Assembly (NCBI RefSeq): GCF_004682015.1
Contig: NZ_SMLM01000004.1
Span: 124,001-188,000, forward strand
DNA from: Ramlibacter henchirensis
GTDB taxonomy: Bacteria; Pseudomonadota; Gammaproteobacteria; Burkholderiales; Burkholderiaceae_C
Direction: 5' to 3'
DNA length: 64,000 bases
Both the position numbers and the translations under genes were made by a program. Positions 1-64,000 of this stretch are shown here, piece by piece (within the stretch, counting starts at the first letter, position 1; each line of letters starts with the position of its first letter). The notes under the pieces are model-generated. The model saw only the letters and a list, made by a program, of their open reading frames with translations, was not told the DNA's origin and did not search any database.

Positions 1-750
1 CGCGAGAGCGTCGTAGAAATCGTCCGGAGGCAGCTCGCGCGCCTGGCCCTTGTAGCCGCCGGTGTCGAGCAGGCGGCTGCCGGGCGGGAGCTGGAAGGCA
101 AGCCCGCGCGAAGCCATTGCATCGAGCAGGTGCACGAAGCTAAAGGTGGCGCCGAGCACCGCCACCGATTCGCCACGCTCCACGGCTTGCTTGAGCGCGT
201 CGCAGAACCCATCGACAACGAGGCCGTGCTTCGCGCTCACCCACGAGCGGCTGCCTTGCGTGCCGAACGTGCGAGCGGCGAGGGAGAGATAGCGCGCGAG
301 CGAGGAGTTCGGAAGTTCCTTCTCATCCGGGAACAGTGTCAGCATCGGCGTGCGCTCCCGCGTGTGCATGAAGCGTTGCGCGAAGTTGCGGCGCATCGAC
401 AAGTCCCACAGCTCGATGGTCGGATGGTGGTTGCGGCCCTTGACGTCGGCGCGCGTCGTGCCGCTCGTCATGAATACGCGCTCGCATTCGGCGGGCGACA
501 TGCAGCTGAGCGTGGTCTCCTTGAAGCCGCTGATCGGCACGGCCGGTATGTCGCGCCACCCGCTCACGCGCCGCGGTGTGACACCGCGCCGCTGGCAGAA
601 GCGGCGGAACGTCTCGCCATGCTCGTACTGGAAGGCGAACACCTCGGCCGCCATGGCGTCGAACTCCGCATCGGTGCAGCCCTCCTGGCCAACGAAGACG
701 AGCAGCCGCTCCACGAGCCGCTGCATGGGCTCGGGCAGGTGCCGGCTCAT
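1..750 (-). CDS. Acyl-protein synthetase, LuxE-like (3' end beyond window)
   Basis: The reverse strand is open for 250 codons from an ATG at 750 to the window edge, so the C-terminus is missing. The protein has the adenylate-forming motif FMTSGTT (residues about 93-99) and the block LDTGGYKGQARE (about 232-243), both typical of LuxE/acyl-protein synthetases. These enzymes activate a fatty acid as acyl-AMP and pass it to a cysteine or partner protein. The ATG overlaps the thiD stop by four bases (ATGA), so the two are probably translated together. No other lux genes are visible, so bioluminescence is not implied; non-luminous proteobacteria carry such proteins. The family call is firm, the substrate unknown. 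Confidence 0.85.
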   Translation of the reverse strand, partial: MSRHLPEPMQRLVERLLVFVGQEGCTDAEFDAMAAEVFAFQYEHGETFRRFCQRRGVTPRRVSGWRDIPAVPISGFKETTLSCMSPAECERVFMTSGTTRADVKGRNHHPTIELWDLSMRRNFAQRFMHTRERTPMLTLFPDEKELPNSSLARYLSLAARTFGTQGSRSWVSAKHGLVVDGFCDALKQAVERGESVAVLGATFSFVHLLDAMASRGLAFQLPPGSRLLDTGGYKGQARELPPDDFYDALA

Positions 751-1592
751 GGCAGCGGCCTCAGTTGCATCGGCACCGGTGCATGGGCGTGGTTGAGCGG
801 GCCGCTGCCTGCGCCGGTGCGCACTTTCGCGCCCGCCTCGAGCGCGGCCCGAACATAGGCGCGGGCGCGGGCCACGGCGTCCTCCAGACCGGCCCCGAGC
901 GCGATCCACGCTGCGATCGCGCTGGACAGCGTGCATCCGGTTCCGTGGGTGTTGCGCGTGGGAATGCGCGGGTCGCGGAACCAGCGGGGCGGAGCGCCTT
1001 GCACGAGCAGCAGGTCGCTGACCATCTCCCCTTCCAGGTGGCCGCCCTTGAGCAGGACCGCGCGCGCGCCCATCCCAAGCAGCTGCTGCGCAGCGGCCTC
1101 CATGTCGGATTCATTGCGAAGCGGCCGGTCGACCAGCATGGCGGCCTCGTCGAGGTTGGGCGTGACGAGCAGGGCGCGCGGGAAAAGTTCGCGCACCAGC
1201 GAAGCCACGGCTTGCCGATCGATCAGCACCGCGCCGCTGGTGGCCACCATCACGGGATCGAGCACCACCTGGCGCAGCCCGTGCCGGTCCAGCGCCGCGG
1301 CCACGGTCTGCACGGTGGGCGCCGAGTGCAGCATGCCGATCTTCACGGCGTCGATGCCGATGTCCTGCGCCACCGCGTCGATCTGGTCGGACAGGATGTC
1401 GAGCGGCACGGCGTGGATCGAGCGCACGCCCAGCGTGTTCTGCGCCGTCAACGCGGTGATCGCGCTCATGCCGTAGCAGCCCAGCGCCGAGAAGGTTTTC
1501 AGGTCGGCCTGGATGCCGGCGCCGCCGCCCGAGTCCGAGCCGGCGATCGTCAGCACGCGCGGATAGCGCATGGTCGTCGCGACGCCGTTCAT
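747..1592 (-). CDS. thiD: Hydroxymethylpyrimidine/phosphomethylpyrimidine kinase
   Basis: ThiD phosphorylates HMP and HMP-phosphate in the pyrimidine branch of thiamine synthesis, in the cytoplasm. The 281-residue protein has the ribokinase-fold signatures GSDSGGGAGIQAD near residue 18 and HGTGCTLSSA near residue 215, and full family length. The ATG at 1592 was chosen because it overlaps the stop of a short leader ORF with a strong Shine-Dalgarno site; a second ATG at 1571 is possible. A TPP riboswitch lies upstream on the same strand, so expression should fall when thiamine pyrophosphate is plentiful. The stop overlaps the start of the LuxE-like gene. Confidence 0.96.
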   Translation of the reverse strand: MNGVATTMRYPRVLTIAGSDSGGGAGIQADLKTFSALGCYGMSAITALTAQNTLGVRSIHAVPLDILSDQIDAVAQDIGIDAVKIGMLHSAPTVQTVAAALDRHGLRQVVLDPVMVATSGAVLIDRQAVASLVRELFPRALLVTPNLDEAAMLVDRPLRNESDMEAAAQQLLGMGARAVLLKGGHLEGEMVSDLLLVQGAPPRWFRDPRIPTRNTHGTGCTLSSAIAAWIALGAGLEDAVARARAYVRAALEAGAKVRTGAGSGPLNHAHAPVPMQLRPLP

Positions 1593-1627
1593 GGACGGCT
1601 CCGCGGAGATGAGGCAGGCGGGGACAT
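1589..1627 (-). CDS. 12-codon leader ORF coupled to thiD
   Basis: An ATG at 1627 lies four bases after a near-perfect AAGGAGG (1632-1638, reverse strand). It opens a 12-residue frame, MSPPASSPRSRP, whose TGA overlaps the thiD ATG as ATGA. thiD itself has only a weak site, so ribosomes probably load here and re-initiate on thiD. The AAGGAGG lies inside a hairpin arm of the riboswitch expression platform. The peptide itself probably has no function. This is inferred from sequence arrangement only. Confidence 0.55.
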   Translation of the reverse strand: MSPPASSPRSRP

Positions 1628-1634
1628 CGGACCT

Positions 1635-1666
1635 CCTTCGGTGGCTGCTGGCCGCTGCTCCGAAGG
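1635..1666 (-). promoter_or_regulatory. SD-sequestering hairpin of the thiD leader
   Basis: On the transcript, CCTTCGG (1660-1666) can pair perfectly with CCGAAGG (1635-1641), which overlaps the AAGGAGG ribosome binding site of the leader ORF. This is the arrangement expected of a translational off-switch below a TPP aptamer. No U-run follows, so attenuation by termination is less likely. Confidence 0.6.
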
Positions 1667-1701
1667 ACGGTCGCCCCCGGCTGTGGAGCCGCGGGCTGGT
1701 G

Positions 1702-1786
1702 CTCTTCTTACGCCGGTCTGAACCGGTTCAAGTTCACGGGTCTGGATCTCAGCACGCTGGCGCGTACACCCCGGAGCGAAGAGGAT
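1702..1786 (-). promoter_or_regulatory. TPP riboswitch (THI element)
   Basis: On the reverse strand the conserved parts appear in order: a closing stem CCTCTTC/GAAGAG, CCGGGGTG, the invariant GCTGAGA block, ACCCGTGAACTTGAACCGG and a terminal AAGAAGAG. It lies about 75 bases upstream of the thiD leader ORF on the same strand, and thiD is a classic TPP-regulated gene. The aptamer binds thiamine pyrophosphate; boundaries are good to a few bases. Confidence 0.93.
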
Positions 1787-1915
1787 TGTGACACGGACCC
1801 GTGGCAGGCGCTCCGCGCGCAGCCACTGCCGCACGGCACAGCCTCACGAACGCGCGTTGAGCACGTGCTTCTTCCCTTGCCGACTCGGCTGCGGAGAAGG
1901 CCTGGAAGATGACGC

Positions 1916-1921
1916 TATAAT
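1916..1921 (+). promoter_or_regulatory. -10 box of tRNA-Asn
   Basis: A perfect TATAAT ends 11 bases before the tRNA start. No convincing -35 hexamer is visible 17 bases upstream. Confidence 0.5.
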
Positions 1922-1932
1922 CTTGGGCTTGT

Positions 1933-2008
1933 TCCCCGATAGCTCAGTCGGTAGAGCGCCGGACTGTTAATCCGTAGGTCCCTGGTTCGAGCCCAGGTCG
2001 GGGAGCCA
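1933..2008 (+). tRNA. tRNA-Asn (anticodon GTT)
   Basis: A 76-base cloverleaf with acceptor TCCCCGA/TCGGGGA, an encoded GCCA end, D-arm AGCTCAGTCGGTAGAGC, anticodon loop CTGTTAA (GTT, Asn) and T-arm CCTGGTTCGAGCCCAGG. Its 3' 45 bases are the left attachment site of the island; because the incoming element carried an identical copy, the tRNA stays intact. Confidence 0.97.
1964..2008 (+). repeat. attL: 3' half of tRNA-Asn
   Basis: This 45-base segment, from the anticodon loop through CCA, recurs exactly at 48973-49017. The flanks diverge on both sides. Together with the adjacent integrase this marks the left end of an integrated element. Confidence 0.93.
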
Positions 2009-2085
2009 TAAGTTCTTGATCTGCCAGCGTTTTTCTCTGGACTCCGCTAGTCCGCCGGTTTTTCCGGCTTCTTTCGGAGACTTGA

Positions 2086-3096
2086 ATGAACGTTCAGCAG
2101 AATTTCGCGGTGGAGGCGATTCCCAGCGCCGACTCCGCAGCCATAGCCCAGCGTCTGAAGGCGCTGGCCGTGCGCCCTCAGTCACTGACTGTGCGCGAGT
2201 TGATCGACCGCTACATGGCGGTTTATGCCGGGGCCGACACAACGCGCGCCCAGCGACTCGCCGCCTGGTCATCTCTCATTGGTGATTTCACGCTCGAACA
2301 GGTCGACTCCGACCTCATGCACGCTGGCCGTGCCGAGCTTGCGAAACAGCCCTCGCTGACCTTCTACGGCCTGGATCACACAGGGCGCCGCATCTTCAAG
2401 GCGAAGCGCGGAGGGAAGCTGAAGACGCCAGCGACGGTGAATCGGTACATGGTGGCCGTGGCCGCCGTCTTCACCTGGGCCATAGATGAACGTCTGGCAC
2501 CGCGCGGGTGGGTGCATCCATGCCGCGGGATTAGGCGTTTGGAAGAGCCCGATGGACGAGTCCGCTTCCTCAGCGAGGCCGAACGAGACCGGCTTTTCGC
2601 GGAGTGCCGTCGCTCGAAATACCCGCGGCTTTATGCGCTTGCCCTCACGGCCATGCTCACCGGCGCCCGAAAAGGGGAGTTACTTAGCCTTCGTTGGCGC
2701 GACATAGACCTCGACAGAGGAGTCGCTCTTCTCGGAAAAACGAAGAATGGCGACAGGCGAGCCTTGGTGCTACTTCCGCAAGTCGTCGACGTTCTGCGTC
2801 CATTCTCAGGAGACGGGGAGCGGTATGTGTTTGGCTCCGTTCGCAGCCGGTGCCAGCTGCCGGTCGTGATCGACTCGCCGTGGCGTGATGCAGTTGCGCG
2901 TGCGCAGATCCAAAACTTCCGCTTCCACGATCTCCGTCACTGCTGCGCGTCGTACCTTGCCCAAGCTGGCACACCTCTGAATGTCATCGCGGAAGTGCTG
3001 GGACATCGCAAGTTAGACATGAGTCGGCGGTATGCACACCTGACCACTCAGTCAAAGGCACATGCGATGCGAAGTGCACTCGGAACCATCGCCTAG
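2086..3096 (+). CDS. Tyrosine-type site-specific integrase
   Basis: The 336-residue protein has a SAM-like core-binding region (about 35-150) and a catalytic domain with the conserved residues: Arg in TGARKGELLSLRW (about 193), HDLRHCC (about 280), His in LGHRKLD (about 305) and the Tyr nucleophile in RRYAHL (about 316). It would recombine island ends with the tRNA-Asn 3' end. The ATG has GGAG seven bases upstream. Position right after the attachment site is typical of island integrases. All catalytic residues are present, so it looks functional. Confidence 0.95.
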   Translation: MNVQQNFAVEAIPSADSAAIAQRLKALAVRPQSLTVRELIDRYMAVYAGADTTRAQRLAAWSSLIGDFTLEQVDSDLMHAGRAELAKQPSLTFYGLDHTGRRIFKAKRGGKLKTPATVNRYMVAVAAVFTWAIDERLAPRGWVHPCRGIRRLEEPDGRVRFLSEAERDRLFAECRRSKYPRLYALALTAMLTGARKGELLSLRWRDIDLDRGVALLGKTKNGDRRALVLLPQVVDVLRPFSGDGERYVFGSVRSRCQLPVVIDSPWRDAVARAQIQNFRFHDLRHCCASYLAQAGTPLNVIAEVLGHRKLDMSRRYAHLTTQSKAHAMRSALGTIA

Positions 3097-3121
3097 GAAC
3101 CACTATTTAGGGAGGAATCCA

Positions 3122-3646
3122 ATGTTGGAAAGCAGCTGTCCGGACGGCAGTGTGAACGCGTCTGATCCAAGCAATGAGGGCTCGAGTGGCATTCCGCACC
3201 TCTACCGCTTCTTCGATGCTTTTCACGGACGTCAATCCATGGATCGCGAAACGCTGATGTGGCTCAATCGGGCCTTTTCTCAGTGGATATTCAACGGGGC
3301 GCGGGGAGATTTGGCCGACGCACTCGGCCTAGGCGGCATGGCGAAGTACGTTGCGAGCCAGATGCGCGAGTGCCGTGACGAGAGCTTACTTATTGAACTC
3401 GAGACGTTAGTGATGCTCGGTGAGAAACCGGACGATGCAGCTGCGATCATTGCAGATACACCGAGGTGCTCAGAAGGCCTGAGCGCGACGACTTTAGAGC
3501 GCTTGTACAAGTCCAAGCACACTCGCTGCGATAAAGAGGCGATGGAATTTGCCGTTTGGGCGGCTGGGGGCGAGGCGGCCTACCTCTCGAAGTACAGCGA
3601 CACGTACATGTCGCCGAAGCTTGTGTCAATGAAGCGGGGGCGCTGA
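3122..3646 (+). CDS. Hypothetical protein next to integrase
   Basis: I do not recognise this protein (174 residues). An ATG at 3122 was chosen because GGGAGGAA lies just upstream; an earlier in-frame start would overlap the integrase. The sequence is soluble and mostly helical by appearance, rich in acidic residues, with no signal peptide or membrane segment. It contains FFDAFHGRQ and a central segment with Leu/Glu periodicity (LLIELETLVMLGEKPDDAAA). Position 25 bases after the integrase suggests co-transcription and a role in island maintenance or recombination, but that is only context. Confidence 0.6.
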   Translation: MLESSCPDGSVNASDPSNEGSSGIPHLYRFFDAFHGRQSMDRETLMWLNRAFSQWIFNGARGDLADALGLGGMAKYVASQMRECRDESLLIELETLVMLGEKPDDAAAIIADTPRCSEGLSATTLERLYKSKHTRCDKEAMEFAVWAAGGEAAYLSKYSDTYMSPKLVSMKRGR

Positions 3647-3769
3647 CTCCAAATCATTGGCGGCGCCGCCACTCACCGCAAGACTTCACCTCGCGTTGTC
3701 TGGGAACCCAAGGCACCCCGCCTTGGGCCAAGGCTCAATGCCTTGGACACGCTGTCAGATGAAGGACTT

Positions 3770-4027
3770 ATGAACAAGGTGAAGACTACAGAACTCTCCA
3801 GGCCATTCGGGCAATTCTGGCCTGTAAGTGTGCTTTGGGAGGGTGACGGCGCCCTCTTTCCCTCTGAGCAGTCGGCGCGATGGGCGCTGCGCGCCATCAA
3901 GCGTCGCTTGGCGGAAGCCGGCGCCCTCGCCTACCACCGCGGTCGGCTACAAGTCGATCCAAAGAAGGTGGCCGAGATCGCGCATGAGCTAGCGATTGAA
4001 AAAGCTCGCCAGCGGTATAGCGCGTAA
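3770..4027 (+). CDS. Small island protein, possible DNA-binding accessory
   Basis: An 85-residue basic protein with a segment SARWALRAIKRRLAEAGALAYHRGR that looks like a helix-turn-helix or winged-helix core. I do not recognise the exact family; small proteins of this look often lie near island integrases. The start at 3770 follows GAAGGA; an alternative TTG lies at 3743. The stop is two bases before the next gene's GTG, so it is probably in one operon with the 4030 and 5031 genes. An excisionase or regulator role is a guess from position. Confidence 0.55.
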   Translation: MNKVKTTELSRPFGQFWPVSVLWEGDGALFPSEQSARWALRAIKRRLAEAGALAYHRGRLQVDPKKVAEIAHELAIEKARQRYSA

Positions 4028-4029
4028 CC

Positions 4030-4932
4030 GTGGCGTGGCCTCATACAACCGCAGTGTTGCTAGCCTCAAAAAGCCGCAACACCGACAGATTCGTTCTCAC
4101 GGCGGTGACTTCGTTCATGAGTTGGGACACTCACGAAGCATGGCCGCCAGTACGCTACATCGCACATGCTATCCAACGATCGGTGCGGCAGACGCAGAAA
4201 TGTCTGCGACGTTTGGAGGAATCGGGAGAACTGGTTGTGCGACGACGTACAGGCGCTTCGAACATCTACATTCTTGGGCCGCGTCTTGTAGACCTCGCGA
4301 AGCGCCTTGCCGCTGGTGAGAGGGGTTTGTGGGAGAAGTTTTCCACAGGAGGTGACGATACCGCTCACCCCTCAAGCACGCCGGACCATGTCGATGTGGT
4401 TCACCTGGGACATGAAGAAGGAGTGCGTGGGACAGCTGACGATGCAGTTCATCCAAAACATAGCTCAACAGTAAAGGAACAGTCTCAGGACAAGGAGATT
4501 GAGCTAAGGGCTAAGCAGTTAGCGAAATCGTTGATTGCCGCTGGTGTCGAAGTCTCCCGGCACGACGCAGTCCGGTTGGAGGAACTGGTGCGAATTGGCG
4601 CGCACTCGGGGGAGGTGCTCGCCGCCATAAGAGCGGCCTCAAGAATTCCGGGTGTCAAGAACGCGCTCGCGTACGGCGCGCAGACCTTAATCAACAAGAG
4701 GCTGGACACCGTCGGAACAGAAGTCGAGCGCACCATGGAATGGAGTGAAGTGCCGTGGCAAGTCGTTGTTGCGCATGGAGAAAGACTAGGTGTCGGCACT
4801 TGGGATCCGAACACATCCATGGAACAGTTCCTTGTCTACAAGGGGCGAGTGACAGATGCCCTTCGTCGCGAACGAGGGACATCAACGGGCACATCCACAG
4901 ACTGGCACGGGATCGACTTACCCCCCCTTTAG
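4030..4932 (+). CDS. Winged-helix (phage replication-initiator-like) protein
   Basis: The first 100 or so residues form a likely winged helix: SRNTDRFVLTAVTSFMSWD, then helices around PPVRYIAHAIQRSVRQTQK and a wing RRLEESGELVVRRR. This is the layout of N-terminal domains in phage/ICE replication proteins (helix_turn_helix_36 type). The middle (about 105-160) is low-complexity and acidic; the C-terminal third is helical without known motifs. The start is a GTG two bases after the previous stop. It may control island replication or transcription. The exact function is inferred. Confidence 0.6.
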   Translation: MAWPHTTAVLLASKSRNTDRFVLTAVTSFMSWDTHEAWPPVRYIAHAIQRSVRQTQKCLRRLEESGELVVRRRTGASNIYILGPRLVDLAKRLAAGERGLWEKFSTGGDDTAHPSSTPDHVDVVHLGHEEGVRGTADDAVHPKHSSTVKEQSQDKEIELRAKQLAKSLIAAGVEVSRHDAVRLEELVRIGAHSGEVLAAIRAASRIPGVKNALAYGAQTLINKRLDTVGTEVERTMEWSEVPWQVVVAHGERLGVGTWDPNTSMEQFLVYKGRVTDALRRERGTSTGTSTDWHGIDLPPL

Positions 4933-5030
4933 GTTCTTCTGCGAAGACAAACGATGCGGGTGATTCGACCCCCGGCGTTTCGCTAGTGGCTGGAAATTTG
5001 ATTTACTTGACAGTTGACATGGAGGTAACC

Positions 5031-5324
5031 GTGAGCGGTAAGTGCACTGGACTGGTCTGGGACAAGTACCCGGGAGGCGGCGATGATTTCAAGCTGGCGC
5101 TGGCGCTCTCGGACAGCGCTGATGACAGCGGGTACGTGTACATCGAGGCGACACTCCGCTTACTGCATCAGGCTCGAGTGACGGAAGCGGAGTTTCGCGG
5201 CGCACTTGCAGTGATGAAAGACAAGGGTTGGCTGAGGGTCATCGACGCAAACGAGTGTCTCTTTCAGCTGGGCGCGCCTTCGGCCGCAACCCGCGGTCCG
5301 AAGATGTTCTTGGTCCCCAAGTAG
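5031..5324 (+). CDS. Short winged-helix island protein
   Basis: A 97-residue protein opening MSGKCTGLVWDKYPGGGDDF and continuing KLALALSDSADDSGYVY. The pattern 'VWDKYPGGG ... LALALSDSADD' matches the start of phage O-type helix-turn-helix domains, followed by IEATLRLLHQARVTEAEFR and a wing near KDKGWLRVI. The GTG at 5031 has a perfect GGAGGT five bases upstream; an ATG at 5020 is the alternative. It probably belongs to the operon from 3770. A role as replication or excision regulator is inferred. Confidence 0.6.
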   Translation: MSGKCTGLVWDKYPGGGDDFKLALALSDSADDSGYVYIEATLRLLHQARVTEAEFRGALAVMKDKGWLRVIDANECLFQLGAPSAATRGPKMFLVPK

Positions 5325-5330
5325 CGGACG

Positions 5331-5380
5331 GCCGGATGAACAATCCGGGGTCAATGCGGCTTTCGACCCATAACAGACAT
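5331..5380 (+). repeat. Anticodon-arm-like hairpin element, copy 1
   Basis: Hairpin CCGGAT-GAACA-ATCCGG (5332-5348) begins eight bases after the previous stop and is followed by GGCTTTCGACCC and ACAGACAT. It shares layout with copies at 12775 and 26756. There is no U-tract, so it is not a simple terminator. Confidence 0.5.
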
Positions 5381-5451
5381 CGCCGCCGGCTGAGCGTCTA
5401 GCAAGCCGGCCCGGAGTCGCGAGCACTCCGCCACACACTCAAGCCGGTGCG

Positions 5452-6516
5452 CTAGACAAGCCCGGAGGCTAGAAACAGCCGCATCTCTCTCGCAGGCTTA
5501 AAGAAGACCGCATCGCGCATCTGAGGGAGGGTCTTTGCACCAGCTGCGTCTTCGAACATATCGAACGAGCACCAGCTTGCAATGCTGATGCCAAGCTGCG
5601 GAATCATTGCCCCAGCGGGGGAGTGCATGATGATGCTCTCGTCCGCAGTCGCCAGCCAGACACCCTTACCAGCGGCTTTGAACCGGTTAAAGCGCTCGCG
5701 CAAGATCGGGCCGTCCTCGATCTCAATAGCGATCCCGTTCGCAGCAGCTCCCGTCACCATCAGTCTCGGTGATGTCCAGTTCATGTGACCGTCTTCGAAG
5801 TGCACTCCGACCGCGTAGCCGTGCTCGGACGCCAGCACATGGTGGTCGCCGATGCGCATATCCAAACGCTCAACGACGATCCGGCCTGGCGGGTCCAGCC
5901 TAAGTTGGAGCGCAACGACGCCCAGCTTCTGCTTGACCACAATTCGGGGTCCCTCCACTTCGATGTCCCAGGCATCGAGTGAGCCGATCCACTCGTTTTC
6001 GTCTAACGCCAAGATGGCTTTCCCTTCGTCATCTGTGAAAACCGCGGAGATCGTCCCAGGCTCACTGGGCCTTCCAGGATTCAGTTTGATGAGATCTTGG
6101 CCGAAGTAGCGCAACACGCTGGTTACGGCGGGGGCGTACACGAGATCGCCCAGTGCCAACTCTGCTTGGCCCGTGTGGAAGTCCAGTGGGCCCCGAGGCT
6201 CCCCCGCTTCGGCCGGCGTTTGCGCTTGGATCTGCTCGTACGCCAGTCGCGCTCGGTCCTTGGACCACTGCTTTCGCGTGATCCGACCGTGGCAGCTCTC
6301 GCATAGTAGGCACATCTTCGCGGGGTCGTGTTCATCGACCCCGACAAAATCCTCGAGGTGCTCGTACACACAGAACCCGTCACGGCAAATGACGCATCCG
6401 AATTTCGAGCGGCGCCGGACCTCTCGACGTACGTCGGATGGGATATGGCGCCTAAGCCCGTGGCGATTCACACGCATGTTCATGAGCTCATTTTGCATGG
6501 GCGACCGTTTCCGCAA
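5452..6516 (-). CDS. HNH-nuclease-like protein with C-terminal beta-rich domain
   Basis: The N-terminus (residues about 20-95) holds a treble-clef pattern: RRRSKFGCVICRD, then YEHLEDF, then CLLCESCHGRIT. Paired CxxC knuckles and a His resemble HNH endonucleases, though the canonical second His/Asn positions are not all obvious, so activity is uncertain. The remaining 250 residues are beta-rich and unrecognised (for example GTISAVFTDDEGKAILALDENEWIG). The ATG at 6516 lies just downstream of the frameshifted gene at 6525, suggesting an operon. A nuclease sensor or effector role fits the defence-rich context but is inferred. Confidence 0.6.
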   Translation of the reverse strand: MRKRSPMQNELMNMRVNRHGLRRHIPSDVRREVRRRSKFGCVICRDGFCVYEHLEDFVGVDEHDPAKMCLLCESCHGRITRKQWSKDRARLAYEQIQAQTPAEAGEPRGPLDFHTGQAELALGDLVYAPAVTSVLRYFGQDLIKLNPGRPSEPGTISAVFTDDEGKAILALDENEWIGSLDAWDIEVEGPRIVVKQKLGVVALQLRLDPPGRIVVERLDMRIGDHHVLASEHGYAVGVHFEDGHMNWTSPRLMVTGAAANGIAIEIEDGPILRERFNRFKAAGKGVWLATADESIIMHSPAGAMIPQLGISIASWCSFDMFEDAAGAKTLPQMRDAVFFKPAREMRLFLASGLV

Positions 6517-6524
6517 ACAGCCGC

Positions 6525-6970
6525 TCAGTTGCGATGCGCTAGGTGCGCCACCGTGCGCCCGATGACCAGCCGGATGTATTCGGCCCTGAATGCGTTGATC
6601 AGGTCCAGGAGCGGCCGACCGTAAGGCAGGCCGACAACCAGCTCCAGTCGATCACCTTCGTGCGCAAGCTCGTCTACGCCGCCCTCGACTTGTGTGGCAC
6701 GCAAGTACTCGGGGTGCACGTGCTCAAATGGGACCAGAGTGGCTTCAAGCACCCAGCCGATTGACGAGCACTCTGAGCCAGGGCGTCGACAGCCTCAGAG
6801 GGGATGTTGCGGAGCATGTAGGAGCGAAATGCTTGCATGGAGGCGTACTGGGCCCCGTGGGCAGCACCTGCATCCAGGCTTCGCAGGAGCGGACTGCGCG
6901 CCGACAGCTCGAAAGCGTCTCTCGAAGAAAGAGCGGCAGGATCGAAGTCATCGAAGTACTCCACGGCCAC
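6525..6970 (-). pseudogene. Hypothetical gene with a probable single frameshift
   Basis: Two overlapping reverse frames read as one protein. The first (6970 to about 6755) runs VEYFDDFDPAALSSRDAFEL...AQSARQ; the second (about 6757-6525) continues GWVLEATLVPFEHVHPEYL...LVIGRTVAHLAHRN. Past about 6757 the first frame turns into unlikely sequence, while the second starts exactly there. A one-base indel near 6750-6760, or a sequencing error, explains this. The alternative is two coupled genes, the second starting at GTG 6752. The product is not recognised; it lies just upstream of the HNH gene. Confidence 0.5.
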
Positions 6971-7116
6971 AGTAAAAAAATCGGCTTTCGCGGTTTGACT
7001 GTGAAAAGTCGTTGGAGGGCGCCTGCAAAGACTCTCGGCCGGACACTGGTTGTCTATACAGCAGTTTCGCTCTGCGGTACTCCCATATCCGGGTCTTCTG
7101 GCTGCTCGAGGCTAGG

Positions 7117-8808
7117 ATGGGCGGGATGACGCCCGACCTCAATCCTTATCGCGACGTGGACCTGCGCCCATTGCGGTCGAGGCTAGCCAGATGGTCCGGC
7201 TGGGAATCCACGCTCTTGGATGCAGCCAAGCTCGCCAACTTGGCCCGGAAGCTTGGGTTCGGGCACTTCGACGAGGCCGGCATCCGTGCACTGTGGCGCA
7301 TCGGGCTTGTTCGTGCGGACGTCACCACCGCGCAGGCTCCTGCACAGGTCCCTGGCTTTGAGCCAGTGCAGGGCGCGCCCGATGTGCGCTTCATCGATGT
7401 GGGCAAACCAAAGGCAAGACCAACTGGGTCGCCTTCCTTCGTGCCGAAGGACGAGGCCCCGGAAGATGCGCTCACGCCGTACTTCCACCCATACAGGATC
7501 TTCCTGTTGCACCACGTTGTGCGCACGTTGGGAGTCAGCACGAGCAACACGCAGTACCTGCTGTGGACTCCCGGTGTGCTCAGCGTCGTCGAATGGCAGC
7601 TACGCAGCCTGAACCACTGGACTGAATCGAAGAACTTCCTCGACCGCTTTGACCATTGGAACTGGACCTGCGAGCTCGCGATCGTGTGTGAGCCGGTCCG
7701 ATGGACGCGGCGCGAAACAGATAACGAGGATCCCGAGCAGCTGTGGCTGCAGGATTACGGGCTAAAGCTTCAATCACATCTTCGTACGCTGCCAGAGGAC
7801 GCGGTCCCAAGCACTAGGCAAGCGTTCGCGCTGTCGGCGGGGGAGCTGGACCCGAACAGCGGGCTGCACACCCTGCTGCGGCTGATGAAGCGGTTTGAGC
7901 GGGATCGGATCGAAGGCCGGATCGGCGCGGCGATGCGGCTGCTGGACATGGCCGAATCCATCCGCCGCGCCGTCGAGCGCCACTTGAGCGTCGAGCTCCC
8001 CGAAGAAGATGAGATCGGCGCTGGGATGTGGATGGTCGGTGCACGAAAGATCCGGTACGGAACGGACCGAGTGTTCGACGCTGCGCCTTCCATGTTGCGT
8101 GACTTCCTGGGCTCGTTCGGGCTGGACGGCGGCGTGAAGGCGCGTTGCTACGTCGAGGGTCAAACTGAGCTGGGCGCACTGCGGCATGTCCTGGGATCCA
8201 CGAGCCAGTGCGTCGTCGTGAACCTGAGCGGGGCGGTCGTGGAGCGGGGCGGCCGAGGGCTCGCCTTCGCTGAATCCCTGGCTGCCGACAAAGCCAGTGG
8301 CACTTTCAGCTTCATCATGCTCGACGCCGATCGAGCTGACGTAGTCAGGACATTGCGCAAAGCTGCATCCGAGGAGACGTTCCACGGCGCGTTCCTTCTC
8401 TCCAACCCGGACATCGAGATGGAGAACTTCGCGATTTCCGAGCTGCTAAACGTCGCGCTTGGGATGGCGGCTCGCTACGAGACCCCGGGCAGCCCGCCGC
8501 AGAGCTACTCGCGCGACGCTCTACTTTGCGAGCTGGAAGGCGCGAAGTCAGGCGATGAGTTTTTCAAGAGACTGCACCGTGATGGCCGCCTGCCAGAGGT
8601 CGACAAGGGGGAAGATTGGGGTACAGCACTGATGGCCTATGCCATCGAGCACCGGAGTTTCCCGCAAGGTGATCCCCGCGGCGGCGAGGAACGGCCGATC
8701 ATTGGATTTGCGCAGATGCTGATCCGGGCAGAAGAAGTCGGCTTCCGGCACTCGCTGCAGTACGAGAAGGTGGATCCGGATACGGGTCGGCTTCACCGCA
8801 GGAGCTAG
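7117..8808 (+). CDS. TOPRIM-domain protein, putative nuclease or defence factor
   Basis: The C-terminal half has a TOPRIM-like core: the acidic motif CYVEGQTELGAL (residues about 343-354), a hydrophobic strand ending in MLDADRAD with the DxD motif (about 399-406), and SNPDIEMENF (about 428-437) with further acidic residues. This arrangement resembles OLD-family TOPRIM nucleases, but no ATPase domain is visible. The N-terminal 330 residues are helical and unrecognised. ATG at 7117 was preferred (7126 also possible); a longer frame from 7012 has unlikely sequence. It is divergent from the HNH operon and next to abiH, so defence is plausible; substrate and trigger are unknown. Confidence 0.62.
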   Translation: MGGMTPDLNPYRDVDLRPLRSRLARWSGWESTLLDAAKLANLARKLGFGHFDEAGIRALWRIGLVRADVTTAQAPAQVPGFEPVQGAPDVRFIDVGKPKARPTGSPSFVPKDEAPEDALTPYFHPYRIFLLHHVVRTLGVSTSNTQYLLWTPGVLSVVEWQLRSLNHWTESKNFLDRFDHWNWTCELAIVCEPVRWTRRETDNEDPEQLWLQDYGLKLQSHLRTLPEDAVPSTRQAFALSAGELDPNSGLHTLLRLMKRFERDRIEGRIGAAMRLLDMAESIRRAVERHLSVELPEEDEIGAGMWMVGARKIRYGTDRVFDAAPSMLRDFLGSFGLDGGVKARCYVEGQTELGALRHVLGSTSQCVVVNLSGAVVERGGRGLAFAESLAADKASGTFSFIMLDADRADVVRTLRKAASEETFHGAFLLSNPDIEMENFAISELLNVALGMAARYETPGSPPQSYSRDALLCELEGAKSGDEFFKRLHRDGRLPEVDKGEDWGTALMAYAIEHRSFPQGDPRGGEERPIIGFAQMLIRAEEVGFRHSLQYEKVDPDTGRLHRRS

Positions 8809-8811
8809 TTG

Positions 8812-9123
8812 CAACGCAACGCCGGGTGCGGCGCGCGGGCCCTGCCCGCAGTCGGCAGGCAGTGCCCTGAGAACTGCGCAAGCGTTTATCCAGAGTTTAA
8901 GCATCCCCGCTCTTGTTGCCTTCCCCGCGTGAGCCACCAGACACTGGGACGATTCGCGGCTCGATGACTCGAGTTGCGGCCGCGTCTGGCCGAAGGCGGA
9001 CCTCGCGGACAGCTTGACCCAGACCAACTTCACATCGTTCCAGGCCCGCAGTGGATTCAGGTGCCTCGGGCCGATTGGCGCGACCGAAGCAGTTCACGAG
9101 CCGCTCCTTTCATGATCTCGGGA
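8812..9123. other. Intergenic, about 310 bases
   Basis: Between the convergent TOPRIM and AbiH genes I see no convincing gene. A 66-codon reverse frame (8897-9097) containing EPRIVPVSGG is open but has no ribosome binding site or family match I know. Confidence 0.4.
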
Positions 9124-10035
9124 TCAGGGCACCCATGCATCAGCATCGGCGAGCGTATGGAACGCCACCCTCGACTTTTCGATGCCCATCCGAGCGGCGG
9201 CATCCTGCGTGTGTTGAGGGTTCCCGTAGTAGCTGAACTTCCACTGAGCAGCAGGCGAGACGTTCTTCCAGACCAGCTGCAGGTAGGGCCAGTCCACCTC
9301 GCCAAGGGAATGGCCCATGACAAGGACTGTCTCCACGCTTTTCAAGGCTGAGAAGAAGGCCTGATTCGCCTGGATGATCTTTTCGGTAGGCTTGAACGTC
9401 TTGGCGAAGTAGTCGTCAACAATGAAGTTTCCCTGCCACACCCGGGTGTCCATTGCCTCCGGGTCTGCCCGGTGGTTCAGGGAGTCAGCTTCCGTGCGCC
9501 TCCAGCCGTGACCAAGGACGATCTGGGATGTGGCATCCCGCGCTTGGCCGTGGAGGTGAAGCACTCGCGCGGGCGCGACGCCATACACGCTGGTCAGCGT
9601 GTCCGTGTAATTGAAGTTGAGGAACACGCCGCTCCTGTCGATCGGCAGGGGAGCGACTCCCGATTGGGTCAGCGGTGGGATTTGAAGCTGTCGAACCCAA
9701 TCCGCGAATCGGCTTCGCATCGTGCTGGAGATCTTTCTGATGATTCGATCCAGCTCGTACTCGTAATCATGGTGCCCGGCATCGCTCCAGTCCTCCGCAC
9801 CGTACGGCATCAAGAAGTCTGAAGCGTCTTCGATCGCGGTCGCAGCATCGAAGTGCGCGAGCCGCGCCTCGAACTCGTTCCAGAAGGAATCGTCGATGTA
9901 GAAATACTGGTCGACGGCGTCGTACGTTTCTGGATCGGCCTTTTCTAGGTACTTGCCAAAATCAGCGTACCTCGACCCGACCCCATGATGGAGGTCGAAG
10001 CCATTACCAATGATGTACAGGGTCTTGGTGGACAA
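9124..10035 (-). CDS. AbiH family abortive-infection protein
   Basis: The N-terminus MSTKTLYIIGNGFDLHHGV is the hallmark of AbiH (PF14253), known from lactococcal abortive infection. Further family features are FLNFNYTDTL (about 140), VLHLHGQ (about 160) and VLVMGHSLGEVDWPYL (about 240). Length (303) fits. The FNYT / LHGxxxD / GHSxGexD pattern is reminiscent of SIR2-like NAD-binding folds. It probably acts alone in the cytoplasm to stop growth after phage infection; the trigger is unknown. The gene stands by itself and ends convergently with the TOPRIM gene. Confidence 0.9.
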   Translation of the reverse strand: MSTKTLYIIGNGFDLHHGVGSRYADFGKYLEKADPETYDAVDQYFYIDDSFWNEFEARLAHFDAATAIEDASDFLMPYGAEDWSDAGHHDYEYELDRIIRKISSTMRSRFADWVRQLQIPPLTQSGVAPLPIDRSGVFLNFNYTDTLTSVYGVAPARVLHLHGQARDATSQIVLGHGWRRTEADSLNHRADPEAMDTRVWQGNFIVDDYFAKTFKPTEKIIQANQAFFSALKSVETVLVMGHSLGEVDWPYLQLVWKNVSPAAQWKFSYYGNPQHTQDAAARMGIEKSRVAFHTLADADAWVP

Positions 10036-10109
10036 TGTGAGCCTCAGTATTGCCGTCCTTCGAATTAGAGCACTACGCCGGGTTAATGAGGAGCAAGTAG
10101 ACTCGCGTC

Positions 10110-10319
10110 ATGACCTGCGTCGCATGTACCGAGCTCGCTGGCAAACCCGCTCGCCAGACTGAGCCCCACAAGGATCTTGAACTCGTCAGCAGTGAGAGTT
10201 GGTCGAAGAAGTCGGGGGGCATGGCCAAGGGCGCCATCGAGAAGTACCGGTGCCAGGTGTGCGGCAAGGAATGGACCCGCGACACCGACAAAAACGACAG
10301 CCACGCTGTCTGGGTTTAA
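10110..10319 (+). CDS. Small double-CxxC zinc-ribbon protein
   Basis: A 69-residue protein with one CxxC near the start (MTCVACTEL) and a second in YRCQVCGKEWTRDTD (about 46-60). Four cysteines in two knuckles suggest one structural zinc, as in short zinc ribbons. I do not know the function; such proteins are common, unstudied and often found in accessory regions. It lies divergently from abiH with about 75 bases between the starts. Confidence 0.6.
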   Translation: MTCVACTELAGKPARQTEPHKDLELVSSESWSKKSGGMAKGAIEKYRCQVCGKEWTRDTDKNDSHAVWV

Positions 10320-10473
10320 GCCCAATCGTTCCCGTCACGATCGGCATCCAGGTTCGCCGATCTCGCAGGCTGCGCATCCGATCCGGCGTGCGCACGGCGG
10401 GCTCAACCCCATTGCGTTGATGCAGGGGCAAAACCATCCCTATGAGACACCGCGCGCGAGTCCAGTCCAGGAG

Positions 10474-10545
10474 TGTCCGAAAGCGGACCTCTATGCCTCG
10501 AGTGAGTCACACGACAAGAAGACCGGCGGATTCGTAGTCCGCCGC
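10474..10545 (-). repeat. Anticodon-arm-like hairpin element, copy 2 (inverted)
   Basis: Hairpin CGGCGGA-TTCGTAG-TCCGCCG (10524-10544) with a seven-base loop, and CGAAAGCGGAC (10478-10488) upstream. The latter is the reverse complement of the GTCCGCTTTCG-like module seen after copies 1 and 3, so this copy appears inverted. Confidence 0.5.
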
Positions 10546-10565
10546 GAAGGTGGAGAGGCCGAGTT

Positions 10566-10763
10566 CTAACGGCCACCGCGTGGTCTGCACATGTTCTGAA
10601 GAACTTCGTGGCTGGTGGAGGCCACCTTGACCACCCGCCTGGAGCCCTCTAGTCGTACGGCTTCTGGGTGCTCGCGGCGGATTACTTCCTCGGTGCAGTA
10701 GTGGCTCGTGGTCCAACGTCCGCACCACTTGATGCGCCACTTGTATTGCACTTCCTCTTTCAC
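10566..10763 (-). CDS. Small conserved protein of LexA-box operon
   Basis: A 65-residue protein, VQYKWRIKWCGRWTTSHY then CTEEVIRREHPEAVRLEG. It belongs to a type of short, Arg/Trp-rich protein I associate with Burkholderiales genomes, with no known function. The GTG start overlaps the TGA of the upstream gene (GTGA), so the two are translationally coupled. An SOS box upstream of the pair suggests induction by DNA damage. No membrane segment or cysteine motif is present. Confidence 0.6.
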   Translation of the reverse strand: MKEEVQYKWRIKWCGRWTTSHYCTEEVIRREHPEAVRLEGSRRVVKVASTSHEVLQNMCRPRGGR

Positions 10764-11067
10764 GCTGGCTGCGGAAACAGCCTGATCTCGAAGGCAAGTT
10801 CTTCGGCGCCGTCCGTGCCCGCCAAGGCAGCTTCCGCGGCGAGCAGGTATGCCTTGGGCCAGCGGACCGCTCGCGCGAAGGTAGTGCCATTAAGACCGCC
10901 TGCATGCACCTCGTTAGCCGTCAGCCAGGCGCGGTACGTGGCTTCCACCTCTTCTGGCTTACCGAGGGTTCGCTCCAGCGCGGCAATGAACGACACTCCG
11001 CAGCGATGCGTTCGGGGCTAGGCAAGGCCTTGCCGTCGCGCAGGGCCACTGTGTAGGGGCGCTCCAT
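10760..11067 (-). pseudogene. LexA-box-controlled small gene with probable frameshift
   Basis: An ATG at 11067 with AGGAGA six bases upstream starts MERPYTVALRDGKALPSPER then IAAE. Near 10995 the reading must change frame to continue SFIAALERTLGKPEEVEATY and on to LAFEIRLFPQPA, which ends at 10760. The two parts together look like one protein of about 102 residues, so a one-base indel near 10990-11000 is likely. Alternatively the downstream part could start at GTG 10996. The gene is first in a two-gene operon whose start lies 18 bases from a LexA-type palindrome. The product is not recognised. Confidence 0.5.
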
Positions 11068-11084
11068 GCTGCTCTCCTGTATCT

Positions 11085-11106
11085 ATACTGTATGTCCATA
11101 CAGTAT
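11085..11106. promoter_or_regulatory. LexA (SOS) box
   Basis: The core CTGTATGTCCATACAG (11088-11103) matches the LexA consensus CTGT-N8-ACAG, and the palindrome extends three more bases on each side. It lies 18 bases before the minus-strand ATG at 11067 and about 130 bases before Ku on the plus strand. It should repress the small minus-strand operon until DNA damage; an effect on ku is possible but less likely given the distance. Confidence 0.8.
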
Positions 11107-11238
11107 CGCAGAACGCCCACTGCTTGCAAGCGCTCTAGCAGTTGCTGCTCTCTCAAGCGGACTCATCTATGCGTACTCACAGCGGCAACGTGGGATCGCC
11201 TACAGCGCTCCCGATGGCCCAGCAACTAACCTGCGAGC

Positions 11239-12210
11239 ATGGCCGCACCTGCACCCACTCGCGCCCTCTGGAAGGGCAGCATCAGCTTCGGGCTGGTGTT
11301 CATCCCGATCGCCTTGCACTCCGCCACCGTGGAGGTCAGGCCGAAGATGAAGATGCTGGACTCGGAAACCGGTGCCCCGGTTGGCTACAAGAAGGTGGAC
11401 AAGGTGACCGGCGAGGCCGTGAGCCAGGCGGACGTGGTCAAGGGCGTCGAGGTCGACAAGGGTCAGTACGTCACGCTCACGAAGGACGAAATCAGGGAAG
11501 CCCTGCCCAAGACGACCCAGACGATCGAGATCGAGTCGTTCGTCAAGTTGGAAGAAGTGCCGACGATCTACTTCAACAAGCCCTACCTCACTTCGCCGAC
11601 GGGCAAGGCCCAGAAGGTCTACGCCCTGCTCCGTGACGTGCTGCGGCGCACCGGCAGGGTCGGCGTCGGCCGCATCGTGGTCTCCACGAAGCAGCATCTA
11701 GCGCTGGTGCTGCCCCACGGCGACGGGCTGGTGGTCAACCTGCTGCGCTGGCACGAGGAGATCCGTGACCAGACCGGCCTGCAACTTCCGGGAGATGCCA
11801 AGGAGGTGGGCCTCACGGATCGCGAGCTGAAGATGGGCGAGCAGCTCGTTCTCGACCTGGCTGACGAATGGCACCCGGAGCGCTTCCGCGACGAGTTCGC
11901 CGAGAAAGTGCAGGCACTGATCGAAGCCAAGCGGAGGGCCGGGGAAGTGAAGCAGGTTGCAGAGATCATGGGAGACGAGGCCGTGCCTGCATCGGCCGAA
12001 GTCTTCGACCTAACGGAACTGCTGCGCCGAAGCCTCAAGGGTGGCGCGGCACCTGCGCCATCCCGCACCCCCGCCCCTGCGCCGAAGAAAGCCGCGGCCC
12101 GGAGCGTCAAGACAGCGGCGAATGACGAGCGCGAACGGGCTGCCGCCGCCGCGAAGACCACGGGGAAGGCCAAGGCCACTGTGAAGGCGAGCAAGCGTAA
12201 GTCGGCGTAG
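11239..12210 (+). CDS. ku: Ku protein, non-homologous end joining
   Basis: Bacterial Ku binds double-strand DNA ends as a homodimer and recruits LigD. The protein starts MAAPAPTRALWKGSISFGLV, the standard Ku opening, followed by KMLDSETGAPVGYKKVDK and the ring-forming beta-barrel domain to about residue 255. The C-terminus (about 265-323) is a Lys/Ala/Pro-rich tail, as in Ku proteins that bind DNA through a basic extension. No ligD lies in the window, so the ligase must be elsewhere or absent. Its presence on an island beside an SOS-controlled operon suggests horizontally acquired repair. Confidence 0.95.
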   Translation: MAAPAPTRALWKGSISFGLVFIPIALHSATVEVRPKMKMLDSETGAPVGYKKVDKVTGEAVSQADVVKGVEVDKGQYVTLTKDEIREALPKTTQTIEIESFVKLEEVPTIYFNKPYLTSPTGKAQKVYALLRDVLRRTGRVGVGRIVVSTKQHLALVLPHGDGLVVNLLRWHEEIRDQTGLQLPGDAKEVGLTDRELKMGEQLVLDLADEWHPERFRDEFAEKVQALIEAKRRAGEVKQVAEIMGDEAVPASAEVFDLTELLRRSLKGGAAPAPSRTPAPAPKKAAARSVKTAANDERERAAAAAKTTGKAKATVKASKRKSA

Positions 12211-12305
12211 CGCGCCGGACCATCGAAGCCCTCCCCGGCTGGGAGCTAGCGCTAAACGCGAATGAGCGCAAGGCCGGGAGGCTGTGTCGCCTGCTCAAGC
12301 CGCTT

Positions 12306-12338
12306 GTACCCTTTGGCCGCTCACAGCCAAAGGGGTAC
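12306..12338 (+). promoter_or_regulatory. Inverted repeat over the ribosome binding site of the 12342 gene
   Basis: GTACCCTTTGGC (12306-12317) and GCCAAAGGGGTAC (12326-12338) form a stem of about 12 pairs with one bulged G and a short loop. The right arm contains the AAAGGGG Shine-Dalgarno site four bases before the ATG. It could hide the site in the mRNA or act as an operator; no U-tract follows. Confidence 0.5.
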
Positions 12339-12341
12339 ACC

Positions 12342-12749
12342 ATGTCGCTCATCGATGAAACGGACGAACTGTTCGCGCGATACCTTGAGTTTGATGCGAA
12401 GCTTTGGGCTCGCTTTGTGCCAACAGGTCTCCCGGTGAAAGCCACGTACTACTGTGATGCCTACGTTCCCGCAGCTGCTGGTGCGTTGCACCGCTTCCTA
12501 TTAATTGTGACGAAGCGCCGAGTCGTGCTTGAGGCCGGCCCGATTTCCACCGGTCATGGCTTGATCTTCAGCGCCAGGTCCACTTCACGCGAAATCGCCT
12601 TCGAAGCTTCTGATTTGGACTGCGTTGGTGAGAACTGGCCGTCTCTCACCGACCCCCTGATGCGCAAGGCTCACGAAGTCGCTGTGCTCTGCGGTCACAA
12701 ATTTGCGCCCTCGCCTTTCAAAGCGGCGCTGAGAAGAGGGAACAGTTAG
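12342..12749 (+). CDS. Hypothetical protein (135 aa)
   Basis: I do not recognise this protein. It has a helical start (MSLIDETDELFARYLEFDAK), a mixed middle with a hydrophobic strand FLLIVTKRRVVLEAG, and a basic end, with no signal peptide or membrane segment. The start is supported by AAAGGGG four bases upstream, inside a strong inverted repeat, so translation may be regulated. It follows ku by 131 bases and may be co-transcribed, but nothing else links the two. An anticodon-arm-like hairpin lies 25 bases after the stop. Confidence 0.6.
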   Translation: MSLIDETDELFARYLEFDAKLWARFVPTGLPVKATYYCDAYVPAAAGALHRFLLIVTKRRVVLEAGPISTGHGLIFSARSTSREIAFEASDLDCVGENWPSLTDPLMRKAHEVAVLCGHKFAPSPFKAALRRGNS

Positions 12750-12774
12750 CGGGCGCCGGCATTTGCCCGGGCAG

Positions 12775-12816
12775 CCGGCGGATCAACAATCCGCCGGTCC
12801 ATGTCTGCTTTCGACC
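12775..12816 (+). repeat. Anticodon-arm-like hairpin element, copy 3
   Basis: Hairpin CCGGCGGAT-CAACA-ATCCGCCGG (12775-12797, nine pairs) followed by CCATGTCTGCTTTCGACC. Compared with copy 1 the stem differs by paired changes, which argues for a conserved structure rather than a conserved sequence. Confidence 0.55.
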
Positions 12817-12861
12817 GTGGCGGCCATTGCAGTCGAGCCTCGCAGCGGCCTTACTCCGCTT

Positions 12862-13015
12862 TGAAACCGGAGGCCTTCATGACTTCCCCACTTCGCGTGA
12901 TCGGTCCGGATGAAGGCCTTGAACTCACCGGGGTGCATCGTCCAGGGCTCGTAGCCCATGGTCTTGATGGTCTCCAGCATGTCTTTCGAGAGCACGACCT
13001 TTACCGCCCTCGACG
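12862..13015 (-). pseudogene. C-terminal remnant of a TctC/Bug-type solute-binding protein
   Basis: A reverse frame reads LSKDMLETIKTMGYEPWTMH, PGEFKAFIRTDHAKWG, close to the end of Bug-family periplasmic receptors, where a 'G.EP....P.EF..FI..E..KW' pattern is common. The rest of the gene is absent and the upstream part falls in another frame. These receptors are abundant in Burkholderiales. It has no function now, and identification from so short a stretch is tentative. Confidence 0.4.
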
Positions 13016-13099
13016 TGGATGCCCTCCACGAGGGCGGCCCGTGTCTGCGCGGGCGCGACGAGGCGCTGGGCTCATTGAGGCGCGGGCGGTGAGTAGGCG

Positions 13100-15304
13100 T
13101 TACGATTTTCCACCGCTGACAAGAGGCCAAAAAGGGGGGATGCCAAAGTAAGGGTGAAGAACAAGGTAAGAACCGCATGGAATCGCTCGGGCTACCGCGT
13201 CTTTCATGTCGCGAACGGGTTGCGAATAGATTAACTCCTCATCCAACATCGAAAGCAGCGGTACGATCCTTGTAAGAGATTCCATTGCGGCGCTCCCACC
13301 AAGAGCCGCGGCAGAGTCGGTGATGGCGCGCACCTGAACCAGCACATCATGGAGCGCGACGTGGAAAGGCTTGAAGTCCGCAAGAAGCCGAAGATTTAGC
13401 CGCCGAAACATGTGATTCAAGAGCAACCAGCACTGGACGTTGAATAGTCTGTAGTGCAGCGGATTTTGTCGGTTGTCTTCTGCGGGCTGCGAGCCACTGT
13501 CCGTGAACTGCTGCCATAGTCGAGCTCTAGATCGCACGAAGCTGTTTGCCACCTCTTCGAAGTTACTCACGAATCGAGATAGCGCAAGAACCTGCAACTC
13601 ATAGCAAGTACCGTGATTATTGGCGGCCTGCGCTTCGATTTTTCCCTGCGGACTGTTTTTGAGCCATCGCAGGTACCCCGTGCACCAATGCTGGACTCCA
13701 ACCCAGATTTTACCCGCAATGCCTTCTCTGCAATGAAGAATCTGAAGGCCGTCTAAGAAATAATAGAGGTCCTTTGCGTCAATGATTCCATGTCCAGCCG
13801 CCTCGAATTGATCGTGGCCACGTCGCATTTGGCCAAAACGCAAATCTGGATGCATTGATTCGGGCCCAACAAACCAACTATCCAATACTGCTTCGGCCTT
13901 CGCTCGAAACTCAGCTTTTCCGGAAATTACACTCCCGAGACTCAATGCCGTGACGTCATCAAACACTTGCTGAAGGCGAGTGCTGTCGTACTGCAGGCTT
14001 TCAATGTGATCCAATGATGCCTCGGGGTTTCGGATTCCGTCGTGCCGGACATATGGGAGATCGGTGCCAGCAGCGTCAGGCCACCAGAATGGAGCGACGC
14101 TGTAGTAGTCTCGCTTGTCCTTGGACGGAGGGAGCCGAAGCTTGTCCAAAACACATGGAACTTCCTTCTGGAGGGCTTCTGCTGCTTTCCCTAAGATAGC
14201 TTCGCGAACGATGTCGGCTGCAGAACTCAGCCTTGAAATCCTTTGCGCGTCGTACAGGATTCCTTCCGTTGTATCGCTAGCAGCTCTTGCGCGCTCTGCA
14301 AGAACAGAAGCCAGAAAGTTTCTCACTGAAGTTCGTCTGGCGTTGCTCCTTCGTCGGATTCCTTGAACGCTCGGATCTGTGTCGAACTCATCACGCCCCG
14401 AACTCAATCTAGCCACCCAGCCAGCTTTCACCCAACGGCCAGCATCCGTTGACAAGGTCCAACGCTTGTTCTCCCATGGTTGGTAGGCCCAATCGTCCCA
14501 CACACCAGGATATGAAATTCGGCGAAGAAATTCGACCTTTGAATATCGGCCATACCTCAGGTCACCGTCAAAACGCTCAAGCGCATCACTCCTGAAGATG
14601 ATCTGCGGCTCTTCGAGCGCCTCACAGGTGAACGTAGGACTTAGGAGTTCATCGTTCCTGAGAACTCGCTCCATCGGGACGATGATGTATTTCTCGGTGG
14701 ACGACCCGTCTATTGCCTCTAGAATCTTCTTCCAACCACTTGGGTGAATAAAGCAGTTGCCGTCCCATGGAAGTACCCATCCGAACGCATCACCGGTATC
14801 GAGTGCAACGTTCCGAGCACCGTTGACGTTCATCACGTATCTGTTGGAGTCATGGAATGCGTGGTCCAAGAGCAACGTGTAGCGATAATCATCAAGGATT
14901 TGACCGCACAGCAGCGGAGCAAAGTCGTCGGCAGAAAAATGCGGGAAGCTAGGTTGGAGTCCATCAAGAGCATCCCCTTCAAAAGGGATAACCAAAACGT
15001 CTTGAGCAGCGTCGTTAAGCATCTGCAACAGCTGCTGCTGCACTTCAGTATCCACCAAGCGGTTCAGTATCCATCTCTTCTGTACCCGTGGCAATGCGCT
15101 TTCGTTTCGCAAAATGAATTCCACGTTGCGGAGCGTCTGCTTGCGACAGTGTCGAGGGGGAAGGTCGTTACCCAAAATCCGGCACAACAGAACGTTTGCC
15201 GCTTGAGTCCTACCAAGGGCCAACTGACGAATTGATGAGTCAGTCTGCAATTTAGGATTCTTCACACTCAATCCTCTTGTTGCGCCGATCTGAAAATTAA
15301 CCAT
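13100..15304 (-). CDS. Two-domain protein: unknown N-terminal domain plus alginate-lyase-like domain
   Basis: The C-terminal half (from about residue 390) carries the alginate lyase family signature DYYSVAPFWWPDAAGTDLPY and later AANNHGTCYELQVLAL, the (alpha/alpha)-barrel of PF05426-type enzymes that cut uronic-acid polymers by beta-elimination. The N-terminal 330 residues include ILGNDLPPRHCRKQTLRN, VNGARN and WVLPWDGNCFIHPSGW. That pattern suggests a nucleotide-sugar-type fold I have seen only in uncharacterised proteins. ATG 15304 was chosen because the 38 upstream codons look non-coding. There is no clear signal peptide. It is the last of three same-strand genes with a radical SAM protein and a glycosyltransferase-HD fusion. 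Confidence 0.7.
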   Translation of the reverse strand: MVNFQIGATRGLSVKNPKLQTDSSIRQLALGRTQAANVLLCRILGNDLPPRHCRKQTLRNVEFILRNESALPRVQKRWILNRLVDTEVQQQLLQMLNDAAQDVLVIPFEGDALDGLQPSFPHFSADDFAPLLCGQILDDYRYTLLLDHAFHDSNRYVMNVNGARNVALDTGDAFGWVLPWDGNCFIHPSGWKKILEAIDGSSTEKYIIVPMERVLRNDELLSPTFTCEALEEPQIIFRSDALERFDGDLRYGRYSKVEFLRRISYPGVWDDWAYQPWENKRWTLSTDAGRWVKAGWVARLSSGRDEFDTDPSVQGIRRRSNARRTSVRNFLASVLAERARAASDTTEGILYDAQRISRLSSAADIVREAILGKAAEALQKEVPCVLDKLRLPPSKDKRDYYSVAPFWWPDAAGTDLPYVRHDGIRNPEASLDHIESLQYDSTRLQQVFDDVTALSLGSVISGKAEFRAKAEAVLDSWFVGPESMHPDLRFGQMRRGHDQFEAAGHGIIDAKDLYYFLDGLQILHCREGIAGKIWVGVQHWCTGYLRWLKNSPQGKIEAQAANNHGTCYELQVLALSRFVSNFEEVANSFVRSRARLWQQFTDSGSQPAEDNRQNPLHYRLFNVQCWLLLNHMFRRLNLRLLADFKPFHVALHDVLVQVRAITDSAAALGGSAAMESLTRIVPLLSMLDEELIYSQPVRDMKDAVARAIPCGSYLVLHPYFGIPPFWPLVSGGKS

Positions 15305-15484
15305 TAGGGCAGCTTTCTGACGGAACGCGACCACATTGCCTGGCCCGCACGATCGTGGTGTCGGTATCGTCTTCCTTGCGGCCGCGGCCCCGCGGCACGC
15401 GCACCTGCTCCGGTCCACTCAGACCCGTACAGCACAGAAGGGGGCGGAAGGTGCCATTTCGTCGAAGCGCGCCTTGGATCCGCG

Positions 15485-16594
15485 TTAGTGAGTATCGCGC
15501 TCGTCCCTGTGAACGGGCTTCAGGTAAATAGCATTGGTGTACTGATGCCTATTTGGGCTGTCTCCTCCACAGGTGCCGCTACAGGTCGCGAGTCGACCTT
15601 GGGCAACACTGGGCTGCGACCAGGACGTGACAATGCCTCGGTAAATTCCGCCTTCAATAATCTCGCCAATAGGTCGAAGACGAGCATCGATAGAATTGCG
15701 GCCTCCGTGCTGCTCAAGCAGTTTTTGGAACTGCGCGTCCCTCTTTCGACGAGATCCTCGATACCAGCTAGCGAGGTAGCAGCATGGAAAAACTAGACCT
15801 TCAGCACTTATGTAGAGCTCGCGCTCAGTCTGTGCTTTACACTCGATCAAAGTCGTATCAAGATAGTTTGCGTAGCCATTTCGTTCAGATGCGATGCCGC
15901 CAAGTTCCGCGCTTGAGGCATTGCGAAGGCAAATATCGATGGGCGGCTCGATACTGTATATTGTCTTTCCACTTGTATCTTGGATGTCGAGAGCCGGGTG
16001 CAACTGTCCATCGAAGAAAAACCGCCCGGTCTTACGGAGTCTAAACTTCCGAAACCCCATCGTTCGAGCTAGCTCTTGCGCCTCAGAAATCTGGTGCTCG
16101 TTGTGACGAAAAACGATGAATTCCCAGTGTGCCGCTCCTCCAGCATCAATGAAAGCAGCCGCATTGGCCATAATCACGTTCCAATGTGTCCTCCGGCGGT
16201 AGAGGTGGTTTGTATCGCTCAGTCCGTCAATACCGAAGTGGCAGTGATCCAAAACACGCGCGAGCCTCTGCCACCAATCTGGCTTGCGCGCGCTTCCGTT
16301 TGTATTTAGTCCAAGTCGAATTTTCGGATTGACGGCTTTTAGATAAGTCAAGACTTCGAGTGTGTCTGGCGCAATTATTGGGTCACCATAGTTTCCGCAT
16401 AGCCAAACTTGCTCAAGCTGTTCTATAAAATGAGGCGGCAGCATTCGCTGCACCTCCAAAAGTGTGAGATCAACCTGGGGGAGATCCGCAATCTGAAATC
16501 CGCCCCGTTCGTTTCGCGAACACATTGGACATGCAGCATTGCAACGCGTCGTCATCTCTAGATGAATGCGCCGGATATCAACTTGCGAGTACAT
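15485..16594 (-). CDS. Radical SAM protein with SPASM-like C-terminus
   Basis: The [4Fe-4S]-binding CxxxCxxC is at residues 18-25 (TTRCNAACPMCSRNE), followed by the usual partial TIM-barrel features (VWLCGNYGDPII, LGLNTNG, HFGIDGL). The C-terminal third has more cysteines (CKAQTERELYISAEGLVFPC, then CSGTCGG), as in SPASM proteins that bind extra clusters. Such enzymes often modify peptides or sugars; the substrate here is unknown. The gene starts 12 bases after the glycosyltransferase-HD gene, so the two are surely co-transcribed. Confidence 0.85.
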   Translation of the reverse strand: MYSQVDIRRIHLEMTTRCNAACPMCSRNERGGFQIADLPQVDLTLLEVQRMLPPHFIEQLEQVWLCGNYGDPIIAPDTLEVLTYLKAVNPKIRLGLNTNGSARKPDWWQRLARVLDHCHFGIDGLSDTNHLYRRRTHWNVIMANAAAFIDAGGAAHWEFIVFRHNEHQISEAQELARTMGFRKFRLRKTGRFFFDGQLHPALDIQDTSGKTIYSIEPPIDICLRNASSAELGGIASERNGYANYLDTTLIECKAQTERELYISAEGLVFPCCYLASWYRGSRRKRDAQFQKLLEQHGGRNSIDARLRPIGEIIEGGIYRGIVTSWSQPSVAQGRLATCSGTCGGDSPNRHQYTNAIYLKPVHRDERDTH

Positions 16595-16606
16595 AGCTCC
16601 GCCCCA

Positions 16607-19519
16607 CTACAGCACGCTACACGGCTCAGTTAGCCGGGAAAATTTAACCAACAGTTCAGCAACATCGCTCTGATGAAAGCGCTTCGCACTTGCAACCGCT
16701 AGGCAAAGGTCCATCCCGGTCTGTAACGGCGTGATGCCTCCACGACGCTCCAATGACTTATCGATGCTCGCCATCCAAGTGTTCACTTCATTCGCATCCC
16801 AAATAAACGGATGCCGGGGCTGTATCCAAGGGGTTACGTCGGTCCGGTACAGAGGGATGTTGCGAGCAGCGAGCAACGAGAGAAGCAGTCGTCGCATGTA
16901 CCTAGATGCACGCGCTCTGTATGCTGCCAAAAAAAGCGCTCGGCTATCGACGCCGCCAAATATCGAGCAAACGTTGTCTCCTGGGTCAAACGCCTTTTCT
17001 CCGCACCGAAAATCTTCATCGACCGCACGAAGCCAGCTTTCAAGAGACGCCGTCACACGTGGCGCCGCGACCAAACTGTGTGTTGGCATCGACACGTGTT
17101 CACTACGCTCTCGCTTCCAATCTGCACAATCTGAAAGTTCGTGCGAGACGAACTGCGTGCGATGTTTGTCCCGCGCCGTTAGTTCAGCGAGCTTATATGG
17201 CGTAACGTACCCGCCTATCCACTTAGTCATTCCGCCGTAAACTCCTCGTCGCTCAGAGCTCGCCCAGACATAAGCCGTAGGCGAATAGGCGGGGATCCAA
17301 GGACGCAACTGAAGAGCCAGGCAGCGGCCGTATTCGACCGTGGGTTGCATCTCACGGTTTGCGTGGTGCGCCTGGTTAGCGAAGATAAGGCACGCCGACA
17401 CCAAATCAAACGTTAACGTTGCCTCGTGGCGCCGAAACCGGAATCCTCTCTCTAACGCAGGCTGAAGTACAGCGTCCTGAGTACCGTGAAATATCAGCCC
17501 TAAATCACCTAGCTCGGCTACTCCCTTCGAAAAACGAACGCGGCTACCCTGCCACTCAAGCCCCCACTCGCTTTTTATTAAGTTTGGCAATGCGTGAGCT
17601 CTGCCAGCAGCTACCGCATGCTCAAAGAATGGAGATTCGCACGCCGCCTTCGTACATAGGCGTGACGGTAGCGGTGCAACACCTACACGTCCGAGATCGA
17701 GACGATCTGCATCCCAACAAACTTGTGCGGTTAGGGGACCATCTCGTGTCCCCTTCGAGTGATGCTCACACGCAAAGGCTAAGACCTCAATGTCATTCGG
17801 CGCGAGCCGAATCAAACCACGACGAGCTAGCTCAATCGCATACGCAGCGGCACGCGGCCCGTGGTCGGGATCCGCTCCCTCCTTGTCGCGTTGCGAGTCA
17901 TGAAGAATCGCAAACAACTCAACGACTGGCACTGAGGCGCCAAGGAGTTTGGCAAGGTGACGTCCGTTCTCCCAGACTCTTGCCCAGTGTCCAACGCCAT
18001 GAGTACGATCTTGCCGAAGACGAAACCCCTCCAGAACATCTCGCAGAATTTCACGAAGGTCGTATCCCATTGCCCCGTGCACCGTGTCATCGACTGGATT
18101 GCTGCGGTCGGTGGCCGTTGGCGCAAAGTCACTTAAATTCCTTTGCTTCAAATTTAGACAGCCTCCCAACTGAGCAAGCAAGTCAACGAACGTCTCGCCT
18201 GAGAAGCGGCGCACTTCAGCGGAGACCCTGTTCCATGCTCGCGCCTTGACAATCAATATCGAGTCTTCAGCAGTGCCTAACAAGGCATCCGCGGAGTCGG
18301 ACTGGATCCAGTCCACCAGAGCGGAGATCGAATCGGCGGAAGGCAAACCCCCGCTTGATGCAAGAACTAGATATGGAGCCCGCGTTTCGCAGGCTAGTGC
18401 ATTAAGCAGTTCCGCAGGCCTCGTATCGAATGCGATTACGTCTGAAGCCGCAGCGCTGTCTGGTAACGGAAGAGGCGCGGAGACCCGACTAAGTTGGATA
18501 ACTCGCGCGTCCAGTTGCGTGAACTCAGGGTGCTCAGCACACGCGCCGGGCGAAGGCGTCGTAACTCCGACAGCCACTTTCGGAACCGCGTAGCTCGTCA
18601 CTTCGCTTTTTGAACTTCGAAAAGGCGGAAGCGGGCAAAGTTGCTCTCGCAAGTCTCGACTTTGAATAAAACCAGCGCGGCGGTCAGTTTCGTTGATCCC
18701 TTCAGGAGGCTCCTGGTGATACGCCACAGCCGCGGGAATGGGGATAAGATGGAAGCCTGCCAAGTAAGCTCTATAGCCGAACTCCCCATCCTCACCACCC
18801 CAAGATTGAAAGGATTCGCAAAACCCGCCTATTCGGAGGGCGGCTTCTCGCCTGAACGCAAGATTGCTACCAACAACAGCGCGAAACGGGGCATAGTCAT
18901 TTCGCAGGTAGTCAGTGCGCCGATAGACCTCCATTCGCCAGTCTTCGGCGACACCTGCGCCGTTTTGTATCCACATCTCGTTCCGAGTTTGAATCACCGG
19001 AAGATGATCTTCAAAGTCGGGAGCCCTTAATATGTCCTCCGCGGTAATCGAATCAGTACAGGTGAAGCGCCGCATGCCGATCAGTAGCACCTGTTCGTAC
19101 TCGAGCGAAGCGCTGTAGGCGCTCAGTAAACGTCTCGATGGGAGCATGTCGGATTGGAGCAGTACGATCCGATCGTGTTTTGCAGCGCGAACGCCTAAAT
19201 TGCACACCGCGCTGAGGCGATGTCCAGCGTCTCGCTGTCGCACATGGATGACGTTCAGCCGGTCCTCGAATTTCCGGATAACCTCAGCCGTGTTATCTCC
19301 GCTGCCATCATCCGCGACGACGATCTCGAGACCTCCTACGGGCTTATATAAATGGGTCGCTGCCGCAAGGAACCGCTCCAGTTTTTCCGCTCTGTTGTAC
19401 GTCGGAACCACCATCGAGATCGGTTGCACGCAACAAGCACTGTCGCCCAATCGAGCTGGAACGACGACTGAATAGTCGTTGCCGGCTCGGGGCCAACCGA
19501 ATGCAACATCTTGACCCAT
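16607..19519 (-). CDS. GT2 glycosyltransferase fused to an HD-domain hydrolase
   Basis: Residues about 30-300 are a GT-A family 2 glycosyltransferase: ISMVVPTYNRAEKLERFLAA, VADDGSGDN, and the chondroitin-polymerase-like WGGEDGEFGYRAYLAG. After a linker an HD domain follows with all its metal ligands: His in THGVGHWARV (about 508), HD in ILHDSQR (about 540), EHH (about 586) and Asp in WDADRLDL (about 607). The last 300 residues are unrecognised. The start at 19519 has AAGGAG eight bases upstream. The fusion of a sugar transferase with an HD phosphohydrolase is unusual. With the radical SAM and lyase-like genes downstream it suggests synthesis and modification of a surface glycan. Confidence 0.82.
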   Translation of the reverse strand: MGQDVAFGWPRAGNDYSVVVPARLGDSACCVQPISMVVPTYNRAEKLERFLAAATHLYKPVGGLEIVVADDGSGDNTAEVIRKFEDRLNVIHVRQRDAGHRLSAVCNLGVRAAKHDRIVLLQSDMLPSRRLLSAYSASLEYEQVLLIGMRRFTCTDSITAEDILRAPDFEDHLPVIQTRNEMWIQNGAGVAEDWRMEVYRRTDYLRNDYAPFRAVVGSNLAFRREAALRIGGFCESFQSWGGEDGEFGYRAYLAGFHLIPIPAAVAYHQEPPEGINETDRRAGFIQSRDLREQLCPLPPFRSSKSEVTSYAVPKVAVGVTTPSPGACAEHPEFTQLDARVIQLSRVSAPLPLPDSAAASDVIAFDTRPAELLNALACETRAPYLVLASSGGLPSADSISALVDWIQSDSADALLGTAEDSILIVKARAWNRVSAEVRRFSGETFVDLLAQLGGCLNLKQRNLSDFAPTATDRSNPVDDTVHGAMGYDLREILRDVLEGFRLRQDRTHGVGHWARVWENGRHLAKLLGASVPVVELFAILHDSQRDKEGADPDHGPRAAAYAIELARRGLIRLAPNDIEVLAFACEHHSKGTRDGPLTAQVCWDADRLDLGRVGVAPLPSRLCTKAACESPFFEHAVAAGRAHALPNLIKSEWGLEWQGSRVRFSKGVAELGDLGLIFHGTQDAVLQPALERGFRFRRHEATLTFDLVSACLIFANQAHHANREMQPTVEYGRCLALQLRPWIPAYSPTAYVWASSERRGVYGGMTKWIGGYVTPYKLAELTARDKHRTQFVSHELSDCADWKRERSEHVSMPTHSLVAAPRVTASLESWLRAVDEDFRCGEKAFDPGDNVCSIFGGVDSRALFLAAYRARASRYMRRLLLSLLAARNIPLYRTDVTPWIQPRHPFIWDANEVNTWMASIDKSLERRGGITPLQTGMDLCLAVASAKRFHQSDVAELLVKFSRLTEPCSVL

Positions 19520-19564
19520 GAGCAAACTCCTTGTGACGGTTGCTGTGACTAAGTGGCACTCCAA

Positions 19565-20310
19565 GTCCGCTAATCCGAACGCCAGCTAAGTCACGTGCGC
19601 ACTACCACGAACCCAAGGCGTTCCGGAACGGCGCACGCCCCCAGCATCGCGGCACTATCACGTATTTGCAAGCGTGGGCGCAAGGGCCCGTTTGCTCTCT
19701 TTTTGTCAATCGGGCACATGTCGTCTTTTTACCGTTGCGTTCTGCGTGTTCGTCCCTTCGAACAAGAGGGAGCGAAGAGTCCAGCGGATGCGTCAGAAAC
19801 TGGCGCTGGGCTGGCGTGAATTGAATCGATGCCATGATGCCGCTGGAGGAAGGTTACGAAGACGCTGGGCTTTGCTCCGACACGATATAGCAGGCAAGCC
19901 GTCATGTCGTCCATACTTGTTTGCCGCCATAGCTCTTCAAAGCGGCGCGTTGTTGTCGACCCAAGAGCTGGAGGCGTCTGCCGCTCGAGCGATCCACAAT
20001 CGACGGGGTCCTCAATCATTGTGCGCATCGCGGCTCGCGTTTCGTCGAGACCTTGCTGTCATACCGAGACCTTGGATCCGTAACAAGAGCGAGTGGCGCC
20101 GCGCTCGTCGCGCTTTAGTAAACGGGGTGCGAATTGCAGAGCCTAGCCCAGCCAATCAACAACGCGTGTCTCAGCACGGACTTTTCTCTCTCAATGTCGC
20201 GCCGTCAGAGCGTTACCGACACAGCGCGGTGTTGAACCGATGGGCCGCAGCAATTCGACCCCGGTGCGCGCCTCTCGACCGGTGCGACGAACGCTGGTTT
20301 TCACTGCAGG
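19565..20310. other. Gene-poor stretch upstream of the GT-HD gene
   Basis: No frame in these 750 bases looks coding; open frames are Arg-rich shadows of GC-rich sequence. The minus-strand promoter of the three-gene cluster should lie at its left end, but no convincing -35/-10 pair stood out. Confidence 0.4.
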
Positions 20311-20313
20311 CAC

Positions 20314-20745
20314 CTAAAAGCGCAGTGCCAAAAGGGTGGCTTCTAGCCGATGCTGTGTGACACTTGCCGCGTGGAAGATGGAGATCGTCGCACCCGGTGG
20401 GGCAGCGTCTTGCCGTCGGAGACCGCCCCCGAGGTGGCCACCACATTGCGGATCTGCTGATCTTCGCGTCCGCGGCACATGCGCTTCATGCCGAAGTAAC
20501 CACTGATTGCCCTTGCGGGACTGCTTCATCTCGGGGTCACGCTCGCCCTTGGTGTTCTTGGTTGAGCTGGGCATGATGAGCGTGGCGTCCACGATCGTGC
20601 CGGTGGCTCAGGCGAAAGCCCCGACTGCAGGTGTGCGCCAACGCGCTCGAAAAAGGCTGCCGGCCAAGTTCGTGGCGCTCCAGGAGACGGCGGAACTTGC
20701 AGATCGTTTTCATTCTGAGGATTGGCACCCACAGCAATAGTGCTT
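20314..20745 (-). pseudogene. IS5-family transposase remnant
   Basis: Two reverse frames give the IS5-type DDE transposase sequence in order: RMKTICKFRRLLERHELGRQ, then [20 protein letters not shown] and [11 protein letters not shown]. These match the conserved 'D.T.I..FR.LLE..L...F' and 'VDATI..APSSTKN...RDPEM.QT.KGNQW' blocks. Frames change near 20590 and 20480, and the element lacks its start, end and terminal repeats, so it is dead. It marks past insertion activity inside the island. Confidence 0.75.
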
Positions 20746-21316
20746 AGAACGAGCATCTGCCTTCCGCTTTGGAGACCCAGTCATGACCTACCGGGCGCCG
20801 CAGCCCGCCGCCATAATCGCTCTTGTTCTCGACTCGAATAACTGTTCATCGCACATGTAGTTGTGGGTCGTTGGCAGGTGGAAGCCACGGAAGGTGTCCT
20901 GCTGCTTGGCCGCCGTATGGGCACGGTATATCTTGGGCTCGCTGCAATGTGCTTTCTCGCGCTGCCTGCTGGAACACGCCCTGCAGCTCGAGTTCCTGCC
21001 GCTACGTCAATGCGGCCCACCACGGTGTGGATAAACTGACACCGACAGCCTTGAAGATCTCCTGCAACGGCGCGCTCATGCTGTCTGGATTTTTTGCTCG
21101 TACAGACGTGGGCGCACGTGCAACTCGGGCTGCGGGCGCGATTAGCGCAATTTCCACATCGCTGCGGCCCCACCTGGTCCAACAAGCGGGGCTGCTGCCA
21201 GTGCTCGCCGGAACACCCTCGGCGGCAGCGGCGGTGCTCGCCGCCTATGTGGTTAGATGCTTCGTTGCTGAGGCGCTGACCCGTCCGCGTACGCCGGGCG
21301 GCGTTCTCTGCCGAAC
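20746..21316. other. Decayed sequence, no intact gene
   Basis: Reverse frames give fragments such as MSAPLQEIFKAVGVSLSTPW and RAHTAAKQQDTFRGFHLPTT, broken by frame changes and stops. I cannot assign them; they are probably remnants of a lost gene next to the IS5 fragment. Confidence 0.35.
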
Positions 21317-22312
21317 CTAAAACGACTCAACCTGCGACTGATCCGTCAACTTAGTCCAGTCGTCCGTACCAAAGCACCGTGTCCACGCCCCTGTGCTATC
21401 GCCGCGCTCCCCCCTACCAACGAGGTAGGTGCGGTTCAATGGAATGCCCAAGACATGGCCGCAAATTTCATCCGACACAAAGCTCCAGTAACGGACGTCA
21501 TAGTTCATTTCGAGTACTGTTCCGCCCGCTGCACCGATAAGCGTTCCCGTATGGCAGAACCACACGTCATCCCTGCGCTCATACTTCTTAGCTCCACCCT
21601 GCATGACGATCGTGTTCGACATATGTTCGGCTCGCGTCAAGCATGGATTGTCGGGTCCCACAGAATTCGAGTCGCGAGGTTTTGTTGCGGTGGCGACGAT
21701 AGCGCCCATCGTGGTGCGTCTCGTCTCACCAGCATCGGACCACATGAACACGGCGTTTGCAACTATCCCCGGCGTATAGTCCGCTCGATTCAATCTGCCA
21801 TCAAATAGGGAAGCAGCCAAGATCCCGCTAGCCCACGCATAGTAGTAATTCGCCTCATAGTAGGCGTCCTCTCCTTGGGAGCGAATCCGACATTCTCGGT
21901 TAAGAAGCTTCGTCCCGAGCAAAATGACGTCACTGGGTAAGGTGCGCGCCTTCTTACGAGGTCTTTGATATTGCCAGTACGATGTATCGTCCAGCGCAAT
22001 TACTCTAATGCCTGAACCATTGGGAAGTGGCACTCGGGCGCCAAGTGTCTTCGAGGGCAGATATTCGGCGACCTGACTAAAAGTTTCACTAATTGCGCTC
22101 CCGCTGTGAACGGGCTGAGTCGCCAGTTGACTGTCAAAAAAGACCGGGGTGGTGTAGAAGAACGCCTTCAGGTACCCATCGATGTAAACCTCTCCCGTCG
22201 CACAATCAGGCGCGGAGAAGGTGCGCCTAAATTCCACCACGTGCAAATTGGCGTTTGCTACGGCCGAATAAAGAAGCAAGAGCACTAGCCTGAAGATGTG
22301 TCGAGCTGGCAT
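21317..22312 (-). CDS. Secreted hypothetical protein (331 aa)
   Basis: A signal peptide MPARHIFRLVLLLLYSAVANA opens the protein, which is then soluble, aromatic-rich and contains several cysteines, suggesting a folded periplasmic or extracellular protein. I do not recognise a domain. ATG 22312 follows GGCGGAG. The gene starts 26 bases after a second secreted protein gene, so they form a two-gene operon and may work together. Base composition is visibly lower in GC than the chromosomal flanks, consistent with transfer. Confidence 0.65.
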   Translation of the reverse strand: MPARHIFRLVLLLLYSAVANANLHVVEFRRTFSAPDCATGEVYIDGYLKAFFYTTPVFFDSQLATQPVHSGSAISETFSQVAEYLPSKTLGARVPLPNGSGIRVIALDDTSYWQYQRPRKKARTLPSDVILLGTKLLNRECRIRSQGEDAYYEANYYYAWASGILAASLFDGRLNRADYTPGIVANAVFMWSDAGETRRTTMGAIVATATKPRDSNSVGPDNPCLTRAEHMSNTIVMQGGAKKYERRDDVWFCHTGTLIGAAGGTVLEMNYDVRYWSFVSDEICGHVLGIPLNRTYLVGRGERGDSTGAWTRCFGTDDWTKLTDQSQVESF

Positions 22313-22338
22313 CAAAACTCCGCCCTACAAGCTTGAAG

Positions 22339-23001
22339 TCACTGCTTCGTATACCAAGCGCTGCCCCAACCGGTGGCAGTTATGCCGGCAGGAAGGGGAT
22401 CCTTAACACCACACGCCGACAGCGCGAACGAGACTAGGGTATTCGAGTTTCGAAGTTCGCCGACTCCGACGGTATACGGTTGGCATGTCTTCCCTGCAGC
22501 GTGCACGACTTGCATGATGCAGTTGGCTATGACACATGCCTTTTTTCCGTCGAGGGTCTTAGAGATGACGGTTGTGCCCTTCGGATCTGGAACATTGCCA
22601 TCCGGTGAATAAACGGCAGCACCGCTGCCATCTGTTCCCAGTTTGCCGTGTGGTCCGATATATGGAACAACAACGCCCCACTTCGTTGCTACAGGGCAGG
22701 CGAACGGGTTGCCAACTGGCCCCGCCTCCGAGGACGTGCCGCTTCCCTTCTGAGACGGCCCTCCGCGGACTTCCGTCTTCGAGCCGTCAGGACGGGAGAT
22801 GACAAGGAAGGCATGCATGTCGTCGAAGCCTTCTGCAATGGCTGGCTTAAAGGCTAGGGTCGTGTTGCATGCCTGGCTTGAACCAACAATCAAAGGAGGT
22901 GACGTTGCCTGGTTTACTTCCTCGATCGTCACAGCGACTGCTAGTACAGGCCATTGAACAGCAGCCAATATCGACAAGGAATTTCGCGCGACTCTCACCA
23001 T
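22339..23001 (-). CDS. Secreted hypothetical protein (220 aa)
   Basis: The start at 23001 is set by GCAGGAG seven bases upstream and gives a good signal peptide (MVRVARNSLSILAAVQWPVL, cut near AVAV). The mature part has six cysteines, a Gly-rich middle, and the stretch GKKACVIANCIMQVVHAAGK near the end. I do not recognise a family. It is the first gene of the pair with the 21317 gene. An extracellular role is all that can be said. Confidence 0.62.
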   Translation of the reverse strand: MVRVARNSLSILAAVQWPVLAVAVTIEEVNQATSPPLIVGSSQACNTTLAFKPAIAEGFDDMHAFLVISRPDGSKTEVRGGPSQKGSGTSSEAGPVGNPFACPVATKWGVVVPYIGPHGKLGTDGSGAAVYSPDGNVPDPKGTTVISKTLDGKKACVIANCIMQVVHAAGKTCQPYTVGVGELRNSNTLVSFALSACGVKDPLPAGITATGWGSAWYTKQ

Positions 23002-23046
23002 TTTGCGACTCCTGCCTTTAGCTGAGGACGGTGCAGTTTGCGGCAA

Positions 23047-23872
23047 TCAGGCAACGGGCGCAAGACCCGAAGCAAGGCGTCACGGGGACCACGGTCCAGT
23101 CAATTCTTCTGGTTGACTCGACAAGGATGTCCGTGACGCAGGCCGAGCATTCAGCCACGACCAACGCACCGACGGGGTGATCTTCCGACCTGTACTTTCT
23201 TCGAAAAGAAGCCGGCCTTTGGCTTGCTCACCGAAGTGCCTTCAGCAGCTGCGCACTTGCGAACAAGATCGCCGGGGTCAGCATCAATGGCCAAGCAGCT
23301 AGCTTCTAGGCGGGCGGGGCCTTGTGCCAGTGGAACTTACCGAGTGCAGTATGAGTTTGGCTTAGCGGATTGCTCCGAATGCCTCGGACAGATGGAGACC
23401 CCAAACGCCGCTCGGAGAGGCGTCACGGGCCGCAATGTCCAGCAAGCGTGAATGCCTCCGTTTTCTTTTGCGTGGAAGCGGCTGCCGCCGTCGCACTCGT
23501 GACTGCAGACCCCCTCCCCCATGGCTTGGAAGCCTGTGACGGAAAGAATCTGCTGCGAGCAGGGGCTTTGGGCGGCGCTCTACGAGTCAGGTTGAATTTA
23601 GGTAGAAAGCGACCTAACCTAAATCTCAGCGCGCGCGCAGCCTAGTGCCCGCAGATGGTGGATGCCTCTGTCCGGAACCGACATCCAGCCGTGCTCGCCG
23701 ATGCGGCGCCATTTCGCACGCGCTTTGCAGAGGACTGCAGCCCCCCGCAGGACGTCGGAAGCGCAACTTACGGCATTTAGCGGGCGCATTCAGTGACGCA
23801 ACTGCACGCCCTCAAAGCGGAAATCGCTTGGCTTTGCGTCGATAATGCCTCTTCAACTTTTTCAGGGCAAAG
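23047..23872. other. Intergenic, about 825 bases, no supported gene
   Basis: Between the secreted-protein operon and the H-NS-like gene I find no frame with coding character and a ribosome binding site. The promoters of both neighbours should lie here. Confidence 0.4.
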
Positions 23873-24208
23873 ATGGCAACGTACATTGAGGTTCATCAGC
23901 AGATTCAAGCTCTCCAGAAGGAGGCTGAGGCACTGAAGGCGGCTGAACGAAAGGGCGTCATTGAGCGAATGCGGGAAGCCATTGCCGTTTACGACATCAC
24001 TGCTGAAGATCTCGGACTCACAGGCGGACGTAGACCCGGCAGAAAGACCGTCACGAACGCACCCGTCAAGTCCAAGACGAGCAAAGCATCGGCAACTGCC
24101 GCCTACCGTGACAGCCAAGGCAACACTTGGGGAGGCCGAGGGCCTCGCCCTCGCTGGCTAAAAGACGCGCTCGCAGGTGGCGCAAAGCTCGAGGACTTCG
24201 CTCACTAG
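23873..24208 (+). CDS. H-NS family nucleoid protein
   Basis: The N-terminal 55 residues are a coiled coil (IEVHQQIQALQKEAEALKAA) for oligomerisation. The C-terminal domain YRDSQGNTWGGRGPRPRWL (residues about 78-96) is the AT-hook-like DNA-binding motif of Burkholderiales H-NS proteins (BpH3/Bv3F type). Length (111) fits. Such proteins silence AT-rich foreign DNA; an island copy may silence island genes or modulate the host's own H-NS. It stands alone. Confidence 0.92.
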   Translation: MATYIEVHQQIQALQKEAEALKAAERKGVIERMREAIAVYDITAEDLGLTGGRRPGRKTVTNAPVKSKTSKASATAAYRDSQGNTWGGRGPRPRWLKDALAGGAKLEDFAH

Positions 24209-24269
24209 CAGAGCAAGCGAAGTCAGGCTCGCTGGCGTTCCAATCGGCGGCGATCCAGAGCCCCGGATG

Positions 24270-24700
24270 TCAATCCCGCGGAAGAGTCAGCAGCAGGATC
24301 GCGCTCTGCGATTTGCAGGGCCAATAAACGGAGGGCGGGGTGGTCGTCAGCTTCTTTCCGACTGGACATTCGTACGTGTTGTCTGCGCGTCGAAGCGGAA
24401 ATCCGGGCGCCTGAAGGTGCCGTCGTTGCGAATGGACTTCTCCCACACCGGGATGTGGGGCTCGATCTTCTTCTCGTTGACGGTCCAGTTCAGCATCGGC
24501 GCCGCTGCATAAGTGTGTCGCCGACCAGGCGCTTGGGCTTGAGATCGAACTGTCGCTCGACGCCTCGATCATGGTCCGAGTTGCCTCCACTTCTTCGGTG
24601 CGGTGAGCTGGGGTGTGCTTCCACGTCCAGGATGATTCCCGCGTCGAGGTCAATCAGGTAGTTGGTGGAATACGCAGAGAACGCTGGCTCACCGGGACTG
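24270..24700 (-). pseudogene. IS1182-like transposase remnant
   Basis: Reverse frames contain, with frameshifts, NYLIDLDAGIILDVEAHPSS, then APMLNWTVNEKKIEPHIPVW, EKSIRNDGTFRRPDFRFDA and ECPVGKKL. These are the catalytic-core and 'PHIPVWDKS...DGTFSR.DF.FD......CP.GK.L' blocks of IS1182-type DDE transposases. Several frames are needed and both ends are missing, so the element is dead. It separates the H-NS-like gene from the secreted-protein pair downstream. Confidence 0.75.
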
Positions 24701-25043
24701 CAGTCCAGCGGGCCGCCGGATCTGTTGGAGAGATGTTCTTTGGGCGAATCGAGCCGCTGTGCGGTTCGCCCGAATCACCTGGAGGGCCCTTAGGCAGGAA
24801 GGAGACAGCAACGAGGCCAGATTCCGCTTGCATGCACAGATTTCCCGCAATGAGGAAGACTCTCAGCCAGGTCCTATTTGGCTCGGGTAGTGTTCAACGC
24901 GCTGCGAGCTGGAGTCCGCATGGGATGCAAGCTGACACGGCGAGATGCCTCAATCGGAGCGAGCCGCTTAGCGCCCGGTCCGGTCCTCAGATGGGAGGGG
25001 CACCAAAATTTTGGACACAAGAAGGCGAAGGAATACCTTGAAG
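24701..25043. other. Intergenic, no supported gene
   Basis: About 340 bases between the IS1182 remnant and the small lipoprotein gene. No coding frame is convincing; it probably holds the promoter for 25044. Confidence 0.35.
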
Positions 25044-25190
25044 ATGAAAGCTCAAGTTCTGATCTCTGCAGTGGCGGTTCTGCTGCTTGCGGGTTGTGGC
25101 GGAGGCGGTACTGGCGAAACAGCATCGGCTGAGCCCAAGATTGTCCCGGTATCCACGCAATTGCATCAAGTGCCCGTAGACGATAAGTAA
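25044..25190 (+). CDS. Small lipoprotein (48 aa)
   Basis: MKAQVLISAVAVLLLAGCGG gives a perfect lipobox LLAGC, so the mature protein is a 32-residue lipid-anchored peptide ending VPVDDK. The start follows GAAGG. Its stop overlaps the ATG of the next gene by one base (TAATG), so the two are translationally coupled. I do not recognise a family; it may anchor or partner the secreted PxKF-domain protein. Confidence 0.7.
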   Translation: MKAQVLISAVAVLLLAGCGGGGTGETASAEPKIVPVSTQLHQVPVDDK

Positions 25191-26452
25191 TGCGACGCAC
25201 GAATTCATTCAGCCGTTTGCTGGCCCAATCCCTTCTAGCCGCGAGCGCGGCCGCAATGCCTTATGCGGCACAAGCGGCGGGAGTTTGCCCAAGCACCGCA
25301 AGTCCGTATTACACCTGCACTGACGTATCGTCAAAGTGGATGCCAATCGGTGGTGCTGGAAGTCTCGTCTATGCGGATGATCTCCACTTCCAATATGACC
25401 CACCCTTCCCGATCAACGCTTTCGGGAACACGTACAACGAGGCGTGGCTATCAACAAACGGCTACATCTACTTGGGCAATAGCGGCGCGACCGTAATTTA
25501 TACGTACACCTGGGATCTCATGGTGGACCAACAGGCGTCCCTGAGAACTGAAGTTCGCGGTTTTCCGCCGAATAGACAATGGATCGTGCAGTGGGACAAC
25601 GTCTCATTCTTTGGCTACTGGTGGGATTTTCCTAATGGCGGAGAACCACGACTATCCTTTCAAACGATATTCAACGAGAACGGGATCATTGAATATCAGT
25701 ATTTTGGTATTGATGCCGGAGCTGCGGAAACGCTGCGAGGAGTAATAGCCATTTCCCACGGGGACCAGACAGTCGGTTCCTTTCTCAGCTACGGTCAAGG
25801 CATTCCATCCAACATGGGCGTTAGATGGACGCCTGTCGTAAAAGACGCTCAGTCGCCATCGATCACGATTACGTCGCCAGCGAATGGGGCCAGTTACCTG
25901 CTAGCTGGATCCGTCGCAGCAAACTACAGCTGCAGTGATGGAAATGGCACGGGAGTCGCAACTTGTGCGGGGCCGGTAGGCAATGGAGCCGCAGTAGATA
26001 CCGCCACTGTTGGCTCCAAATCTTTCAGTGTAAGCGCGAGCGACTACGCGGGCAACACCACCCTTCTGACATCTGCTTACGGCGTCCTCTATAACTTCAG
26101 CGGGTTCTTCGCTCCAGTCGATAGGAGTACGGGTCAGCAACGCAATATGAATTCCACAAGAGCCGGGCAATCCGTTCCGGTGAAGTTCTCGTTGAGCGGT
26201 AACCAGGGCATGGACATCTTCCAACAAGGCGGACCCGCGTCCAAGAACGTGTCTTGCAACGAGACGACAAGCGAAGCTCCGGTGGAAGAAGTCGCAACGC
26301 CGGGTTCTAGCGGACTCGCGTACGACCCGACAACCGATCGCTACACGCTGGTGTGGAAGACGGACAATTCTTGGGCCGGCACTTGTCGAATCTTGACGCT
26401 CAAGCTGAAGGATGGATCGGAACACAACGCCTATTTCCGCTTCACGAAATAA
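25190..26452 (+). CDS. Secreted protein with C-terminal PxKF-type domain
   Basis: A signal peptide (to about residue 30, cut near AQA-AG) is followed by a beta-rich domain with FGNTYNEAWLSTNGYIYLGN, similar in style to nidogen-like (NIDO) extracellular domains. Next is an Ig/HYR-like segment (about 225-300, with SPSITITSPANGASY and the paired-Cys CSDGNGTGVATC). The C-terminus GQSVPVKFSLSGNQGMDIF ... YTLVWKT ... CRILTLKLKDGS ... YFRF is the PxKF domain seen in many secreted bacterial proteins. It is coupled to the small lipoprotein upstream. Likely extracellular or surface-associated; ligand unknown. Confidence 0.75.
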   Translation: MRRTNSFSRLLAQSLLAASAAAMPYAAQAAGVCPSTASPYYTCTDVSSKWMPIGGAGSLVYADDLHFQYDPPFPINAFGNTYNEAWLSTNGYIYLGNSGATVIYTYTWDLMVDQQASLRTEVRGFPPNRQWIVQWDNVSFFGYWWDFPNGGEPRLSFQTIFNENGIIEYQYFGIDAGAAETLRGVIAISHGDQTVGSFLSYGQGIPSNMGVRWTPVVKDAQSPSITITSPANGASYLLAGSVAANYSCSDGNGTGVATCAGPVGNGAAVDTATVGSKSFSVSASDYAGNTTLLTSAYGVLYNFSGFFAPVDRSTGQQRNMNSTRAGQSVPVKFSLSGNQGMDIFQQGGPASKNVSCNETTSEAPVEEVATPGSSGLAYDPTTDRYTLVWKTDNSWAGTCRILTLKLKDGSEHNAYFRFTK

Positions 26453-26841
26453 GCCTCGGCCACCGGTTCAGATCGGCTGGCGCAGCGCGCCGTCACGAGG
26501 CGGTCTTCCGCCTTATTCGCCTCGGCTTTAGGGGGGCGTCTCTCTGCACGTGCGTCTCATCAGGCCCAAGTCCGAGAGCCTAGCGTCAAGCCTGCGTTCT
26601 GGCCAACGAAGTGGCTGGCCCTCCCACGTGTGAGACATTCAGCGAGCCTGGTTTGACCGCACCTGCGGCGTTACTTGGCTGTGTGGATCCAGATTTGCTT
26701 GTGTAGCCGCCCCCGTGCGTTAGAGACGTTTGATCTCCTCTGGAGTCCTATCCTGCGGAGTGTCAATCCGTCGGTCCAGGATGTCCGCTACCGACCCGAA
26801 GCAGCCTTACGTCTTCCACAGGCGCTCGGACGAGCTAACTC
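26453..26841. other. Intergenic, about 390 bases with one hairpin element
   Basis: This gap between convergent genes has no convincing gene. It contains the anticodon-arm-like element at 26756-26798. Confidence 0.4.
26756..26798 (+). repeat. Anticodon-arm-like hairpin element, copy 4
   Basis: CGGA-GTGTCAA-TCCG (26756-26770), then TCGGTCCAGG and ATGTCCGCTACCGACCC. The order hairpin, CGGTCC, ATGTCNGC, CGACC is shared with copy 3. Confidence 0.45.
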
Positions 26842-27453
26842 CTAGGTGGTCGCCGCCATATTCAGCTTCGGGAAAAACACTCGCCCATTAACGATGGCCA
26901 TCTCACCGTCAGCCTCCAGCCGCTCCAAGACTCCGGTGACCTCGCCATCGGACAACTGCTTGTTGAACAGGGCGGCCACTGCGCTGCGAAGTGCTTTTTC
27001 CGAACGCGGCTTGGGAGCGCCCGAACCATGAAGTTTCGCCAAGACGAGCGCCGCCCGGTCTTGTGGTGACTTGGCCCGCGCTGCTTTCACGGCTGGAATT
27101 GCCTCGATAGCCGGCCAGCGCGCGGAGAAGATATTGTGCTCTTTGAGATGCTCAATCAGTGGGCCGAATCCACCGTCCTTGGAAATGATGTGGAAGAAGG
27201 CACCAGGATCGGCTGCGGCCAGCTTTCCGATGTAGTAGGCGATGTGGAAGTCGAGGGCATTGCGGCCTACCCCGGAGATCTTCACAAACTCGGCGCGGTC
27301 GCCAAGCCTGTGAATTCGATCGGCGACTTCAAACGGCAGCTTCTTCTGAGTGGCCCCGACAAAAACCAGCACTCTGAAGTAGACCGGCGTGAGCAGATCA
27401 AAGGACTCCGGCTGGACGCTTTCCCAATCAACCATGACGATGTTGGTTCGCAT
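26842..27453 (-). CDS. PIN-like domain protein
   Basis: The 203-residue protein has the layout of a PIN-like (PIN_7 type) ribonuclease: first acidic residue in MVDWESVQ (residue 9), NALDFHIAYYIGKLAA (about 65-80), and SKDGGFGPLIEHLKEH (about 91-106) with the third acidic position. The last 60 residues form a helical, winged-helix-like tail. PIN domains cleave RNA; this subgroup has no known substrate. No antitoxin-like partner is adjacent, which argues against a simple VapBC pair. Confidence 0.75.
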   Translation of the reverse strand: MRTNIVMVDWESVQPESFDLLTPVYFRVLVFVGATQKKLPFEVADRIHRLGDRAEFVKISGVGRNALDFHIAYYIGKLAAADPGAFFHIISKDGGFGPLIEHLKEHNIFSARWPAIEAIPAVKAARAKSPQDRAALVLAKLHGSGAPKPRSEKALRSAVAALFNKQLSDGEVTGVLERLEADGEMAIVNGRVFFPKLNMAATT

Positions 27454-27520
27454 CGAGCTCAGACGTTAGCCCGCCCGCCCCACGCAGAGGCTGCAACTCC
27501 GTTGCACTGGGCCCCCATCA

Positions 27521-27929
27521 TCACTGGCAGCGAATCTCAAACTGCCGGTCACGTGCCTGCTTGCGCTCCGATCGGATCCAGTCGTGCATCTGGGCACCTT
27601 GGGGGCTGCCGTGCCATGGCATCCAGATGTGCCACTCGCGCATCGAGCGATTTGCATTCGCTCTGCCGCGCAGCATGGACGTTAACTTCGTTCGACACCA
27701 CGCGATGCTGCGGTTGGCGATTAACGTTCCGCTGCTGCTCCGCTAAGGCAACCTGCTGATCCCAAGGAATTCCGTCGGGAACACTCACGATGCTCTCTAT
27801 GAGCGCGTTATGTTGATTGCAGTGCGCCTGTGCCCAGAACGTTCCGCCGTTGTAGGCTTTGCACAGATAGATAGAACCAGAATGCGCTGCGGCCATTGGC
27901 AGCAGAAGCAAGAGCCCATAAAACCTCAT
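27521..27929 (-). pseudogene. Secreted DUF4124-like protein with C-terminal frameshift
   Basis: A signal peptide (MRFYGLLLLLPMAAAHSGSI) leads into a short Cys-containing domain and ECKSLDARVAHLDAMARQP, a block common in Burkholderiales periplasmic proteins. The frame then stops early at 27549. After a run of five C bases (about 27596-27606, reverse strand) the next frame continues AQMHDWIRSERKQARDRQFE and ends at TGA 27521-27523, the family's usual tail. A one-base indel in the homopolymer, real or a sequencing error, explains this. Confidence 0.65.
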
Positions 27930-28003
27930 ACGCCCTCCCTGAGCCCAACTCTACAGCAGCTTGGAGAGCCTGTGACAAAGCGCCAGCCAGGACCGCTTCT
28001 GCC

Positions 28004-28041
28004 CGAAAGCGGACTTAGGAGCCGACGGACTCGCAATCCGT
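28004..28041 (-). repeat. Anticodon-arm-like hairpin element, copy 5 (inverted)
   Basis: CGAAAGCGGAC (28004-28014) followed by the hairpin ACGGA-CTCGCAA-TCCGT (28025-28041) with a seven-base loop. Order and strand match copy 2. Confidence 0.5.
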
Positions 28042-28097
28042 GATAAAGCAAGCCCCCACACGGCTTCTCTCAAGCCTCTCCGCTTAGCTGCTCGTGG

Positions 28098-28484
28098 CTA
28101 GTCCACAAGCATGACCTCGCTAACGGTCGGACGACCGCCACCTGTAGCATCGCATCTGCCGTCTAGGTGGACGTTCACCAGCTTGCCCGTCGATTTCGCG
28201 GTTAGCAAGACCGCAAGCACCATTCGAGCATTCGCGGCGGACTTGATGATCCAGAAGTCATTCGCAGCGCAGGCAGAAGCGATGTTGAAGTTTCGCGGAG
28301 CGAAGGTGACATCACCGCTGCTGGCCACAACGCGGATCGACCCAGGATCAACCCCATTCACCCAACCGGCAGTGCTGACCAGCGGTGTTAGCAGCAGCGA
28401 GCCAGCAACTGCCGAACGGACTGCAGAACCCAATATCGGCCCGCGCCGATTCAGTCGCAACACACCTTCTTTGACGCGGCTCAA
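28098..28484 (-). CDS. Small secreted hypothetical protein
   Basis: A 128-residue product with an N-terminal hydrophobic stretch (AVRSAVAGSLLLTPLVSTAG) that should act as a signal peptide. The mature part carries ACAANDFWIIKSAANARMVL and LDGRCDATGGGRPTVSEVML, which recall small periplasmic proteins of unknown function with one disulphide. The TTG start overlaps the stop of the upstream M48 protease gene (TTGA), so they are coupled. An internal start is possible. Confidence 0.6.
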   Translation of the reverse strand: MSRVKEGVLRLNRRGPILGSAVRSAVAGSLLLTPLVSTAGWVNGVDPGSIRVVASSGDVTFAPRNFNIASACAANDFWIIKSAANARMVLAVLLTAKSTGKLVNVHLDGRCDATGGGRPTVSEVMLVD

Positions 28485-29722
28485 CGCGTCACCCGCTCCA
28501 CAAGAGCGTTGTCAGCCATGCTGGAGGGGCAATTGCCGGCCGTGCTCTGGATGCGCCTGACGACGTACTCACCGTCGCCCGGCACTTTGAACGTGTCGCC
28601 CACACGTCGACCCTTCTGCACGCACATTGAAACCTCGGCCGCACCCCCCGCACCCGGCGCGGCCGACGAGGTGCCGGCAAAGGCCGTTCCATCTTTTTTC
28701 GTGGGAATGAGTGCAGAGCCGCTCGCAGCTTTTACCTTGATCTCTTTGACGGCCTCTTCAAGGGCCACCATTCGGTAAGACGTCGAGGGGTGCGACGCGG
28801 AGTGAGTGCCCTTGATGTTGCCCGGGTTCGCGGCCGCCATGCGACGCCAGAACTTCGGCGCGTCGTCTATCGCATAGCCCGCCGCGGCCATCATGTACAG
28901 CCCCACGTAGTCGGCCTCTGCCTCAAACTCCTGGGAATACGCGCTAGCTGCGGCCTGAGCGAAGTTCGCTTGGTTGTAAGCGCCTCGCGTCAGGACGGCT
29001 AGAGCCAAGTCAGCGACGAAGCCGCCGGCCGCGTTCGCCTTCTTCGCATCGATGTGGCGCATCGTGTTGTGAGCCAACTCGTGGCCAACGACCAGGGCTA
29101 ATTCTTCGTCAGTGCGGGCGAAGTTCATCATGCCGCGGGTAATCATGATCCGCTCACCGTCTGCAAACGCGTTCAGGATTTGCTGAGGGGCAAGCACTGC
29201 AGGGTAGTCGCAAGCCGGCACAGGCTTCACTTCAAACTTCAGTTCTTCCACCCCCCGGCGCACTACCAAGGGCATCGGATCCTGAGCTTTCATCGTCCTG
29301 CGCTTCTCTGCGAGCGCTTTCGTGTCGGAAGTAGGAGTGCCGTAGATGGAGAGCACCCTGTCGCCAGGTCGAAGCCCGGCCGCCTCGGCTGGACTTCCCG
29401 GGACCAAGAACAAGACGGTGGGGACTTCGCTCGTACCGTAGAGACGCACCATGGAGCCGGCCAACTCACCCTTAGGGGTAGTCGCCAGTTCAGCGCCCCA
29501 CGCGGGTCCCACCTTGGGGCACATGGCCACGCCCTTAGTACTGAGACGCCAATGAACTTCGCGCAGGCGCTTCGTCTCGGAGATCAGTTCCTCCGCCACG
29601 ATGTCGAGCTGCTTCTGAGCCTCGGTCGCGGTCTGTTCCTTGCTGACCGACACGCGCTGGGTGGTGGGGCTGGCGCACCCAGTTAGTAGGAGCGCAACTA
29701 AGACTGGCAGCACAACCCTCAT
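28481..29722 (-). CDS. M48-family metalloprotease lipoprotein with PDZ domain
   Basis: The lipobox LLLTGCAS (residues about 11-18) predicts a lipid-anchored periplasmic protein. A PDZ domain follows (about 95-165, with GSPAEAAGLRPGDRVLSIYG), then the M48 peptidase core: zinc motif GHELAHNTMRH (about 214) and the third ligand in EAEADYVGLY (about 268). This is a complete active site, as in BepA/LoiP-like quality-control proteases of the outer membrane. The C-terminus is Ala/Gly-rich and Cys-containing. It is coupled to the small secreted protein downstream. Confidence 0.9.
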   Translation of the reverse strand: MRVVLPVLVALLLTGCASPTTQRVSVSKEQTATEAQKQLDIVAEELISETKRLREVHWRLSTKGVAMCPKVGPAWGAELATTPKGELAGSMVRLYGTSEVPTVLFLVPGSPAEAAGLRPGDRVLSIYGTPTSDTKALAEKRRTMKAQDPMPLVVRRGVEELKFEVKPVPACDYPAVLAPQQILNAFADGERIMITRGMMNFARTDEELALVVGHELAHNTMRHIDAKKANAAGGFVADLALAVLTRGAYNQANFAQAAASAYSQEFEAEADYVGLYMMAAAGYAIDDAPKFWRRMAAANPGNIKGTHSASHPSTSYRMVALEEAVKEIKVKAASGSALIPTKKDGTAFAGTSSAAPGAGGAAEVSMCVQKGRRVGDTFKVPGDGEYVVRRIQSTAGNCPSSMADNALVERVTR

Positions 29723-29886
29723 GATCTCTCCCTGTTGCAGTTTGTAAGTCGATCATAGGTGGCTGGTCAGTAAGCGGCAAGCATCCCCCGCTCTTTAATA
29801 CGTCCGACCTCATCTGTTCAACGTATCCGACAGGTTCCCCCCAAGCTAGTCGCAACCTTTGGAGTGCAACCAACCGCGAGACCATC

Positions 29887-30074
29887 ATGGCCGACGACAA
29901 AACGAACGCACACGGTCGAGACCGTGAGCGCATGAACGTGAACCAGGAGCATCAAGTACGCGACTGGAGCAAGACCCTGGGAGTCAGCCCCCGAGCAGAA
30001 GAAGGCGGTTTGCCGCCGGCGGAGATCGCGTCAAGAAGGTGCGCGAGTACCTGAAGTCCGACAAGCCCCGCTGA
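29887..30074 (+). pseudogene. DUF3606 protein with two frameshifts
   Basis: The ATG at 29887 opens MADDKTNAHGRDRERMNVNQ then EHQVRDWSKTLGVSP, the DUF3606 start. An extra C in CAGCCCCC (near 29992) breaks the frame; the expected EQKKAV follows in the next frame. A second extra base near 30012 is needed to reach AGGDRVKKVREYLKSDKPR and the TGA at 30072. Removing both restores a 61-residue protein of normal family length. DUF3606 proteins are short, unstudied and common in Proteobacteria. It is probably dead. Confidence 0.7.
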
Positions 30075-30260
30075 CCGAGTCTCGCGGGCGCCTGACACGG
30101 TGCAGCCGACTAGTCTCAGAATAACTAGTTCGTTAGTTCACGGAACGTCCGCCGCTCGTCGCGGAAGCAACGGTAGCGCTGACGCCGACGGCGTAACGGC
30201 GCATCATGCATTTGCTGTACCGCCCCCCGCGCGGCTCGCGGGGTGTTCTGGGAGAGGCAA

Positions 30261-30605
30261 ATGCGATCCACTCTTGCGGCCCTGCTCTTCGCCGCATCGT
30301 TCGGTGCTCAGGCGATGTGCGTCGGCACCCCGAACTTCCAGAGCTGCACCGACAGCTCCGGCAACTCGTACACCGTAAACCGATTCGGCAATACGACCAT
30401 GATGCAGGGGTCGAATCCGAACGGTTCACAGTGGAACCAAACCAGCCAGACCTACGGCAATACGACGTTCCACAACGGGACCGCTGCCAACGGCAACAAC
30501 TGGAACGGCACGACGACGAGCATTGGGAACACGCAAATCCACCAAGGCACCGACAGCAGAGGCCGGCCTTATCAGCGGACGTGTGGCCCATTCGGCTGCC
30601 ACTGA
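30261..30605 (+). CDS. Secreted Asn/Thr/Gly-rich small protein
   Basis: A 114-residue protein with a signal peptide (MRSTLAALLFAASFGAQAMC) and a mature part rich in Asn, Gly and Thr. Repeats such as YGNTTFHNGTAANGNNWNGT and IGNTQIHQGTDSRGRPY are about 30 residues apart and recall beta-strand-turn units. The start at 30261 has GGGAGAGG just upstream. I know similar unnamed secreted proteins in Burkholderiales but no function. No partner gene is evident. Confidence 0.62.
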   Translation: MRSTLAALLFAASFGAQAMCVGTPNFQSCTDSSGNSYTVNRFGNTTMMQGSNPNGSQWNQTSQTYGNTTFHNGTAANGNNWNGTTTSIGNTQIHQGTDSRGRPYQRTCGPFGCH

Positions 30606-30627
30606 CCCGCGGCACCTGCTTCTGAGG

Positions 30628-31077
30628 TTATCGAAGCCCGCTGGGTTTCAAGCGCTGAGAAGCCCGCCAGTCCGAGGGCGCAAGTGGCTCAGGGTCGTCC
30701 CAAAGCCCGGCGCGACTAGCGCGCGCGCCCTCCTCTAGCCGCTTGATCTCGGGGTCGGTCAGGTAGCGCGTGAACGCCCACGCCATGCCTTGCCGCACCT
30801 GCTCGGAGCTGGCGTCTTTCCCGCGGCATTCCAGACGCGCCACGGTGCGCCCGTAGCCGTCGCGCGCCAGTGGCTTGATGGTTGCCCAGACGCCGAAGCA
30901 CAGCACGCTCAGAGCGGCCTTGGAGCGCTTCCCGTAGGCCTGCGCACTCTCCGGCGCATCGATCTCCGCCAGCCGCACGGAAACCTGTTGGGAGGCGCCA
31001 GGCTCGCCGCAGCGAGCCTTGACGGTGTCGCCGTCGCTGATCGCGACAATCAAGCAGATGGCAGCCGCAGCAATCAA
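30628..31077 (-). CDS. Secreted thermonuclease-like (SNc) nuclease
   Basis: The staphylococcal-nuclease fold is clear: SDGDTVKARC, VRLAEIDAPESAQAYGKRSK, KPLARDGYGRTVARL and a helix with GMAWAFTRYL. The Arg-Glu-Arg type active-site positions occur in 'VRLAEIDAPE' and 'RDGYGRTVAR'. A hydrophobic start (MIAAAAICLIVAISDG) suggests export. Substrate would be DNA/RNA in the periplasm or medium. The TTG start overlaps the stop of the upstream membrane protein gene, giving a coupled pair. Confidence 0.88.
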   Translation of the reverse strand: MIAAAAICLIVAISDGDTVKARCGEPGASQQVSVRLAEIDAPESAQAYGKRSKAALSVLCFGVWATIKPLARDGYGRTVARLECRGKDASSEQVRQGMAWAFTRYLTDPEIKRLEEGARASRAGLWDDPEPLAPSDWRASQRLKPSGLR

Positions 31078-31532
31078 TCCAAGCCCAAACCGGTTCTAGC
31101 TTCTGCCAGGCACCTCTCCTGAGACTCCTTGAGTCGACTATTCAGGTAATTCGCCTGCGATGTCGACAACGAGCACTCGTCAGACTGTTCTTGCTGGCCG
31201 TACATCTTCTCGCAATGGCTTTTTCCAAGGTACGGGTTCCCTGCAACCAGCGGATCCCGAAGGCAGTGCTGATATTCAGTCTTGTTCCTGCTCGCCTTTA
31301 GCTTGCACGCGTTTGCCCAATCCATGTCGTAGATAGCGCGGGCACTACGATTGCAGCGCTCATAGGCCGCTCGGCGTGCGGCTGCGGCTTGCTCCTTCTG
31401 GTGCTCGGCCGCCGCCTCCTTTTCAGACTTCGCGCGCTCGACGCCCGGCAAGAAGACAACGTAGTGATAGAAGACCCCGCCTCCACCCATTAGCGCGCCA
31501 GCGATGACGGATGCTTTCACGAACTTATCCAC
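31074..31532 (-). CDS. Membrane-anchored Cys-rich hypothetical protein
   Basis: An N-terminal transmembrane helix (VIAGALMGGGGVFYHYVVFL) is followed by a charged Ala/Glu/Lys coiled coil (about 35-58) and a domain with six cysteines (YERCNRSAR, ANACKLK, QHCLRD, SHCEKM, DECSLS, ERCLAE) that probably forms disulphides in the periplasm. I do not recognise a family. The coupling to the nuclease gene downstream suggests a shared function such as anchoring or protection, which is inference only. Confidence 0.62.
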   Translation of the reverse strand: MDKFVKASVIAGALMGGGGVFYHYVVFLPGVERAKSEKEAAAEHQKEQAAAARRAAYERCNRSARAIYDMDWANACKLKASRNKTEYQHCLRDPLVAGNPYLGKSHCEKMYGQQEQSDECSLSTSQANYLNSRLKESQERCLAEARTGLGLD

Positions 31533-31589
31533 GGCAACCCCTCCTCAGTCCGCAAGGTAACTCAAGGCCGCCGAATGGCGCAATTGGGT

Positions 31590-32480
31590 GGTCTGCCCTA
31601 CTTGACCGCTGGAGCCTGTTCGCTGCGGCATCTTCCTTGAAGACGATTCCCGCCTGCTCCAGCAGCGACGCCTCCAACTTTTCGTGATACATGCGAAGCA
31701 AGTCCACCGGACGCCGGATGCAGTTCTGCTCCCGAACGCCTTGCGGCGCGTGCCCTGAATCTGCATCGCCACGCCCGCCGGGATCTCGACCCACTCGGAG
31801 AAGGTAGCGAACGAACGGCGCAGCCCCTGCAGCGTGATGCGCGGCAACTCCGCGACACCGCAGGCGAGATCTGCGCGTCGCCAGGCTCGACCAGCCGGCC
31901 GCTCTCGCTCTTCGGGGTGGAGAACACCCACTTCTTGCGCCCAGGCAGACCCGCCAGCAGGTGCGCCGTGTAGGGAGTCTCGGGATCAGCCTGTGCCCCT
32001 CGATCTTCTCAAGGATCCGGATGATGCGGCGCTGGAAATTCACATCCTCCCATTGCAGCGCGAGCGGCCCATTTGGCCGCGGTCCGTTCAGGAGCATGAA
32101 CTGCAGGTAGGCGGAGATCACGGGGTTCGACAACTCTCGCAAACCGCTCGGAACCAGGCGCCCAGCTCCTCCTTCTGAAGAACAAGGTTCCGCTTGTCCG
32201 CCTTGCCCAGCGTCTCCCTTACACGCCTGCTCTTCGCCGCCTCCACGCTAACGAGCCCACCATAGTCCTTGTGACCCGCGCACCAGCCCAGGAAGGCCGT
32301 AGATGTCTGCCTTGTCTACCGGCTCCTAGGTGAACTGAGGTCGGGTGTGGGTGTTGTCCTCGCGGAACACCACTTCTACATGCCTTGCAGCGAGCAGACG
32401 GAAGGCGTCGATGGGCCTGGTCGGTATAGGCAGCTCCGACGCTCGACGGCGCCTGGGCGGCGACGTGCCTCAAATCAGCA
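31590..32480 (-). pseudogene. Decayed second tyrosine integrase
   Basis: Several reverse frames together read an ICE-type integrase: LGKADKRNLVLQKEELGAWF, VISAYLQFMLLNGPRPNGPL, ALQWEDVNFQ, then VFSTPKSESGRLVEPGDAQI, ITLQGLRRSFATFSEWVEIP, AGVAMQIQG and DLLRMYHEKLEASLLEQAG. These follow the order of a DUF4102/P4-type integrase, but at least four frame changes are needed and 'TGARREE' has become NGPRPNGP, losing a catalytic Arg context. It is dead and probably belonged to an older insertion merged into this island. Confidence 0.8.
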
Positions 32481-32578
32481 GCGACGGCGCGGGCAAACCT
32501 ACCGGGCCGGCACCAACTCAGATTTGCAATTGGCGGGATCGCCGTTCAGAATCCAACATCCGTAGGAGGAGATGGGAA

Positions 32579-32980
32579 ATGCGCTGCCTTGCTTGCCAGA
32601 AAGAGATCTCAATGGCCGCGAAGGTTTGTCCCTATTGCCACCGCGACACGACGGAGTCGGGACAGGCGCACGGGTCCATGATGCTTGGCGCGATCATCGG
32701 AGGGGTGATTGGCTACTTCGTGAACGGCATCTGGGGCATGTTCATCGGCATCATCGTTGGCGGCACTGCTCTGGGGATTGGCCCAATACTGAAGGCTTCA
32801 AAATCGCCAGCTCCGCCGGCGAGTGTCAGCGTCGACAGAATCGCCAATGAGCCGCCGCCCGCATCTCGCCAGCTTTCTCTGGCGCAGAGGTTGACCAGTC
32901 TCGATGAGGTCCGGGCCAAGGGTCTGATAACAGACGAGGAGTTCGCCAAGAAGAAGGCGGACATCCTCAAAAAAGCCTAA
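32579..32980 (+). CDS. Zinc-ribbon, two-TM, SHOCT-domain protein
   Basis: Three parts are visible in 133 residues: an N-terminal zinc ribbon (CLACQKEISMAAKVCPYC), two glycine-rich transmembrane helices (about 35-68, GAIIGGVIGYFVNGIWGMF and onward), and a C-terminal SHOCT domain (LTSLDEVRAKGLITDEEFAK). SHOCT modules occur in short oligomerising membrane proteins. ATG 32579 was chosen because AGGAGGAGA precedes it; the longer frame upstream is non-coding. Function unknown; the cytoplasmic ribbon could bind nucleic acid or protein. Confidence 0.78.
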   Translation: MRCLACQKEISMAAKVCPYCHRDTTESGQAHGSMMLGAIIGGVIGYFVNGIWGMFIGIIVGGTALGIGPILKASKSPAPPASVSVDRIANEPPPASRQLSLAQRLTSLDEVRAKGLITDEEFAKKKADILKKA

Positions 32981-33559
32981 AGGCGGCTGCGCAAAGTTCT
33001 ATGGAGATAACTGCGTGTCTACGACATTGCAGATACCTGGAGAGTTTGGATTCTCAAGCCGGGAGTGCCTCATTCGCACGACTGGGCCGAACTGAGCTCG
33101 GGCTTGATCGGGTGTAAGGGAAGCGACAAGGACCAGGTCCAATCAATAGTGCTGGGGGCATTGCTGGGAAAAGGCCGCCTGGTGCCGCTCGGCAAGAACA
33201 CCCCGACATTGCTGGGCCTCCGTCTGCCTCAGGATCAAGGCGTGAGATTTCGGGATTGGCTCCAAGGGCCGTGGGTGTCACGTCGACTCTTGCCACCTCT
33301 GCGCTCTGAAAGGGGCTCCCACTGTCCCTCGAGTGCCTGTGCGAGTGGTGTGTTGGTAGGACGTCTGCTCCTGGCCGATCGCGAACATCCAGCCGGCGGA
33401 CTCGCAATCCACCGGTCGAGCGCCGAGCTGCTTCGGCGCTGACCGTCGGGATGGTGCTGTTCCTTGCCGATGGCTGACTGGTCTGGTTTCTCCGGCCAAC
33501 TAGACTGATGCAGCCCCCACGGTTAACCTACTCAGGTCGAACCGAGCCAAGGGCCCACT
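32981..33559. other. Intergenic, about 580 bases with one hairpin element
   Basis: No convincing gene. A plus-strand frame at 33065-33442 is open but lacks a ribosome binding site and protein-like composition. The hairpin element at 33393-33415 lies here. Confidence 0.4.
33393..33415 (+). repeat. Anticodon-arm-like hairpin, copy 6
   Basis: CCGGCGGA-CTCGCAA-TCCACCGG, eight pairs with one mismatch and a seven-base loop, followed by TCGAGC, which recalls a tRNA T-loop. Confidence 0.5.
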
Positions 33560-34243
33560 GTGTCTTCCAAGTCCGACCGCGACAATCGTGCTAACCAGCT
33601 GAACCCGAACAACAGCGCCTATCACTTGTCACGTGGTGGTGCTGGGTGCAATGCCGACGACGAGGACGGCGGCCCATCTTGGTCGGGCTACGACCGTGCG
33701 CGGGCCGCTCAGAGTGTCTTCGCCTCGTTTGCCGCGATGAACCTGCCCCCTACCCCCGCGCGGGACTTGTGGAGGATCGAAAAACTCTTCTTCTTCGACT
33801 TGGTGGATCTAGATGGCCAGACCAGGCACTTCCAGTTCATGGGCCGGGCGTTCCACAGCATGCTGGATGCAGAAGATGTAGCCGAGAAGTGGCTGAGCGG
33901 GCTGCGTTCAGGGCTGTACGAGTACGGAGTGCCCTTGGCAATGTACCGCGCTGTTGATCCGGACTCCGGCCGTGAGTACGAGTGGATGTCCGGCCGCTAT
34001 CGGTCGGGCTCCAACATGTCAATCTTCTACCCAAATCCCGTGCAGCGGAAGAAGGTGATAAAGGCGCTCGATGCGAAATGGGAGCGCACGGGCAAAGCCG
34101 CGGTGGAACGCGTCCTGGCTGAGTGGCGCACCGTTGCGCGGATTGATCTAGGTGCGTGCACAGACAAGGAGATGCAGCTTTCCCAGGGCGGCGAGAGACG
34201 GCTAGGAGAACACGTAGAAAGCCTGCGTGTTGCGGTCCCCTGA
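33560..34243 (+). CDS. Hypothetical protein (227 aa)
   Basis: I do not recognise the family with certainty. The N-terminus SDRDNRANQLNPNNSAYHLS RGGAG recalls a set of unnamed Burkholderiales proteins whose start includes a 'NQLNPNN..Y..SRG' block. The middle (about 75-165) looks like a compact alpha/beta domain (WRIEKLFFFDLVDLDGQTRH, EYEWMSGRYRSGSNMSIFY). There is no signal peptide. The start is a GTG at 33560. It stands alone between hairpin elements 6 and 7, as a cassette-like unit. Confidence 0.6.
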   Translation: MSSKSDRDNRANQLNPNNSAYHLSRGGAGCNADDEDGGPSWSGYDRARAAQSVFASFAAMNLPPTPARDLWRIEKLFFFDLVDLDGQTRHFQFMGRAFHSMLDAEDVAEKWLSGLRSGLYEYGVPLAMYRAVDPDSGREYEWMSGRYRSGSNMSIFYPNPVQRKKVIKALDAKWERTGKAAVERVLAEWRTVARIDLGACTDKEMQLSQGGERRLGEHVESLRVAVP

Positions 34244-34383
34244 AGTCAAGACCGCCCGCAGGCGTTGTTCCCATCCGGCTGGATCCATTCAGATACCGAG
34301 CGAACGACCCGCGGTCTGAGAGTCCGGCAGCTCCAGATCGAACGCGAGACGAGCGATCGCGAATCCCCTCCACTTTCACACGC

Positions 34384-34398
34384 CGGACTATGAATCCG
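34384..34398 (+). repeat. Anticodon-arm-like hairpin, copy 7
   Basis: CGGA-CTATGAA-TCCG with a seven-base loop of anticodon-loop form, about 140 bases after the preceding gene. A weaker relative (GGTCTGAGAGTCC) lies at about 34313. Confidence 0.4.
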
Positions 34399-34532
34399 CC
34401 TGTCAACTAGCCAGACTCTCCTGGATTCATTTCGACGCTCCGCGGGGCGTAACTGCAGCTTTCGCGCGACGATGCGAGTCGCTCGGCCTTGCGGAACGTA
34501 AACTCAGCAGTCAGGACTCCTGTTTACGAAAA

Positions 34533-35309
34533 TTGTCTGATCCCGGCCAACGATCTCCCCTCAAGGACAAACCACTGCGCCTGCCGGGCCAATCTGTCTT
34601 CGAACAAAGAGAAAAGCTCATAGAAGACTCGGTTTCAACACCAATGATGCAGGCGCTCTTGTTCGTCCTCCTGGCGGGCATCGAGTGGTGGCGGTGGTAC
34701 ACGGGAATGAAGCCCAATCCGGTCATCTTTTCACTGGCAGCCGCCGCTGCGGTTGGGTACGCTGCGTTGCGATTCTTCCGAGTGCGTCCAAAGCTAAGGG
34801 CACTGCGGCTTGGCGAAGAAGGCGAGAAGGCTGTGGGCCAGTTCCTGGAGCGCTTGAGGGGAAGTGGATTTCAGGTTTTCCACGACGTAGTCGGACCTGG
34901 ATTCAACGTAGACCACGTTCTTGTCGGTCCTCAAGGTCTGTTTACGGTAGAGACAAAGACGTGGAGCAAACCTAGCTCTGGCAACGCTCGGATCGTCTTC
35001 GATGGGGACACGCTCAAAGTGGGCGCAAGAAGCCCGGAGCGTGACCCGATCTCGCAAGCCCGTGCTCAAGCATCTTGGCTGCGCGGGTTGCTGGCAGAGA
35101 GCAGCGGCCGCTCCGTGCAAGTCCGACCGGTGATCGCGTTTCCCGGGTGGTTCGTGGAGACGACTGGGCGAAGTACTGACGTCTGGGTTTTGGAGCCGAA
35201 GGCATTACCCCACTTCATCGAAACTGAACCCTCAAGACTCTCACCTGAAGACGCGCGGTTGCTCGCGTATCACCTATCCCGCTACGTCCGGAGCTCACAA
35301 GCTAAGTAG
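34533..35309 (+). CDS. Membrane-anchored NERD-domain protein
   Basis: Two transmembrane helices (about 38-56 and 64-80) precede a NERD nuclease-related domain (about 92-210): GEEGEKAVGQFLERL, FNVDHVLVGPQGLFTVETKT and RARAQASWLRGLL. The D...E-T-K arrangement matches the PD-(D/E)XK-like core of NERD proteins, which are presumed DNA-processing enzymes and occur near restriction systems. The frame starts at a TTG (34533); an ATG pair at 34644 would drop the first 37 residues. It lies upstream of the McrBC operon on the same strand. Confidence 0.85.
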   Translation: MSDPGQRSPLKDKPLRLPGQSVFEQREKLIEDSVSTPMMQALLFVLLAGIEWWRWYTGMKPNPVIFSLAAAAAVGYAALRFFRVRPKLRALRLGEEGEKAVGQFLERLRGSGFQVFHDVVGPGFNVDHVLVGPQGLFTVETKTWSKPSSGNARIVFDGDTLKVGARSPERDPISQARAQASWLRGLLAESSGRSVQVRPVIAFPGWFVETTGRSTDVWVLEPKALPHFIETEPSRLSPEDARLLAYHLSRYVRSSQAK

Positions 35310-35318
35310 CTCTAACGA

Positions 35319-35340
35319 CCGGACTTGCAATCCGCAGGTT
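35319..35340 (+). repeat. Anticodon-arm-like hairpin, copy 8
   Basis: CCGGACTTGCAATCCGCAGG, eleven bases after the NERD stop. Aligned with tRNA-Asn it matches at most positions outside the anticodon and extends into AGGTTC, so it is the copy closest to a real tRNA. Confidence 0.5.
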
Positions 35341-35581
35341 CTCGCCCATACCCGCTGGCTTTGGACTAACGGTCTTCTGGCAACTTGGTCCGCGCTTCTT
35401 ACACCAGGCTTCAGTACGCGAGACCGAGCGCTTACGGCCCTCGCGAAAGGCTTCCGATAGCCTCCTCGCCCCCCTCGCCACGAGGGGGCGATGTCCAGCC
35501 TTGTGAACGAGTGCCGACAGTTATCCCGGCCCCAGGCCTACGCGTTGTGGAAAAATAAACCGATCATGCCGGGGGCCCTAC

Positions 35582-35956
35582 GTGCAACGTACTTCTGACT
35601 TAGCCGATCTGCAGCAGCAGCTGCGCCAATTTGCAGCAGAGCGCGACTGGGAGCGTTTTCATTCACCGAAGAATCTGGCGATGGCGCTCGCCTGTGAGGC
35701 TGGGGAAGTTCTTGAGCACTTTCAATGGCTCTCAGAGTCCGAAAGCGACAGCCTGTCCGCGGAAGCGAAGCAGGCCGTCGGCGAAGAACTCGCAGATGTC
35801 TACCTGTATTTAGTCCGGCTCGCGGACCGCCTGTCCATTGATCTCCCAGCAGCCGCCCAGCAGAAGATCGATTTGAACGCGAAGAAGTACCCAGTCGAAA
35901 GGGCAAAGGGTAACGCCAAGAAGTACACCACATTCGGAATCGAGGGCGAGGAATGA
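35582..35956 (+). CDS. MazG-like nucleotide pyrophosphohydrolase
   Basis: A 124-residue all-helical protein with the MazG/dCTPase-type metal motifs EAGEVLEHFQW (about 39-49) and EELADVYLYLVRLAD (about 68-82), preceded by FHSPKNLAMALACE, as in short MazG-like enzymes that hydrolyse (d)NTPs to monophosphates. The start is GTG 35582. Its stop overlaps the mcrB-like ATG (ATGA), so it is the first gene of a three-gene operon. Depletion or cleaning of modified nucleotides alongside modification-dependent restriction would make sense but is inferred. Confidence 0.88.
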   Translation: MQRTSDLADLQQQLRQFAAERDWERFHSPKNLAMALACEAGEVLEHFQWLSESESDSLSAEAKQAVGEELADVYLYLVRLADRLSIDLPAAAQQKIDLNAKKYPVERAKGNAKKYTTFGIEGEE

Positions 35957-38490
35957 CTGAACCAACAAACATATTCATCTTCACAGCCGGGGACGCATCC
36001 GCTCGGGCTCACCTCGATGATTCGATCACAAAGTCCATTTCGCTTGAGACCGTTCTTGCTCACCTTCCGCCTGACACGCACTCGCAAATCAGTGAAATCA
36101 GCAAAGAGCACGGTCTCTATGCATGGGGCGCCATCCCGGGCCCTCAGAACAGACCACGTTGGGCTGCGATGCAAGAAGGCGATCTCGCGTTGTGCGTCTA
36201 CGACTCACGGTATCGGTACGTCGCCCAGGTCCTCAAGAAGTTTGAGAACGAAGACTTGGCTCGCGCGATCTGGGGACAAGACCCTGAAGGCCGAACTTGG
36301 AGCCTGATCTACTTCCTCACGGAACCGCAGAAGCTCGATGTCCCCCTGCTCGACCTGGCCGGCTACCTTCAACAGGGCTATATGGGGTTCACCCGCATTA
36401 GCGACGCGAAGTCCGCACGCATCAAGGCCGAATTCGGGTCGATCAACACGTTTGTGGAGCAGCAGCTCCTCAGCAGACCGATCGATGCGCATCCTTTGGA
36501 CAACATCACGAGACAAGATGTCCTCGATGCCTTGGCTCGCCTTGACGCGGGTGAGACCCACGGGTACGGGCCATCAACGGATTACAACCTGGTACACGAG
36601 GGTAAGCCGTATCCGCCTAAAGCAGCTGCAGGGATAGCGACTATGCGCACGTTGGGCCGGCCTCTGAGACCCAGCGAATTTTCCGCTGGTATGGGGACGA
36701 AGAACTTCCGCGTACTGGAGAAGCTGGGGTTCACCATTCAGCCTAAGCCTTCAGATGACCTGTTCTTCCTGATCCGCTCGAATGAAGACTCCCCGTATGA
36801 CGACGAGCTCGGCGTCCGCTATCACTTCACGAACACCGTTCCGAACCACAAGAAGCTGCTTGTTGGAGCACGCGTAGTTGTTGATTCGACAAGCTCAAAC
36901 GGGACCAGGCTACGCGGGCACGGCAACCTGGGGCCCGCGCAGTCGAAGGTGACGCCCTCTGGTTCGCAAGAGTTCGTGAGCGAGTTCACTTCCTGGACAC
37001 CGTTCTCCCCGCCAAAGCCAATTTCTGCTGCGCTTAAGGCGCAAATCGCTGCGCAGCCCGGGTACAACGTTCAGCACGCGATCCGCCCACTTAGCAGACG
37101 GCTGTTCGAGGCGATCACCGATGGAAAGCCGATTGACATGATCGACGAAGTCGTCCTGATTGGAACCACCAGAAGAACCGACAAGGAGCTCGACGAGTTT
37201 CAAGACTTGGTCAACAGAGAAGGAGGCCAGGCGTGGTGGTGGAGCTTCCCAATCAAGAGTGAGGCACAAAGCGCGCTCCCCCGCCCGTTCTACGTGTATT
37301 TGAATCGGGGCGGCGGAGTTTTCACTCACCGATGTCGTGTCGATGACTTCCGAACTAGCCAAGGCAACTCGGGGATGGAGTCTCCATGGCCAGAGAAGAC
37401 GCCTCTGCGCCTGAGAGGGGCGACACGTGCCGGCGATCGCCAGAGCGAGGTATTCAAGACTTGGCTGCTCGTGGGTTCGGTCGAAGAAATCAAGCCGGCT
37501 CTCGCGCTCTCAGATTTTGAGCCGGCAGCACCTTGGTCCAGCGACAACAACATCCTCAACCAGAGCACCTTCGGCTACGCGTACCGGAAGCAGAAGACAG
37601 GTGTGCCTACGCCCTCAAAGCCTTACACCGTCGACGACGCAATCGAAGACATCTTCCTCTCGAAGACCGACCTCGAGGAACTCATTGGACTTCTATCCAG
37701 TAAGAAGAACTTGATCCTCCAGGGGGCGCCTGGTACAGGCAAGACTTACCTGGCTAAGCGACTCGCCTTCGCTCTCATGGGCGAGGCCGCAGATGACCGC
37801 GTCACGATGGTGCAGTTCCACCAGTCGTACTCGTACGAGGACTTCATCGGGGGTTACCGTCCAACTGGCGAAGGGTTCGCATTCAAGTCTGGAGTGTTCT
37901 CGCGATTCTGCGCGGCTGCAACGCAACGGCCGACCGCGAAGTTCGTGTTTGTAATCGACGAGATCAACCGCGGCAATCTGAGCAAGATCCTTGGCGAAGT
38001 GATGCTGCTGATGGAGTCCGACAAGCGCGGACCCGGGTGGGCGATTCCACTCACCTACTCGACCGAGCAGGAGCCGCCTTTTTACATTCCCGAGAACGTG
38101 TACATCATCGGCTTGATGAATACCGCCGATCGGTCGCTCGCAATGGTCGACTACGCTCTTCGGCGGCGCTTCGCCTTCTGGACTTTGCTGCCTGCGTTCG
38201 AGTCTGCACGGTTCAAGGTGCACCTGCAGTCTAGGGAAATTCCTGAGGCTTTCACCAAGAAAATCGTTGACCGTATGTCCAAACTGAACGCGGCTATCGC
38301 AGCCGATAAAGACTTGGGCGCGGGATTTATGGTTGGACATAGCTTCTTCACCTCGCCCGACGAATCAGTCAGCGCGGACGCCTGGTACGCCAGGGTTATC
38401 CGCGCGGAAGTAGCACCATTGCTTGCGGAGTACTGGTTCGACAAGCCCGCGAGCTACATCGAAGATCGGGTCAACGAATTGCTGGCCTGA
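35953..38490 (+). CDS. McrB-like GTPase of a type IV restriction system
   Basis: The N-terminus (about 1-160) is EVE/PUA-like (IFIFTAGDASARAHLDDSI, WAAMQEGDLALCVYDS), a fold that reads modified bases. A second region (about 180-265; ITRQDVLDALARLDAGETHG, GKPYPPKAAAGIA) resembles the head domain of ScoMcrA. After another EVE-like segment (about 270-320) comes the McrB AAA+ GTPase: GAPGTGKTYLAKRL (about 591), FVIDEINRGN (about 665) and the McrB motif MNTADRSLAMVDYALRRRF (about 721). It should assemble as a ring, recognise modified DNA and drive McrC. It is coupled to MazG-like upstream and one base from McrC downstream. Confidence 0.92.
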   Translation: MTEPTNIFIFTAGDASARAHLDDSITKSISLETVLAHLPPDTHSQISEISKEHGLYAWGAIPGPQNRPRWAAMQEGDLALCVYDSRYRYVAQVLKKFENEDLARAIWGQDPEGRTWSLIYFLTEPQKLDVPLLDLAGYLQQGYMGFTRISDAKSARIKAEFGSINTFVEQQLLSRPIDAHPLDNITRQDVLDALARLDAGETHGYGPSTDYNLVHEGKPYPPKAAAGIATMRTLGRPLRPSEFSAGMGTKNFRVLEKLGFTIQPKPSDDLFFLIRSNEDSPYDDELGVRYHFTNTVPNHKKLLVGARVVVDSTSSNGTRLRGHGNLGPAQSKVTPSGSQEFVSEFTSWTPFSPPKPISAALKAQIAAQPGYNVQHAIRPLSRRLFEAITDGKPIDMIDEVVLIGTTRRTDKELDEFQDLVNREGGQAWWWSFPIKSEAQSALPRPFYVYLNRGGGVFTHRCRVDDFRTSQGNSGMESPWPEKTPLRLRGATRAGDRQSEVFKTWLLVGSVEEIKPALALSDFEPAAPWSSDNNILNQSTFGYAYRKQKTGVPTPSKPYTVDDAIEDIFLSKTDLEELIGLLSSKKNLILQGAPGTGKTYLAKRLAFALMGEAADDRVTMVQFHQSYSYEDFIGGYRPTGEGFAFKSGVFSRFCAAATQRPTAKFVFVIDEINRGNLSKILGEVMLLMESDKRGPGWAIPLTYSTEQEPPFYIPENVYIIGLMNTADRSLAMVDYALRRRFAFWTLLPAFESARFKVHLQSREIPEAFTKKIVDRMSKLNAAIAADKDLGAGFMVGHSFFTSPDESVSADAWYARVIRAEVAPLLAEYWFDKPASYIEDRVNELLA

Positions 38491-38491
38491 C

Positions 38492-39544
38492 ATGATTCCG
38501 ATCAGGAATATCTACTTCATGCTCTCTTACGCATGGAACCGGCTCGACCAAGCAGAGCTCGTAGATGTCAGCACGGAACAGATCGAAACCCTTCCGGACC
38601 TCTTGGCCAGTGTTCTATTGCGGGGGGTTCAACGCTGCCTCAAGGACGGGATCGATCGTGGGTACAAAGAGCAGCTGCAAGAGGGCACATTTGTCCGTGG
38701 CCGCCTGGACCTTGGGGTGTCCGTGAGGCGTCTGCTGCTGAAGCAAGCCCGTGCAGCCTGCCACGTCGACGAGTTGACCAGCAACATCCTGGCCAATCAG
38801 ATCGTTAAGACAACTATGCAGCAGCTAACCCGCTTGCCTGCTCTTGACCCAGATCTCCGTCATGGCCTTGCCTTGCTTGTGCGGCGTCTACCAGACGTTG
38901 AAGCGATACGTCTCAGCCGAAGGGACTTTGATCGGGTTCAGCTGCACTCTAATAATAGTTTCTACAAATTCCTCATCGACATCTGCCGCGTCGTTCATGA
39001 CGGGCTACTAGTCGACTCTGCCAACGGGGAATACTCCTTCAGAAGCTTCATCGAAGACGAGCACGCCATGAGGCGCCTCTTCCAGCATTTCGTCTCGAAC
39101 CTTCTTCGACATCACCAGGATCACTACGAAGTCGGCAACGACCGGTTCAGGTGGAACATCGTTGCGCCTGATTCTCAGAGTGATCAGCTCATGCCCATGA
39201 TGGAGACGGACATAACTCTCCGCGCGCCAGGGCACGTTGTAGTGATCGACACGAAGTTCTCCCAATCGGTATTTCAGCAGAGATTTCAGAAGCAGAAGCT
39301 CAAGTCCGAACACCTTTATCAGCTGTTCTCGTACCTGAAGAACCTTGAGTTCAAGGGCGGCGACTACACGAACGCTGATGGGATCCTTCTCTACCCTACT
39401 ACCGAGAAGGCCGTGGATTTCACGACAACCGTGCAAGGCCATAGGATGTCAGTGCGGACGGTCGATCTAAGTCAAGCTCCCCAGGGGATTCGCGATGACC
39501 TCTTGGCGCTCGCGAAGCCCGTGGCTACTCTAGGCAGTGCCTGA
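38492..39544 (+). CDS. McrC-like nuclease subunit
   Basis: The 350-residue protein begins MIPIRNIYFMLSYAWNRLD, the usual McrC start, one base after the McrB stop. The PD-(D/E)XK nuclease core is at METDITLR (about 236) and VVVIDTKFS (about 249). McrC cleaves DNA when activated by McrB translocation. The region VRGRLDLGVSVRRLL is also family-typical. The longer in-frame start at 38423 would overlap mcrB and is rejected. The operon MazG-like/McrB/McrC appears intact. Confidence 0.92.
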   Translation: MIPIRNIYFMLSYAWNRLDQAELVDVSTEQIETLPDLLASVLLRGVQRCLKDGIDRGYKEQLQEGTFVRGRLDLGVSVRRLLLKQARAACHVDELTSNILANQIVKTTMQQLTRLPALDPDLRHGLALLVRRLPDVEAIRLSRRDFDRVQLHSNNSFYKFLIDICRVVHDGLLVDSANGEYSFRSFIEDEHAMRRLFQHFVSNLLRHHQDHYEVGNDRFRWNIVAPDSQSDQLMPMMETDITLRAPGHVVVIDTKFSQSVFQQRFQKQKLKSEHLYQLFSYLKNLEFKGGDYTNADGILLYPTTEKAVDFTTTVQGHRMSVRTVDLSQAPQGIRDDLLALAKPVATLGSA

Positions 39545-39592
39545 GCGGAGCTTCGCAACCTGAATCGTCGCTGGGTTGGCCGGGACGCGTGG

Positions 39593-39617
39593 AGCCGGCG
39601 GACTCGCTTGCAAGGGC
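39593..39617 (+). repeat. Anticodon-arm-like hairpin, copy 9 (degenerate)
   Basis: GCCGGCGGACTCGC begins like copy 6 but the right arm is lost (TTGCAAGG). It lies about 50 bases after the McrC stop. Confidence 0.3.
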
Positions 39618-39669
39618 AACTCTCACTAAGTGCCAGCTCCGGAGGGCAACAAAAGAGACCAGAGATCAA

Positions 39670-40284
39670 CTACCTGGGTCGACAGTCGTTTTTGATCTCG
39701 GGGCTTAGAACTTCCTTCAGTGCTTTGGCGGTGTACATGCGCTTCTTACCGTCCATGTACTCGACTTCCACGGCATTGATCTTCACGCATTCGGTCGTCG
39801 CGTTGTACCAGACTGGGTTCCAGCCGCGCCACTCCGGCTCCTCGCCGCTGCGGATCGGGCCGGTCGCCCGAATCCATGTCGTTGAGTGATCGCCGATCCG
39901 AGTTCGAACCACGTCGCCGACGGCGTTGTAAGGCGTCACCTGCAGCCGAATGTACTTGATCGACGACATCTTGTTCGGGTTCACAAAGCGAGCCTCCAAC
40001 TCCACGCCGCCAGCAGAGTTGACCTCTTCAATTCCGAACGCTTGGACTACATGCGATGGATGTGGTCCATTCGATGGCAGCGTCGACGAACTGCTGTCTG
40101 TCGCCGAACTCTGGCCAGGACTTGAGGCAGTTGCGGCGTCGAGCAGGCATTTGGCAACCGCAGCCCGTCGGGAAGAGTCTCCATGGACTTCACCCACCTC
40201 AGCTTCGCAGTCCAGCGCTGATTTCGACGCGTTGCACGCTCCCGATACGCCCGCGATCAAGAGGAAAATCAACACCCTGTACAT
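39670..40284 (-). CDS. Lipoprotein-like secreted protein (204 aa)
   Basis: Start 40284 gives MYRVLIFLLIAGVSGACNAS, a signal peptide with a lipobox-like SGAC. After a Ser/Thr-rich linker (about 55-75) there is a beta-sandwich-like domain (about 80-180) with FVNPNKMSSIKYIRLQVTPY and EYMDGKKRMYTA, as in FxLYD-type or similar extracytoplasmic domains. I do not know its role. Longer in-frame starts up to 40467 lack a signal sequence. It is divergent from the lipoprotein gene at 40852. Confidence 0.65.
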   Translation of the reverse strand: MYRVLIFLLIAGVSGACNASKSALDCEAEVGEVHGDSSRRAAVAKCLLDAATASSPGQSSATDSSSSTLPSNGPHPSHVVQAFGIEEVNSAGGVELEARFVNPNKMSSIKYIRLQVTPYNAVGDVVRTRIGDHSTTWIRATGPIRSGEEPEWRGWNPVWYNATTECVKINAVEVEYMDGKKRMYTAKALKEVLSPEIKNDCRPR

Positions 40285-40851
40285 CACTAAACTCCGCTCA
40301 AAGATGAGCGTGGATTGTAGGCGCCCGCTGTAGCGGTAGTAGGTAGCGCGTACCGCACCCGATCCCAAACCGTCAGGAATTAAAGGCGAATTCATGTGTG
40401 TTCCATGCCCGAGGGTGCACCGATGGCCTCTCCCGCGAACAGCGGCAGTGACTCCATCTCCGAGCAAATTGACCGACTACGCTCGCCCCCTAATACGGTA
40501 GGCAGCGCGTCTTCGAACGGCGGCCGCTTCGGGACAAATACAAGGGGCGCTTTTGAGCCTTCTGTATTTAGTTCTGAGGACGGAGTGAGCATTCCGTATG
40601 CTATCCGGGCCGACAGCCGTCCATTTGATTACCTGGGCAGCCAACCCAGCCCGGGTAAGACCCTACTACCGCTCTCTCGGCGCGAACTTGCGGTCGGCGC
40701 GCACACTTGGAGGGGCTCCGCAATCGGGCAGTCGTGTACAGCAAATCGGCAGCGCGCACACCCGGAAGGCTCCTGTGGCGCGTCGAGGCCTAACGAAGTA
40801 GGCTGCGCAAGCTCTAGAAAGAGGCGCGTGGTCGATACAGAGGGGGAAAAC

Positions 40852-41571
40852 ATGTCTCGTTTGCTCATCGCAGTTGCAGTGGTCGCACTGGTCGGCTGCT
40901 CTGACCCTAAGCACACTGCCCTTCCAACTGAGATCGAGAAGTACGAGACGATCAAGCCGCAGGTCGAGAAACTCACACCTGAGGAGCGCGAGCTCTTTGC
41001 CAAGTACGCAATGCGAAAGGCGATGAAAGGCACGCTGTTGGGCGGCATGGCCGGAGCGACAGACGCCACCACGATCGGCGAGGCCATCGAAAACCAGCGC
41101 ACGTTTATGGCCGAAGCGGCTCGGCGCGAAGCCGAGGCTGCTGCTTTGAAGGAAAAGGCGAAGGCACAACGAGAGGCTGGACTTAAGGCCATGCGGGACA
41201 TCGTCACCGTCGCGCTGGTGAGCAAGAGGTTAGACGTTCAGCGCGGCTACAGCGGAATTGAGATGGACCGCAAGTTCGTCATGTCTGTCGCCTACAAGAA
41301 CAGCGGCACCAAGGACATAGCGGGGGTGAAGGGAACGCTGATCGTGCAGGACCTATTCGGGGATACCCTATCCGAGTTCCTGATCTCGAACGACGAAACA
41401 ATCAAGGTCGGTGACACCGTGACGTGGACCGGTTCCCGATCGACTCGCTTTTCCTTCGGAAACAACAAGGACGAAAAGTTGGCTGAACTCTCAGACGACA
41501 AATTCAAGGTTGTTTGGGAGCCAGAGATGGTGGTGTTCACCGATGGGACCAAACTGACAGCTCCCAAGTGA
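40852..41571 (+). CDS. Lipoprotein with coiled coil and beta domain (239 aa)
   Basis: ATG 40852, preceded by AGGGGG, gives a lipoprotein signal MSRLLIAVAVVALVGCSDPK. Residues about 35-110 are helical and charged (ERELFAKYAMRKAMKGTLLG, ARREAEAAALKEKAKAQREA). The C-terminal 110 residues form a beta-sandwich-like domain (FVMSVAYKNSGTKDIAGVKG, TVTWTGSRSTRF). The style matches that of the 39670 product, so both may act at the cell envelope. A longer upstream frame is non-coding in character. Function unknown. Confidence 0.68.
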   Translation: MSRLLIAVAVVALVGCSDPKHTALPTEIEKYETIKPQVEKLTPEERELFAKYAMRKAMKGTLLGGMAGATDATTIGEAIENQRTFMAEAARREAEAAALKEKAKAQREAGLKAMRDIVTVALVSKRLDVQRGYSGIEMDRKFVMSVAYKNSGTKDIAGVKGTLIVQDLFGDTLSEFLISNDETIKVGDTVTWTGSRSTRFSFGNNKDEKLAELSDDKFKVVWEPEMVVFTDGTKLTAPK

Positions 41572-41935
41572 AACGGTAGCCGCCGATACCGCGAACTGGC
41601 GTCCACCGCTTTCAGCTTGTATTCACGCCGCTTCGGCGTGGCTCGTACTTACCACCCTCACCCACTCTTCTCGCAGGATGAGGGGCGGTCGTGCAAACCG
41701 CCGCTCCCGCCGTGCCCCACGACGGGAAGCAGCTTTGACTTGGTGCGAGCGGCGCACTCATCCCGCAGCGCCTCTGCCCGCCATGCGCAAGCAATCTGAG
41801 CGTTCACACACGATGTCTTCAGTCGAATCGAAGCCGTACCAATCAGCTCTGGAGTGTTCTTACCGACCACCAGAACTGGGATCGAGTTTCAACCAGGCCA
41901 TCAGCTCTCGCCAGTCGTTCGCGCATAGGCTGCTT
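41572..41935. other. Intergenic, about 360 bases
   Basis: Between convergent genes; contains a GC hairpin CACGCCG-CTT-CGGCGTG (about 41625-41641) without a U-tract that could be a weak bidirectional terminator. No gene seen. Confidence 0.4.
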
Positions 41936-42958
41936 CTACGGCCAACTTTTGCGAGGCTGTGCGCGGAGAGTTAGTTCACTCATTTTGCGACCGTCCTCGC
42001 TCAGTACGTCTTCGAGCATCTCGGAGCCGAGCCCGGTCGTGAGCCTCCATCCTCCTGTAGTCTCCCCAGCTGGTTTTCGAAGAGTTGGCATCAGCACTGT
42101 GGGAGTGAAGCCTCGGTTCATCGGCTGTTCGAGCCTACCTGTGACCTCGTCGAGCTCGAAATATCGTGTGCGCAGCGACACTCCCACGCGTGTGACGCTC
42201 ACACATGCATCGCCGACATAAGGGGTGCGCAGTGCTACGTCCTGGATTGTGTTCACAAGCACACGCTCGACAATGTCGCAGTTAATCGGTTCTCCTGGTC
42301 GAAGTGACGCTCGAAGCCGATTCATCAACGCAGCGCGTTCTTGTTTACCAAAAACCTCGGCCGGATATGAGAATAGCTTCAGGCTGTGCCCTCCGCTAAG
42401 ATAGAAATCGCGAGGACGAGTCCACTTGAACGTGAATTGTGGACCCCCGAAGTCCTTAGAGACTAGCGCAGCACATGGGTGCATCTTGGCCGCTCGACGA
42501 CTCTCCCAGACCAAACGAACACCGGTCGCTACAACTGTCAATGCCTGCTCGCGATCGGGCTGTCGCGCTACCTGTAGCCATTCATTGAGCGCCGACTGCA
42601 GGCGCCTTAAAGCCAAAGGCAAGTTTGGCCAATACGACTGAACGCCCTTGCGCGGACAAAGCAGAAGCGTAACCGCGGGCGCTGACCCAGACCCGGTATT
42701 GATGCTGCCAACAGCGCACGCCGAGGCGCTATCTGAGTAGGCTTCTGGAACGAGCCGCCGGGCAATCCACTCATCGGTAGGCATCCCATTGAGATAAGCG
42801 ATCCCAGTAAATCCGATACTCACCATCGCGTCCCGAGCACGGAATATGACGATCTTGTTCGAAGCGTCGTCGAATTGCCGGCCGCCACTGAACGTGAGCT
42901 TCCGATCGCCTACGTGTACGGTGCCATCTCGATTAGTTAGGACCAAGTGGAGAGTCAT
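41936..42958 (-). CDS. HslV/proteasome-like Ntn hydrolase (predicted)
   Basis: After Met removal the chain starts TLHLVLTNRDGTVHVGDRKL, closely paralleling HslV and proteasome beta subunits. Thr1 is the would-be nucleophile, Asp17 falls exactly at the catalytic position (VGD), Lys34 sits at or beside the Lys33 position (NK), and the strand MVSIGFTGIAY matches the Gly-rich strand of the fold. The protein is 340 residues, longer than HslV (about 175), with an extra C-terminal region. No HslU or other unfoldase is adjacent. It may be a self-standing protease or amidase; substrate unknown. The fold assignment is inferred from motif spacing. Confidence 0.65.
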   Translation of the reverse strand: MTLHLVLTNRDGTVHVGDRKLTFSGGRQFDDASNKIVIFRARDAMVSIGFTGIAYLNGMPTDEWIARRLVPEAYSDSASACAVGSINTGSGSAPAVTLLLCPRKGVQSYWPNLPLALRRLQSALNEWLQVARQPDREQALTVVATGVRLVWESRRAAKMHPCAALVSKDFGGPQFTFKWTRPRDFYLSGGHSLKLFSYPAEVFGKQERAALMNRLRASLRPGEPINCDIVERVLVNTIQDVALRTPYVGDACVSVTRVGVSLRTRYFELDEVTGRLEQPMNRGFTPTVLMPTLRKPAGETTGGWRLTTGLGSEMLEDVLSEDGRKMSELTLRAQPRKSWP

Positions 42959-43565
42959 TACTGTCGACCCAACCCTCTCTCAAGGATCGCCGATGTGCTG
43001 GCGATTCGGTATTCGAAACGCCCGAGAGTCCTCGTCATTCACTCCGGGGCCGCGGCTGAGGTACGCTTCGCTCTGCAGCCCGCTCGGGGCGGATTCCAAC
43101 GAGATCAGCGTAACGCGCTACTTCGAAGTGATCAACAACGACGAGAGCTACAGCAATCCGATGATCACGGTGTACTACTCGCGGGTTCGTGGACGGATCG
43201 CAGACCGTGCAGAGCAAGAAGAGCTTTCGACGGCAATTCGCACAGGTGCACCCTTAGCAAAGCCGCTCGCCAATCGCGACTGCCCGGGGACTGATAGTCC
43301 GCCGCTCTCGTTCAGGTGAGCCGGACAGCCAGCTGTGCGACGCTCAGGTCGAGTTCTGCATCAGTACAGCTGCATTGCGAAGTTGTCGCGGTACTGAGCT
43401 TGCGCCCGTGCACAAGCGGAGCACTATGGGGGATACCGCCGGCTGCGCGCCACGACAACTCACAGTTGGAAGGATCGGGCGGGCGGGCAGCTAATCGGGT
43501 GCGGCGTTCGCGCACCTGCGGGATTTAACCCTGTCACGGAGTGAGAACCCCCGCTCCGTCAGGCA
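42959..43565. other. Intergenic, about 600 bases with a hairpin and a weak ORF
   Basis: A plus frame ending near 43319 contains RYFEVINNDESYSNPMITVY and is protein-like for about 75 codons but has no start or ribosome binding site; it may be a gene fragment. The hairpin copy at 43289 lies inside it. Confidence 0.35.
43289..43301 (+). repeat. Anticodon-arm-like hairpin, copy 10
   Basis: GGACT-GAT-AGTCC, a perfect palindrome with the GGACTnnnARTCC pattern, followed by GCCGCTCTCGTTCAGG. Confidence 0.4.
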
Positions 43566-43781
43566 TCAGCTTGCTTCGGAGTCGGTTCGAAACACGGCTC
43601 TGTGGTGCTGCGGCATGCGCGATCCGCCGTTTGGGCGGCGCTTCCCGCCTGCCCACTTCAGCTTGCGGCGCTTGACGAGAGCCGTGACGGTTCCAGTCCA
43701 AAAGACCGGCTTGTCATACATCAGCCGGTCGCGATCGCGCCGCGGCGCCGCGTCAGCGATGCAGGACTTTTCTTTCTTCAC
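43566..43781 (-). CDS. Small basic protein coupled to the deamidase
   Basis: A GTG at 43781 overlaps the TGA of the upstream deamidase gene (GTGA) and opens a 71-residue basic frame containing RLMYDKPVFWTGTVTALVKR and RKLKWAGGKRRPNGG. I do not recognise it. The overlap and protein-like first half suggest a real gene; the last third is low-complexity. If the deamidase is a toxin, this would be the natural place for an immunity factor, but nothing in the sequence shows that. Confidence 0.4.
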   Translation of the reverse strand: MKKEKSCIADAAPRRDRDRLMYDKPVFWTGTVTALVKRRKLKWAGGKRRPNGGSRMPQHHRAVFRTDSEAS

Positions 43782-44743
43782 GGGCACTTATAAGGCAGTG
43801 GCCCCCGCGCGTAGATCTGGCCGTAAAGCTTCGCCCGCATCTCCTGCATATCGCTCTCAGCCTCATACGGTGCTTCAGCACTTTCCACGCCTTTGCTGTT
43901 GCGGAAGTACACCGACCAAGTGCTGTACGCGAGCGTACTATTGTCCGGATTTTGAGCCTGCCGCCACCGGTCTAGCGGCACGGGTTCGTCAAACATAGAA
44001 GGATCGATGACCCAAAGCTCGTCATCTTGCTGAACGACTGGGGCAACGTGGTACGACCACTCCACTTTGCATTCTGGAGTATTGTTGCTCCTGGCCGAAA
44101 GCTCGGTGCCTGCTCCAGCGTAGTGCCACACCTTTGCCACGACGTCGGTAGGATCTGCGTCAAGATGGCGTTCGATTATTCGGCACATCTCGTGAGCCCG
44201 CGCCCAGCAGCCGTTCGCAGGGTACTGAAAAGGAATGTGAGGCTGACGGCGCACGATGTCGAAGAACTCGCTGGCTTTCTTGCGCGGGACTGCTCTGAGT
44301 TTCTTGATCGGCTCGGTGCTGTGAACGACAGGGCCGCCTAGTTCCCGCGCAGCTTTGTCCGTCTGCCGAGCCCAGCGCACCTCGTTTGTGGCCGGATCGA
44401 TAACCATCTCGTAAGTCTTACCCGGCTCCAGCGGCGACTCAGTCTTCAACTTATGGCGGGCGTGACTTGCAGTCAGGGACGCGCGTCCGTTACTGATCTC
44501 AAGTACCTTGTGGACTTCTACAGCGCCGACTGATAACAGCACGCCTTCCCGCTGAATTGAGAACAACGGCTCCTGCGTGCGGGTTGCAAGCCTTTCCAGG
44601 GTGCCCAGCAGCTCAGACCGCTGGAGCTCACCGAAGTAGCTCGAACCGACCTGACGGGCAAGACTCAGTTCGTGAGCTGATCTCCCGAATCTCACTTCGA
44701 CTTCCCCGCGCTCACGTGGGTCGATGTTCTTCTCTTCGGACAT
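43778..44743 (-). CDS. Protein-glutaminase-like deamidase
   Basis: The C-terminal half holds the Cys-His-Asp triad of bacterial protein glutaminases: Cys in PANGCWARAHEMCRIIE (about 179), His in WSYHVAPVV (about 230) and Asp in LWVIDPSMFDEP (about 246). These enzymes convert protein glutamine to glutamate; relatives serve as toxins and effectors. The N-terminal 150 residues are a separate mixed domain. There is no signal peptide, so secretion, if any, would need a dedicated system. GGGAG lies seven bases before the ATG. A small coupled gene follows. Confidence 0.78.
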   Translation of the reverse strand: MSEEKNIDPRERGEVEVRFGRSAHELSLARQVGSSYFGELQRSELLGTLERLATRTQEPLFSIQREGVLLSVGAVEVHKVLEISNGRASLTASHARHKLKTESPLEPGKTYEMVIDPATNEVRWARQTDKAARELGGPVVHSTEPIKKLRAVPRKKASEFFDIVRRQPHIPFQYPANGCWARAHEMCRIIERHLDADPTDVVAKVWHYAGAGTELSARSNNTPECKVEWSYHVAPVVQQDDELWVIDPSMFDEPVPLDRWRQAQNPDNSTLAYSTWSVYFRNSKGVESAEAPYEAESDMQEMRAKLYGQIYARGPLPYKCP

Positions 44744-45025
44744 GATGGCTCCCGAGATGCGAGAGAAGTGTAGCCCCGCGAGAGCGTGTCATCTACCTCT
44801 GCATAACGGGTGCGGTGCGGCTGTGACTCTTGCGGCGAGACAGTCGACCGCTGCTGCCTCGACGGCTTTTTGATTCGTTGTCGCGACTCGCCCCTCGGTA
44901 GCGATTAACTCATCGATTTCCAAGCAACTTTGAGTAGAACAACATGAACCCTCTTTACCGGGCCGCCAACAATGAGCAGCATGTGGGGACGATGCCGCTT
45001 CGGCCCGGCAGTACAGGAGGTGACA

Positions 45026-45683
45026 ATGGAGGTAGTGGTAATGACCCTGGGCACGGCGGCCACAGGCGTGTTGGCGGCTCAAGTCCGAACAATGCCACTG
45101 GACCTAGCGGGCAGCTTGAGAAAACTGTTACTTTGGGCATCGCGAGAGCAGCGCGTGACGACCCGGGGCAATTTCGTGTGCTACTGACTCGCGAGGACGA
45201 TGCGAACCTAGGCTTAACCGACCGGGCATCCGTAGCCAGACTCAGCGGAGCAGTCGCCTTTGTGTCGGTCCACTGCAACGGATCTAAGGACCCAACCGTA
45301 CAGCGCAGCTCCGCGTACATTCATGAGCGCGGGTCAGCAGAATCAATGCGGTTGGCAGAGGCCGTACTGAGTCGTGTTCGCGACGTAACTGGGTCACGGC
45401 CTCGACAGGTCCAACGTGCAGCGTGTTCGGCGTACTGCAGCCCGAGAGCCACTTGCCCGAGACAGCCGCGTGTTTGGTGGAGGTGAGCTACATCACCAAC
45501 CCACCTGAGGACCGAAGACTTGCAAGAGACGACTACCGCCGCCAATTGGCAGCCGCAATTCTCAATGGTATCTCTGACTTCCTAAGCGCAGCTGCACCGG
45601 AGGGCGTACAGCTTGAATCCCCATCAGACTTGCCTCTCGTGCCTGGCACAGAGGATGCAGCCGAGGTGGCGTTGGAGGAGTGA
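45026..45683 (+). pseudogene. N-acetylmuramoyl-L-alanine amidase with two frameshifts
   Basis: ATG 45026 after AGGAGGTGACA begins MEVVVM; one base is missing before the expected DPGHGGHRRVGGSSPNNATG, which continues in another frame through LTREDDANLGLTDRASVARL and FVSVHCNGS. Near 45420 a second shift leads to VFGVLQPESHLPETAACLVE and VSYITNPPEDRRLARDDYRR. These are the zinc ligands and substrate loop of Amidase_3 enzymes, which cleave peptidoglycan side chains. As written the gene cannot make a full protein, so it is a recent pseudogene or carries sequencing errors. Confidence 0.75.
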
Positions 45684-45776
45684 GCCTTGAGTTTCGCTGC
45701 GACTTTGATTTGCCACACGCGCAGGAATGAGTGCCTCGCTAACCAGGATTGAAGATGAGCGGTCCTCCTGCCTGGG

Positions 45777-45799
45777 GGACTGAGAGTCCGTCGGTTCGG
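45777..45799 (+). repeat. Anticodon-arm-like hairpin, copy 11
   Basis: GGACT-GAG-AGTCC followed by GTCGGTTCGG, about 95 bases after the amidase stop. It resembles a tRNA anticodon arm running into a T-loop. Confidence 0.45.
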
Positions 45800-45835
45800 A
45801 ATAAGGCCGCGGCTTCCTTGCGGCTTGCGCGCCTT

Positions 45836-46114
45836 TTAGTCGGTTCCTTGGAACCTGCGTAGCTGCTTCTCACAAATGGCTCGGGCTTCTTCGTAGGTTG
45901 CTGTCGGCCGACCTTCGCGAGTGTCGCGTCTGACCAGCTCTGAGTAGATGTCTATGACTCGCTTCAGACCTCCAGCAGGATATCGCGAACGCCAAAGTGC
46001 CTGCGGCCCCTTGTATGACTTCTTTGCTTCTTCTGGGAGGAGCAGTCGGTTGAATCGGCGAATCTCACGCCGGCCGGTTCCGAGCAGATGTCGCTCGCTA
46101 GAGAACTGCGCGGC
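45836..46114 (-). CDS. Open frame without clear start, downstream of the TIR gene
   Basis: The reverse frame is open from a TAA at 46115-46117 to the TAA at 45836-45838 and reads RHLLGTGRREIRRFNRLLLP then EEAKKSYKGPQALWRSRYPA and on to RRFQGTD. The composition is protein-like and helical, but no ATG or GTG start is visible, so it may be a 5'-truncated gene or start at a rare codon. It lies about 30 bases after the TIR gene on the same strand and could be a third component. Function unknown. Confidence 0.4.
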   Translation of the reverse strand, partial: AAQFSSERHLLGTGRREIRRFNRLLLPEEAKKSYKGPQALWRSRYPAGGLKRVIDIYSELVRRDTREGRPTATYEEARAICEKQLRRFQGTD

Positions 46115-46141
46115 TTAGCCGCACTATGACTGCCAGGACGG

Positions 46142-47233
46142 TCAAGATACCCGCCGATTTGCAATCTCCTTAGCAACTTCATCGGCAATCTTGTCGTACA
46201 AGGCCTCCTGCTCAATAGGCGTCATACCCAAAAGAGGCGTCGCTGGGTCATTGGCCGCTTGAAATGTGCTCAAGATCGGATCCCGCCGGAAACCGCAGGG
46301 CTTAACAATTACAGGAAGAATCCTTAGCCCGTTAGAGTCGGCCTTAACCAGCAGGGGAGGCAATTCGTTGTTCACAATGAAGTCAGAGGCCAGGAAATCT
46401 GCGCTTATGAGTAATACGGCTATTACTGCTTCATTGAGATTCTGCTCGATTTCCGCCTTCCACTTGTCACCTGTCCGCAGCCTCTTGTCTGACCAGCAAA
46501 CAACCGTGTTGGCCCTTTCGAGGGGCTTCAGATGGACCAGCAGCCTCTCAACACACTGAGTGTCCACATGGCTGTACGAAATGAAGAGCTTCGGGCGCTC
46601 ATTTCGCTTCACCTCTGAAATCACAAATGGCTGAGCAGCTTCAGCCAAGATTGTGGCGACATTTCGGTCTACCCTTTGTGCCTCCCGCTCCTCTACCTGC
46701 GATCCCGCCGCGCGCTTGGTTCCATGCGCCAAAAAGTCGATCACATCCACTCTAGTGACGCCCTGCTGATGCAAGTAGTAGACTGCGTGCGAGTCCTTTT
46801 CTCCGAAGACGGCTACGAGCAGGTCCACACAGAGTACTTGGCGCCCCTCCTGGTTCGCCGCTTGCACTTGCATGATCGCTCTCTGCACGACTCGCTGGAA
46901 ACCTAGTGTGGGCTGGGTATCAACTTCCTCATTGGCGTCGACTACTGGCGTGTGTTCATCAATGAACAAGCCGAGTCGCGACTTCAGTTCATCTAAGTCA
47001 GCACCACAGGCAGTCAAAGCAACCTTGGAAGAGGGCCCATCGACGAGACCGAACACTAAATGTTCGACAGTGATGAACTCATGGCGACGATCTCGTGCGT
47101 TGACGAAAGCAATGTGCAGCATCACCTCCACTTCCTCGGAGATCAGTGGAGGCTGCTTCTTGTCTTTCGCGGCCTTCGCTCCTGTGGGGGCAGGTGCAGC
47201 GACGCCCCGCTTCTTTCGTGGTGTAGTAGTCAT
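46142..47233 (-). CDS. ClpA N-domain fused to a TIR domain
   Basis: Residues about 29-174 (from the start at 47233) are a near-complete ClpA N-terminal double Clp repeat: LISEEVEVMLHIAFVNARDR, RHEFITVEHL, DTQPTLGFQRVVQRA, FGEKDSHAVYYLHQQGVTRV, ending HGTKR just where ClpA's first AAA+ domain would begin. There is no ATPase. After a linker, residues about 213-320 are a TIR_2-type domain: RPKLFISYSHVD, GDKWKAEIEQNL with the candidate catalytic Glu, and LLISADFLASDF. Bacterial TIR domains often degrade or convert NAD+ on sensing infection. The ClpA part would bind ClpS, adaptors or N-degron-like substrates. The start is uncertain (alternative 47263 or upstream). It is downstream of the EVE-like gene. 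Confidence 0.85.
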   Translation of the reverse strand: MTTTPRKKRGVAAPAPTGAKAAKDKKQPPLISEEVEVMLHIAFVNARDRRHEFITVEHLVFGLVDGPSSKVALTACGADLDELKSRLGLFIDEHTPVVDANEEVDTQPTLGFQRVVQRAIMQVQAANQEGRQVLCVDLLVAVFGEKDSHAVYYLHQQGVTRVDVIDFLAHGTKRAAGSQVEEREAQRVDRNVATILAEAAQPFVISEVKRNERPKLFISYSHVDTQCVERLLVHLKPLERANTVVCWSDKRLRTGDKWKAEIEQNLNEAVIAVLLISADFLASDFIVNNELPPLLVKADSNGLRILPVIVKPCGFRRDPILSTFQAANDPATPLLGMTPIEQEALYDKIADEVAKEIANRRVS

Positions 47234-47363
47234 CTTGTCGTTGTAGAGAGGCTGTCCGCACATTAAGTGCGTGTCGGTGACTTCGATGCATTGCGCATGG
47301 TTTGAAAGCCAATCGCCTGCAGAATTGATGGTTCGGAGGGAGCTGCCCGCACGTGCAAGTTGA

Positions 47364-48455
47364 CTATCCGAGATCCGGGTCATCTTCCTGCGGCAACTGC
47401 GCGGGTTCGTTCTCGCGCTTAATTTTCGCTTTCCGGATCCGCTTGGGCTTTGGCGGATCGATCTTCGAAGTGTCAACCCTCGGGATGTCGACGCGGAGCC
47501 TTTTTTGCACGCGCGAGAAGTCGAAGTCTTTGACTATTTTGATCACGACATCCCAGATCTTCTGTCGCGTGTGCGTGTCTAGCAGGCCGTCTGTTTTGAA
47601 GAATTTGAGGTCACCTCCGAAGAGCATGACGTAGATCACCGCACACCACAGTAAGGACTGAGAGTCCATTGCTACCTGGGCCCAAATGGTTCCCGGAGAC
47701 ATGAACTCCGCCTTTGTCGTGAGGTTCAAGTCCTCACGATGGCGCTTCGGTGTGTGGCCGACTTCAAGCCCTTCCGCTAAGTCGCGTGCAGTTCTCTCAA
47801 TTGCGCTGAGCATCGAAAAGAACTGCGACAGTGAATAGTTGTCCAGTTCCAACGTCTGCTTGATGTTCGCGGAGAGGTACAGATGGTCTCTGTAGGCGAA
47901 GCATGGGTACAGAAGGTGGTATATCGAGTCCCAGTAGTCATCGATGTTGAAGACAGTCTGATGCGCCAGCAGAGTCAGCTGAAGCGCAGCTGGCACCTGC
48001 GTTCGTAGAAGCCGGGGCCCCCAGATGACCTTTCGGCGCAACTCGTGCTCCAGCGCGTAACTCCTGCCGTTCTTGTCGTATATGTAGAGGGATTCACGCG
48101 AGATAAAGGCATCACCCGCTACACGGCCGACTGAGATGCTGCCGGAGTTCAGAGTGACAATCAGGTCTCCCTCGGAGATACCGGAGATGAATGTGCGAGC
48201 CTGATTCGCATGAGAGGTGAGCGATCCTTGCGAACGTTCTGAATCTGCCCGGAGCAGTAGCGCTTCGAGGTTTGGAAGGGTCCCCTGACTGATTGCTCCC
48301 TGTCGGAGTCCTAGCGGGTTCAGGTGGCCTATCGCCATCAGCCCGTGCTCGCGGAAATGTCCGACGTACGCGCCGCCTGAAGCACGCACCACCCAGATGC
48401 GCTCGCCTTCCGGACGTACCGGCAGGAACTCTGGCTCGAAGTCAGTCAAAGTCAC
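47364..48455 (-). CDS. EVE/PUA-like domain protein, putative sensor of the TIR unit
   Basis: The first 120 residues have the look of the N-terminal domain of Mrr-type restriction proteins: RIWVVRASGGAYVGHFREHG, AIGHL, then NQARTFISGISEGDLIVTLN and VGRVAGDAF, a PUA/EVE-like fold that can read modified bases. The rest is helical (about 180-320) with a basic tail (PPKPKRIRKAKIKRE). GTG 48455 was chosen because GGGAGGGG lies four bases upstream; ATG 48485 is the alternative. It ends 130 bases before the ClpA-N/TIR gene on the same strand. A sensor role is inferred. Confidence 0.6.
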   Translation of the reverse strand: MTLTDFEPEFLPVRPEGERIWVVRASGGAYVGHFREHGLMAIGHLNPLGLRQGAISQGTLPNLEALLLRADSERSQGSLTSHANQARTFISGISEGDLIVTLNSGSISVGRVAGDAFISRESLYIYDKNGRSYALEHELRRKVIWGPRLLRTQVPAALQLTLLAHQTVFNIDDYWDSIYHLLYPCFAYRDHLYLSANIKQTLELDNYSLSQFFSMLSAIERTARDLAEGLEVGHTPKRHREDLNLTTKAEFMSPGTIWAQVAMDSQSLLWCAVIYVMLFGGDLKFFKTDGLLDTHTRQKIWDVVIKIVKDFDFSRVQKRLRVDIPRVDTSKIDPPKPKRIRKAKIKRENEPAQLPQEDDPDLG

Positions 48456-48972
48456 TCTTCCCCTCCCGCGCTGTTGAGCTGCCATGATGATAGTCAACAG
48501 CTATCCGGCCGTCACGCGCGCCGCATCGGTGGTCGACTGCGCGACCGTCGTGGGAATCAGTACTTCGGTAGGTGTAGTGGTTCCTCGCGGCAACGTCTCA
48601 GCCGCAGAGGAAACGTCCAACCTGACTGTTCTCAGCGTCGCTAAGCGTGCCTAGGGGGGAGGCTCTCATAGCCAGAACCAAACGCGTCACAGTGTCTTTC
48701 GCAGTGGCTGGGGCCCAGACCATATGTTCGCGGGCAGGAGGTCTGAAGACTGGCCGTCCCAGGGTCGCCGCGGCAGCGGCCTAGTGAGGGGCAGCTAGGC
48801 AAACCGCAAGTTCTTTCGCAGGATGCGGCCTCTGAGTTCGTTTGTTGACGTGCCTAGCTGCCGCGCCTTTTCCCCGCCGGAGGCCGATTCACCAGGGGCG
48901 CTTCGAGCCTGGCGTGGTGTATTCTGGTGTCTTGCGGAGTCCGGCGGCAGCGGACTTGTGTTCGAACCTGGC
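48456..48972. other. Right end of the island, no supported gene
   Basis: About 500 bases between the EVE-like gene and attR. A 54-codon plus frame from 48487 is open but unsupported. The promoter of the minus-strand TIR unit should lie at the left side. Confidence 0.4.
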
Positions 48973-49017
48973 CTGTTAATCCGTAGGTCCCTGGTTCGAG
49001 CCCAGGTCGGGGAGCCA
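48973..49017 (+). repeat. attR: duplicate of the tRNA-Asn 3' end
   Basis: Exact 45-base copy of 1964-2008, from the anticodon loop to CCA. No 5' half of a tRNA precedes it, so it is not a functional tRNA gene but the right attachment site. Confidence 0.93.
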
Positions 49018-49025
49018 AAAAATCA

Positions 49026-49059
49026 AGGGGTTGCGTGCGAACGCAACCCCTTTCTCTTT
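49026..49059 (+). terminator. Rho-independent terminator, original tRNA-Asn terminator
   Basis: Stem AGGGGTTGCGT / ACGCAACCCCT with loop GCGA, then TTCTCTTT, eight bases after attR. It has no gene directly upstream now; before integration it would have followed the tRNA-Asn 3' end. Confidence 0.85.
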
Positions 49060-49111
49060 GCGCGGACGGCGTGCGCGGCGCAAGACTCGAGCGTCTCTCG
49101 CAGCCTTGCGA

Positions 49112-49453
49112 TCAAGCCCTCACCAAAAGCCTCAGAAGAACACTCAGCCTGCTGGGTCGCCCCAGACGCAGCTTGCGGGTGCACTTCGCAACGACCGCTT
49201 GCAGTGCCTCTTCACTGTCGCTGAACGGCCCCGCGGACACTTTCTCGAGGGGCTTCTCGTCCGTCCAGACCGTGTCCGGCCGCTCGGCGAACACCGTGGC
49301 GTAGGCCACGTAGCCGCGGCCGGTCCTGACCGTGTAGCACGCGAGGTGGTGGCCTTCGAGAGGACCGACGAAGTGCTCGGGGGTCGTGGCCACTGTCTCG
49401 AGCCCCGCCGGTGCGGTCTTGGGGTACTCGTCACGGTCTGCAATTGCATCCAT
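49112..49453 (-). CDS. Hypothetical protein (113 aa)
   Basis: The first chromosomal gene after the island, on the minus strand. ATG 49453 opens MDAIADRDEYPKTAPAGLET; the middle contains YTVRTGRGYVAYATVFAERP and DSEEALQAVVAKCTRKL, a small mixed alpha/beta protein without signal peptide. I do not recognise it. A longer frame from 49534 is possible but its N-terminus looks non-coding. Confidence 0.55.
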   Translation of the reverse strand: MDAIADRDEYPKTAPAGLETVATTPEHFVGPLEGHHLACYTVRTGRGYVAYATVFAERPDTVWTDEKPLEKVSAGPFSDSEEALQAVVAKCTRKLRLGRPSRLSVLLRLLVRA

Positions 49454-49634
49454 GCATGGAGCGTACTTTTGCAGTGCATGGCACCGCGAGGGCTTTTTTC
49501 GCGGAACCCAACAACAACTGGGGTGCCGTCTCACTTACGCCACTCGCGGTCGTCGCGGCCAGCATCCTCGTGGCGTGCATACGTTGAGAACTCGTCCTAG
49601 ATCGAACAGCCGAGCCAGGCGGCACGATCCAATC

Positions 49635-49952
49635 GTGTTCAAGCTCCTCGCCCGAATCGTCTCTGCGGTGCAAGACCCCGCCCCGAAAGCGCCGGCGGCG
49701 TCTTCGAAGCGAACTGCTGCGCGCCGCAACAGGGCCGATCTTGCGCGGCAGCGGCCGGCCTTTCCGCTTCCCGCGCCGGAAGTGAAGGAAATCAGCGACG
49801 ACTCTGCCTGGGACCTGTGGGAGCAATCGCAAACGGAGCTGGACAGCCGGATGGGTCCGATTTCCGCGTTCGATTCCGTCAGGACACGGGACGGTTCTCC
49901 CAGCAAAATGTCAGGCATCGACCCCTTCGCCTCGGTTCGCAAGCGGGACTAG
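49635..49952 (+). CDS. Hypothetical protein (105 aa)
   Basis: GTG 49635 opens MFKLLARIVSAVQDPAPKAP, followed by a basic Ala-rich stretch (SSKRTAARRNRADLARQR) and an acidic end with two similar segments, ISAFDSVRTRDG and IDPFASVRKRD. No domain is recognised and the sequence may be largely disordered. It is typical of short Burkholderiales orphans. The start is chosen from codon character only. Confidence 0.5.
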   Translation: MFKLLARIVSAVQDPAPKAPAASSKRTAARRNRADLARQRPAFPLPAPEVKEISDDSAWDLWEQSQTELDSRMGPISAFDSVRTRDGSPSKMSGIDPFASVRKRD

Positions 49953-50026
49953 TCCGTCAGGACCGACACACCGAAATCCTCCGGAAGAGGATGCACCCGG
50001 TCAGCAGCATTGACCCGAGGAGCGCC

Positions 50027-50335
50027 ATGAAAGCCCTGATCGCCCTGCTCCCCACCCTGATGGCGGCCGCATGCGCCAGCGCCCCGCAAGCGACCCAGAC
50101 CGTTGAACGCTATCCCGCCTGGCTGGAGATGAAGCCGGGCTGGGCCGAGACCTGCGCGGCCGAGGGCTGCGTGCCCGTCACGCAGCGCGAGCTGCAGGAG
50201 CTGGCCAACGACGTGCACCAGCGAACCCTGGTGATGTGCCGCAGGTCGCGCCTCTCCGCCATGGTTGCGCCGGAAGCCGGCGCGAGCTTGAGCTTGAACG
50301 ACAGCGTGCTGGTCGCCGGGGCCTGCGAGCACTAG
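50027..50335 (+). CDS. Small lipoprotein-like protein (102 aa)
   Basis: ATG 50027, with CGAGGAG upstream, gives a signal MKALIALLPTLMAAACASAP with a lipobox-like AAAC. The mature part has three further cysteines (ETCAAEGCVPV, VMCRRSR) and helices around TQRELQELANDVHQRT. Function unknown; probably a periplasmic lipid-anchored protein. It ends convergently with the REC-GGDEF-EAL gene. Confidence 0.62.
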   Translation: MKALIALLPTLMAAACASAPQATQTVERYPAWLEMKPGWAETCAAEGCVPVTQRELQELANDVHQRTLVMCRRSRLSAMVAPEAGASLSLNDSVLVAGACEH

Positions 50336-50356
50336 CCCAAGAAGCCGAGCCGCGGG

Positions 50357-52285
50357 TCAATCGAGCTCCACCCGCTGGGACCTGCCGCTCTTCGAGAGCC
50401 ACTGCGCGGCAAAGGGCACCGCCGCCAGGGGCTTGCCGAAGACGCGGCCCTGTCCCTGCTGCCAGCCGTTCTTTCGCAGGAACGAGAGCCGCGAGCCGGT
50501 GTCCACGCCGCAGGCCACGCAGGTCAGGTTCAGACGCCGTGCGAAGTCGCCGATGCCCAGCAGCATGGCCTGGTTCAGGGGGTTGTTCTCCACCTGGTGC
50601 GCGAAAGACGCATCGACCTTGATCTCGTCGCACGTGATCAGGCGAACGTCCGCGACGGACGTGATCGAGCCGAACCTGTCCAGCGCCAGGCGCACCCCTT
50701 TCCTGCGCAAGGCGACGATCGCCTTCTCGTCGGCGTCGTGCAGGCGGTGGTCCCCGCCCAGGTGTTGCAGCTCCAGCGTCAGTTGACGCGGCTCCAGGCC
50801 ACCCGCGATCGCGGCCGACACCAGGTGGCTGAGCTCCGTCAGGGGCAGGTTCGCCAGCGACGCGCCGATCCCGACTGGCACCGGCTGCAGGCCGCTCGCG
50901 CGCCACTTGCCGGCGCTCAGCCGCAGCCGGTCCAGCACCCACTCGATGAGCGCGACGTTCATCTCGGAGCCGCGCGCCAGGTCCAGGAGCTCGTCGCCGT
51001 CGATCGCGCGGCCTGAGGAATGGTTCCAGCGCAGCAGGCCTTGGGCGGCCAGCAACTTGCCCGAGGCGAGTTCCACCCTCGGCTCGAACAGCAGCTCGAT
51101 CTCGTCGCGCCCGATCGCGCGGCGCAGCTCCGCGCTCAGGTCCAGCCGGCTCTGCGCCACCTGCGTGAACCGCGGCGTGAAGAACTCGTAGCGGTGCGAA
51201 CCCGCCTGCTTCGCGTGACGCAGTGCGAGGCCGGCATTGCCCGTGAGGAGTTCCGGATCCGCCCCGTCGGTGGGAAACACGGCGACGCCGATGCTGCACG
51301 TCACGAACAGCTCGGGCGATCCGCGCCGCTGGAAGCTCACGGCCGCGTCGTCCAGCAGCTTGCCGATGAAGGCGGCGGCGCTGTGAACGCCCTCGATGTG
51401 CGGCACGACGACCGCGAACTCGTCTCCGTCGAGCCGGTACAGCGTCGGGTTGACGTCACCGGCGCTGAGCTCGCCGCCCGCCTCGGTCTGCACGCAGCTG
51501 GCCAGCCGCTTGCCGATGCGCTGCAGCAGGTGGTCGCCGCTGGCGCGCCCCAGCGCGTCGTTCACGCGGCCCAGTGCGTCGACGCCGACCAGGAGCAAGG
51601 CGCCCGCGCGCTGCTCGTCCTGGGCCGAAGCGAGCACCGCGGCCAGGTCGCGCCGGTAACGCTGCTTGTTCGGCAGGCCGGTCAGCGGGTCGTGCTGGCG
51701 CAGGTAGTCGCGGTATGCGCTCGCGGTGAGCGTATTGCGCAGGCGCAGCGCCAGCTCGCTGGGGTCGACCGGCTTGGAGAGGAAATCCATCGCGCCCAGC
51801 GAAAGCGCCTGCAGCTTCACCTGAGGGTCGGTGCTGCTGGTCAGCACGATCACGGGCACATGGCGCAGCACGGAGTCGGCGCGCATCGCCTCCAGGATCT
51901 CCAGGCCGCTGACCTTGGGCATGCTCAGGTCCAGCAGCAGGACGCCCGGCGGCTGACGGCGCATCGCTTCCACCGCCGTCTCGGGCGCATCCGTGCTGGC
52001 GAAGTGGCGGTAGCCGGCTTCGACCAGGAAGGCTTGCGTCATCTCGATGTTCAGTACCTCGTCGTCGACCATCATGATCAGCGACTCCGGCAGCTTCGAC
52101 ATCGAGCCGTGCGGCCACACCGATTCCTGCGGTGAAAGTGCGCGGAACTCCTGCTGCGAGAGCTTCTCCTCGCCGGGCGCGAACATGGTCGGCACCGTCG
52201 CCAGCGCGTCGAGCTCCGGCTCGATTTTTTCGGGATCGCTCGCCGGGGCCGGATCGGACTTGAACAGGAAGTTTTTCATGGACAT
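50357..52285 (-). CDS. REC-GGDEF-EAL response regulator with degenerate EAL
   Basis: A REC domain (about 70-185; MMVDDEVLNIEMT, LLLDLSMPKVSG, VLTSS, KPVD) keeps its phospho-acceptor Asp. The GGDEF domain (about 195-355) carries DGDEF in place of GGDEF, a substitution sometimes tolerated. The EAL domain (about 370-620) has lost its key residues: the EAL motif reads QGL in AAQGLLRWNH and the DDFGTG loop reads DRFGSI. So it probably senses rather than cleaves c-di-GMP. It lies 11 bases after the hybrid kinase, its likely phosphodonor. Confidence 0.9.
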   Translation of the reverse strand: MSMKNFLFKSDPAPASDPEKIEPELDALATVPTMFAPGEEKLSQQEFRALSPQESVWPHGSMSKLPESLIMMVDDEVLNIEMTQAFLVEAGYRHFASTDAPETAVEAMRRQPPGVLLLDLSMPKVSGLEILEAMRADSVLRHVPVIVLTSSTDPQVKLQALSLGAMDFLSKPVDPSELALRLRNTLTASAYRDYLRQHDPLTGLPNKQRYRRDLAAVLASAQDEQRAGALLLVGVDALGRVNDALGRASGDHLLQRIGKRLASCVQTEAGGELSAGDVNPTLYRLDGDEFAVVVPHIEGVHSAAAFIGKLLDDAAVSFQRRGSPELFVTCSIGVAVFPTDGADPELLTGNAGLALRHAKQAGSHRYEFFTPRFTQVAQSRLDLSAELRRAIGRDEIELLFEPRVELASGKLLAAQGLLRWNHSSGRAIDGDELLDLARGSEMNVALIEWVLDRLRLSAGKWRASGLQPVPVGIGASLANLPLTELSHLVSAAIAGGLEPRQLTLELQHLGGDHRLHDADEKAIVALRRKGVRLALDRFGSITSVADVRLITCDEIKVDASFAHQVENNPLNQAMLLGIGDFARRLNLTCVACGVDTGSRLSFLRKNGWQQGQGRVFGKPLAAVPFAAQWLSKSGRSQRVELD

Positions 52286-52296
52286 CTACTGCGGGG

Positions 52297-54779
<2,483 letters not shown>

Positions 54780-54783
<4 letters not shown>

Positions 54784-57700
54784 GCGAAACCCCGCAGCGG
54801 ATCCGGCGCGATGCGCGTGGCCGGCGGCAGCGCCTCGTCGTCCTCGTCCTTGTCGTCACCGGAACGCGCGAGCACCGGCAGCGGATCCAGCAGGCGCCAC
54901 GCGGGCAGCGCCGACAGGTAGCTTCCGAGCAGCACGCCGCCGCGGATCAGCCACAGCACGTAGATCAGCGAGACACCCAGCGACAGGCCGGCCACGGTGA
55001 TGGTGGTCGTGCGATCGAGGTTGAACTCCTCCTGCAGCTGGCGGCGCAGCCGGTTCAGTTCTTCCAGGAAGGCGGCGGAACGCAAGGCCAGCTGGAGCTG
55101 CTCCGCCGAGACCGGCGCGAAGGCGCCTTGCAGGCCGGCGAAGCCCGTGACGAGGAAGTCGCCCGCGAAGTCGAGCGTGGCGGGAACCAGCGTGATCTGG
55201 GTAACGTCGCTTCCGTCGAGCACGCGGCCGGTGGCGGTCGCGTGCTGCGGTTGCGGCGGCGCGAAGCCCATGATCGAGCCGAGCACGTTGGCGCCGGCCA
55301 GATCGTCTCGCAGGCTGCCGCCGAGGGCCTCGATCGACCCGACGACGCGACCTGGCGTGCTGGCGGGTTCACTGCCCGGTGCGGCAGCCGGGAGCTGCGG
55401 GTCCGTCAGCGGCGGCTGCGCAGATGCGGGAGCGGGCATCGGGCCGATCCCGCCGCCGGCGTCGATCGCCTGGCTGCCGACCTCGATGCGCAGCGCGCCG
55501 GACACGCGGTCGATGCCGCCGCCGGCCGTGCCGCCGTCGTCGCGGACGGTCCAGGCCAGCTCGCCCATGCTGCCGCTGCTGCCCGCGGCGGCGACGAACT
55601 GCATCGAACGGAGATCGGCAAGCGTGTACGTCCCGCCCACGACAACCGGCGTGCTGCCGTCGGCCAGCAGGACGGTGCCCAGCGCGGAGGAAGGCAGCGC
55701 GGTGATGACCACGGTGAGCGCCTGGCCCGCCTCGTCGAAACCTCCGCCCGGTCCATAGGCCAGCTGGCCCAATCCGAGCGACCCGGCGCTACCCTCGGCG
55801 ACTTCAGTGACGGCTGCAGAGCCGTCGAGTCGCACCGGCGCATCGTTGACGGCCTGCACCGTCACGCTCGCGGAGGCGATGCCGCTGCTGAAGGCGGAGC
55901 TGCCGCCGTTGACGCGCGTATCCGCCCGCGTGGTGCCGGCCGTGCCGCCGCTGAAGTCCCAGGCCCGGAAGCCCAGGCCGCTTGCCTGGCCATTCCAGTT
56001 CGCGCCGGGCACGAAGCGCAGCTGCGCGTCGCCCGCCAGGAGTTCGGCATCGGCTGCGCTGACGCCGCTGAAGGCCGACCAGCTCGTCCCGCCGTCGCGG
56101 CTGAATTCCCAGTGCCCGCCGCTGCCCTCGGCCGCGATCACGGCGATCCCGGTGCGGCCGAGCGGATCGAAGGCCTGGCCCGCGAGCAGGTCCGCGACCC
56201 GCATGGCGCCGCTGGACTGCGCGTCCTCGGCGATGGCCGGCAAGGCGTTGGCGCCTTGCAGCGTCGGGGCCTGGTTGACGACGTTGATGTAGACGCGTTC
56301 CGTCAACGCCGCTGCGCCGGGGCCGTCGTCGCGCACGCTGAAGGTGAACGTGCCGGCGCCGCTGCTGACGGTCGAAGACGCGATGAACTGCAGCGTGCGC
56401 AGTTCGGCCAGCGTGTAGCTCGCGCCAATCGTTACGGGCGTGCGGCCATCGGCGAGCACGAGCGTGCCGATCCCGGACGGAAGACCGGTGACGGTGACCA
56501 GCAGCGCCTGGGCCGCCTCGTCCGCGCCTCCACCCGGGCTATACGACAGCCCGCCAAGTCCGAGCGGCATCGCGGCGCTGCCCTCGACCACGCTGAGCCG
56601 CGAGGGTGCGGCCGAAGTGCGCACGGGCGCGTCGTTGACCGGCGTCACGCGCACGTCGAGCGTGGCGCGCGCGCCGGTGCTGGTCGTGTACTCCACCTGC
56701 GGAGCGGCGCCGTTCCAGTGGGCGGCCGGCGTAAAGGTGTAGGCCCCGCTCCCCTGCAGCGTGAAGCTGCCGATGCCGGCCAGCACCGCGGTCGCGCCGG
56801 CGGCGTAGCTGGTCGCGCCGATGGAGAAGCTTGCGACGGCCAGTGCGTTATCCACGTCGCTGTCGTTGGCCAGCACGTTGCCGGTCACGACCGTGTCCTC
56901 GTCGCCGACTGCGCTGTCGGCGCCGAGCACCGAGGCGTCGTCGACCGCGGCCACGACGATGGCCAGCGTGCTCACGGCACCGGTGTTTGTCGTGTAGCTG
57001 ACCTGCGGCAGCGTGCCGTTCCAGTTCGACACGGGTGTGAAGAGATAGCTGCCGTCGGATGCCAACGTGAACGTGCCCACGCCCGCCAGGTTCACGGTCG
57101 AGCCGGCGGCGTAGGTGTTGCCCGCGATCCCGAAGCTGGCCACCTGGAGTGCGGAATCGGAGTCGGTGTCGTTGGCGAGGACGTTGCCCGTCGCGACGGT
57201 GTCCTCCGTTCCCGCCGCTGTGTCCGCAGTGGCGGACGTGGCGTCGTCCTGCGCCACGAGGGTGATGGCGACCGTGCTCGTGGCGCCGGTGTTGGTGGTG
57301 TAGCCGATCAGCGGCAGGCTGCCGTTCCAGTTCGCCACCGGGGTGAACAGGTAATCGCCGCCGGCGCTCAGCGAGAAGGAGCCGACCCCCGCGATCAGCA
57401 CCGTGCTGCCCGCCGTGTGCGCCGAGCCATTCACCTGGAACGAGGCCACGGTGACCACGGAGTCAGCATCGGTGTCGTTGGAAAGCACGTTGCCAGTGAC
57501 CGCGTTGTCCTCAGGGCCTGTGGCCGTATCGGCATTTGCCACCGTCGGGTCGCCGACCGGTGTCACCGTGAGGTCCAGCGTGCTGCTGGCGCCGGTGCTG
57601 GTTGTGTAGGTGACCTGCGGGACGGCGCCGTTCCAGTTGGCTGCCGGCGTGAAGCTGAACGCTCCGTCCAGGCCCAGCGTGAAGCTGCCCACACCTGCGA

Positions 57701-60700
57701 TCATGGCCGTCGCGCCCGCTGCGTACCGGGTGCCGGCCACCTCGAAGCTGGTCACCTGGAGGGGCGAATCCACGTCTGTGTCGTTCACGAGGACGTTGCC
57801 GGCTGCGACGCTGTCCTCCGCAATGGTGAGCGCATCAGCGACCAGAACCGAGGCGTCGTCCACTGCGGACACCGTGATCGTGAGCGTGCCGATGGCGCCC
57901 GTGTCGGTCGTGTAGCTCACCACGGGCACGCTGCCGTTCCAGTTCGCCAGCGGAGTGAAGCTGAAGCCACCATCGGCCAACATCGTGATGCTGCCCACTC
58001 CGGAAATCGTGGCCGTCTGCCCGGCAGCGTAGGTCGTAGCGCCGACCTGGAACGTCGTGACCTGCAGCGCCCCGTCCGCGTCGCTGTCGTTGGTCAGCAC
58101 GTTGCCGGTGGCGGCGTTGTCCTCGGCCGTGGTCACCACGTCCGCTCCGATCACGGTGGCGTCGTCGACGGGGTTCACGGTGAGCGACAGCGTGCTGCTG
58201 GCGCCACTGTTCGTCGTGTAGGTGACCTGCGGGACGGCACCGTGCCAGTTGGCTGCGGGCGTGAAGATGTAAGCGCCGTTCGCGGCAAGCGTGAAGCTGC
58301 CCACGCCGGCGATCGCGACCGTCGAACCGGCAGCATGCGTCGTGCCACCGATCTCGAAGCTCGCCACCTGCAGCGGCGAGTCGACGTCGCTGTCGTTCGC
58401 CAGCACGTTGCCGGTGCCGGTGGTGTCTTCATCAACGATGTTCGTCTCGGGCACGAGCGCGCTCGCGTCATCCACAGCAGCAACGGTGAGGTCCAGCGTG
58501 CTGCTCGCACCGGTGCTGGTCGTGTACGTCAGCTGCGGGAGCGCCCCGTTCCAGTCCGCCACCGGCGTGAAGGTGTAGCTGCCATCGGCCCGCAGCGTGA
58601 GGCTTCCCATGCCGGAGAGGCTGGCCGTCGCGCCGGCGGCGTAGGAGCTCCCGCCGATGCTGAAGCCCGTCACCTGCAGCGCGTCGTCCACGTCGGTGTC
58701 GTTGGCCAGGACGTTGCCGGTGGCGACGGTGTCCTCGTCGACGAGCAGCGTGTCCGCAGTGGCGCCCGTGGCGTCATCGACAGCATCCACGGTGATGTCC
58801 AGCGTGCTGCTGGCGCCCGTGTTGGTGGTGTACGTGAGCTGAGGCAGCGTGCCGTTCCAGTTCGCGGCCGGCGTGAACGTGTAGATGCCATCGGCGGCCA
58901 GCGTGAAGCTGCCCCCGGCAACGCTGGCCGTCGCGCCCGCTGCGTACAGCGTGCCGCCGATCGAGAAGCTGCTGACCTGCAGCAGGTTGTCCACGTCCAC
59001 GTCGTTGGCCAGCACGTTCCCGGTGGCCACGGTGTCCTCGTCCACGGTGCCCGCATCGGCGGTGGTGCTCGTGGCGTCGTCCACCGCGCCGACCGTGATG
59101 TCCAGCGTCCCCGTGGCGCCGGTGCTCGTGACGTAGCTGACCTGCGGGACCGTGCCGTTCCAGTCGGCCGCCGGGGTGAAGACATAGTCGCCGTTGGCGG
59201 CCAGGCTGAAACTGCCGATGCCGGGCACGTTTACCGACGCCCCTGCGGCGTAGCTGGTGCCGCCAATGCTGAAGCCCGCGACCTGCAGCGCGTTGTCGAC
59301 GTCGCTGTCGTTGGCCAGGACGTTGCCCGAGGCGACGCCGTCTTCCACGGTGGCGCCGACGTCCGCCCCGATGACCGTCGCGTCATCCACCGCCGTCACG
59401 GTGATCGTGACCGTCCCCGTGGCCGTGCCGCCCTGGCCGTCGCTCAGCGTGTACGTGAACGTCGCAGTGCCATGGAAGTTCGCCGTCGGCGTGAAGACGA
59501 TGTTGCCGCCCACGAGCGCAACCGTGCCACCGCCGCCCGCGGTCACGCCCGCGATGGCCAGCACGCCGCCGTCGCCGTCCGCATCATTGCCCAGCAGATC
59601 GGAAGGCAGGAGGGTCAACGGCTGGTCTTCCGGCGTCGCGACTGCGTCCGCGCCGGTCACGGGCAGGTCGTTCACGGAGGCAACCTGGATGGTGACGGTG
59701 GCGCTCGACGTGCCGCCCTGCCCGTCCTCGATCGTGTAGCTGAAGGTGCCGTCGCCGTGGAAGCCAGCGTCCGGCGTGAACACGATGCTGCCGCCACTGA
59801 GAGTGACCGTGCCGCCCGATCCGCTGGTCACGCTGGTGATGGTGAGCGTCTCGCCGTCGAACGCGAGATCGTTGATGAGGAGCTCGGCAGGCGTGATCGT
59901 CAGCGGCTGGTCTTCGGTGGCGGACAGCGTGTCGTCCACGGCGACCGGCGCATCGTCCACGGCGTCGAGCTGGAGGATGACGGTGCCGGTGGAAACGCCG
60001 CCGTTGCCGTCCGACACGGTGTAGCTGAAGCTGGCCGGCCCGTTGAAGTTGGCCGTGGGGGTGAAGCTGATCGTCCCGCCCGACAGCGTCACGCTGCCGC
60101 CCGCGATGGCGGTCACACCGGTGATCGTGAGGGCCTGGCCCTCCACGTCGCTGTCGTTCGCCAGCAGGTCGGCCACCCCGATAGCGACGGGCGTGTCCTC
60201 GGTGCCGGTCAGCAGGTCGTCACCGGCGGTGGGTGCATCGTTCACCGCGCCGACGGCGACCACCACCTGCACGGTGGCGGTGCCGCCGTTTCCGTCGGAG
60301 ACCGTGTAGTAGAAGCTCGCCGTGCCGTTGAAGTTGCTGTCCGGCGTGAACACGACGTTGCCGTCGACGATGTTCACCTGCCCGCCGGCGCCGTCGGCCA
60401 CGGCGACGATGCTCAGTGTGTCGTTCTCGATGTCGCTGTCGTTGGCCAGCAGCGCGCCCGGGGTGAACGCGAGCGGCGTGTCCTCGTCGGTCGCCGCCGT
60501 CTCCCCCACGACCACCGGCGCGTCGTTCACTGGCGCCACCACGATCGTCACGCCGGCGCTGGAGGATCCGCCGCGTCCATCCGAGACGGTGTAGGTGAAG
60601 CCGGCGGTGCCCGCGTAGTTCGCGTCCGGAGTGAAGACGATCGTGTTCCCGGAGAGGGTCACCACGCCGCCGTAGGCGTTGGCGACGCCGGTGATCGTCA

Positions 60701-63700
60701 GGGCATCGTTCTCCGTGTCCTCGTCGTTGTCCAGCAGCGTGGCCGTGTCGATGACCAGCGGCGTGTCCTCGGCCGCCGCCAGCACGTCGGCGTGACCGAG
60801 CGGCGCGTCGTTCACCGGCGCGAGGGTCACCCGCACGGTGCCGGTGGCCGTGCCGCCCTGGCCGTCGCTCACGGTGTAGGTGAACGTGGCCGTGCCGTCG
60901 GAGTCGGCGTCGGGCGTGAACACGATGTTCTCGCCCGACATCGCCACCGTTCCGCCGGTGCCGCTCGTGACGCCGACGATGGCCAGCGTGTCGAGGTCCA
61001 GGTCGGCATCGTTGGCCAGCAGGGCCGCCGGGGTGATCACCACCAGCTGGTCTTCCGTTCCGGTAACGGTGTCATCCGTCGCGACCGGCGCGTCGTTGGC
61101 CGGGGTCACGACCACGTCGACGATGGCCGTGGCCGTGCCGCCGTGGCCGTCGGAGACCGTGTAGCTGAATCGCGCCGTGCCGTTGAAGTCGGCTGCCGGG
61201 GTGAACACGACGTTGCCGCCGACGATCTGCACCGTTCCGCCGGTCAACCCGGTGACGCCAGTGATCGCGAGCGAATCGTTCTCGGTGTCGCTGTCGTTGC
61301 CCAGCAGCGCCGCAGGTGTGAGCGTCAGCGGCGTGTCCTCGCCGGTGGTGAACGTGTCGTCCGCCGCCACCGGCGGGTCGTTCACCGCGGCGAGGTTCAC
61401 GGTCACGACCGCCGTCGCGGTGCCGCCCATGCCGTCCGAGACCGTGTAGCTGAAGGTCGCCGGGCCGTTGTGGTTGGCCGTGGGCGTGAAAACGATCGTG
61501 CTGCCCGACAGCGTCACGGTTCCGCCCGAGCCATTCGCCACGCCGGTGATGACCACGCCGTCGCCATCCACGTCACTGTCGTTATCGATCAGCAGCGACG
61601 CGTCGATCGTCAGCGGCTGGTCTTCCGTGCCTGCGATGGCGTCAGCCGTCGCCACGGGGGCATCGTTCACGGCGGCGAGCACCACGCTCACCGTGGCGGT
61701 CGTGCTGCCGCCGCGCCCGTCGGACACTGTGTAGTCGAAGCTCCCGGTGCCGCTGGCATTGGCCGCGGGCGTGAAGACGATGTTGCCGTCCACGATGGCG
61801 ACGGTTCCGCCGCTGCGGTTGGCCACGCCCGTGATGGCCAGCGCGTCGCCGTCGATGTCGCTGTCGTTGCCCAGCAGCGTCGCCGGCGCGATGGTGAGGA
61901 CCTGGTCCTCCGTCCCCGCCACGCTGTCGGCACCCGCGAGCGGCGCATCGTTCACCGCCGCGACGTTGACCGTCACTGTGCCGACGGTGCTGCCTCCGCG
62001 CCCGTCGCTCACCGTGTAGCTGAAGCGGGCAGGCCCGTTGAAGTCCGCGGCCGGCGTGAAGGTGATGGTGCTGCCCGAAAGGCTGACCGTGCCGCCCAGG
62101 ATCGCGGAGACGCCGGTGATCGAAGGCGAGTCGAACAGGTCCGGGTCGGAGTCGTTCGCCAGCAGCGTGGAGGCGGCGATCACCTTCGGCGTGTCCTCCG
62201 TCGCTGCCACCGTGTCGGCGCCGGCGGTCGGCGGCGAGTTGAGCAGCACGATGTTGACGTGCACCGTGGCGGTCGCGAAACCGCCCCGCCCGTCGCTCAC
62301 CGTGTACTCGAAGCTGGCCGGGCCGGTGTAGAGGGGCTGCGCCACGAACAGCACCGTATTCCCGAGCAGCGTCACCGTGCAGTGATCCGACGAGCCCACG
62401 GAGACGACCGTCAGCGTGTCGCCCTCGAGGTCGAAATCGTTGGCCAGCAGAGCCGCCGTGTTGATGGTCAGATTGAGGGTGCCGGCAGTGAGGTTGTCGT
62501 CGTTGGCCACCGGCGCGTCGTTCGCGGGCGCGACGTTCACGGTCACAGAGCCCGTCGACTCCGCGCCGCTCGGGTCCTTCACCGTGTACGTGAAGGTCGC
62601 GGCGCCGTTGAAGTCGGCCTGCGGCGTGAAGACGATGTTGCCGCCGGAGAGCGCCACGGTCCCGCCCGTGCCGCTGGTGACACCGGTGAACGTCAGCGCG
62701 TCGCCTTCGAGGTCGCTGTCGTTGAGCAGCAGCGTGCCGGGGGCGATCACCAGCGGCTGGTCTTCAGTGCCGGATACAGAGTCGGCCGCGGTGACCGGCG
62801 CGTCGTTGACGGGGTTGACCGTGATCTGCAGCGACTGCGCCAGCGTGTCCGCGCCGCCGCCGTTGTCCTTCACCTGGAAGCCGAAGGTCGCGGTCCCGAC
62901 GGCGTTGCTCGCGGTGACGAAGCGCATGCCGCGCAGTTCCTGCAGCGTGTACTCGCCCGTCGTGACGTCGGTGCCGTCCGCGAGCGTGATGCGGCCCAGG
63001 CTCGCAGGCGGCAGGGCCGCCACGATGAAGGTCAGGCCCTGCCCCGCCTCATCGGCGCCGCCGCCGGGGCCATAGTTCACCGCGCCGAGGCCGAGTCCGG
63101 TGCTGCCGCTGTCCTCGGCGACCACCAGGTCGGACACGACGCCGCCCACGGGAGCGTCGTTCACCGGGACCACCGTGATGCTGGTCACGGCGGTCGCCGT
63201 GCTGAACGCAGTGCCGGCGCCACTGAGCGTCGAGTTGCCCAGCCCGCCCGCGCTGCCCGAGGTGCCGTCCCAGGCGGCGAAGCCCAGCGTCGCCGTGCCG
63301 GTCCAGTCCGCAGCCGGCACGAACCGAACGCGCGTCAGCGCGTCGGCCAGCAGCAGCCGCGCGCTGCCCGCGGACGGGCTGCCGAAAGCGAGCCAGGTGG
63401 TGCCACCGTCCCTCGTGTACTGCCAGCTGCCGTGGCTGTTGTCCACGCTGACGACGGCGATGCCGCGCGTGCCCGTGGGGTCGTCCACCTGCCCCGCGAC
63501 AAGGTCGGCCACCAGCGTCCCGGCATCCGCGGTGTCCTCCTGGACCGGCGCCATCGGGTTCGCGCCGTTGAGCACCGGTGCGCGGTTGGTGACGGTGAGC
63601 CTGAGCGTGTGGTTCAGCCGGTCCGTGCCGCCGTTGTCGGTCCCGCCGTTGTCCAGCACCTCGAAGGCCACGGTCGCCACGCCCGGCGTCGCATTGAGGC

Positions 63701-64000
63701 CGGACCGGAAGACCATGCCCTGGAACTGCTCCCACGTGTAGACCGTTCCCAGGCTCACGGGTGTCACGCCGTCGGCCAGCAGGATGACGACGCGATCGGG
63801 AATGGCGGTGAAGCGGAACGTGAGCGCCTGGCCAGCTTCGTCGGTGGCCGTGGCCGGCCCGGGCGCGAAGCTTCCGCCGGCCAGCATCGGCACCGGGGCG
63901 GCGCCCTCCTGGACCGTGCCGCCCGTGGTGTTGCTGGCGACCGGGGCGTCATTTCGGGCGACGACCGTGGTCACCGACGTCGCCGTCGCCGCGCTGTACG
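54780..64000 (-). CDS. Giant cadherin/Ig-like repeat surface protein (5' end beyond window)
   Basis: The frame is open to the right edge (the codons before GTG 63974 read ATATSVT), so at least 3,073 codons are present and the start is missing. It is built from tandem beta-sandwich repeats: outer LGLG.L.Y.PGGG.DEAGQAL modules at both ends, about 12 NDAPVA/TEDQPL-type repeats (59400-62810) and nine [17 protein letters not shown] repeats (56650-59400). Near the C-terminus lies a helix [20 protein letters not shown], then a charged tail ending DPLRGFA, so it is membrane-anchored rather than released by a standard C-terminal RTX signal. The stop overlaps the hybrid kinase start, tying adhesion to signalling. 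Confidence 0.9.
56650..59400 (-). repeat. Nine tandem repeats, DDAT/GNVLANDxD type
   Basis: Each unit is roughly 95 codons with the core [17 protein letters not shown], FSIGGTxYAAGATA, [13 protein letters not shown] and [11 protein letters not shown]. Neighbouring copies are nearly the same at DNA level, which makes recombination and assembly collapse likely here. Confidence 0.85.
59400..62810 (-). repeat. Twelve tandem repeats, cadherin-like NDAPVA type
   Basis: Units of about 93 codons with NDAPVAxADxxxGTEDQPL, LLANDSDxDGD, ITGV, GGTVxLSGGxIVFTP, [17 protein letters not shown]. The pattern is typical of bacterial cadherin-like/VCBS-style adhesin domains that bind calcium. Confidence 0.85.

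Follow-up and report, generated by a model that had tools for sequence, protein, structure and literature searches.

A ClpA N-domain joined to a TIR domain in a defence-bearing mobile island: a candidate single-gene immune effector with a possible built-in bait

The fusion gene and the island that carries it

Near the right end of an integrative mobile island in the window (the whole 64-kb stretch of DNA that was analysed, within which all positions are counted) there is a minus-strand gene whose product, P0001, consists of a ClpA-type N-domain, here called the head, followed by a TIR domain (Table 1). The original prediction was that the two domains are fused without AAA+ modules, and this is confirmed by Pfam, by the fold and by the single open frame. 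No AAA+ family was matched in Pfam up to E 10, and the match of P0001 to NCBIfam PRK11034 comprises only positions 2-161 of 758. The N-terminal extensions of the nearest relatives are comparable, and those of most other rows in a 31-row alignment are short or absent.

Table 1. Features of the island and of the fusion gene, in order along the window
Feature	Position	Strand	Remarks
tRNA-Asn	1933..2008	+	insertion target of the island
Left direct repeat, attL-like	1961..2011	+	3' half of tRNA-Asn
Island integrase	2086..3096	+	Phage_integrase, E 3.5e-28
AbiH abortive-infection protein	9124..10035	-	E 3.7e-67
McrB-like subunit	35953..38490	+	335.8 bits, below NCBIfam cut-off 637
McrC	38423..39544	+	342.2 bits, over NCBIfam cut-off 338
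Clp_N-TIR fusion gene (P0001)	46142..47233	-	363 aa
TIR domain	46154..46597	-	residues 213-360
Codon of Glu290	46364..46366	-	putative catalytic Glu
Linker	46598..46708	-	residues 176-212, pLDDT low in part
ClpA-type N-domain	46709..47146	-	residues 30-175, both Clp_N repeats
N-terminal extension	47147..47233	-	residues 1-29, basic, low-confidence
EVE-like protein gene	47364..48455	-	GTG start; alternative ATG at 48485
Right direct repeat, attR-like	48970..49020	+	96% identical

The C-terminal half of P0001 has a TIR fold. Alignment to AbTIR places Glu290 at the conserved catalytic-type position, which we take to be that of the catalytic residue among the TIR glutamates. Together with Trp247, Asp249, Gly255 and Trp258 it is kept in 112 of 112 fusions (best-listed homologues plus the window protein), so that a degenerate TIR domain is ruled out and the key residues, including the putative catalytic Glu, are intact. 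The Clp_N-TIR protein is probably an NAD-destroying immune enzyme. The closest other TIR domains bear different heads (e.g., HTH in L006 and L018), so that heads can be exchanged on this TIR.

The island is bounded by a 51-nt repeat of the 3' half of tRNA-Asn, present at both ends, and the integrase gene adjoins the tRNA. G+C content between the repeats is 0.53-0.65, as against about 0.70 rightward. The fusion gene and an EVE-like gene are the last recognised genes before the right repeat. The att-like repeats, the integrase, AbiH and McrBC bear out the predicted location of the fusion gene in a mobile island with defence genes, which also holds Ku, NERD and MazG-like genes. Genes for an alginate-lyase-type protein and a glycosyltransferase, neither with an evident role in defence, are found on the island as well.

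The genomic context of the fusion is known from two loci, the window and a Polaromonas MAG. In this second host one contig stops after residue 228 of the gene and another starts at residue 229, and we infer that the two contig ends are halves of one fusion gene. The copy starts 18 bp after a HerA-like helicase gene; on the side of the other contig end there are short frames, a TPR protein and then, about 5 kb further, clpA. GC3 of the copy is 0.20 and 0.26 (at its two ends) and that of other genes on the first contig (L101) is 0.40-0.69; because of its low GC3 the Polaromonas copy looks imported. The ClpA N-domain of the window genome is 95% identical to that of the Polaromonas MAG, which makes the bacterium that carries the window probably a member of the Burkholderiales. 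The predicted defence neighbourhood is present in the island of the window, with AbiH and McrBC; the Polaromonas copy is surrounded by housekeeping-looking genes, with no visible defence island.

Relatives of the fusion and the origin of their heads

A homologue search of 5.8 billion proteins gave 3212 matches up to E 0.001; the best 120 were listed, in order of their likeness to the window protein. Profiles identified both Clp_N and TIR in 111 of these 120 best-listed homologues (112 proteins counting the window protein); the fusion belongs to a wide family. A chance or misread fusion is ruled out, since the gene is one open frame and the architecture is common to these 111 homologues. Short contigs from jgi, lgn and ena account for most of the listed matches, which suggests that these are metagenomic.

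Whole-genome searches, which a gene split at contig ends would escape, detected a full-length fusion in the window's genome and in none of the others sampled: 58 congeners, 398 further members of the order, 368 of the class and 397 of the phylum (overlapping samples). The species-representative genomes, which may omit the window's own genome, gave no match when scanned with the single window protein; a scan with an alignment retained 80 of 81 loci, and no open frame in any of them contained both domains. Among plasmids 71 records were matched, none covering 80% of the query, and the 30 listed of these have Clp_N alone, TIR alone or, in H1, ClpA plus a little more. Two phage records matched, both annotated clpA, and viral contigs contained no match for the fusion or for the EVE-like family. 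The order of G480, a genome whose ClpA best matches the fusion protein P0070, had the fusion in 0 of 296 genomes, in a search with no positive control. A Clp_N frame at a contig end of MAG G460, at first sight a third fusion, has the head of an ordinary ClpA; its C-terminal part lies beyond the contig end.

The head of P0001 is 46-48% identical to E. coli ClpA and up to 59% identical to nearer ClpA, and it is derived from a ClpA N-domain. This domain, conserved within ClpA, evolves fast in the fusions. ClpA-type N-domains (n=58) average 65.1% identity; mean pairwise identity among 95 fusions is 45.0% for the heads and 66.5% for the TIRs, and of 4465 fusion pairs only 2 have heads that resemble each other more closely than their TIRs do. 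Fast change is in keeping with a recognition part under conflict, and also with relaxed constraint. The head is not simply decaying, because some of its sites, Gln113, Arg118, Glu145 and Leu154 among them, are kept in at least 98% of the fusions.

The TIR domains of the fusions form one clade, which was recovered in a quick tree with the closest other TIRs (47 against 60, SH-aLRT 100) and again with 15 fusions against 26 other TIRs (bootstrap/SH-aLRT 100/99). By contrast, a single clade of all heads was rejected when 45 fusion rows were analysed together with 37 further rows (AU p 0.0015, lnL 64.6 lower). This 82-row tree was built from 45 fusion heads, 33 rows labelled ClpA and 4 Clp_N-ClpS rows, all chosen by hand and representing 45 of 96 fusion heads, after near-identical rows had been thinned (147 kept); the heads came together in 0 of 200 bootstrap trees, in a bootstrap that had not settled. 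A single clade was rejected again with 35 fusion rows, which like all the tested head groups were hand-chosen, against 59 ClpA rows (AU p 0.016, lnL 65.3 lower), only 5 of which had been retrieved because they best matched a fusion of the P0070 type, the others not having been picked by likeness to P0070. The other ClpA sets comprised 29 rows (contact residues), 33 rows (82-row tree) and 58 rows (rate of change and first pairwise tests). The ClpA rows include the G460 row, L091, which is cut by the contig end, and the sets of 33 and 58 include Methylomonas L130, in which Clp_N is fused to another domain.

The best candidate for a separately derived head, on less firm ground, is that of a group formed by P0070, P0080, P0033 and P0071. 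At 17 diagnostic columns the P0070 group has 32 other-order and 7 home states and the window group 9 and 79, the columns being defined from 28 window-order and 26 other-order ClpA, 23 of these 26 fetched as best matches to P0070. At 14 columns defined from 28 home-order and 28 other-order ClpA (20 newly taken by handle number, 5 best P0070 matches) the P0070 group has 24 other-order against 7 home states and the window group 5 against 65; the five other fusion groups show mostly home states. When the other orders were represented by E. coli, Aeromonas and Thiorhodococcus only, 20 columns gave 24 other-order and 20 home states in the P0070 group, and 3 and 102 in the window group.

Tests of the window and P0070 groups as one clade gave AU p 0.005 with 58 ClpA rows that include 23 best P0070 matches; the clade was not rejected with 32 ClpA rows fetched before those matches (p 0.12), and p was 0.18 with ClpA rows taken mostly by handle number, or 0.32 once the closest row was removed. 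Placing the P0070 group with the P0030 group gave p 0.024 and with the P0034 group p 0.036, in both cases with biased rows that include best P0070 matches. For the window group the values were 0.20 with the P0049 group, 0.64 with the P0034 group and 0.46 with the P0083 group, and the P0030 and P0031 groups already fall into a single clade with it. Thus, separate capture is not proved for any named pair of groups. Between the window and P0070 groups mean identity is 68.7% for the TIR and 42.0% for the head, and the two are together in the TIR tree (98/94); an alternative in which the window group joins the P0030 group and the P0070 group stays outside gave p 0.156 and was not rejected.

ClpA is closer to the head than other fusions are in 73 of 95 cases, which does not tell one capture from several, given the slow evolution of ClpA. 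The tests on all heads and the diagnostic columns make it the better reading that this one TIR lineage bears heads from two or more ClpA sources. Replacement of the head would fit, as would two fusions formed from closely related TIRs. The relatives suggest that the front half has been taken from ClpA more than once, as a built-in bait would predict. The original view that a housekeeping domain had been captured is supported, and capture probably occurred more than once within the family.

A possible built-in bait and other explanations

We tentatively favour, with somewhat less than even confidence, a single-gene TIR immune effector in which the ClpA N-domain serves as an integrated bait or decoy. 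The head would be a copy of the surface on which ClpA receives its adaptor ClpS and its substrates, and which, hypothetically, is also bound by phage proteins that attack or subvert ClpAP. Binding of a phage factor to the head would bring several copies of the protein together; the TIR domains of the clustered copies would then associate and either use up NAD+ or generate an ADP-ribose signal, and the infected cell would halt phage growth. Such a head must resemble the ClpA of its host; as islands carry the TIR lineage from host to host, the head would therefore occasionally be replaced by a fresh copy from a ClpA gene. That one TIR lineage takes its ClpA bait for anti-ClpAP or anti-ClpS phage proteins afresh from different lineages, matching the host ClpA, seems somewhat unlikely; if true, it would make the adaptor-docking head of ClpA a common and previously unnoticed phage target. 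The setting of the Polaromonas copy counts against the decoy reading, as does the literature, since no phage inhibitor of the ClpA N-domain was found in open-licence PMC papers.

The main rival, in our judgement an unlikely one, is a sensor in which the head docks ClpS in the manner of ClpA. The TIR would be activated, or else restrained, by ClpS that carries N-degron fragments or that has been freed by a block of ClpAP. The ClpS-contact residues of E. coli ClpA are E23, which pairs with ClpS Lys84, E28, T81 and R86 (PMC12493166). All four are invariant among 29 ClpA N-domains. In 110 fusion heads E28 is present in 105, T81 in 102 and R86 in 107, the E28/T81/R86 triad being whole in 94; all four residues are found in the window protein and in 61 of the 110. 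On the other hand, E23 is a Glu in only 65 heads and is replaced by a non-Glu residue in 45. Across 43 ClpA-invariant sites retention in the fusions has a mean of 0.75 and a median of 0.83; the four ClpS sites average 0.86, which is not significantly better than random draws of four ClpA-invariant sites (p 0.164), and leaving out E23, a post hoc choice made after seeing the data, gives p 0.040. From this retention of contact residues, ClpS docking is plausible for most members, the window protein included. The genome has one ClpS match, directly upstream of clpA, although this host ClpS has, by eye, Ala in place of Glu82 of what we take to be the E. coli ClpS sequence. A ClpS sensor would also be in keeping with the existence of double ClpA N-domain-ClpS fusions: the 9 of the 120 best-listed homologues that have Clp_N without TIR each carry a Pfam ClpS annotation and two ClpA-type N-domains, and in the single one scanned the C-terminal end is ClpS. 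Sensing of ClpS or N-degrons, as originally proposed, thus gains from the three contact residues that are mostly kept and loses from the four taken together and from E23.

Stress signalling in place of defence, with the proteostasis load of ClpAP coupled to NAD+ metabolism without any phage, is improbable. The head is a housekeeping domain and the Polaromonas copy lies amid apparent housekeeping genes, as this explanation would have it; the patchy presence seen in the congener, order, class and phylum samples, and the position of the fusion in an integrative island with defence genes, argue against it.

We regard as very improbable a two-gene system in which the EVE-like protein would recognise modified DNA and regulate the TIR protein. 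The EVE-like gene is 130 bp upstream of the fusion on the same strand, with no minus-strand terminator-like site in the gap, and its product has an EVE/YTH-like fold and matches a PADLOC candidate defence family (for its C-terminal half, structure searches gave nothing firm). It had been put forward as the partner of the fusion, and a conserved pairing is not supported. In Polaromonas the HerA-like helicase gene stands upstream of the fusion in place of the EVE-like gene. Among listed homologues, moreover, the contigs of at least 2.5 kb with a fusion (49 of 111) and those with an EVE homologue (28 of 48) have no size in common, in a comparison that is indirect because each cluster is represented in the lists by its longest contig alone; the one size common to both lists, 1935, is too short for both genes.

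Least probable of all is a Thoeris-like arrangement, in which a cyclic ADP-ribose signal from the TIR would be read by a distinct effector of the ThsA type: the best PADLOC match of the P0001 TIR is indeed the ThsB model PDLC00420 (E 1.3e-21, over the TIR part only), but no candidate receptor was recognised beside the fusion and the genome gave no STALD (PF18185) match at E 10, against a weak control (7 of 14 control genomes matched, none reaching the cut-off).

Comparison with known systems

To our knowledge, it is clear in only a few cases how bacterial TIR effectors recognise infection. Thoeris ThsB TIRs sense a phage capsid protein (PMC11312562). The fusion resembles bacterial TIR effectors such as ThsB in its TIR fold and conserved catalytic-type Glu (PMC11312562), and differs from ThsB in that its head is a captured ClpA N-domain, that it is a single gene and that no STALD-type ThsA was found (weak control). 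ClpN repeats on vWA proteins form a rare variant of the FtsH ternary conflict systems, which gives ClpN a precedent among predicted conflict systems of bacteria; these are, however, multi-gene MoxR-vWA systems, with no TIR fusion in the relevant passages of the source (PMC7159879). Mycobacterial ClpC2 is a partial homologue of ClpC1 that detects and sequesters an antibiotic directed at ClpC1 (PMC10030653). It is similar to the fusion in being a partial AAA+ chaperone homologue that keeps a binding domain, in this case as both sensor and sponge of a toxin directed at the chaperone; unlike the effector proposed here, it deals with an antibiotic and not with phage, acts on its own promoter, has no TIR effector and is related to ClpC and not to ClpA.

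With ClpA itself the fusion shares the fold and sequence of the N-domain, but it is not ClpA because it is without the two AAA+ modules. The parts are of known kinds, and their combination was not found in print: in line with the original prediction, the open-licence PMC literature yielded no described system with a Clp_N-TIR fusion. Since the host machine that supplied the head is identified, and its partner (ClpS), structure and contact residues are known, the trigger can be tested directly in E. coli.

A further parallel in concept is provided by the integrated decoys of plant NLRs. Like the fusion, these receptors bear a copy of a host domain that is thought to be targeted by pathogens (PMC4759884), whereas plant NLRs are eukaryotic and built on an NB-LRR core and the fusion has only a TIR. 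If ClpA heads were indeed recruited repeatedly, ClpAP/ClpS would emerge as contested ground between phages and bacteria, and the Clp_N-TIR family would be a bacterial counterpart of the plant NLR integrated decoys.

Clp docking heads outside the fusion

On a Methylomonas plasmid (L132), one gene joins a ClpA N-domain to a C-terminal domain and AAA+ modules are absent. The adjoining gene encodes a ClpX zinc finger, again with AAA+ absent, followed by the same C-terminal domain, and a third gene nearby combines a Tim44-like domain with it. This shared domain was detected in 96 proteins, 5 of them from this plasmid, and the hosts named are mostly methanotrophs. The Pfam accessions found on these proteins are those that we take to be DUF1566, LRR, Sel1/TPR, MORN or FGE-sulfatase. 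The plasmid genes are a second capture of Clp docking heads, separate from the Clp_N-TIR fusion.

Among the best 120 of 3212 homologues of the fusion listed, nine proteins of ~400 aa (P0091, P0096, P0108, P0110, P0111, P0113, P0118, P0119 and P0120) each contain two ClpA-type N-domains. They carry a Pfam annotation of ClpS, AAA+ not being among the annotations listed, and in the 4 whose sequences were read the N-domains are in tandem and precede ClpS.

Phage relatives of the EVE-like family

For the family of the EVE-like protein (P0002) encoded upstream of the fusion, there is a match at E 2.6e-25 to PHROG 10226, a phage protein family of unknown function; therefore, phages hold relatives. 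A scan for the family in viral contigs found none.

Other genes of the island and its right flank

Coordinates of the features (window positions, except for L132, where they count within the piece)
Feature	Location	Strand	Remarks
Three neighbouring genes on the Methylomonas plasmid, L132 (CP157007.1 26000-41000)	6934-7815, 6321-6944, 8000-8803	-	
PHROG 6544 match (function unknown)	5452-6516	-	E 1.9e-44
Radical-SAM-like protein	15485-16594	-	adjoins glycosyltransferase
Protein-glutaminase domain, PF18626	43778-44743	-	E 1e-24; within island, close to fusion
N-acetylmuramoyl-L-alanine amidase	44944-45683	+	two overlapping frames
Giant repetitive open frame	54780-63974	-	3064 aa; immediately right of island

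The repeats of the giant frame measure about 285 and 306 nt. The amidase gene is split over its two frames and seemingly broken. The PHROG 6544 relative also matches HNH endonuclease, less strongly. The Radical-SAM-like protein, so judged by eye, shows a weak match to viperin (PADLOC pVip, E 1.4e-6) and is probably not a viperin.
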